Part shown: one piece after another, positions 1 through 28,317 of the stretch | How the letters are laid out: each line of letters begins with the position of its first letter | How positions within the stretch are numbered: the stretch's first letter is position 1 | From: a virus | Virus record (IMG/VR): IMGVR_UViG_3300017987_000286 | Coordinates: 1 to 28,317 of that record | Strand: one strand, 5' to 3' | Length of the DNA stretch: 28,317 nucleotides | Notes under the pieces: generated by a model | What the model saw: only the letters and a program-made list of their open reading frames with translations | Database searches by the model: none | What the model was told of the DNA's origin: nothing | Position numbers and translations under genes: made by a program

Positions 1-6
1 ATCGAT

Positions 7-270
7 ATGAGCGCGCCGGGGTCGTACCTCCAGCGCAAGCGGCTGTTACAGGCTGCGGCCACACTCCAGGACGCTCAAACGAGCAACCGCCCAAGCGATA
101 TGCTGCGCGGGTATGAGTTGATCGAGAGCTTGGTATGCGAGCACCTAGAGACTGACGACGGCACGAGCATCGAGGATGCACTGGCACAGTGTAGCGCCAA
201 CGATTTTGACGCGCTTATTGCTGCGCTAGTCACCGGGGAGACGGTCCCAAATCCGAGCAGCGCCAGTTAG
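7..270 (+). CDS. Tail assembly chaperone, short form (G-like)
   Basis: 87-residue acidic helical protein just upstream of the tape measure gene, the position of lambda gpG-type chaperones that keep the tape measure protein soluble during tail assembly. No domain is recognised by sequence; the call rests on position, size and the frameshift signal at its 3' end (246-282) that extends it into a second frame. The frame is open to the window edge upstream of the ATG at 7, so an earlier start cannot be excluded. The terminator codon TAG (268-270) lies inside the loop of the frameshift hairpin. Confidence 0.75.
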   Translation: MSAPGSYLQRKRLLQAAATLQDAQTSNRPSDMLRGYELIESLVCEHLETDDGTSIEDALAQCSANDFDALIAALVTGETVPNPSSAS

Positions 271-473
271 CGCTGGCGCTGCATGGGCATGGATCGCCAC
301 CGGAATGGACGGCGACGCTGGCAATGGCAGAGGCGTGGGGCCAACTGCCCGAGGACGTGGAGCAGCGTGTCTCGGCGGTGTGGGCGGATAGGTTTGTGGT
401 GCAGCGCAACGCGCTGGCGCGGGCGGCCAAGCCCAAGCAGATCGCAGGCACGGGCGGAAAGAGGCTGATATAG
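7..473 (+). CDS. Tail assembly chaperone, -1 frameshift fusion (GT-like)
   Basis: Read 7-252 in the first frame, slip back one base at the heptamer C CCA AAT, then read 252-473 in the -1 frame, giving about 155 residues. The -1 extension is open from before the slip site to TAG at 471-473 and ends GTGGKRLI, one base before the tape measure start at 475. It contains a helical, Trp-containing segment (WTATLAMAEAWGQLPEDVEQ) typical of T-domains in style only. In lambda-like phages the fused form is made as a minority product and its ratio to the short form matters for tail assembly. Frame, slip site, spacer and hairpin are seen directly; the role is by analogy. Confidence 0.8.
246..282 (+). promoter_or_regulatory. 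Programmed -1 ribosomal frameshift signal
   Basis: Slippery heptamer CCCAAAT (246-252) is in the X XXY YYZ phase of the upstream frame. After a 4-base spacer a perfect 10-bp inverted repeat follows: arm GCAGCGCCAG at 257-266, six-base loop, arm CTGGCGCTGC at 273-282. Both parts of a classical frameshift site are present at the point where the two chaperone frames overlap. Confidence 0.85.
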
Positions 474-474
474 G

Positions 475-2196
475 ATGGCACTAGGCGGCCGCGAAGTACA
501 GATCATCATCAAGGCCATCGACAAAGCGTCTGGCGTTTTTGACGACGTAGGCAAGAAGGCTGGCGGGCTGCAGGGTGCGTTGAGCACGCTGGGAACAGTC
601 GGGGGGCTGGCGCTGGCAGGCATCACCGCCGGAGTTACTGCTATCGGCACGGCGGCCGTAGGCGCGGGCGCCATACTCGGCAAGATGGCCGTTGATGCGG
701 CCCCATTGGTAGGTATCCAGCAGGCTTTTGAGGGCGTCACCGAGGGCGGAGATGAGATGCTGGCCATGCTGCGCGAGTCGTCGCTAGGCATGGTGCGCGA
801 CACCGATCTGATGCTCAACTATAACAAGGCGGCCCAGCTTGTAAGCAAGACTTTCGCCGACCAGCTACCCGACGCGATGGTATACCTTACCAAGGTATCG
901 GCTTCCACCGGCACCGACGTGGACTATCTCATGAACTCCCTGGTCACCGGCGTTGGCCGGGTGTCCCCGCTGATCCTAGACAACCTGGGCATTCAGGTAT
1001 CGCTGGCCGAAGCCACAGAGCGCGCAACGGAGATGTTCGGCCTCCAGGCAGACGAGTTGTCTAAAGAGCAGCAGCAGGCCGCGCTTATGGCACTGGTGCT
1101 CGAAAAGCTAGAGGAAAACACCGCAGCGCTGCCCGAGATAGCTGGACAGGCATCAACGTCGTGGGCGGCGTTGATGGTCTCATTCCAGAACATCAAAGAC
1201 CAAATCGGCATCTCGCTGGTACCTGCGCTGCAAACGCTGTTGGAAGCGATTGCCCCTATCGTGGCGGAGTACGGGCCACGCCTGGTAAAGCTATTCGGGG
1301 AAAAGATTGTCCCGGTTGTCGAGTCCGTGGCGGGGGCGCTGGCGCTTTTGCTAGAGGGGGACGTACAGGGGGCGCTGCAAACGCTATTCGGCGAGGACCG
1401 TGCCGCGCAGATCATGGGCTTTGCCGATGCGGTGAGCGCGGCATACGACAATATCATGGCCTTTATCAACGCCCCTATCAGCGAAAAACTAGGGCTTATT
1501 TGGCAGGGGCTGGTGGATATTGTCACTGAGTTCCCAACTCACCTATTGACGCTGAGCGAGGTGCTTCTGGAATGGTCTGAAAACGAGGCCGTCCGAGACG
1601 CCCTGCGCGGCGTGGGGGACAAGATAGGCCGATGGATGTTTGACGGCCTGATTGAGATGATTCGCGGAGCCGCTGGCCAGGCATCCGGGCAACAGGCCGT
1701 CGAGGGGTTCGCCTATCAGATTATGGCCGCAACGGTCAACCTCCAACAGACATTCGCCAACGTCGGGCTAGCCATTGCCGAGGGCCTGATTGCGGGCTTC
1801 ATCGAGCAGATTGTGGGCGAGGAGACGGCGCGAAGGATCGCGCAGGCCGTAGTGACGGCACTGGCAAAAGCGGTTCCATACATCACCCCGGTGGGTCAGG
1901 CGAAGCTGCTATGGGACCTGATCAGTAGCGGGGTGCAAAGTGCTGGAACGGCCATCGGCGAGGCGATTGTGAACAGTCCTGCGCCGATGGCCCAGTCGTT
2001 TGTTCAGGGGATGCAATCGCCAGCGCCGCAGTCGTGGCTAGATTTGCAGAGTGGTGGCGGCAAGACGGATGGTGACCAAGTGCAGTTTCACCAGGGGGCC
2101 ATTCAGATCAACGTCTCTGGTCAGGACGCCGAGACGGTGCGGGGTGCGGTGCAGGACGGCCTGACAAAGGCCCTACGCGCGGCGGGGGTAGCATAA
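475..2196 (+). CDS. Tail tape measure protein
   Basis: 573 residues. A basic, Gly-rich N-terminal region leads into a hydrophobic Ala/Gly/Val segment (about residues 40-72), followed by a long, largely helical body with further hydrophobic stretches near residues 260-290 and 430-450, and a C-terminal QINVSGQDAETVRGAVQDGL tail like that seen in many phage tape measure proteins. Tape measure proteins set tail length and leave the tail during DNA ejection; at roughly 1.5 angstrom per residue this size would match a rather short siphovirus tail of some 80-90 nm. It follows the chaperone genes and overlaps the next gene by TAATG. It is the longest gene in the tail block except the fibre. Confidence 0.9.
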   Translation: MALGGREVQIIIKAIDKASGVFDDVGKKAGGLQGALSTLGTVGGLALAGITAGVTAIGTAAVGAGAILGKMAVDAAPLVGIQQAFEGVTEGGDEMLAMLRESSLGMVRDTDLMLNYNKAAQLVSKTFADQLPDAMVYLTKVSASTGTDVDYLMNSLVTGVGRVSPLILDNLGIQVSLAEATERATEMFGLQADELSKEQQQAALMALVLEKLEENTAALPEIAGQASTSWAALMVSFQNIKDQIGISLVPALQTLLEAIAPIVAEYGPRLVKLFGEKIVPVVESVAGALALLLEGDVQGALQTLFGEDRAAQIMGFADAVSAAYDNIMAFINAPISEKLGLIWQGLVDIVTEFPTHLLTLSEVLLEWSENEAVRDALRGVGDKIGRWMFDGLIEMIRGAAGQASGQQAVEGFAYQIMAATVNLQQTFANVGLAIAEGLIAGFIEQIVGEETARRIAQAVVTALAKAVPYITPVGQAKLLWDLISSGVQSAGTAIGEAIVNSPAPMAQSFVQGMQSPAPQSWLDLQSGGGKTDGDQVQFHQGAIQINVSGQDAETVRGAVQDGLTKALRAAGVA

Positions 2197-2984
2197 TGTG
2201 GATCACGCGGTTTGCGAGCAACACTCTGCCGACGGTACAGCCCATTCAGGAGATTGGCCTGGGTTTGGCAAACAATGGTCTGGTATCGCTGCCAGACGGC
2301 GGCCTCCACGACGCTTATGGCAGCGACCAGGCTCCGGTCACGCTTCCGTATCGCATCACGCTCCAATCAGAGGTATACGGCACGGGCAGCACCTCGGTGC
2401 GCGCCAACGTCAATGCGATTCGGGCCTTGCATGGCGCGCGGGGCGACCTCGTACGCAAGCAGACTCTCACGGCGGGCGAGCGTGAAACGGCGGAGGCGCG
2501 GCTGCAAACCATCGGCATCCCGCGCGGCGCCGGCAATGTTCAGTACGTGCCGATTCGCTTGGACTTTCAGGTGCTGGAGTGGCCTTGGAAGGGCACGAGC
2601 CACAGCATCAGCACGGGGTTCAACACCAGCGGGACCTTGAGCTTGATCTGCGCCAACGACGGCAACGCGACGGTGAATGATCCTGTCATCACGATCACGG
2701 CCACGAGCACGGCGATGTATGGCGCGACGATCAAGGTCACGGGGGCGAGCGACCTGCGTTGGGCGGGCACGCTGGCAACCGACGCGGCGCTGGTCATCGA
2801 TTGCGGGGCGAGGACGATCACGAACGATGGGGCCGATGCTTACAGCGAACTAACGCTGGGCGCGGATCACGCGCAAAGCGACTGGATCAAGATACCGTCG
2901 GGCAGCGCGACGTTGACGATCACCAGGACGGGCGGCACTAACACGAGCACGGTGGCGGTGGTTTACCGAGACGGGTGGGCCTAG
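2196..2984 (+). CDS. Distal tail (Dit)-like protein
   Basis: 262 residues, immediately after the tape measure gene (start and stop overlap in TAATG), the usual place of the Dit hub protein that joins the tail tube to the tip. Residues 1-145 contain short beta-rich motifs (YRITLQSEVYGTG, VQYVPIRLDFQVLEWPWKG) of the kind seen in phage tail-family N-terminal domains; residues 150-262 look like a beta-sandwich with many Thr, Gly and Ala residues and a dinucleotide-like repeat of strands. No catalytic motif is visible. Assignment is from position, size and general fold character, not from an unmistakable motif. Confidence 0.65.
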   Translation: MWITRFASNTLPTVQPIQEIGLGLANNGLVSLPDGGLHDAYGSDQAPVTLPYRITLQSEVYGTGSTSVRANVNAIRALHGARGDLVRKQTLTAGERETAEARLQTIGIPRGAGNVQYVPIRLDFQVLEWPWKGTSHSISTGFNTSGTLSLICANDGNATVNDPVITITATSTAMYGATIKVTGASDLRWAGTLATDAALVIDCGARTITNDGADAYSELTLGADHAQSDWIKIPSGSATLTITRTGGTNTSTVAVVYRDGWA

Positions 2985-4057
2985 TGCAAAAATTCTGGAT
3001 CAATATCACCGACTCGGACGGCAACAAGTACGGCGACGGGCCGATTGTGACCGCCGACCGTTGGCAGAACACGGCGCGGATGGACAGGGCGGGCGTGTTC
3101 TCGTTCGCCATGCCGGCCACCGACCCGAAAGCCGAAGAGGTGCAAGAGAGCCGCCTGGCGTACTGCTATGGCATCCTGGACGACGAGGTTACGCAGCTGG
3201 GCGCGGGTGTCATCAAGCAAGTGACGTTGCAGGTGCGGCCCAGCGGCCCGCCGATGCTGGTGGTGAGCGGCGAGGACCTGCTGAGTGAACTGGCGCAGCG
3301 CACTGTGAGCGACCTGGAGGTATACCAGGTATCGGATACCCTGAGCACGCCTAGCGATGCCTACTATCTGAACCTGCGCAACGTGCCGAGCACCAACAGC
3401 CGCATGACCAACGCGCTCGACGGCAACGCGGGCACTTACAGCTCGTTCCAGCTGTACCAGTTTCGCCAGACCTACGTCTACGTGGGCCACACGTCGCGGT
3501 TCTCGACGCTCCGCATCAATCTGACCACGGGGCAGAGCGAGACAGACGGCGACGAGCTAGGCGTCGAATACTTTTCCGAGACCAGCGGTTGGGCCGATGT
3601 TAGCGGGCTGAGCGACGGCACTGACGACGGCAGCAACACTTTGCGGCAGAGCGGCAACGTGACCTGGACGCGGCCCGACGACTGGGTGACGACGATTCAC
3701 GCGGAACGCGAACGGTACTGGGTGCGGCTGCGATGCAGCAACGATCAGATCACCGATACAGTGCAGGTCAACCGCTTTCAGATTTACGCCGAGGAGCCGA
3801 GCGACACGCCGATTGCCGACGTGATGGCATACGCGCCGACCGGCTGGACGGTGACGGACGCGGAGGGGTCGCCGCTAGAGGCGTCCACGCCGATCTTGAT
3901 CGAGTTCACGGGGCAGAGCGTGTTGGCGGCATTGATTCGGATCGCCGAGATCACAGGCGACCATTTCCGCGTCGGCACGGGCAAGACGCTGGTCTGGCTG
4001 ACAGACTTGTACCATAGTGGTGTGTATGCGATCAGCAAGCCCGTCGGGGCGGTGTAG
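2984..4057 (+). CDS. Tail-tip protein, N-terminal half (Tal-like)
   Basis: GTG at 2984 overlaps the preceding stop (TAGTG); an in-frame GTG at 2975 is the alternative. About 357 residues. The N-terminus (FWINITDSDGNKYGDGPIVT...) is typical of siphovirus tail-tip proteins; the middle (about 150-270) has a discoidin-like beta-sandwich character, with GWADVSGLSDGT and ERYWVRLRCSN strands. The chain ends abruptly at ITGDHFRVGTGKTLVWLTDLYHSG, a segment that normally sits in mid-protein in tail-tip proteins of this kind; the continuation appears to be residues 40 onward of the protein starting at 5064. A lectin-like gene lies between. Function (tube closure, host contact) is inferred from position. 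Confidence 0.65.
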   Translation: MQKFWINITDSDGNKYGDGPIVTADRWQNTARMDRAGVFSFAMPATDPKAEEVQESRLAYCYGILDDEVTQLGAGVIKQVTLQVRPSGPPMLVVSGEDLLSELAQRTVSDLEVYQVSDTLSTPSDAYYLNLRNVPSTNSRMTNALDGNAGTYSSFQLYQFRQTYVYVGHTSRFSTLRINLTTGQSETDGDELGVEYFSETSGWADVSGLSDGTDDGSNTLRQSGNVTWTRPDDWVTTIHAERERYWVRLRCSNDQITDTVQVNRFQIYAEEPSDTPIADVMAYAPTGWTVTDAEGSPLEASTPILIEFTGQSVLAALIRIAEITGDHFRVGTGKTLVWLTDLYHSGVYAISKPVGAV

Positions 4058-4065
4058 GAGCAACG

Positions 4066-5064
4066 ATGGCTAGAATTTTCATGACGGGGTTTGAGGCAGG
4101 GAATTTGGACGTCCTGTTGGCGCACGACGCTGCAATCAATACCACAACGGTTAGGACCGGTGCTTACTCGGTAGCTATCGCGGGTGTCGGCAAGGGTATT
4201 TACCATGACATTCCGGGAGATCCTGCCGAAATTTTCTTGCGGGCTGGCGTCTACTATGCGGGGGGGACCTCCGCGGCTACCAGGAAACTTCTTCTGTTTG
4301 ACGATAGCGCCGGAGGCGCTCAGTTTGCCCTTTACATTGACACGGCCACACATTATCTGAAAGCATATCGAGGTGATGCCAGCACGTTGTTAGACACCAG
4401 CTCCACGGCGGTGCCACGGAACGTTTGGACGTGTCTTGAGGCCCGTATCAAAATCGATAATGCCGACGGGATTGTTACCGTAAAGCTAGATGGCATTGAA
4501 GTGATGGATTTTGCTGGAGACACCCAGGCAACCGCCAACGCCGACTTGGGGGAGGCACGGTGGGGCTCAGACGGCGCCAGCGAATGGACGGGATACCTAG
4601 ACGACCTGGCCGTCAACGACACGACCGGCGACGAGAACAATGGCTGGATCGGGCGCGGTGGCATCTATGGGCTGTTCCCGTCTGGCGCGGGAACGCACAC
4701 CGACTTCACGCCCAACACGGGCGCCAACTATGCTGCCGTAGACGAGGTGCCACCCGATGATGATACCACCTATGTGCAGTACAGCACGGCGGGCGGGCAG
4801 GACAGCTATGTGATGGCAGACCTGCCCGATGGGGTCGGCATTGTCTCGGCGGTGCAGTGGGTCGGGCGCGCTAGGCTGAGCACGGCGGGCGATAGTACAT
4901 TCAAGCGGCTGATTCATTATAACGAGACGGATTATACCGGTACAGCATTGGCGGTAGACGTCACGTATGCCTACAAGCAGGAGATTTTCGACACCGATCC
5001 GACCGGCACGGCCTGGACGGTGGCGAGCGTGAACGCGATTGAAGCGGGCATGGAGATCAGCTAG
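4066..5064 (+). CDS. Concanavalin A/LamG-like lectin-fold tail protein
   Basis: 332 residues. The N-terminal half has the jelly-roll pattern of phage tail lectin domains: MTGFEAGNLD opening, YSVAI strand, WTCLEARIKIDNADGIVTVKLDGIEV strands read in pieces, and WTGYLDDLAVND near residue 175-190, the usual closing strand. The C-terminal half is a second beta domain. Such proteins are common in phage tail tips and may bind host surface glycans. It is visibly more AT-rich over about 4066-4560 than its neighbours, suggesting a foreign origin, and it separates two halves of what looks like one tail-tip protein. The stop overlaps the next GTG (TAGTG). Confidence 0.7.
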   Translation: MARIFMTGFEAGNLDVLLAHDAAINTTTVRTGAYSVAIAGVGKGIYHDIPGDPAEIFLRAGVYYAGGTSAATRKLLLFDDSAGGAQFALYIDTATHYLKAYRGDASTLLDTSSTAVPRNVWTCLEARIKIDNADGIVTVKLDGIEVMDFAGDTQATANADLGEARWGSDGASEWTGYLDDLAVNDTTGDENNGWIGRGGIYGLFPSGAGTHTDFTPNTGANYAAVDEVPPDDDTTYVQYSTAGGQDSYVMADLPDGVGIVSAVQWVGRARLSTAGDSTFKRLIHYNETDYTGTALAVDVTYAYKQEIFDTDPTGTAWTVASVNAIEAGMEIS

Positions 5065-7175
5065 TGGTTGACCGGCTTATAACCCAGCTGCTGCTAGAGG
5101 CCGATCATAGCACGACGCGGCCGACGCGGCTCACCCAGCTGTTGCTAGAGGTGGACACGCGCCCGCCCGCCGTCATTCGGGCGTGTTACATCGTTGAGCT
5201 GACCCAGACCAAAGACGGCTATGAGCGCATCAGCCGCGTCTACCCCTACGGCGGCGGTGTGGGCATGGATCGCGTGACGCTGGCCAGCGCGACGGTGAGC
5301 GCAGCGGCCGGCTACACGATGGATACCACCAACAACTACCTGGAGTACGACGCCGCGCCCAGCCGCGTCGATGCCGTGGTGACCTGGGGCGACATCGGCA
5401 ACCAGGATGATGAAAACGCCACCGACGCCGGCGCGAGCAACACGCTGTACTATGCGGCCTATAACCACCTGCGTAAGCGTATCGCTGCCAACGAGACGTA
5501 CTCTATCCGCGTGGTGGGGCTGGATGATCCAGTCTCGCCAGGCGATACCGTGCGAGTCCAGTACCGGCGCTACGTAGACGGCGTGCTGGCGATCGACATA
5601 GACGATAGCGACTTGTGCGTACTGGAATCCAGCACCGAGATAGACGACCGGGGCGTGCGCACGGTGGCGATGCAACTGGCGACGGTGGACATGTGGCCTG
5701 CCAGCGACGCAAACATGGTAGTGGACATGCAACGGCGCATCACGTCGCTGGAAAAAGGCGGGGCGTCGCTGGGCATTGGGCGGGTGAGTGGCGGCGACGG
5801 CACGTCATCGGACCCGGGGTCGCTATCGGCGACGACGACCAACGAGACGTCGGACGGCATCCACACGCACGCGATCGACACAACCATAGCGCGGCTGACG
5901 GCCGGCACGGAAAGCCGTCTACCGTCGTTCGACGCGGCGGGGACGACCATCGAAGACTCCGCAATCGCCGACGGCGTGAGCGGCGACGTGCTGACCATCA
6001 GCGCGACACTCACCGCGGCCAGGGCGTTCACACTGCCAGACGCCGCCATGACGATCACCGGCGGCGGCACGCTGGCGCTGGGTGGCTATACGCTGACCGC
6101 GCCGGCAACGGGGACGGCCGCGCTGGCGACGGGTCTCGCGGGCGGGCAGACGGTCTACGGCGGCACGGCGGCCGACGACGACTTGACGCTAGAGAGCACA
6201 TCGAACGCTACCAAGGGATACCTGCTGTTGCAGCCGAACGGCGGCAACGTGGGTGTCGGCATGGATACGCCCACCGAACAACTCCAGATCAAGACGGGCG
6301 AAAAAATCCTGCTCATCGAATCCGGCGTAACGGAAAACAGAATTGCCGGTAGCGGGATGGTGCTCAAGAATATTTATACTCTTGGCGTGTGGGCGAGAAG
6401 CCTGTTTTCGTACACGGATGACGACGATGCTGCCTATTTCTCTCTTGGAGCCCTCGGTAATGCACAGACGTTTACCAGGGCGTTTTTGGGGCCAGCATAT
6501 AACAATACATGGCAAACGTGGAATTCAACACAGGTCATTATCAATGAGGAGGGTGCCGACAGTGATTTCCGTGTTGAGAGCGATACAAACGCGTATGCCT
6601 TCTTTCTCGAGGGCAGTAGCGGGAAAATAGGTATCGCTACAGGCGGCCCTACGGCACCAGTCGACCTAAGGACGGCAGCCGGGTTCACGCGCGCAATGCG
6701 AATCGGCCCGGCAACCACCACGCTCGACGACGGGGCATATATCGAGTTTACCTCATCCTCGTTGGATGCGTATGGTGCCCAGATTGGCGGGATCAGAGAT
6801 GGGGCGTCTGGCAGCAACGCGCTGGTTTTCCGCACCGGTACGAATTCCCAAGCCGAGCGGATGCGAATAACAAATGCGGGACGGGTGGGCGTCATGGTCA
6901 CTGCGCCGGGCGCGCAGCTCCACGTGGATCAGGCGAGCACCACGGGCGCGATACCGGTGCTCACGCTAGACCAGGCCGATGTGTCTGAGGAGTTCATGCG
7001 CCTAGTCGGCGCGTCGGCCGCTGACGACTCGCAGTCCTTGATCGACGCCGCCGACATGACAACGCCGGGGGCTATCGTGGGGTGGATCAAGGTATACGTA
7101 GAGGACGTGGCCGCCAGCGGCGCTATCACGGACGGCACCTACTTCGTGCCGTTCTACGCGGCGCCCACGGCATAG
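5064..7175 (+). CDS. Tail-tip protein C-terminal half fused to tail fibre
   Basis: 703 residues from a GTG overlapping the previous stop. Residues 1-35 contain a duplicated TQLLLE(A/V)D motif that resembles the end of a lectin-type tail protein. Residues 40-230 (ISRVYPYGGGVG, YSIRVVGLDDPVSPGDTVRVQY) look like the second half of a tail-tip protein. After a coiled-coil-like hinge (MQRRITSLEKGG) the rest is a fibre: repetitive Thr/Ala/Gly beta-structure with GNVGVGMDTPTEQLQI and GRVGVMVTAPGAQLHV, the G-[IV]-G-x(3)-P-x(2)-QL pattern of phage fibres. The stretch about 6300-6660 is more AT-rich, so the receptor-binding part is probably mosaic. Likely host recognition. Confidence 0.75.
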   Translation: MVDRLITQLLLEADHSTTRPTRLTQLLLEVDTRPPAVIRACYIVELTQTKDGYERISRVYPYGGGVGMDRVTLASATVSAAAGYTMDTTNNYLEYDAAPSRVDAVVTWGDIGNQDDENATDAGASNTLYYAAYNHLRKRIAANETYSIRVVGLDDPVSPGDTVRVQYRRYVDGVLAIDIDDSDLCVLESSTEIDDRGVRTVAMQLATVDMWPASDANMVVDMQRRITSLEKGGASLGIGRVSGGDGTSSDPGSLSATTTNETSDGIHTHAIDTTIARLTAGTESRLPSFDAAGTTIEDSAIADGVSGDVLTISATLTAARAFTLPDAAMTITGGGTLALGGYTLTAPATGTAALATGLAGGQTVYGGTAADDDLTLESTSNATKGYLLLQPNGGNVGVGMDTPTEQLQIKTGEKILLIESGVTENRIAGSGMVLKNIYTLGVWARSLFSYTDDDDAAYFSLGALGNAQTFTRAFLGPAYNNTWQTWNSTQVIINEEGADSDFRVESDTNAYAFFLEGSSGKIGIATGGPTAPVDLRTAAGFTRAMRIGPATTTLDDGAYIEFTSSSLDAYGAQIGGIRDGASGSNALVFRTGTNSQAERMRITNAGRVGVMVTAPGAQLHVDQASTTGAIPVLTLDQADVSEEFMRLVGASAADDSQSLIDAADMTTPGAIVGWIKVYVEDVAASGAITDGTYFVPFYAAPTA

Positions 7176-7184
7176 GGAGGGGAC

Positions 7185-7463
7185 ATGGCAACACTGACGC
7201 TGGGGATTGCTACGCTGAGTTCGAGCTTGACGGTGCCCGACGCCAACGCGCAGCGGGTACTAGAGGCGGCGTTCGCGCTGTTCCACCGGCACGAGGCGGA
7301 TGCAACCTACACGCCACAGCAAAAGCTAGACTGGATCACACGGGTGCTGATACCACAGATGCTAACGGATAAGGCGCAACAGTACGAGGAGGTGGCGGCG
7401 ATACGAGCGGCTAAGGAGCAACTGGCGGCGGACCCGGCGACGTTCACAGAGGGGGAAGAATGA
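7185..7463 (+). CDS. Small tail-fibre-adjacent protein, unknown function
   Basis: 92 residues with a strong RBS (GGGAGGGG) before ATG 7185. After a short beta-like N-terminus (MATLTLGIATLSSSLTVP) it is helical: NAQRVLEAAFALFHR, PQQKLDWITRVLIPQMLTD, then a Lys/Glu helix and an acidic C-terminus. No family recognised. Its place between fibre and endolysin, and the overlap with the next small gene (ATGA), suggest a small virion or fibre-assembly component, but this is not shown by sequence. Confidence 0.75.
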   Translation: MATLTLGIATLSSSLTVPDANAQRVLEAAFALFHRHEADATYTPQQKLDWITRVLIPQMLTDKAQQYEEVAAIRAAKEQLAADPATFTEGEE

Positions 7464-7633
7464 CACCCGAACAGGCATTAGCGTATCTGGACGAGATCGT
7501 GGCGCAGGTGAGCATGAACCGCGCACAGCACGTGCGGGCGCAGCAGGCGATAGAGACGTTGCGGGCGGCGCTTGACCCGCCGCGAGAGGCGCGGGCTCGC
7601 GTGTTGCCCGAGGCAGGGGCGAGGGGCGACTGA
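7460..7633 (+). CDS. 57-residue helical protein, unknown function
   Basis: ATG at 7460 overlaps the upstream TGA (ATGA) behind a GGGGGAAGA ribosome binding site. Predicted all-helical, with heptad-like spacing (ALAYLDEIVAQVSMNRAQHV), then an Arg/Ala-rich tail. The next gene starts two bases after its stop. No family recognised; coding status is supported by tight spacing on both sides. Confidence 0.65.
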   Translation: MTPEQALAYLDEIVAQVSMNRAQHVRAQQAIETLRAALDPPREARARVLPEAGARGD

Positions 7634-7634
7634 T

Positions 7635-9143
7635 ATGGCAACGCTCTACCACCCGCTCGGGCGCGGCGCCTGGCGCATCAGCCAGCGGTTCGGGGAGAAC
7701 CCGGCCAACTATGCCGAGTATGGCCTGGCGGGGCACGAGGGCCTCGACTTTGGCGTGCCCGTCGGGACGCCGGTCTACGCTGCGCACGACGGCATGGCGA
7801 TACCGGCCACGGGGCCAACCTACGGCGTGCAGGTCTGGTGCTACGGCGCTGGGCTGACCAGCGTCTACGCCCACCTAGAGGGCGTCGTGCTGGGCAACTC
7901 GGGCCAAGACGTGCGCGCGGGCGACCTGATAGGGTACAGCGGCAACACGGGGCGTAGCACGGGGCCGCACTTGCACTTTGGGCTGAAAGTAGCGGGCGAG
8001 TTTGTAGAGGGGTTCCGGGGCTGGGTGGACCCAGAGCCGTATCTGAGGGGGGAGACGATGACGCAGATTTGGATGCAGTGCCAGGGCCACAACTATGACT
8101 CGTGGGTGGTGGATCACGCGCGGCGGCTAGGCGGCGTCAAGCTGATCAATCCCCAGTATGGCGACTGGCGCAAGTTCTGCGACGCGGGCGTGCCGATCTT
8201 GGGCCGCATGGTGTGGCCCGAGGACAGCGACAAGGCCCATGTCGCCGACGGCGCGGCTGGGGCGGAAGCGTGGTTTGCCGACTTTTGGTCCACGGCGCGG
8301 CAGATGGGCGGCATCACGCTATGGGAGGGCCCTAACGAGCCGGCGATATGGGATGAGGGCAACGCGGCCGCGCTGGACGCGTTCACGGCACGCCTCGCGC
8401 ATCTGTTTTATGACAACGGGCTGCGGCTGGTGGGCCTGAACTTTAGCACCGGGCACCCTGAGTTCGGATTGTGGCGCTGCTTTGGCGCGAGCCTTGCGGC
8501 TATGCCCTACATGGGTCGGCACAGCTATACGGTATCATCGCCGTGGTTTGATGCCGCCGACGTGTGGCACGCCTTCCGCCTAGAGCAGGACGTCAAAGCG
8601 ATTCGCGGCGCGGGGTTCCGCGTGCCGCCGATCATCGTGGGCGAGACGGGCATCGACCGCGCGGGCGGGCCGACCACCGACGGCTGGCAGGCGCGCGGGG
8701 TGGACGCCAACACCTACACGACATTGCTAGCCCAGTATGCACTGCGCCTAGCAAGTCGCGTGCCCGAGGTGGTGGTGATCTCGCCGTTTGTGTGGCTGAG
8801 CACGGGCTGGCCCAGCTTTGACATTTACCGCGAGGCGTCGGCCCAGTTGGTCGAAAAGTGGCAGCCGGTGGCGTGCGACCCAGCCCCGTTGCCCGACCCT
8901 GAGCCGCCCGACTTGGGCTTGACGGTGGCCGAGCGCGTGCGCCTGGCGGCCTGGAACCTGCGCGGCGTGCCCTACAATCCCGACGCGGCGTTTGCCAAGT
9001 ACGCGCGCGAGCACGGCCTGGGCGCGCCGCTAACGGTAGAAGCCTATGGTCAGGTCGAGGGCTATGCGCTACAAGCGTTCGTGGGTGGCGTCGCGTACGC
9101 CGCAATCGGGGACTGGGCTAACGTGAAGCACACAGATTGGTAG
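7635..9143 (+). CDS. Modular endolysin: M23 peptidase plus clan-A glycosidase-like domain
   Basis: 502 residues from ATG 7635. Domain 1 (1-140) is an M23/LytM zinc metallopeptidase: GHEGLDFG gives ligands H34 and D38, YAHL H80, PHLHFG H112 and H114; these cut peptide cross-links in peptidoglycan. Domain 2 (about 145-400) looks like a TIM-barrel glycoside hydrolase with WEGPNEP (E235, candidate acid/base) and VGETGID (E337, candidate nucleophile), the paired acids of clan GH-A. A Pro/Asp linker precedes a C-terminal helical region (LAAWNLRGVPYNPDAAF) that may bind the wall. It sits ahead of two membrane proteins suited to lysis. A strong internal start lies at the domain junction (8058). No signal peptide, so release would need a holin. 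Confidence 0.85.
   Translation: MATLYHPLGRGAWRISQRFGENPANYAEYGLAGHEGLDFGVPVGTPVYAAHDGMAIPATGPTYGVQVWCYGAGLTSVYAHLEGVVLGNSGQDVRAGDLIGYSGNTGRSTGPHLHFGLKVAGEFVEGFRGWVDPEPYLRGETMTQIWMQCQGHNYDSWVVDHARRLGGVKLINPQYGDWRKFCDAGVPILGRMVWPEDSDKAHVADGAAGAEAWFADFWSTARQMGGITLWEGPNEPAIWDEGNAAALDAFTARLAHLFYDNGLRLVGLNFSTGHPEFGLWRCFGASLAAMPYMGRHSYTVSSPWFDAADVWHAFRLEQDVKAIRGAGFRVPPIIVGETGIDRAGGPTTDGWQARGVDANTYTTLLAQYALRLASRVPEVVVISPFVWLSTGWPSFDIYREASAQLVEKWQPVACDPAPLPDPEPPDLGLTVAERVRLAAWNLRGVPYNPDAAFAKYAREHGLGAPLTVEAYGQVEGYALQAFVGGVAYAAIGDWANVKHTDW
8046..8060 (+). promoter_or_regulatory. Internal ribosome binding site and start within the endolysin
   Basis: GAGGGGGGAG at 8046-8055 lies just before an in-frame ATG at 8058 (Met142), exactly between the M23 and glycosidase domains. 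Initiation here would give a 361-residue glycosidase-only form. Several phage endolysins are known to use internal starts in this way; use here is inferred. Confidence 0.55.
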
Positions 9144-9148
9144 GCACC

Positions 9149-9475
9149 ATGACTGACAACGGCGGGCGGCTAACGTACACCGACACCCTGGCGCGGCTTG
9201 ACGAGCGGCTGAAAGGCGTCGAGAGGCGGCTAGACGAGCCCATGAAGTGCATCGAAGGCGCGCTGGTGGCCCAGCGGCTAGAGCAGGTGAGCAATGCGCT
9301 GAAAGGCCTTGCCTCCGTGCGAGAGGAAGATTATCGCAGCCTGACCGCCCACGAGCGGCGCATCCAGCGGCTAGAGGATGGGGTGCAAGTGCGCGTTGCG
9401 CGCATCGCCGTCATCGCGGCGACGGTTGGCGGGGTGGTGACGCTGTTGGGGCAGATCATAGCGCAGGTGTTATAA
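9149..9475 (+). CDS. XhlA-like small membrane protein, possible holin-associated lysis protein
   Basis: 108 residues from ATG 9149 (the frame is open further upstream but overlaps the endolysin). A long charged helical N-terminal part with heptads (LARLDERLKGVERRLDE, HERRIQRLEDGV) is followed by one C-terminal transmembrane helix (IAVIAATVGGVVTLLGQIIAQVL). This is the layout of XhlA/haemolysin-type phage proteins found next to endolysins, which act with a holin at the membrane. Family is assigned by architecture, not by a diagnostic motif. The repeat-bearing gap 9476-9559 follows. Confidence 0.6.
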   Translation: MTDNGGRLTYTDTLARLDERLKGVERRLDEPMKCIEGALVAQRLEQVSNALKGLASVREEDYRSLTAHERRIQRLEDGVQVRVARIAVIAATVGGVVTLLGQIIAQVL

Positions 9476-9550
9476 CGCATCGCGTATAACGCGAAGCAAG
9501 AATTGACCCGATTCGGTTCACTCACGACGAATTGATCCGTAGCGGTTCAC
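9474..9550 (+). repeat. Bipartite direct repeats, operator-like (motif locus 1)
   Basis: TATAACGC occurs twice 14 bases apart (about 9473 and 9487). Then two copies of a 21-base unit, AATTGACCCGATTCGGTTCAC at 9501-ish and AATTGATCCGTAGCGGTTCAC at 9530-9550, start 29 bases apart and differ at four positions. On the other strand each reads GTGAACC-N7-RTCAATT. The same bipartite unit recurs inverted at 19323-19358. This is the only gap of note inside the late block. Confidence 0.65.
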
Positions 9551-9598
9551 AAGGGGGGCATTCTGACTAGCGCATGGTCGGCAGCAGAGACGGCGTGG

Positions 9599-10501
9599 TT
9601 GCAGGATATGGTATGCGCGGGGCTAGACTCCGCCGAGATAGCGGAGCGGTTCGCAGAGAGGGGGATCAAACGGACGCAAAAGGCGGTCCAGCGCAAGCGG
9701 GAACGCGAGACGCGCAAAGACCCGATGGGCTGGCACGCGATGGTCGCGCCCGCGCCCAAGTGCGCACCGCGGTTTGACCAGCCCGCCAGAGTCGAGGCGA
9801 CGCGGGCGTTGACGATCTTTGACGTACACGCGCCGTTTCACGACGCTGATTGGGTCAACTGGTGCGTCGGCACGGCGTTGCGGTTCGGTTGCGACACCTG
9901 CATCATCGGTGGCGATCTGGTGGACTTTGCCGCGTTCTCTAAGTGGGGCCGCCAAGAGCGCGTCGAGGCCGAGGACGAGATTCGCACGGCGCGGCAGATC
10001 GTGAGGGCATTGGCGCAGAGCTTTGCCACCGTGGTGTATGGCGCGGGCAATCACGAGATGCGCTTACCGCGCATCACTGGCAACCTGCTAGAGCTGCGCG
10101 ATGCCATGGAGATGTTCGTCAACGACCGGAACGTGATCGTCTCGGACTATCACTTTTCGATTCTCGTGAGTGCGGGAGTAGAGTTTCAGATCGAACACCC
10201 GAAGAACTCCAGTTCGATCCCGGCGCGCGTGCCGACCAAGCTGGCAGAAAAGTACCATCGCCACATTCTCGCAGGCCACGGGCACCTGTGGGGCAAGGCA
10301 CGCGACATAAGCGCCACGTACTGGGGCGTTGACGTGGGGGTGTGTGCCGATCCTGAGCGGCTGGCGTATAATACCAAGAGCCACAGCACCAGGCCCATGA
10401 TGAATCAGGGCGCTGCGATGGTGCTGGACGGCGTACCGTTTTTGCTGGAGCCGGCGACTCGCGCGCTGGTAGACCGTCTCGTTTTGCAAGACGTAAAGTA
10501 G
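9599..10501 (+). CDS. Metallophosphoesterase with N-terminal HTH-like segment
   Basis: 300 residues from TTG 9599. All calcineurin-type phosphoesterase motifs are present: DVH (75-77), GGDLVD (104-109), GNHE (150-153) and AGHGHLWG with H227 and H229, which bind two metal ions. Residues 10-35 (SAEIAERFAERGIKRTQKAVQRKR) look like a helix-turn-helix of the type that starts 'W-x-x-x-E' in relatives; reading upstream in frame gives TSAWSAAETAWL, so the true start is probably CTG 9563 or ATT 9560 behind AAGGGGGG. Substrate (nucleic acid, nucleotide or other phosphoester) cannot be told from sequence. It lies inside the lysis block, between the XhlA-like and holin-like genes. Confidence 0.85.
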   Translation: MQDMVCAGLDSAEIAERFAERGIKRTQKAVQRKRERETRKDPMGWHAMVAPAPKCAPRFDQPARVEATRALTIFDVHAPFHDADWVNWCVGTALRFGCDTCIIGGDLVDFAAFSKWGRQERVEAEDEIRTARQIVRALAQSFATVVYGAGNHEMRLPRITGNLLELRDAMEMFVNDRNVIVSDYHFSILVSAGVEFQIEHPKNSSSIPARVPTKLAEKYHRHILAGHGHLWGKARDISATYWGVDVGVCADPERLAYNTKSHSTRPMMNQGAAMVLDGVPFLLEPATRALVDRLVLQDVK

Positions 10502-10509
10502 GAGGCAAC

Positions 10510-10815
10510 ATGACTGAGCTACGTGAGATTCTGGTGTGGGTGACCACGGCTGGCGCGGGCGTGCTGGCATACTGGTTGGTCGAGGAGGTGGCCTGGTTGG
10601 CCCAGCTTGCCCCCAAGGCCAAGCGGTTCGCATCGTTTGGGTTGACGGCGATCCTCGCCCTGGCGGCGTGGGGCGTGCAGCTAGTCATGGCCTACGCGGA
10701 GACGCCCGTTGGCTGGCGCGCGTGGGTCGAGGCCGTGGTGGCCATTGTGGCGGCGGCCATCGTCGTGGCGCAAGGCGTCCACGGCGCGCGCGACCTGGCG
10801 CCCGTGCGCTACTAA
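10510..10815 (+). CDS. Holin-like protein with three membrane helices
   Basis: 101 residues behind a consensus RBS (GTAGGAGGCAAC). Three hydrophobic helices are visible: ILVWVTTAGAGVLAYWLV (about 7-25), FGLTAILALAAWGVQLVMAY (43-62) and AWVEAVVAIVAAAIVVAQGV (71-90), with short charged loops. Size, topology and position (last gene of the lysis block, just before the terminator) fit a class I-like holin that would permeabilise the membrane and release the endolysin. No family-specific motif is seen, so another small membrane role remains possible. Confidence 0.6.
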   Translation: MTELREILVWVTTAGAGVLAYWLVEEVAWLAQLAPKAKRFASFGLTAILALAAWGVQLVMAYAETPVGWRAWVEAVVAIVAAAIVVAQGVHGARDLAPVRY

Positions 10816-10840
10816 CCAACAGCATACTACCTCCCCCCTC

Positions 10841-10893
10841 CCCGCCCTGGCAGGTGTGGTCACCCCCGCCCGCCTGCCAGGAGCGGGACTTTT
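10841..10893 (+). terminator. Rho-independent terminator ending the tail/lysis operon
   Basis: Arm CCCGC-CCTGGCAGG (10841-10854) pairs with CCTGCCAGG-a-GCGGG (10873-10887), 14 bp with one bulged A, followed by ACTTTTGC. It lies 25 bases after the holin-like stop codon. Confidence 0.85.
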
Positions 10894-10901
10894 GCTATTC
10901 T

Positions 10902-10929
10902 GCAATTCGCCGCAATTCCGCTGCAATCC
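10902..10929 (+). repeat. Helically phased GCAATTC repeats
   Basis: GCAATTC at 10902, GCAATTC at 10912 and GCAATCC at 10923 are spaced by 10 and 11 bases, about one helical turn. They lie in the 359-base gene-free interval 10816-11174, which otherwise holds the terminator, a second repeat set and promoter P1; the remaining 10930-11070 shows nothing I can name. Confidence 0.5.
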
Positions 10930-11076
10930 CAAGTTTGTGCGGAACCATCACAAGACGTTGGTCGCGCAATGCAGCAACTTGCCATATCTGGCAACCTACT
11001 ACCACGATATGTTCGTGCCGCCACCATGTGTGCAAAACGTTACGGGTAGCGTTATGATCTGCGCACATCACGAACA

Positions 11077-11112
11077 TTCACAAAATCTTCACAATTCCTT
11101 CACAATTGACCC
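11077..11112 (+). repeat. TTCACAA repeats at 11-bp spacing abutting promoter P1
   Basis: TTCACAA occurs at 11077, 11088 and 11099, exactly 11 bases apart, so all three lie on one face of the helix. The third runs into AATTGACCC (11104-11112), which touches the -35 box of P1 and shares the TTCAC and AATTGAC elements of the motif at 9501-9550. Likely a binding array for a regulator of P1. Confidence 0.6.
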
Positions 11113-11141
11113 TTGACACCTAGCACGCTAACTGCTATTGT
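11113..11141 (+). promoter_or_regulatory. Promoter P1 (sigma70-type), early region
   Basis: -35 TTGACA (11113-11118), 17-base spacer, -10 TATTGT (11136-11141). The first downstream gene starts at 11175. No hairpin leader follows, unlike P2 and P3. Confidence 0.8.
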
Positions 11142-11174
11142 CAAGGCAGGATAGAGGGACGCAGAGGGGGTAAC

Positions 11175-11363
11175 ATGGACAACGTCGGCTGGCAGATGGT
11201 CGAGGGGTGCTGGGAGCCACTCCCGCACGAGGACCGCGTGCCCGAGGGCGGCGCGTGCGAGTGCGGCGAGGATCGGGTGGACTATCTTGTATGGGATGAC
11301 GACTGCGAGGTCGTGACCTGCACGAGCTGTGGCGCGGAGTACGTGCCGGGGGAGGTAACATGA
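11175..11363 (+). CDS. Small zinc-ribbon-like protein
   Basis: 62 residues, first gene after P1, with RBS GAGGGGG and ATG 11175. Two Cys pairs, CECGED (about 28-31) and CTSCGAEY (48-52), separated by about 17 residues, make a four-Cys zinc ribbon; the rest is acidic and Trp-rich. Very early, small zinc proteins of phages often alter host transcription or nucleic acid metabolism, but nothing here shows the target. Its stop overlaps the next ATG (ATGA). Confidence 0.75.
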   Translation: MDNVGWQMVEGCWEPLPHEDRVPEGGACECGEDRVDYLVWDDDCEVVTCTSCGAEYVPGEVT

Positions 11364-11803
11364 CCAAGCGCCACCCGCGTTCATTCCATTGCGGGCCACG
11401 GACCGTGACGCAGATCGAGGAGCTGGCCGCGCTGTTCGGCGGCAACAAGTCGGAGGTGATTCGGATGTCGGTGGACAGAATGTGGCAGGCCGAGATCGGC
11501 CACGAGCGGCAGATGCAGCGCGAGGCCAAAGAGGACGCGCTGGCCGAGGACGCCAAGGCCGAGGCGGAGGCGCTGAATCACGACGCCTGGCCGACGCAGA
11601 CCATCCGCACGCTAGAGGAGCTGGCGGCTATCAGCGACGCCGACTTGTGGGCGCAGTTCTGCGGCGACATGACGCCCGAGGACGCGGCCGAGTGGTTCGC
11701 CTGCCCGCAGGATTTTGACTCGGCGGGCACGGGCTGGGTCGCCAACGGGGACATCGCCGAGGCCGTGAACGAGCGGCTGTGGGCGATGCGAGAGGACCGC
11801 TAG
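11360..11803 (+). CDS. Acidic protein with ribbon-helix-helix-like N-terminus
   Basis: 147 residues with RBS GGAGG four bases before ATG. Residues 14-45 (RTVTQIEELAALFGGNKSEVIRMSV) fit a ribbon-helix-helix DNA-binding unit: a short strand, helix A, a turn and a helix B starting NKSEVIR. The remainder is acidic, Ala/Glu-rich and helical, then a Trp-rich C-terminal part (DAAEWFACPQDFD). As second gene of the first early operon it could be a transcription regulator. RHH is a judgement from pattern, moderately sure; the C-terminal part is not recognised. Confidence 0.7.
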   Translation: MTKRHPRSFHCGPRTVTQIEELAALFGGNKSEVIRMSVDRMWQAEIGHERQMQREAKEDALAEDAKAEAEALNHDAWPTQTIRTLEELAAISDADLWAQFCGDMTPEDAAEWFACPQDFDSAGTGWVANGDIAEAVNERLWAMREDR

Positions 11804-11831
11804 AATGTCGTGCAGATCGGCGCGAAAATCC

Positions 11832-11860
11832 TTGACACCGCCGCGCCGGTCTGCTATTAT
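11832..11860 (+). promoter_or_regulatory. Promoter P2 (sigma70-type)
   Basis: -35 TTGACA (11832-11837), exactly 17-base spacer, -10 TATTAT (11855-11860). It shares CTTGACACC and NCTGCTATT with P1. Predicted start near 11867, at the first base of a GGGGC/GCCCC hairpin. Confidence 0.85.
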
Positions 11861-11866
11861 TGTGGT

Positions 11867-11998
11867 GGGGCAGATGATGGCCGCCCCGAGAGCGCAAAGA
11901 GGACCCCGATGACAATCAAGGTTGTGAGCAGAGAGCAGCTACCGAGGTCCACCGCCTCATCAGCGGGAATGGGTTCCTCCCTCGGTAGCTGCTTTCTG
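11867..11998 (+). ncRNA. Element A: promoter-proximal structured RNA or attenuator leader
   Basis: The predicted P2 transcript opens with a hairpin (GGGGC 11867-11871 with GCCCC about 11883-11887), then an RBS (AAAGAGGA) and ATG 11909, then a perfect 14-bp hairpin: AGCAGCTACCGAGG at 11934-11947 with CCTCGGTAGCTGCT at 11980-11993, 32-base loop, followed by TTTCTGT. Length to the U-rich tail is about 130 bases. It matches the design of element B (14580-14725). It may be a terminated small RNA, or a leader whose terminator is disrupted when a ribosome translates from 11909. Confidence 0.55.
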
Positions 11999-12307
11999 TC
12001 CATAAGTGGGCAGCGAGCCGCCAGGCGTATGCGCGCACACAGTCCGGGGCATTCAGGCGTGTGTGTGCATGTCTACCCGGCCTGCTCGAATGGGGCCTCG
12101 GGCTGTTGCCCCGCCAGCCCGGATAAACGTTCGCTGGTAGACTCTGGCGGCTCGTTGCGTACCAGCAACTGCGTCTGCGCGTGGTGTGGCTGCGAGCTGC
12201 CGCCAGTGGATGGCATCGCGGCGGGGGAAGTGACCCACGGGATATGCGCGGAGTGCTTTGAGCGCGAGATGGCGAAGATCCAGGGGGACAACGATGGAAC
12301 GCAATGA
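11909..12307 (+). CDS. Reading frame through element A with C-terminal zinc-finger-like end
   Basis: Open frame of 132 residues from ATG 11909 behind AAAGAGGA. The first 80 residues do not look like a conserved protein: they cross the long hairpin and further inverted repeats. The last 45 residues do look coding, with CVCAWCGCELP (Cys pairs) and THGICAECFEREM, a four-Cys zinc site of a kind common in small phage proteins. So the true gene may be a shorter one, from TTG near 12154 or another rare start, or the whole frame may be read so that ribosomes pass the hairpin. The stop overlaps the next gene. Confidence 0.4.
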   Translation: MTIKVVSREQLPRSTASSAGMGSSLGSCFLSISGQRAARRMRAHSPGHSGVCVHVYPACSNGASGCCPASPDKRSLVDSGGSLRTSNCVCAWCGCELPPVDGIAAGEVTHGICAECFEREMAKIQGDNDGTQ

Positions 12308-12431
12308 GCTTGAGGCGATTCTGGCGAGACACGCCCGGTGGTTGGCATATGGCGAGGGTTCGCTGGCCAACCTGCGCGAGGCCAACCTGCGCGGGGCCGA
12401 CCTGCGCGGGGGCCGGGGCGTGCTGGCGTAG
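12294..12431 (+). CDS. 45-residue pentapeptide-repeat miniprotein
   Basis: ATG 12294, RBS GGGGG seven bases upstream. After a helix (MERNELEAILARHARWLAYGE) it has three perfect pentapeptide repeats, ANLRE-ANLRG-ADLRG, encoded by a 15-bp tandem repeat (12366-12410), then a short tail. Pentapeptide-repeat proteins form right-handed beta-helices; the DNA-mimic and gyrase-binding members are far longer. One coil is too short for a known fold of this type, so this is either a remnant, a recently shrunken array, or a miniprotein. Confidence 0.6.
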   Translation: MERNELEAILARHARWLAYGEGSLANLREANLRGADLRGGRGVLA

Positions 12432-12440
12432 GGAGGCATA

Positions 12441-12626
12441 ATGAACGAGTACGAAAAGGCGTTGGCGCGGGCCGAGGGCGAGATTGTGCGAGCGGCGGTA
12501 GCGCTGATGCGCACCATGCCCGCCGAGGATCCGATTCTTGTCGCGCTGATGGACAAGGACTGGCGCGACACGGCTTCCAAGTGGGTCGAGTTGGTACGGG
12601 CCGTCCACGAGCTATGGGAGGTTTAG
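12441..12626 (+). CDS. Small helical protein, unknown function
   Basis: 61 residues with RBS GGGAGG before ATG 12441. All-helical by appearance, mildly acidic, with NEYEKALARAEGEIVRAAVALM and TASKWVELVRAVHELWEV as amphipathic helices. No family recognised. Lies in a run of five small genes between promoter P2 and the annealing protein. Confidence 0.7.
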   Translation: MNEYEKALARAEGEIVRAAVALMRTMPAEDPILVALMDKDWRDTASKWVELVRAVHELWEV

Positions 12627-12627
12627 C

Positions 12628-12807
12628 ATGGCAATGTCACGCAAGCATGATGGCTGGGATAGTCGCGTCGGTATGCGGCGCGAGGTGACGTCGCCGCAGG
12701 TGTTGCGCGATGCGTGGCTGTTCGTACGCGACTTGGTAGCGACGTTCGCGCTGTGCTGGGCTGTGGGGCTGGTGGTGTGGCTGCTCGTGCAGGCGGTGAG
12801 GGGGTAG
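12628..12807 (+). CDS. 59-residue single-pass membrane protein
   Basis: ATG 12628 follows the previous stop by one base, with GGGAGG ten bases upstream. A basic N-terminal part (MAMSRKHDGWDSRVGMRREV) is followed by one membrane helix, LVATFALCWAVGLVVWLLVQAV. The orientation would be N-in by the positive-inside rule. Unknown function; the next gene, also membrane-bound, starts two bases after its stop. Confidence 0.6.
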   Translation: MAMSRKHDGWDSRVGMRREVTSPQVLRDAWLFVRDLVATFALCWAVGLVVWLLVQAVRG

Positions 12808-12808
12808 C

Positions 12809-13075
12809 ATGAAACCCGAGTCTGGCGCGACGGCCTGCTACGTCGCTGGCATGTGGGCGGGGTTGACGCTCGGCGCTATCGCGGGTACCATCCTGGCACT
12901 CGACGGCGCTACCTGGCACCGCGTCTGGCAGCTGGCGGCGTGTGGTGCTTACCTGGGCATGGGAGTGATCGCGTTTTTCATGGCTCTAGCAAGGGAGGGG
13001 CAAGATGACGACGACGATTCACGAGGACGCGATGTGGTGGCCGGCCGAGATGGTACGGGATCGGCAAGAGGCTGA
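12809..13075 (+). CDS. Small two-helix membrane protein
   Basis: 88 residues. Two hydrophobic helices, YVAGMWAGLTLGAIAGTILAL and WQLAACGAYLGMGVIAFFMAL, are followed by a strongly charged tail with five consecutive Asp. The tail overlaps the next gene over 71 bases (13005-13075) in another frame, so the last part may owe its composition to that. Unknown function; together with the preceding gene it forms a membrane pair in the early region. Confidence 0.65.
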   Translation: MKPESGATACYVAGMWAGLTLGAIAGTILALDGATWHRVWQLAACGAYLGMGVIAFFMALAREGQDDDDDSRGRDVVAGRDGTGSARG

Positions 13076-13190
13076 GCGCGCCGAGATTATGCGGCGGCTG
13101 AACGACGCCTATGCCAAGCTGGAGGCGCGGCGATGCATCGAAGAGGAACTGGCATGGGCCGAGCACGAGAACGGGGGAAAGCATGTCTGA
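13005..13190 (+). CDS. Small charged helical protein
   Basis: 61 residues from ATG 13005 with RBS AAGGGAGGGG. A continuous charged helix runs from about residue 14 to the end (EMVRDRQEAERAEIMRRLND, KLEARRCIEEELAWAEHE), plausible coiled coil. Overlaps both neighbours, including the start of the annealing protein at 13183. No family recognised. Confidence 0.65.
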   Translation: MTTTIHEDAMWWPAEMVRDRQEAERAEIMRRLNDAYAKLEARRCIEEELAWAEHENGGKHV

Positions 13191-13980
13191 AGAACGAGCT
13201 GTCTACAAACCGACTGATGGCGACCTGCTAGAGAGTGTGGTTATGGGCGGCGATTTAGGCCGTCTCACACCAGAGCAGCGGCTCGCCTACTATCACAAAG
13301 TCTGTGAGAGCATGGGGCTGAATCCACTCACGCAGCCGTTTCAGTATATCAAACTTCAGGGGCGCCTCACGCTGTACGCCACACGCGCGGCAGCCGACCA
13401 GCTCCGCAAGCTGCATGGGGTGAGTATCAATAAGCTGGACGTGGACCTGGCTGGCGAGATGGCCGTGGTGACCTGCGTCGGCAGCGACAACACTGGGCGC
13501 AGCGATACGGACGTGGGCGTGGTACCACTCAAGGGTCTGTCTGGCGACAACCGCGCCAACGCCGTGCTAAAGGCCGTGACCAAGGCCAAGCGGCGGCTGA
13601 CGTTATCGCTGTGCGGGCTGGGCTGGCTGGATGAAACCGAGATCGAGACCATCCCCGACGCGCAACCCGTCACCGTTACCAAGGCGGGCGAGATTGCCGA
13701 TCCGGAGCCCGAGCGCAAAGACGAGCCGAAGCCGCCCGTCCATTGGATTGACGCGGTAGACGGCCAGAATCGCCCTATCCGCAATCGCTTCTGGACCTGG
13801 ACCGGCAGCCTGGGGCTCACCAACAAAGAGGTCCACGAGGCGCTTGGCTGCGAGAGCGTGAAAGACTATCCTGGCACAATGGATGATGCCAAGGCGCTGA
13901 TCGATCTGTATGTGGAGGTAAAGGCCAAGGGCGAGACCGGCGACGCGGACGCGGCGACTGAGGACGCGCTACCGTTCTAG
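13183..13980 (+). CDS. Single-strand annealing protein-like recombinase
   Basis: 265 residues from ATG 13183 behind GGGGGAAAGC. The core (about 25-150) has NPLTQPFQYIKLQGRLTLYA, ATRAAADQLRKLHG and NAVLKAVTKAKRRLTLSLCG, the arrangement of phage RecT/Rad52-like annealing proteins, which coat single-stranded DNA and pair complementary strands in phage recombination and repair. The C-terminal third has DGQNRPIRNRFWTWTGSLGL and ends TEDALPF, an acidic tip resembling the SSB tail in this same window (ADDEVPF). Position before the replication genes fits. Which annealing superfamily it belongs to is not certain. Confidence 0.7.
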   Translation: MSEERAVYKPTDGDLLESVVMGGDLGRLTPEQRLAYYHKVCESMGLNPLTQPFQYIKLQGRLTLYATRAAADQLRKLHGVSINKLDVDLAGEMAVVTCVGSDNTGRSDTDVGVVPLKGLSGDNRANAVLKAVTKAKRRLTLSLCGLGWLDETEIETIPDAQPVTVTKAGEIADPEPERKDEPKPPVHWIDAVDGQNRPIRNRFWTWTGSLGLTNKEVHEALGCESVKDYPGTMDDAKALIDLYVEVKAKGETGDADAATEDALPF

Positions 13981-13988
13981 GGGGTGCT

Positions 13989-14321
13989 ATGAGAACCGAT
14001 CCTGTTACATGGAGCGCCGAGGCCGAAGAGGCCCACCGCGAAGCCCAGGGGCGCCGCCGTGGGGAGCAAGGCGCTTGGGAGCGCGGGCCGACGGTGGCGG
14101 ACGGGAAGCTAGTCATCCCAAGCGACTTTTACAATGCGCGCGCCAGCGGCGTTTATAAGCGCCTCGGGATGCGCTATGATGACATCGGCAAGTGGTGGCA
14201 CCGCGACATCACGGTGCCGTTCAAGGGCCGCGTCTACAGCGCCGACGCGTGGCTGCGAGCCGCGCGCAAGGCGTACAAAGAGGTCTGGCCCACGTGGGAT
14301 CCGCAAGAGGGGGCATCATGA
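13989..14321 (+). CDS. Recombination-cassette protein, unknown function
   Basis: 110 residues, ATG 13989 after GGGGGTG. N-terminal region is Glu/Arg-rich; the C-terminal half (KLVIPSDFYNARASGVYKRLGM, YDDIGKWWHRDITVPFKGRVYS) is mixed alpha/beta with many aromatic residues. Not recognised. It follows the annealing protein by eight bases and overlaps the next gene by ATGA, so it is transcribed with them. Confidence 0.7.
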   Translation: MRTDPVTWSAEAEEAHREAQGRRRGEQGAWERGPTVADGKLVIPSDFYNARASGVYKRLGMRYDDIGKWWHRDITVPFKGRVYSADAWLRAARKAYKEVWPTWDPQEGAS

Positions 14322-14536
14322 ACATGACGATGAGCGCGTCTCGGTGCCCGCTGGGTGGCGAGTGTGGCGGCACGGGCTGGGTGTGGTATAGCGCACGCAA
14401 CGGTCCAGACGAGTTTGAGCCTGCCAGATACGAGGCGTGCGAGTGCAACCCACATGGCCGTGGTATGCCTGGCGAGCTGATGAATTATCTTGCCACGCCC
14501 CCGGTGCATATGGGGACACTGCCCGAGCCGTTTTGA
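14318..14536 (+). CDS. Small DnaJ-type zinc-finger-like protein
   Basis: 72 residues from ATG 14318 overlapping the previous stop. CPLGGECGGTGWVW (about 10-23) resembles one CxxCxGxG unit of a DnaJ zinc finger, and CECNPHGRG (about 41-49) could supply the second Cys pair. The rest is unremarkable. Last gene of the P2 operon; promoter P3 begins nine bases after its stop. Confidence 0.6.
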   Translation: MNMTMSASRCPLGGECGGTGWVWYSARNGPDEFEPARYEACECNPHGRGMPGELMNYLATPPVHMGTLPEPF

Positions 14537-14544
14537 GTTGGCGA

Positions 14545-14573
14545 TTGACACGCCTGCCGCCCGCGCGTATAAT
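14545..14573 (+). promoter_or_regulatory. Promoter P3 (consensus sigma70)
   Basis: -35 TTGACA (14545-14550), 17-base spacer, -10 TATAAT (14568-14573): a perfect consensus promoter. The predicted start near 14580 is the first base of a GCGCGG/CCGCGC stem. Confidence 0.9.
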
Positions 14574-14579
14574 GGTTGT

Positions 14580-14725
14580 GCGCGGTGCCCTGGCAAGGCA
14601 CGACAAAGCCGCGCGAGGAAAGAGAGACATGAATCGGTTATCTATCAGATACGAGCACGTGGCTGGGGCCGCTGCGGATGCCTTCCGTGGCGGAAGTCTC
14701 TCCCCCAGCCACGTGCTCGTTTTTG
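14580..14725 (+). ncRNA. Element B: structured small RNA or attenuator leader upstream of the initiator
   Basis: About 145 bases from the predicted P3 start to a T5 tract. The 5' end folds as GCGCGG(14580-14585)...CCGCGC with an inner GTGCC/GGCAC helix. An RBS (GAGGAAAGAGAG) and ATG 14629 follow. Then a perfect 17-bp stem (14652-14668 with 14703-14719, 18 bp with an A-U pair) encloses a 34-base loop that itself holds CTTCCG-tgg-CGGAAG, followed by TTTTTG. Same design as element A. Confidence 0.6.
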
Positions 14726-14739
14726 CTAGAAAGGGATAA
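14629..14739 (+). CDS. 36-residue leader peptide candidate spanning the element B hairpin
   Basis: ATG 14629 has a good RBS (GAGGAAAGAGAG, spacing about 8). The frame reads MNRLSIRYEHVAG... through the whole terminator-like hairpin and stops with TAA at 14737-14739, six bases before the GTG of the initiator gene. No similarity recognised. Its placement suggests that translating it would open the hairpin and let transcription continue; equally the frame may be accidental within a small RNA. Confidence 0.4.
   Translation: MNRLSIRYEHVAGAAADAFRGGSLSPSHVLVFARKG
14652..14724 (+). terminator. Long hairpin with T5 tract between P3 and the initiator gene
   Basis: 17 perfect base pairs, GC-rich, directly followed by TTTTT. 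It has every feature of an intrinsic terminator yet stands between a consensus promoter and the operon that promoter should drive, so a bypass or a terminated short RNA is expected. Confidence 0.75.
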
Positions 14740-14745
14740 GAGAGC

Positions 14746-15552
14746 GTGAGCAGAGGCAGCGCGTGGTGGACGCCCGTATACGAAGGGCTTTTTGACGCCA
14801 AGCACTGCCAGGCGATGGGTCAAGCTATCTGGCTTTATGGATGGATTCTCATGCGGGCACATGCAGCACAACGGAGAGGGTCTGTGGCGTATAACCATGA
14901 TGACGCCGCCGTTGCGCTATGTGTGTCGCGCAGCACAGTGCGCAACTGGTTCCGCACACTCCAAGAGCACGGGTATGTCAGTACACGCGCCAGGCACCCC
15001 TACCACCTAGAAGTGGCGGTGTCGAACTGGCGCCCCGTTGAGGAATGGCGTGACGCTAGGCAGTTGGGAGAAGGCCCAAAGTTTGACACTCATACCCGTG
15101 ACGGGCCCAGTGAGTGTCAGAGTGAGTGTCAGAGTCAGTGTCAAGATGCTGACACCCTATCTATATCTATAAAGCTAGAAAGCTATCTTTTCCCTACGGG
15201 TCGCAGCGGCGACGGGCCGCAAACGCTATCCGAGCTGTTTAGAGCCGTTTGGGAAAAGCTCCGCGATAGCACCAACTATCCTGCCGAGCTGCGCCACATA
15301 TACGCGCTGTGTTTTGGCGATGCTGGTGTGCCCTCGTTTGGGATGCTCGGAAGGGTTGCCAAGGCTGTAGGCGGGGCGGGTAGGCTGGCCGAGATCATGT
15401 GGCAGCTGAGCTCCAAGCCACCAACCGGGGATGTGATGGCCTATATTCTGGCAGCCTATGGGCGCAAGAGGCGGGGGGCAAAGGCGAGCAAGGCTGAGCG
15501 GCAAGAGGAAGCCGACGCGGTTATTGAGCGGTTCCTAGCAGGGGGAAACTGA
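14746..15552 (+). CDS. Replication initiator-like protein with winged-helix domain
   Basis: 268 residues from GTG 14746. Residues 5-95 (WWTPVYEGLFDAKHCQAMGQ; AYNHDDAAVALCVSRSTVRNWFRTL; HGYVSTRARHPYHLEV in pieces) form a winged helix-turn-helix of the kind at the N-terminus of phage replication proteins such as lambda O and DnaD-like initiators. A low-complexity middle (about 112-147, ECQSECQSQCQ) is encoded by the iterons and AT-rich tract of a probable origin. The C-terminal part is helical. The next gene resembles a helicase loader and overlaps by TGATG. Initiator role is inferred from domain type, internal iterons and neighbour. Confidence 0.7.
   Translation: MSRGSAWWTPVYEGLFDAKHCQAMGQAIWLYGWILMRAHAAQRRGSVAYNHDDAAVALCVSRSTVRNWFRTLQEHGYVSTRARHPYHLEVAVSNWRPVEEWRDARQLGEGPKFDTHTRDGPSECQSECQSQCQDADTLSISIKLESYLFPTGRSGDGPQTLSELFRAVWEKLRDSTNYPAELRHIYALCFGDAGVPSFGMLGRVAKAVGGAGRLAEIMWQLSSKPPTGDVMAYILAAYGRKRRGAKASKAERQEEADAVIERFLAGGN
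15082..15191 (+). other. Candidate replication origin: iterons plus AT-rich tract inside the initiator gene
   Basis: Three tandem 12-bp units, AGTGAGTGTCAG (15109-15120), AGTGAGTGTCAG (15121-15132) and AGTCAGTGTCAA (15133-15144). The core TGAGTGTCA occurs inverted as TGACACTCA at 15084-15092, and GTGTCA inverted at 15150-15155. An AT-rich tract follows at about 15157-15191 (CTATCTATATCTATAAAG...), striking in this GC-rich genome. Iterons then an unwinding tract inside the initiator gene is the arrangement of lambda ori. Confidence 0.7.
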
Positions 15553-16115
15553 TGGCGACAAAGGAAACCATTGCCAAGGCGGTTCGGCTGATTCAGGAAA
15601 ACTGGGCAGACCGCGAATTCAACCTAGAGCTGCAACTGCGCCTCTTTGAGCGGATGCTCATGGACCTGCCAGACGAAGCGGTGTTGGCGGCGGTGGCTCA
15701 GCGCGTTGCGGCAGATAATCCCTTCCTGCCCCGCGTTGGGGAGATCCGCCAAGCGGCGATCGACATTGCCAGCGGTGCCGACGCGGTGCTGCCAGCGCCC
15801 GAGGCCTGGGGCCAGCTGCTACGCTGGATACGGCGCTTTGGCGGCGGCTACAAAATCTGGACGGCGGAGGGGCCGATGGATCCGCCAGCATTGCCGCCGC
15901 TGGTGAAAAAGGCCGCCGACGCGGTGGGCGGGGTGAGCTACATCGGCATGAGCGAGAATCGGGCCGCCGACCGCGCGCGATTCATCGAGGCGTATGACAT
16001 TTTCGTGCAGCGTGAGCGGTCGCGCATTGGGATGCTGCCAGAGGTGAGGGGGGCACGGCGGGCGTTGGCGGCTGAGCGAGCGCGGTTGTTAGGCGACGGG
16101 AAAGAGGGGGCGTGA
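15552..16115 (+). CDS. Helicase loader-like protein (G39P-type)
   Basis: 187 residues; ATG overlaps the initiator stop (TGATG). Residues 1-75 (AKAVRLIQENWADREFNLEL, FERMLMDLPDEAVLAAVAQR, NPFLPRVGEIRQAAIDI) match the helical N-terminal pattern of SPP1 G39P-like loaders, including the conserved 'npFlPrvgEIr' turn; these bring the replicative helicase to the initiator-bound origin. The rest (WGQLLRWIRRFGGGYKIW; RARLLGDGKE) is helical and basic. No replicative helicase gene is present in the window, so a host DnaB or a gene elsewhere would be the partner. Confidence 0.7.
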   Translation: MATKETIAKAVRLIQENWADREFNLELQLRLFERMLMDLPDEAVLAAVAQRVAADNPFLPRVGEIRQAAIDIASGADAVLPAPEAWGQLLRWIRRFGGGYKIWTAEGPMDPPALPPLVKKAADAVGGVSYIGMSENRAADRARFIEAYDIFVQRERSRIGMLPEVRGARRALAAERARLLGDGKEGA

Positions 16116-16396
16116 TGAATCGAAGGGGGCGCGTGAATAGTGTTATCTGCGTATTGGCAGCGCTGGGAGAGCCACAGAATGCTGTATCGTTCGTGCGCGA
16201 GGATGGTAGCCTACGATATTTTGAGGGGGTTTCGAGGGCATCTATAAAGCGTCTGCACTCCCGTATCAGTGGCACATGGGCGTCGATGGGCCATAACGGA
16301 GCTGCATACATTTACGAAAACGGCTGGCAATGGCACCGAGAATACACGATACATGGAGATGTGGGGCGAGATATATCTGAGAGGGATTGGCAATGA
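16115..16396 (+). CDS. Small protein of unknown function, AT-richer than neighbours
   Basis: About 93 residues from ATG 16115 with RBS AAAGAGGGGG; GTG 16112 is an alternative that would overlap the previous stop. Mixed beta/alpha with ICVLAALGEPQNAVSFVRED and a Trp-rich C-terminal part (YIYENGWQWHREYTIHG). Lower GC than the flanking genes. Not recognised. Its stop overlaps the ATG of the Tat-exported hydrolase. Confidence 0.65.
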   Translation: MNRRGRVNSVICVLAALGEPQNAVSFVREDGSLRYFEGVSRASIKRLHSRISGTWASMGHNGAAYIYENGWQWHREYTIHGDVGRDISERDWQ

Positions 16397-17277
16397 ATCG
16401 CAGAGATTTTCTAGCGGGCGCGGGGGCGACGGCTCTTGGCCTGGCGGTGCCGCAGCTGTACCTGCCGCACGTTGTGGCGCGGCCGCCAGTGCCGACACCA
16501 ACGCTCACGCCGGCGCCGAGTTATGAGCCGCTTACCAAGGGCGCCGTCATCATCCGCGCATCGGCGGACGTGGCGACGCTGGGCGCTTCCTGGTGGTACA
16601 GCTACACGCTGGGGGCAACCTACGACGCGCCTGGGCACGTTGCCATGCTGCGTGACCCCGGCATCTACCATGCAGGCACCTGGCGCGACCTGCCGCACGG
16701 TGCGACGGTGCTGTTTTACAATGAGCCAAACTGCGCCGACCAGATGCACGGCGATGTGCTGAGCCCGTACGACGTGGCGCGCCACCTCCGCGCGGTGACG
16801 CTACAGCGGCCAGACCTGCGCATCGTGGGGCCAGCGCTGTTCACGGCGTGGGATGCGTGCGAGTGGTACGACCATCACCTGTTGGAAGCGTACCACGACC
16901 TCTACGGCGTCGGCAGCTGGCCGTGTGTTGCCAACGCGATCCACAGCATCCAGGGCACGACGGCCTGGCATGTGGACCGCATCCGCTGGGTCATGGACAT
17001 TTACGACCAGCACGGGTATGGCGAGACGCCAGTGTGGGTGACGGAGTACATGGGCGGGCCGTGGTGGGACTATGAGAGCCAAGCGACCATCGCGGCGGGC
17101 GTGTGGGAGTGGATGGCCGAGCAACCGCGCATCGAACGCGCGTGCTGGTTCCCTGCGCGGTGGTCAGATTCGTGGACGGATCCAGGCGGCGTTGGGTGGC
17201 TCGACCAGCGCCTGCTCGACGACGATGGCGAGTTGACGGTGGCAGGCGTGGCGTATGCGGCGCTAAGGGGGACATGA
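16393..17277 (+). CDS. Tat-exported glycoside hydrolase-like protein
   Basis: 294 residues from ATG 16393 (ATGA overlap). The N-terminus MNRRDFLAGAGATALGLAV is a clear twin-arginine signal (RRDFL, hydrophobic stretch, Ala-rich cleavage region near residue 28-30), followed by a Pro/Thr linker (RPPVPTPTLTPAPS). The mature part resembles a TIM-barrel glycoside hydrolase of the catalytic-core (Glyco_hydro_cc) style, with FYNEPN as the candidate acid/base and VTEYMGGPWW as the candidate nucleophile. Export in folded form would place it outside the host membrane. Unusual for a gene in the middle of a replication region; likely a cargo gene acting on the cell surface or wall. Substrate unknown. Confidence 0.75.
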   Translation: MNRRDFLAGAGATALGLAVPQLYLPHVVARPPVPTPTLTPAPSYEPLTKGAVIIRASADVATLGASWWYSYTLGATYDAPGHVAMLRDPGIYHAGTWRDLPHGATVLFYNEPNCADQMHGDVLSPYDVARHLRAVTLQRPDLRIVGPALFTAWDACEWYDHHLLEAYHDLYGVGSWPCVANAIHSIQGTTAWHVDRIRWVMDIYDQHGYGETPVWVTEYMGGPWWDYESQATIAAGVWEWMAEQPRIERACWFPARWSDSWTDPGGVGWLDQRLLDDDGELTVAGVAYAALRGT

Positions 17278-17615
17278 TGGGTGAGTCAGTCTATCAAGTC
17301 CAGGGGCGATATGGCAACGAGTGGGTTGACGTGCTGATCCAGTGGGCGGATGGCGAGGACAATCTCGTCGAGATTGATCCGCTAACACAATGCCTCTGCA
17401 CGTGGCCGGGCTCTAGTGAGGAGATAGAAGAGAGGCATCTGCGCGCGCTGGCGCTGCTAGGCGCGGCGGTAGCGCTGGCGCATCACGGCGACGACAGTCT
17501 GGTGACAAGCGAGACATACTGGCCCGATGGCACGCGTTGCGTGCGGTTGCCGCAAGACGTGCCGCAATGGGTTCGCGACGAAATCATGCGGTTGGTGCCG
17601 GAGGAGGTATCGTGA
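17274..17615 (+). CDS. Acidic protein, unknown function
   Basis: 113 residues; ATG 17274 overlaps the upstream stop (ATGA). An N-terminal beta-like part (SVYQVQGRYGNEWVDVLIQW) precedes a helical middle (RHLRALALLGAAVALAHHG) and an acidic end. Not recognised. The stop overlaps the following GTG. Confidence 0.65.
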   Translation: MMGESVYQVQGRYGNEWVDVLIQWADGEDNLVEIDPLTQCLCTWPGSSEEIEERHLRALALLGAAVALAHHGDDSLVTSETYWPDGTRCVRLPQDVPQWVRDEIMRLVPEEVS

Positions 17616-17860
17616 GCGAACACGAGCCGTGCCCGTTTTGCGGGCGGGCATCAGCCTTGTCGACGGTGCAGCACGCTAGTTTTGCAAGGCGTAGCCAGGC
17701 GCTGTGTCTGGCGTGTCTAGCGGCCGGCCCGTCGGTGCCCTGGTGGGAGTTTGATGTGGAGGGCGACCATCTGAATGACTTGCAGGCGGCGGACATTGAG
17801 GCCGAGTGCTGGCGGCGGTGGGATAAGAGAGTGGGGGGGGTATCGTGTATCAAGCAGTAA
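17612..17860 (+). CDS. Lar-like zinc-ribbon protein
   Basis: 82 residues from GTG 17612 behind GGAGGAGG. EPCPFCGRAS near the N-terminus, CLACLAAGPS in the middle and ECWRRWDKR at the end follow the 'PCPFCG...C..C.A.GP...W..R' pattern of Lar-type restriction-alleviation proteins. Rac Lar modulates type I restriction; most phage members are assigned by sequence only. The last residues overlap the SSB gene over 16 bases. Confidence 0.65.
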   Translation: MSEHEPCPFCGRASALSTVQHASFARRSQALCLACLAAGPSVPWWEFDVEGDHLNDLQAADIEAECWRRWDKRVGGVSCIKQ

Positions 17861-18261
17861 CAATTCTCGGCAATTTGGGTAGCGATCCAGAGTTGCGACG
17901 GACTCCCGACGGCACGCCGGTGACGTCGTTTAGCGTAGCGGTCAACAAGCGGTGGACCACCAAGGACGGGCAGCAGGGCGAGAAGACCGTTTGGTTCCGC
18001 GTGACGGCCTGGCGGCGGCTGGCGGAGACGTGTGCGGAGTATCTGGGCAAGGGCAGACTCGTGCTAGTCGAGGGCGAGATGCAGGAGGCGCGGGCGTATC
18101 AGGGCAAGGATGGCGAGTGGCGGGCCAGCTTGGAGCTGGTGGCGGATACCGTCAAGTTCGTCGGCGGGCGTGAGGAGGGTGGTACCACCAGCGGTACCAC
18201 CAATGGTACCATTAGCGGGGCGGACATCGCTATGGTGGCCGACGATGAGGTGCCGTTCTGA
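17845..18261 (+). CDS. ssb: Single-stranded DNA-binding protein
   Basis: 138 residues from GTG 17845. Typical SSB OB-fold: TILGNLGSDPELRRTPDGTPV, SFSVAVNK, EKTVWFRVTAWRRLAETCAEYLGKG and VLVEGEMQEARAYQGKDG in order, then a short linker with repeated GTT/GTI (three GGTACC-containing 12-base repeats in DNA) and the acidic tip ADDEVPF, which in bacterial SSB recruits repair and replication proteins. Coats single-stranded DNA during phage replication and recombination. Confidence 0.95.
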   Translation: MYQAVTILGNLGSDPELRRTPDGTPVTSFSVAVNKRWTTKDGQQGEKTVWFRVTAWRRLAETCAEYLGKGRLVLVEGEMQEARAYQGKDGEWRASLELVADTVKFVGGREEGGTTSGTTNGTISGADIAMVADDEVPF

Positions 18262-18289
18262 TGACTACGGCCTATGCACTGGATGGATC

Positions 18290-18619
18290 GTGACTCAATC
18301 CGATCTTGAGGCCGCGTTCGCGTTTCAGCTCCGCGTCGCTGGGTTGCCAGACGCGGAGCGGGAGTACATGTTCGCGCTGGAAGCCATGGGGCGGCGTTGG
18401 CGCTGGGACTTTTGCTGGCCCGACGCGATGCTGGCGGTGGAGCTGCAGGGCGGCGTCTGGGCGCGCGGCAGACACTCGCGCGGCGCGGGCTATATTGCGG
18501 ATTGCGAAAAATCGAACGCCGGGACTCTCTTGGGTTGGCGACTGCTGCGTTTCACGCGCGAGCAGGTAGAGAGCGGGTACGCGCTGGAGTGCGTGGAAAG
18601 AGCAATGGGAGGGGACTGA
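18290..18619 (+). CDS. Putative PD-(D/E)XK-type endonuclease
   Basis: 109 residues from GTG 18290. The segment RWRWDFCWPDAMLAVELQGG then WARGRHSRG and DCEKSN...GWRLLRFT has the order of restriction-endonuclease-like nucleases related to very-short-patch or DUF559-type proteins: an acidic residue (D40 or D45), E51-x-Q53, a basic Arg-His turn and a DxxK. The canonical ExK is ExQ here. A 10-codon reading frame (ATG 18261) joins the SSB stop to this GTG. Junction resolution or repair would suit its place after SSB, but this is inference. Confidence 0.65.
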   Translation: MTQSDLEAAFAFQLRVAGLPDAEREYMFALEAMGRRWRWDFCWPDAMLAVELQGGVWARGRHSRGAGYIADCEKSNAGTLLGWRLLRFTREQVESGYALECVERAMGGD

Positions 18620-18624
18620 TTGTC

Positions 18625-18837
18625 ATGACGGATGATAGGGCAACCAAATTCCGTGATCAGATGGGGTGGCCCCGAAAATGGTCGTCATACCGCCTAGGCG
18701 GTCTGACGCTCGGAGTTGCGTGGATGGGAAGCAGAACATGGGACGCATGGGCTCATGTCGTGGAGGGCCAGGGCGAGGCGCGACTAGACATGGGAATGCT
18801 AAGATTGTGGGTTATGTGGGGCAGCAATGACGCATGA
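18625..18837 (+). CDS. Small Trp-rich protein, unknown function
   Basis: 70 residues from ATG 18625, RBS GGGAGGGG about ten bases upstream. Many Trp and Gly residues (QMGWPRKWSSYRLGG, MLRLWVMWGSND). Not recognised; overlaps the start of the lysozyme-like gene. Confidence 0.6.
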   Translation: MTDDRATKFRDQMGWPRKWSSYRLGGLTLGVAWMGSRTWDAWAHVVEGQGEARLDMGMLRLWVMWGSNDA

Positions 18838-19213
18838 CGTAGCCGCCCTCCTACTCGCCGCTGGCCTCGTGACCATGCCGTGCGTGGTGGGCCAGATGGC
18901 GCGCGAGCGCGGCGTGGACGTGGGGCGCGCGCTGGCGACCGTCACGCTGGAAAGCGCGTGGGATGCCGACGCCGTGGGCGACAACGGTCTGGCGATTGGA
19001 TTGTGGCAATTCAGGGGGCGTGATAGCAGCAACACGTGGGCATGGCTGTGCGGCGTCACGGGACATCCCGAGTGGGCCGACGACGCGAACCGGCGCGATC
19101 CGGTGAAAACGACGATCGTAGCGTTGGACGCGATTGCGCTTGGTTATGGCGAGCACTGGCGCGGATGGATAGAGGCGGGGCAGAGAGAGGACGGGTGGAC
19201 GTGGGTTCGGTGA
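18827..19213 (+). CDS. Lysozyme-like / lytic transglycosylase-fold protein
   Basis: 128 residues. TVTLESAWDADAVGDNGLAIGLWQFR (read in two parts: LESAWDADAVGDNG, LAIGLWQF) has the catalytic Glu (E42) and the following G-LAIGLWQF turn of soluble lytic transglycosylases. The N-terminal LLLAAGLVTMPCVVGQMA is moderately hydrophobic but not a clear signal peptide. It lies in the early region far from the endolysin, followed by two short membrane proteins, so a wall-modifying role or a second lysis set is possible. Short for the family. Confidence 0.65.
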   Translation: MTHDVAALLLAAGLVTMPCVVGQMARERGVDVGRALATVTLESAWDADAVGDNGLAIGLWQFRGRDSSNTWAWLCGVTGHPEWADDANRRDPVKTTIVALDAIALGYGEHWRGWIEAGQREDGWTWVR

Positions 19214-19326
19214 AAGAGAAAGCGCTGATCGTGACGATCGTACTGATGAACCTGCTTAGCATCGCGGGCCTGTTCGCCGTGGTAGCCTACGCGCTGTGGT
19301 TCCTGGCAGAGAGGGGGATACTGTGA
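19210..19326 (+). CDS. 38-residue single-pass membrane protein
   Basis: GTG 19210 overlaps the upstream stop (GTGA). Basic start VKEKALIV, one helix (MNLLSIAGLFAVVAYALWFL), short polar end. Too small for family assignment. Follows the lysozyme-like gene, so a holin or spanin-like helper is conceivable. Confidence 0.55.
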   Translation: MKEKALIVTIVLMNLLSIAGLFAVVAYALWFLAERGIL

Positions 19327-19358
19327 ACCGCAGCGGGTCAATTGTGGGCGAGTGAACC
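19323..19358 (-). repeat. Bipartite operator-like motif (locus 2, inverted copy)
   Basis: On the + strand GTGAACC-N7-GTCAATT-N8-GTGAACC. Its reverse complement matches 9515-9545 at 23 of 31 positions. It fills the only gap (19327-19380) in this part of the early region, and a 10-codon GTG frame (19323) runs through it. Confidence 0.6.
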
Positions 19359-19380
19359 AAAATGGGACAAGGAGGCAACG

Positions 19381-19503
19381 GTGACTGAGGCAGAGGCGAT
19401 TGTTATGGCCGCGGAGCTATTGTCACGCGGGATGGCGGCGGTGGTGATCGGTCATACCCTGTTGATGGTCTTTGTGATCTTGATGACAAGGGGCCGCCGA
19501 TGA
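19381..19503 (+). CDS. 40-residue single-pass membrane protein
   Basis: GTG 19381 preceded by a consensus AAGGAGGCAAC. Acidic short N-terminus (VTEAEAIVMAAE), membrane helix GMAAVVIGHTLLMVFVILM, and a basic end TRGRR, suggesting the C-terminus inside. Stop overlaps the next ATG. Unknown function; second short membrane protein in the same small cluster. Confidence 0.6.
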   Translation: MTEAEAIVMAAELLSRGMAAVVIGHTLLMVFVILMTRGRR

Positions 19504-19916
19504 CTGAGGGCTATGACTATCGCGAGCACCTGGCCGAGATCAAACGGCTGAAACGGCGGTACAGCAAGGCCGACACCTGCGCGGCGTGTGGCGTGATCCG
19601 CGAGCTGCTACCTGTGGGGCCGCTGGAGCCTGCCGACAACGGCGTGTGCTGTGTGGGGTGCTTAGCCGAGTATCCCGAGCTGTGGGATATGGACCGCGAC
19701 GGCGTCCGCGTGTGGCTATGGCAGCATTGGCGCGTCTCATACGGCCACGGCAGGCCCGAGCAGCAAGCGGCGTCGGTGGCGCGGGCGTGGCTGCGAGTGC
19801 AGGCGCGTCGGGGGCGCGTGGGCGCGAGCATGGCCGACGTGGCGGCGGCAGCGTACGGGCTGACCAGGCCGTCGCGGGACAGGTTGCGGAAGTACGCCGC
19901 GGGGTTGGGGGGATGA
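19500..19916 (+). CDS. Zinc-binding protein, unknown function
   Basis: 138 residues; ATG overlaps the previous stop. A four-Cys site, CAACGV (about 27-31) and CCVGC (about 51-54), in the N-terminal half; the rest is Arg/Ala-rich and helical with RVWLWQHWRVSYGHG and a C-terminal basic helix (RPSRDRLRKYAAGLGG). Probably binds nucleic acid, but no family is recognised. Confidence 0.65.
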   Translation: MTEGYDYREHLAEIKRLKRRYSKADTCAACGVIRELLPVGPLEPADNGVCCVGCLAEYPELWDMDRDGVRVWLWQHWRVSYGHGRPEQQAASVARAWLRVQARRGRVGASMADVAAAAYGLTRPSRDRLRKYAAGLGG

Positions 19917-20155
19917 TGAACGAGCAAACGGTGTGGCTGTATGGATACGGGCCTGTCCGCAAGAGGTGGATCATCTACGGCGTAGAGGGGTCGCGCGCGG
20001 AGGCTATCCGAAAACTGATACCGCTCTGGGCGCGCAGCAAGCCGGGTGGCCCTCGGTTTTGGGTATGCCCAATGGTAGTCGGGGCGGACGCGCAAAAGTG
20101 GTCAGAACACTGGGCGAACAGCGAGTCGTGGTCTCGGGGCGATCGGCCCCAATGA
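19913..20155 (+). CDS. Small protein, unknown function
   Basis: 80 residues; ATG 19913 overlaps the previous stop, next in-frame ATG at 19916. Mixed: VWLYGYGPVRKRWIIYGVEG strands, RAEAIRKLIPLWARS helix, then Trp-rich tail. Not recognised; sits directly before the methyltransferase fusion. Confidence 0.6.
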   Translation: MMNEQTVWLYGYGPVRKRWIIYGVEGSRAEAIRKLIPLWARSKPGGPRFWVCPMVVGADAQKWSEHWANSESWSRGDRPQ

Positions 20156-20196
20156 CCTACTGGCAGAGCGGTGACGTGAGAGACAAGGGAGATGAT

Positions 20197-21258
20197 ATGG
20201 GTTATCAGTATCAACTTTTGCCCGACTTGACCCGTGACGAATATGCGACGCTCAAGGCCGACATTGCCAAGCGCGGCGTTTTGGTGCCGGTAGAGTACGA
20301 CGAGGCCGGCGCAATCTTGGACGGCCATCATCGCGTAAGGGCCTGTCGGGAGCTAGGCATTGCGGACTGGCCGCGCGTCGTGCGCGATGGCATGACAGAG
20401 CAACAGAAACGCGAGCATGTGATTCGGCTGAATCTGGCGCGGCGGCATCTGAACGAGAGCCAGCGAGCGATGGTAGCGGCGAAGCTAGTGAACGCCCCGG
20501 CGCATCGGCCACAAGAAAGTAGATCAATTGATCCACTTATCACACAACCCGAAGCGGCTGAGCTATTGAACGTCTCTGTACCATCGGTGAAGCGCGCTCG
20601 CGTCGTGCTCGAGGAGGCGCCGCCAGAGATGGTCGAGAAGGTGGAGCGCGGCGAGATGGCTGTGAGCCGGGTGGCAAAAGAGGTCCGGCGCGAACAACAG
20701 CGAGAGCGCAACCGCGCGCTGGTAGAGCAAACATCGCCTCCTGAGATTGTGGCCCCAGAGACGCGGTTTGTTACCATCGTACTAGACCCGCCGTGGGACT
20801 GGGGTGACGAGGGCGACGCCGACCAGTTTGGGAGAGCGCGTCCGACCTATCACACGATGGGTATAGACGAGGTACGGGCGCTGCCCGTGGGCGATCTAGC
20901 GGCAGACAACGCGCATCTCTATCTGTGGATCACTAATCGCTCGCTCCCCAAAGGCTTTGACCTGCTAGAGGCTTGGGGGTTCCGCTATGTCACGATGCTC
21001 ACTTGGTGCAAGCCACACTTTGGCATGGGCAACTATTATCGGGGGAGCACCGAGCAAGTATTGTTTGGCGTCCGTGGCTCACTGGGGCTGCTAAGGCACG
21101 ATGTGGGGACATGGTTTGAAGCACCGCGTGGCGACAAGCATAGCGCTAAGCCAATCGCGTTCTATGAGATGGTAGAGACGTGTAGTCCCGGCCCATGGCT
21201 AGAGATGTTTGCTAGAAGCGAGCGGCCTGGCTGGCGGGCGTGGGGGGCGGAAGCGTGA
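20197..21258 (+). CDS. ParB-like domain fused to MT-A70 adenine methyltransferase
   Basis: 353 residues from ATG 20197 (RBS AAGGGAG); ATG 20152, overlapping the previous stop, is an alternative that adds 15 residues. Residues 1-60 are a ParB/sulfiredoxin-type domain with ILDGHHRVRAC; 85-170 is a ParB-style helix-turn-helix (TQPEAAELLNVSVPSVKRAR). Residues 190-353 are an MT-A70 methyltransferase: DPPW at 197-200, HLYLWITN, TMLTWCKP and a terminal GWRAWG. DPPW is the N6-adenine methyltransferase signature, so it probably methylates phage DNA, for instance against host restriction, with the N-terminal part giving DNA binding. Substrate sequence cannot be read from the gene. Confidence 0.85.
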   Translation: MGYQYQLLPDLTRDEYATLKADIAKRGVLVPVEYDEAGAILDGHHRVRACRELGIADWPRVVRDGMTEQQKREHVIRLNLARRHLNESQRAMVAAKLVNAPAHRPQESRSIDPLITQPEAAELLNVSVPSVKRARVVLEEAPPEMVEKVERGEMAVSRVAKEVRREQQRERNRALVEQTSPPEIVAPETRFVTIVLDPPWDWGDEGDADQFGRARPTYHTMGIDEVRALPVGDLAADNAHLYLWITNRSLPKGFDLLEAWGFRYVTMLTWCKPHFGMGNYYRGSTEQVLFGVRGSLGLLRHDVGTWFEAPRGDKHSAKPIAFYEMVETCSPGPWLEMFARSERPGWRAWGAEA

Positions 21259-21770
21259 GATATTATGACTTTGCCGAACGACTAGAGTGGTCGGAAGGAT
21301 TCTTGGACGGCGGCATTGCGCGTGTGCTTCAAGATCGAATCCCTGGATGCTACTCGGTGGAAAAGGCATCAGAGGCGGGAGACCGCGCTGGGACAGATTA
21401 TTGGGCCTTGCGTCACAAATTGCCGTCACTATCGATAGACGTCAAAGTACGCAGTACCGATTGGGCTGTGCGTGGCGAAGATGACTTGGCGCTAGAGACA
21501 TGGAGCGTTGTCGACAAAAAGCCTGGATGGACGCGCGACGACGGCAAGCGCACTGATTATGTGCTCTGGTATTGGACAGATACCGGGCGGTTCGTGCTAA
21601 TATCATTCCCCGCTCTATGTCGCGTGTTTGGTTGCTATTGGTCAGAGTGGCGCAAGCAATTTAAGAGCGCAAGGCAACAGTCTGGCGGATGGCAAAGCGA
21701 GTGCGTGTTTGTGCCGCGCGAGCTGGTGCTTGAAAAGCTAAAGGCCTGGTCGAATGGCATAGCGCTATAA
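21255..21770 (+). CDS. Putative nuclease-fold protein, unknown function
   Basis: 171 residues; GTG 21255 overlaps the methyltransferase stop. AGTDYWALRHKLPSLSIDVKVR has a D-x(n)-D-x-K spacing of PD-(D/E)XK nucleases (LSIDVK), followed by DDLALETWSV and DYVLWYWTDTGRF. I recognise the pattern as widespread in phages without a settled function. Pairing with a methyltransferase could mean a modification-linked system, or just adjacency. Confidence 0.6.
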   Translation: MRYYDFAERLEWSEGFLDGGIARVLQDRIPGCYSVEKASEAGDRAGTDYWALRHKLPSLSIDVKVRSTDWAVRGEDDLALETWSVVDKKPGWTRDDGKRTDYVLWYWTDTGRFVLISFPALCRVFGCYWSEWRKQFKSARQQSGGWQSECVFVPRELVLEKLKAWSNGIAL

Positions 21771-21783
21771 CAGGAGGTGACGC

Positions 21784-21996
21784 CTGACCACACACATACA
21801 GATCGAGCGGGCGGACATGCGCGTAGACCTGGAGCGGGCGACGGCGCAGCTCACGACCAAGCAGAGGACGGCGCTATGGCTGTGGGCGGTGTGCGGGTGG
21901 ACGCAAGCCGACATCGCTGAGCGGCACGGGGTAGGGCAGCCTGCTATCTCTATGAGGATACGACGGGCGCGGGAGACTCTAACGGGCGAGACGTGA
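21784..21996 (+). CDS. Sigma-70 region 4-like HTH protein, apparent CTG start
   Basis: 70 residues if initiated at CTG 21784; 59 residues from ATG 21817. A consensus AGGAGGTGA (21772-21780) sits at ideal distance from CTG and far from any ATG. LTTKQRTALWLWAVCGWTQA-DIAERHGVGQPAISMRI-RRARETL is a helix-turn-helix like sigma-70 region 4. Last gene of the early block; its position before the packaging genes would suit a late-gene regulator, but that is inference. The stop codon TGA (21994-21996) is in the loop of a terminator hairpin. Confidence 0.7.
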   Translation: MTTHIQIERADMRVDLERATAQLTTKQRTALWLWAVCGWTQADIAERHGVGQPAISMRIRRARETLTGET

Positions 21997-22013
21997 TAAT
22001 CTCGCCCGCTTTT
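21983..22013 (+). terminator. Rho-independent terminator overlapping the end of the HTH gene
   Basis: CGGGCGAGA (21983-21991), loop of eight bases, TCTCGCCCG (22000-22008), then CTTTT. The gene's stop codon is in the loop, so a translating ribosome would cover the left arm. Confidence 0.85.
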
Positions 22014-22040
22014 GGTTAGTAAGGAGTAGAGAGGTAGACT

Positions 22041-22259
22041 ATGCGCCCACGCTGCGCTATCTGCGATAGGCCAATCAGCCCGCCTTGGTGGGTATGCAAC
22101 ACCTGCGAACTGCGATATGGGCTGACTGGCGACTATCGGGACTGGCCTGCATGGGCGCAAGCGCTGGTGGCATCCGAGAAGCGCAACCGCCGCCGCCCCG
22201 AGGTGATCCTGGTGGGCGGCATCGCGGAGCTTGAGCGGCTGTGTGATCGAGACAGTTGA
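22041..22259 (+). CDS. Small zinc-finger-like protein
   Basis: 72 residues with two nearby RBS-like runs (AAGGAG, GAGAGG) and ATG 22041. CAICDRP and CNTCELRYG give a four-Cys site about 14 residues apart, then WPAWAQALVASEK and an Arg-rich stretch. Similar to small zinc proteins seen next to packaging genes; function not known. First gene after the terminator, with no convincing promoter in 22014-22040. Confidence 0.65.
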   Translation: MRPRCAICDRPISPPWWVCNTCELRYGLTGDYRDWPAWAQALVASEKRNRRRPEVILVGGIAELERLCDRDS

Positions 22260-22261
22260 TG

Positions 22262-22323
22262 TGGCGGGGCTCTGGTGAGCGCGCGGGCGAATGACCAGCG
22301 CGGGTTCGATTCCTGCCCCGTCA
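22262..22323 (+). other. tRNA-like element (T-arm and acceptor), D/anticodon part not normal
   Basis: TGGCGGG (22262-22268) pairs with CCCGTCA (22317-22323), seven bp with one G-U. Between them GCGGG-TTCGATT-CCTGC (22300-22316) is a textbook T-arm with the conserved TTCRA loop. The space left for D and anticodon arms is about 10 bases too short, and only a CTGGT/ACCAG stem (22272-22276 with 22294-22298) can form. No encoded CCA. Either a decayed tRNA gene, a tRNA-mimic, or an attachment site copying a host tRNA 3' end; no integrase is in the window. Confidence 0.5.
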
Positions 22324-22366
22324 CCTGAGCGCCCAGACGCGGGTAGACCTGGTACCCATCGGCCTC

Positions 22367-22795
22367 GTGCCGCGTGGCGCTCTTGGCTCGCCGCCACCGC
22401 GTACCGAAATCACGCCTGTACGGCGTAGTCGCCGTGAAACTCGGCTAGGACGCGGGGTGGCGGGCGCTATTGCAGAAAGCGGAACAGCGCCGGGGGTTAT
22501 TGCAAAAGTGGCCCAAAGTGATAATAAGGTTGGCCGACCCGTCTCGCGCGCCGAGGCGCTAGAGATTGCGCGCAAGGCCATGGATGACGCCGAGCGTGCT
22601 AGGAAAGCGCTGGCGTTGCTCGATTCATGGCGTGCCGAAGCTGCCAGCCACGAGCCGCGCGAGTGCGTGGAGCTGGTGTGCGCCAACGCCGGCAAGTTGT
22701 CGCCGGAAGCTGTGGACGCGCTGATGGTGGCCGAGTGGTGGCTGGCCGACCGCTTCCCGTGGCTGGACGTGAGGCTGAGGATGGGGGACGAGTGA
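22367..22795 (+). CDS. Protein upstream of terminase genes, unknown function
   Basis: 142 residues from GTG 22367; the frame stays open back to 22295, so the start is uncertain. The N-terminal 55 residues are Arg/Pro/Gly-rich (RTEITPVRRSRRETRLGRG). The C-terminal 80 are helical with AEALEIARKAMDDAERARKA and a Trp pair (AEWWLADRFPWLDV). Not recognised; its stop overlaps the following GTG. Given its site ahead of TerS it may be a packaging accessory. Confidence 0.6.
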   Translation: MPRGALGSPPPRTEITPVRRSRRETRLGRGVAGAIAESGTAPGVIAKVAQSDNKVGRPVSRAEALEIARKAMDDAERARKALALLDSWRAEAASHEPRECVELVCANAGKLSPEAVDALMVAEWWLADRFPWLDVRLRMGDE

Positions 22796-23016
22796 GCGAC
22801 GCTATCACGTTCGAGGCCGTGATACCATCCAATATGTCGGCACTGCGCATTCACGGCGAAAGCGGGATGCGCATCACGCTGGACGTTGACGAAACCAACC
22901 TGCCCGAGGCGCTCAAGCTGGTGCTGTGGCGCGAGCGGGTGTTACGAGTGACGGTAGAGCCTGTAGGTGGCGATGGAAGAGCTGAGCAAGGAAAATCCAG
23001 GACTATCCATATCTGA
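22792..23016 (+). CDS. Small beta-rich protein, unknown function
   Basis: 74 residues; GTG 22792 overlaps the previous stop (GTGA). FEAVIPSNMSALRIHGESGM and RITLDVDETNLPEALKLVLW, then RERVLRVTVEP: two strands, a helix and a strand, a small fold common in phage replication or packaging neighbourhoods. Overlaps the start of TerS by about 44 bases. Confidence 0.65.
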   Translation: MSDAITFEAVIPSNMSALRIHGESGMRITLDVDETNLPEALKLVLWRERVLRVTVEPVGGDGRAEQGKSRTIHI

Positions 23017-23416
23017 CCAGCTGGCGTCCGCGCTCGCCCAACTGTCGACAGACCAGATCAGATTCGTGGTGGCGCGCCAGGAATGTGCTACCGACAAAGA
23101 GGCAGCGGAGGCCATCGGCATCAAGCCTGACACAGTGTACCACTGGCCCGATGCGGTCAAAGAGGCCGTACGCCTGATGGCGAGCGACGGCATTGTGGTG
23201 GCGACACACGTCCGACGGCGAAACCTCGCCAAAGCGATGTTGGCAAAGGTCGCCGGCTTGGATTCTATGGACGAGAACGTGAGGCAGCGCGTCGCTACCG
23301 AGATCATCGAATGGGAGATGGGCAAGGCCAAGCAGCCGATTGACCAGCACACCGAGCATAGCGGCTCCGTCGTCGTGGTGAGTTGGGATGATGCCACAAC
23401 GCCGAGTGAAAATTGA
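22973..23416 (+). CDS. Terminase small subunit-like protein
   Basis: 147 residues from ATG 22973 (GTG 22967 possible). Residues 20-65 (QLSTDQIRFVVARQECATDKEAAEAIGIKPDTVYHWPDAVK, in parts) form the helix-turn-helix of phage small terminases, 'F-v-x-x...d-x-x-A-A-x-x-x-G-i-x-x-x-T-v-y-x-W'. The rest is a helical oligomerisation region. It recognises the packaging site and feeds DNA to the large subunit, whose gene starts 29 bases inside its 3' end. Confidence 0.75.
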   Translation: MEELSKENPGLSISDQLASALAQLSTDQIRFVVARQECATDKEAAEAIGIKPDTVYHWPDAVKEAVRLMASDGIVVATHVRRRNLAKAMLAKVAGLDSMDENVRQRVATEIIEWEMGKAKQPIDQHTEHSGSVVVVSWDDATTPSEN

Positions 23417-24593
23417 TGCCAACCCACACGCAGAGCAGGCCATCGTGCACGAGCACCCCGCCAGATTCAAGGTGCTGGCGTGTGGCCGCCGGTGGGGTAA
23501 GACGCGCTTGGGGGTCAACGAGTGCCTAGACGTGGCCAGCAAGGGCGGGCGCGCGTGGTGGATCGCCCCGTCGTACAAGATGAGCGAAGTGGGCTGGCGG
23601 CCGTTGCGCCAGCTTGGGGCGCGTATCGGCGCGGAGATCCGCCGCGTGGATCGCCAGGTGATTCTGCCTGGCGGCGGCGAGGTGCAGGTGCGTTCGGCCG
23701 ACGACCCGCAGAGCCTGCGCGGCGAGGGCCTGGACTATGTGGTGATCGACGAATGCGCGTTCGTGCCCGAGGACGCGTGGATCGAGTCACTGCGCCCGGC
23801 GCTATCGGATCGCCTTGGCAGGGCGATGTTTATCTCGACGCCCAAGGGCATGAACTGGTTCTGGCGTGCGTGGCAGCGGGGCCGAGGCGACGACGCCGAT
23901 TGGCGGTCATGGGCGTTCCCCACCAGTGGCAACCCGTATATCAACAAGGGCGAAATCAAGGCGGCCAAGGACCTGCTCCCAGAGCGCGTGTTCGCGCAGG
24001 AGTATCTGGCGCAGTTCCTGGACGACGCTGGCGGCGTCTTTCGCCGTGTTATGGACGCGGCTACGGGTACCGAGCAGGCGCCCGAGGCTGGACACCAGTA
24101 CGTCGTCGGCGTGGACTGGGGCAAGTCGAACGACTTTACGGTGCTCACGGTCTTGGACGCGGCCAGCAAAACAGAGGTGTACTCTGACCGATTCAACCAG
24201 ATCGACTATGCCGTACAGCGGGGCCGCCTGATGGCCGTATGCGAGCGGTACAGCCCGACGGCCATCATCGCCGAGAGCAACGCAATGGGCGAGCCGATTA
24301 TCGAGCAGCTACAGCGCGACGGGTTGCCTGTGACGGGGTTCACGACCACCAACGCGACCAAGGCGGCAGCCATCGAGGCGCTAGCGCTGGCGTTTGAGCG
24401 GAGCGATATCACCATCATCAACGATCCGACCACGGTTGCCGAGCTGCAGGCGTATGAGCTGGATCGCACGCCGTCTGGCATGGTCAAGTATGGCGCGCCC
24501 GAGGGGATGCACGACGACTGCGTGATGGCGTTGGCGCTGGCGTGGCAAGGGGTAGAGGACAGCGGGCCACTCCTATTATGGAGCGAGGAATGA
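23388..24593 (+). CDS. terL: Terminase large subunit
   Basis: 401 residues. ATPase: Walker A GRRWGKT (33-39), Walker B YVVIDE (117-122, D121, E122), and the coupling motif ISTPKG (149-154). Nuclease: GVDWG with D243, AES with E296 and HDDC with D376/D377 complete the RNase H-like acidic set. This is the motor and headful or site-specific nuclease of DNA packaging. Slightly shorter than the usual 450-500 residues but with all motifs. ATG 23388 or 23391; overlaps TerS, and its stop overlaps the portal ATG. Confidence 0.95.
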   Translation: MMPQRRVKIDANPHAEQAIVHEHPARFKVLACGRRWGKTRLGVNECLDVASKGGRAWWIAPSYKMSEVGWRPLRQLGARIGAEIRRVDRQVILPGGGEVQVRSADDPQSLRGEGLDYVVIDECAFVPEDAWIESLRPALSDRLGRAMFISTPKGMNWFWRAWQRGRGDDADWRSWAFPTSGNPYINKGEIKAAKDLLPERVFAQEYLAQFLDDAGGVFRRVMDAATGTEQAPEAGHQYVVGVDWGKSNDFTVLTVLDAASKTEVYSDRFNQIDYAVQRGRLMAVCERYSPTAIIAESNAMGEPIIEQLQRDGLPVTGFTTTNATKAAAIEALALAFERSDITIINDPTTVAELQAYELDRTPSGMVKYGAPEGMHDDCVMALALAWQGVEDSGPLLLWSEE

Positions 24594-26074
24594 ACAAAGA
24601 CTTTGTGTTCGTGGCCAAGTCCAATGCCCTCAAGTCGGGCGCGGTCTCTATGAACGCCGTCGATTGGCAGACGATGTTCGGCGGCCTAGAGAAGGAGTCG
24701 CTAGACGAGCACGAGGCGTTCCAGGTAGTCGCGTGGGTGTCGCGCTGCGTGAAACTACGCGCCAACGCACTCGCGGCTGTGCCAGCGGTCGTTTACGGCG
24801 GCAAGGGCGAGGACGCGGAGGTCGTCGAGTGGGAGTTCGCCGATTCGCTGTATGACATGCTATGGATGACCGAGGCGACGTTGCAGCTATACGGCGCCGG
24901 ATACTGGTTGCGCGAGCGCAACATGGTCAAGGACAAGGGGTTCCGCTGGCTGGCGCCCGCGACCATCAAGCCGAAATATACCGCCGACCGCGGCCTGGAC
25001 TATTTCGAGCGCCGCGTGCCCAACAAGCCGCCCATCCGGTTGGAGCCGGTCGAGGAGCTGCTGTACGTCTGGGAGCCGAACCTGGAGGCCGAGGTAGGGC
25101 CAGGCAAGGGCTGGGTGAGCGTGGTGCTCACCGAGGGCGGCGTGGCCCAGGCGCAGAACCAGTTCGCGGCCGGGTTCTTCGAGCGCGGCGCGATTCCGGC
25201 GGTGCTGCTGAGCGTTGAGGGCAACCCGCCACCCGAGGAGCTAAACCGCCTCCAGCAATGGTGGCGTCGGCTGCTACAGGGCAACCGCAAGGCGTGGGAG
25301 ACGGTGGCGGTGAGGGCCACGGTCAAGCCGGAGGTCATCGGCTACCCGACCGACCAACTGGCGATGCCCGAGCTGATGGACATTGTGCGTTCGCAGATTG
25401 CCGTGGCCGCCGGTGTGCCGCAGACGATGCTAGAGGACGCGGCCAACTATGCCACGGCCAAAGAGCACCACCAGGCGTTCTATACCGAGACCATCGTACC
25501 AGAGGCCATCCGCGTCGAGGCGTGGCTGAATCGCCAGCTATTCGAGCCGCAAGGCTTGCGCATCGTGCTGGACTGGCAGTCGCTGGACATCTTCCAAGAG
25601 GACGAAGCCGAACGCGCCGGCGCATTGCGCGAGATGGTGGCCGCGGGCGTGCCAGTGGACCTAGCTATGGAAATGCTGGGCATGGACCTGCCCAACAACA
25701 TGACCTATGACGAGCTTAGGGCCAGGCTGGAGGTGGCGGCCGAGCAGCGGGCCGAGCGTGCGCGCGAGACGGCCGAGGCCAACGCGGCGGCCAACACCGA
25801 CAACCAGGGGCGGCCCGAGATTGCGCTACCGCAGCCGCCGACGCGGGCCTACCCGCCGCAACAGCGCGAGGAGTTGCGCCGCTGGCAGCGCAAGGCGTTG
25901 CGGGCCGTCAAGGACGGCAAGGGCGGCGGCGTTAGCTTTATCACCGACCAGGTGGCCGAGGACATTCAATCGGCGGTACGCGATCGGCTGGCGATGGCCG
26001 CCACCGAGGAGGAGGTGAAAGCGGCCTTTGAGCCGCCCTTTCGCGACGACGAAGCAGCCGCGGCGTATCCGTAG
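24590..26074 (+). CDS. Portal protein (HK97-family)
   Basis: 494 residues from ATG 24590, overlapping TerL (ATGA). VAWVSRCVKLRANALAAVP at the start, WMTEATLQLYGAGYWLRER, VGPGKGWVSVVLTEGG, the FAAGFFERGAIPAVLL segment and QIAVAAGVPQTMLEDAANYA-TAKEHHQAFY follow in the order of Phage_portal family proteins; forms the dodecameric DNA channel at the head vertex. The last 90 residues are an Arg/Ala/Gln-rich and acidic tail (QQREELRRWQRKALRAVKDG), longer than the core fold needs. Overlaps the next gene by 47 bases. Confidence 0.9.
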   Translation: MNKDFVFVAKSNALKSGAVSMNAVDWQTMFGGLEKESLDEHEAFQVVAWVSRCVKLRANALAAVPAVVYGGKGEDAEVVEWEFADSLYDMLWMTEATLQLYGAGYWLRERNMVKDKGFRWLAPATIKPKYTADRGLDYFERRVPNKPPIRLEPVEELLYVWEPNLEAEVGPGKGWVSVVLTEGGVAQAQNQFAAGFFERGAIPAVLLSVEGNPPPEELNRLQQWWRRLLQGNRKAWETVAVRATVKPEVIGYPTDQLAMPELMDIVRSQIAVAAGVPQTMLEDAANYATAKEHHQAFYTETIVPEAIRVEAWLNRQLFEPQGLRIVLDWQSLDIFQEDEAERAGALREMVAAGVPVDLAMEMLGMDLPNNMTYDELRARLEVAAEQRAERARETAEANAAANTDNQGRPEIALPQPPTRAYPPQQREELRRWQRKALRAVKDGKGGGVSFITDQVAEDIQSAVRDRLAMAATEEEVKAAFEPPFRDDEAAAAYP

Positions 26075-26759
26075 CAATGGGGAGCGCGATCCCAACGCCA
26101 AGGACAAGGACCTTGCCGAGGCCGAGTTGCTAGACGTGCTGATTCGGCGGCTGCGCGCCCAAGGGCGCGACGTGATGCGGATATTGGGTGACCCGCCGGA
26201 CCTTAACAACCTAACGGCCGAGTTCTGGGCCAGCGAGCACGGCAAGTTGGTGGCGGACCTGCGGCCTCGTGTGGAGCGCATGGTGCTGGCATCGATTGAG
26301 GGCGCTGGCCAGTACGTGCCCGTGGTGTGGGATATACCCGTCATCGCGCGCGAGGCGGTGGCATGGGCACGTAGTTACACGACAGAGTGGCTGGCCGGGC
26401 TGGATGTGAACACGCAGGCGCTTGTGCGCGACAAAGTATCGCTGTTCCTGGAGACGCCCGGCATGACCATTGGCGACTTGCGGCAGAGCCTGACGCCAGC
26501 ATTCGGCGAGGCTAGGGCGCAGGCCATCGCGGTGACGGAGACGACGCGGGCGTTTGCGGCGGGCAACCAGATCGTACAGCGCGAGCTTGCCAAGGCGGGC
26601 ATCCAGATGGAGCGGTTCTGGAACACGAGCAACGACGAGCTGGTGTGTGACATATGCGGCCCCAACGACGGCAAGTTTGAGTCAGAGGGGTGGACGGTTG
26701 GCGAGATACCCGCCCACCCACGATGCCGGTGCTGGGAGACGCTGGGGGTGCGAGGGTGA
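26028..26759 (+). CDS. Mu F-like minor head protein (SPP1 gp7 family)
   Basis: 243 residues from TTG 26028 behind GGAGGTG; the first 15 residues overlap the portal gene and may not be real. C-terminal half (about 145-243) has TIGDLRQSLTPAF...ARAQAIAVTETTRAFAAGN and the closing ERFWNTSNDELVCDICGPND-GKF...HPRCRC, the Cys/His signature of phage Mu protein F-like domains. Such proteins bind the portal and help head assembly or DNA delivery. Followed directly by a gp10-like gene. Confidence 0.85.
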   Translation: MSRPFATTKQPRRIRSNGERDPNAKDKDLAEAELLDVLIRRLRAQGRDVMRILGDPPDLNNLTAEFWASEHGKLVADLRPRVERMVLASIEGAGQYVPVVWDIPVIAREAVAWARSYTTEWLAGLDVNTQALVRDKVSLFLETPGMTIGDLRQSLTPAFGEARAQAIAVTETTRAFAAGNQIVQRELAKAGIQMERFWNTSNDELVCDICGPNDGKFESEGWTVGEIPAHPRCRCWETLGVRG

Positions 26760-27226
26760 CTAGCTTTAGCGTCACCATCGAGGGGCTGGCGCCGCTGGTC
26801 GCCAAGCTAGGCGAGGGCGCCGCGCCGGTGATTGGACCGATCACGCGGGCCATCGGCGAGCTAGTGCGCAAGAAGCTGGCGCGTGAGCCCAAGCGCAACA
26901 CGGGGCCGGTCAAGTGGGCCAGCGCCAAGCAGAGAACGTGGTATCATGCGGCCAGAGGCAAGGCGGGGCTGCCATTGCGGTACACGCGCAACAGCGACCC
27001 GTGGTCGCAGCGCATCGGGCCATCGTGGGCGGTCGAGCGCTACGGCGACATGGACGCGCTGGTGGGGACGCGGGTCACGTATGCCAAGTGGGTGCAATCG
27101 CAAGAGTTCCAACAGCCGATGCACAAAGCCACGGGATGGGTAACGGAGGTGGAGGCGGGCGAGACGGTGATGCGCGGGGGCGCAGTGGAGCGCATTGTGA
27201 ATGATGCGGTCAAGCAATGGTGGTAG
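26756..27226 (+). CDS. HK97 gp10-like head-tail connection protein
   Basis: 156 residues from GTG 26756 overlapping the previous stop. Opens FSVTIEGLAPLVAKLGEGA; residues 95-135 (LVGTRVTYAKWVQSQEFQQP, ATGWVTEVEAGETV) resemble the 'Y-a-x-x-v...Q' end of HK97 gp10-type tail-completion proteins. Such proteins work at the head-tail joint. Here it follows the Mu F-like gene directly, whereas capsid genes often lie between; the capsid is presumably beyond the window. Confidence 0.65.
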   Translation: MTSFSVTIEGLAPLVAKLGEGAAPVIGPITRAIGELVRKKLAREPKRNTGPVKWASAKQRTWYHAARGKAGLPLRYTRNSDPWSQRIGPSWAVERYGDMDALVGTRVTYAKWVQSQEFQQPMHKATGWVTEVEAGETVMRGGAVERIVNDAVKQWW

Positions 27227-27233
27227 GGGGCTT

Positions 27234-27455
27234 ATGACAAGGTTAGTAGAGGTGGCCTATGGATGGGTAGACCTGGATGAGGTCGCCGCAATAACGAAAT
27301 ATGGAATTCCGGATTATCCGGGCCATACCTATCTAGAGGTCTATACAAAGGGCGGGACGCGCGTCGAGGCAAAAGCCGACAGCCCAGGAGGGCGGGCGAT
27401 TTTGGACTGGGCAGAGAGGAACGCAGAACAAGGGAGGGACGGCGAAACAGAGTGA
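27234..27455 (+). CDS. Small protein, unknown function
   Basis: 73 residues from ATG 27234 with RBS AGGGGG; an upstream ATG at 27201 is in frame but inside the previous gene. VAYGWVDLDEVAAITKYGIP then YLEVYTKGGTRVEAKADSPGG: short beta strands with a helix, a form common in small phage proteins that show residues interacting with ligand as 'W-x-D-L-d-x-V-a-a-I'. No function assigned. Confidence 0.6.
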   Translation: MTRLVEVAYGWVDLDEVAAITKYGIPDYPGHTYLEVYTKGGTRVEAKADSPGGRAILDWAERNAEQGRDGETE

Positions 27456-27500
27456 TATGCGCGACATTGGGGCGACAATGTGACGAGGGGGTGACGGGGG

Positions 27501-28317
27501 ATGCGAGTCTATATCGTAGCGGCTTCCGACTCGGAGCCCGATGCCGAGCGGCGGCTGCGGTGGGGGGACTACTGGTTCAAGGATTCGCTCGGCAAGGCTA
27601 TCGAGAGATTAGGGCACGAGCTGGTCGAGAACATAGCGGCGGCTGAGGTGCTGATCCACCTGCACGGCTTCGGTGTGGAGCGGATACCGGACTGGACGTA
27701 TAATATACTGTGGGTGCATAGCCATCCAGGTGCCATCCTTGGCGGCAAAAACCGCTATGATATGTGCACAGACGGGATAGAGGGATCGCCCATGTGGGGA
27801 TTCCCGATGATTGATCGCTATGATAGGGCTTTTGCTGAAAGTAAGACGTTTGCGGATTGTACAAACAACGTCGAGCATCTGCCAGGCGCCAGCGACATGC
27901 AGCCGCTAGAGCGGCCCATCGAGCACGAGGCGGTGTTCGTCGGCAACGCCAAGGGCCACAGCCGCCCGTGTGTGGACAAGTGGCTAGCAGAGCATCCCGA
28001 CGGCGGCGGGCTGGCCGTGTGGGGCGAGGGCTGGGACTGGTTGTCCGACGGTGTGTGGCAGGGGCTGTACTATCCGCACGAGAATCTAAATGAGCTGTAT
28101 GCGGCAACGCGGCATGTGCTGAATGACAGCCATGCTGATATGGACAAGTGGCACTTTACCAATCCAAGAGTATATGACGTGGCGGCGGTCAACGGCGACC
28201 GCGTGCCCACGTTTGACGACGTGGCGCGCACCATGCTGGATGGCGTGCGATGGCAGACGAGGGTAGAGCTGGGTTGCGGCCGAATGAAACGGCCAGGGTT
28301 CATCGGGGTGGACATAG
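27501..28317 (+). CDS. CgeB-like glycosyltransferase running into a methyltransferase motif (partial)
   Basis: ATG 27501 after GGGGG; the frame is open to the window end, so 272 codons are seen and the 3' end is missing. Residues 1-120 are a Rossmann-like N-terminal half (MRVYIVAASDSEPD, VLIHLHGFGV, ILWVHSHPG). Residues about 146-235 have FVGNAKGHSRP and GEGWDW...YYPHENLNELYAATRHVLND and WHFTNPRVYDVAA, the pattern of CgeB/GT1-like glycosyltransferases. The final visible residues, LGCGRMKRPGFIGVD, look like motif I of a class I SAM methyltransferase, so this may be a two-domain enzyme. Could glycosylate virion proteins, DNA or host surface; unusual next to head genes. Confidence 0.75.
   Translation, partial: MRVYIVAASDSEPDAERRLRWGDYWFKDSLGKAIERLGHELVENIAAAEVLIHLHGFGVERIPDWTYNILWVHSHPGAILGGKNRYDMCTDGIEGSPMWGFPMIDRYDRAFAESKTFADCTNNVEHLPGASDMQPLERPIEHEAVFVGNAKGHSRPCVDKWLAEHPDGGGLAVWGEGWDWLSDGVWQGLYYPHENLNELYAATRHVLNDSHADMDKWHFTNPRVYDVAAVNGDRVPTFDDVARTMLDGVRWQTRVELGCGRMKRPGFIGVDI

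Follow-up and report, generated by a model that had tools for sequence, protein, structure and literature searches.

A candidate transcription attenuator ahead of the replication initiator gene of an uncultured phage

What is the role of a perfect promoter whose transcript would run into a long hairpin immediately before a replication initiator gene? This arrangement, hereafter element B, lies together with a RecT-like gene and an SSB gene in the early region of the window, the 28,317-base viral IMG/VR record. The name of the RecT-like gene was read from its sequence, and a family search gave no match for it. A second arrangement of similar design, element A, lies further upstream (Table 1). 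Promoter-proximal RNA switches that control phage replication are known in few systems, e.g., P4.

Table 1. Features of elements A and B in the window (all on the + strand)
Feature	Position	Strand	Basis
Promoter A, TTGACA-17-TATTAT	11832..11860	+	match 11/12
Leader A, resembles leader B	11861..11933	+	alignment score 42 vs shuffles 30.1 +/- 4.7, p 0.003
Hairpin A, stem 14 bp, loop 32 nt, followed by TTTCT	11934..11993	+	inverted-repeat search
Promoter B, sigma70-type TTGACA-17-TATAAT	14545..14573	+	match to consensus 12/12
5' hairpin of leader B, at estimated +1	14580..14614	+	MFE fold
SD-like GAGGAAAGAGAG and ATG 14629; includes X2 GAGAGAC (14622-14628)	14615..14631	+	sequence
36-codon ORF of B, passes through the hairpin, coding doubtful	14629..14739	+	codon score -0.03; frame differs from element A
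Long hairpin of B, 5' arm (A)	14651..14668	+	inverted-repeat search
Loop of hairpin B, 34 nt, ending in X2' GTCTCTC (14696-14702)	14669..14702	+	inverted repeat and fold
3' arm of hairpin B (A') with the T tract, predicted to act as an intrinsic terminator	14703..14724	+	sequence, inverted repeat, fold
Replication initiator/DnaD-like helicase loader, gene proposed as attenuated	14746..15552	+	phrog_7498, E 9e-11

Between positions 9000 and 20000, 11 promoter sites were found where 2.8 would be expected, and promoter B (TTGACA 14545-14550, 17-nt spacer, TATAAT 14568-14573) is the only one to match at all 12 positions. No inverted repeat of the window is longer than its hairpin, and the hairpin of element A comes second. 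The stem of B is a perfect 18 bp (14651-14668/14703-14720), extends with mismatches to 28-nt arms, and ends in a base that doubles as the first T of the T5 tract (14720-14724); from the end of the T tract it is 21 nt to the initiator GTG at 14746. The RNA from 14580 to 14745 folds at -80.5 kcal/mol compared with -57.8 +/- 4.6 kcal/mol for shuffles (z -4.9; 0/200 shuffles). The ATG stands 22 nt 5' of the hairpin, and its frame closes at a TAA (14737-14739) that is separated from the GTG by 6 nt. Every part listed for B in an earlier note on this DNA, from the perfect promoter and 5' hairpin to the SD and ATG, long hairpin and T5, is present in the sequence, and the coordinates agree with its observation that the short ORF runs through the predicted terminator and stops six bases before the initiator. 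With a promoter, then a predicted intrinsic terminator, then a gene start on the same strand, B is laid out as an intrinsic attenuator. A third strong promoter of the window (11113-11141, TTGACA-17-TATTGT, with a TG ahead of the -10), 5' of the gene at 11175, is followed by no long hairpin and provides an ordinary early promoter for comparison.

The earlier note had also proposed that A and B form a pair whose promoter-leader-terminator architecture is kept while the stems change, and this holds: the two leaders are similar and share the blocks ATG..AATC..GGTT..CAGA, set apart by 2-nt indels, unlike the arms and loops, in which comparison of A with B found no similarity. One point needs correction: in A the frame is not a short ORF. 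The ATG of A (11909) is 25 nt before its hairpin and opens a frame that continues to 12307 through a Cys-rich protein; the frame after the ATG differs between A and B because the 2-nt indels separate the shared blocks. Judged from these alignments, A is probably a diverged second copy of the B leader at another early gene, and one control could therefore set both.

The window from 14196 to 28317 is 99.99% identical to IMGVR_UViG_3300029267_002418 (14,122 bases, 2 mismatches), which represents this phage in a second metagenome and is the only near relative found in a search for covariation of B itself. MAGs with relatives of the terminase belong partly to Chloroflexota, and no homologues of the initiator were found in prophages across 400 genomes from the phylum of a Chloroflexi MAG. 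Two further genes of the window are worth recording: a predicted secreted protein (16387-17277) with MNRRDFLAGAGATALGLAVP near its N-terminal start and a Tat-like signal, unusual for a phage early region, and a protein whose ParB-like N-terminus is joined to a domain resembling adenine methyltransferases (20076-21258; read from sequence). The gene that follows the unit at L073 283-347 begins in a similar ParB-like way.

Does this arrangement recur? The comparison set consisted of contigs linked through their terminase, RecT-like and initiator proteins (2.24 Mb, 165 strong terminators), and promoter scores, here and in the window, assume an E. coli-like sigma70, from which the consensus of the host may differ. 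Ordinary operon borders would put promoters preferentially downstream of terminators. In the 2.24 Mb, promoters of at least 10/12 within 0-100 nt of a terminator lie upstream of it in 26 cases and downstream in 4. A hairpin scoring at least 24 occurs within 100 nt of 9.3% of the promoters of at least 11/12 (n = 75, all loci) compared with 0.27% of random positions, and A and B rank first and second among these 75 for the hairpin within 100 nt. Complete units with a promoter of at least 10/12 number 17, against 1 per shuffled set (two sets).

The units fall before different genes according to loop size. Short-loop units stand 5' of portal and prohead genes (L008, L015, L018, L030, L060, and L062); those before the portal gene at L008 1448-1581, L015 4024-4157, and L018 2747-2878 have the leader core GTGGCCGGCAGGT...ACCTGCAACGT in common and differ in the rest of leader and stem. 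Large-loop units (loops 22-53 nt, arms 13-31 bp) stand mainly 5' of replication genes, namely initiators (L092, L120, L122, L123, and L142), an HNH gene plus initiator (L064 and L073), an HNH gene (L143), and a Toprim-type primase named from its sequence (L154). Second units precede other early genes, as in A, L180 (GIY-YIG gene), and L073 (ParB-like gene). U tracts are poor in the hairpins of some relatives and present in many other units. The earlier note had named the absence of paired elements from any relative as grounds for refutation; pairs were found in three other viral contigs (L073; G035, with L122 and L180; G010, with L142 and L143), and the counts per phage are lower bounds because the contigs are mostly fragments. 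A scan of the initiator family, made after the idea had formed, found a unit in 6 of 13 distinct loci and none in the other 7. It added L201 to the units; the promoter there matches 12/12 and the leader:loop z is -5.0. No such unit was found in G001, the closest terminase relative, where the initiator start overlaps the preceding ORF, or in cultured phages whose initiator or terminase is related. Two other RNA features were seen among these contigs: an Rfam int-alpA RNA (RF02996, 39.9 bits, E 0.00012) at L064 10623-10686, on a contig that also has an interleaved unit, and tandem hairpins made of GGTATTGCTGCGATACC repeats at L177 12062-12200, which are unlike the promoter-leader-terminator units.

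Many large-loop units have a further property, from which an interleaved-leader subclass is defined in this analysis by the order X1-X2-A-X1'-X2'-A', where A and A' are the arms of the terminator. Leader and terminator loop are complementary, with a duplex z of -3 to -9 in most large-loop units, and 10 real units compared with 0 shuffled ones combine a leader:loop z of -3 or lower with a promoter scoring 9/12 or better; the thresholds and the X tests were chosen with the data in view, except for L201 and the shuffles. Complementarity is specific to the unit: when the leaders and loops of six units from three phages are combined, each leader gives a z of -3.7 to -7.8 with its own loop and mostly about 0 with the others. 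The four homologous leaders L122, L123, L073, and L180 have a CGTTTTGTTT-like sequence in common, and of the 28 columns of their X1:X1' pairs, 18 show changes in both partners, a count that leans towards pairing since the pairs came from energy-based duplexes. A second helix, X2:X2', occurs in crossing order above chance across the unit set (Fisher p 5e-5). Predicted folds made before A' is copied contain leader:loop pairs in 17/17 units and those at full length contain A:A' in 15/17, elements A and B included, and a co-transcriptional race at the terminator is therefore predicted, in which X:X' might be displaced or might persist as a pseudoknot.

The early leader:loop pairs are short in the window units (8 bp in element A, 7 bp in B), and the duplex energy of neither exceeds that of shuffles (z about 0 for B and +1.6 for A). 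In B, the GAGAGAC at the SD matches the last 7 nt of the loop (7 bp anchored, p about 0.01) and the crossing arrangement has a z of -1.6 with 4/60 shuffles as good, both by tests picked after looking. The longest unbroken leader:loop run in A is only 5 bp (p 0.18-0.36). A and B fit the layout of the subclass, in which a hairpin with a long stem and a large loop follows the promoter at 29-90 nt and precedes a replication or early gene. By its anatomy B would be an attenuator, and that it belongs to the interleaved subclass is plausible.

These observations lead to the reading, held here at a probability of roughly 0.55, that B is the attenuator leader of the replication module, with read-through set by a race between X:X' and A:A' as proposed for its relatives. 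The strong early-type promoter would start an RNA of ~145 nt, with termination predicted at the long hairpin and its U tract, immediately 5' of the initiator, so that the initiator and the genes after it would be expressed from the read-through fraction only. In the relatives, X1 and X2 of the leader would pair first with the future terminator loop (X1' and X2') and delay the terminator stem, which could form only once A' has been copied. Read-through would be the outcome of this race, tipped by whatever binds the leader, and a regulator of it presumably exists. B may work likewise through its short X2:X2' pair, which spans the SD. Counting against this reading are the chance-level leader:loop duplexes of the window units, the poor U tracts of some relatives, and the absence of a unit from G001 and from 7 of the 13 initiator-family loci. 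The anatomy, the recurrence and the site before replication genes can be read from the sequences, as can, in the relatives, the leader:loop complementarity and compensatory changes. More tentatively, and at clearly less than even odds, the units may constitute a new structural class of phage attenuator RNAs, A and B being diverged members. Two segments of the leader and one arm of the terminator would each find a partner among three segments downstream, with the order of the partners preserved (X1-X2-A-X1'-X2'-A'), and the result would be a co-transcriptional strand-exchange switch that meters the initiator and a second early gene of the same phage. If true, a recurrent, covarying leader before the initiators of uncultured phages would be an RNA-only timing device. 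The whole unit is ~180 bp, so it is directly testable with purified RNA polymerase.

Could ribosomes rather than RNA pairing open the terminator? The earlier note raised such a mechanism: ribosomes translating the 36-codon ORF would melt the hairpin and then start again at the initiator. B does have an SD, an ATG, and an ORF that crosses the hairpin and stops 6 nt from the GTG, and X2 covers that SD. Against this, the reading frame shifts between the A and B leaders and the codon usage of the ORF is weak and ambiguous (-0.03, with 0.28 +/- 0.21 for the in-frame and -0.29 +/- 0.17 for the out-of-frame reference). The other units have leaders of 29-74 nt in which inspection revealed no comparable short ORF, and the conserved leader ORF that marks leader-peptide attenuators is thus lacking across A, B, and the relatives. 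Translation of the short ORF is therefore improbable as the mechanism; coupling in B itself is still possible because the stop codon is so close to the initiator start, but it would not be the principle common to the units. Another proposal is an ordinary terminator close to the promoter that a protein antiterminator overrides, of the lambda pR'/tR' type with Q; leader:loop pairing would then be incidental and a phage protein would set the timing. The short-loop units before portal and prohead genes fit it, and leader motifs common within one phage (L122 and L180 in G035; A and B) would suit a common factor. It leaves the unit-specific, covarying leader:loop complementarity unexplained, the window proteins that were scanned include no Q-like protein, and we consider it rather doubtful.

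Alternatively, the terminated RNA might be the product, a stable small RNA whose target in trans would be the read-through mRNA or the sister unit, in the manner of IsrK in Gifsy-1 or CI RNA in P4. A discrete RNA is indeed predicted, the phage RNA IsrK sets a precedent for terminated and read-through isoforms from one promoter (PMC4825925), and in G010 the L143 leader also pairs with the L142 loop (z -3.3). In the window and in the two remaining phages with two units, pairing from one sister unit to the other does not rise above chance, which makes this an unlikely account. The least probable reading replaces gene control by a role in replication itself, as an origin or as an element that supplies an RNA primer (ColE1 RNA II-like): the units adjoin initiators and the transcript is highly structured, but second copies precede other early genes (A; L180, GIY-YIG; L073, ParB-like) and many units have U tracts. 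A type III toxin-antitoxin system (pseudoknot RNA, terminator, toxin) was considered and rejected, the downstream genes being replication and nuclease genes and no tandem repeats being seen.

How does attenuation by such a leader compare with known systems? The known kind is transcription attenuation, and B looks like a variant of it. Rfam covariance models gave no match for the window units at gathering or permissive thresholds, phage and sRNA families included; a supposed resemblance to the "skipping-rope" RNA likewise yielded no match, and the subclass has no Rfam entry that was found. This is in line with the earlier note, which had called the pair a candidate for an undescribed regulatory system. 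Its judgment that lambda oop and HK022 put are only partial parallels also stands, as the likeness is weak and the same unit scan found no unit in the lambda, P4, and HK022 genomes. The HK022 put RNA forms a structure at the 5' end of an early phage transcript and is associated with termination. It makes polymerase ignore later terminators, whereas the B unit ends in its own predicted terminator. Lambda pR'/tR' resembles B in having a strong promoter, then a terminator, ahead of its genes, but depends on Q protein and on a specific site in the DNA and has no sequence relation to B. Plasmids of the pIP501/pT181 type attenuate the mRNA of a replication initiator within its leader, as B is proposed to do. 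In pIP501 this is achieved via antisense RNA (PMC4981023); that RNA comes from the opposite strand, whereas the B leader has no good opposite-strand promoter, the best (14596-14569) matching only 9/12. In Gifsy-1, the IsrK prophage promoter yields both a short RNA that is terminated and an mRNA made by read-through; alternative structures occur, and a small ORF is coupled to the gene that follows (PMC4825925). IsrK, compared here by description, is like B in this layout but controls anrP and antQ rather than replication. The P4 system, in which pairing of a leader RNA causes premature termination before phage replication genes (PMC4825925), shares with the model proposed for B both the pairing in an untranslated leader (PLE; seqA, CI RNA, and seqC immunity) and the position of termination. 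The two differ in that the processed CI RNA of P4 acts in trans on seqA and seqC, whereas a unit of the window type has a single intrinsic terminator, with X and X' in cis on either side of one of its arms.
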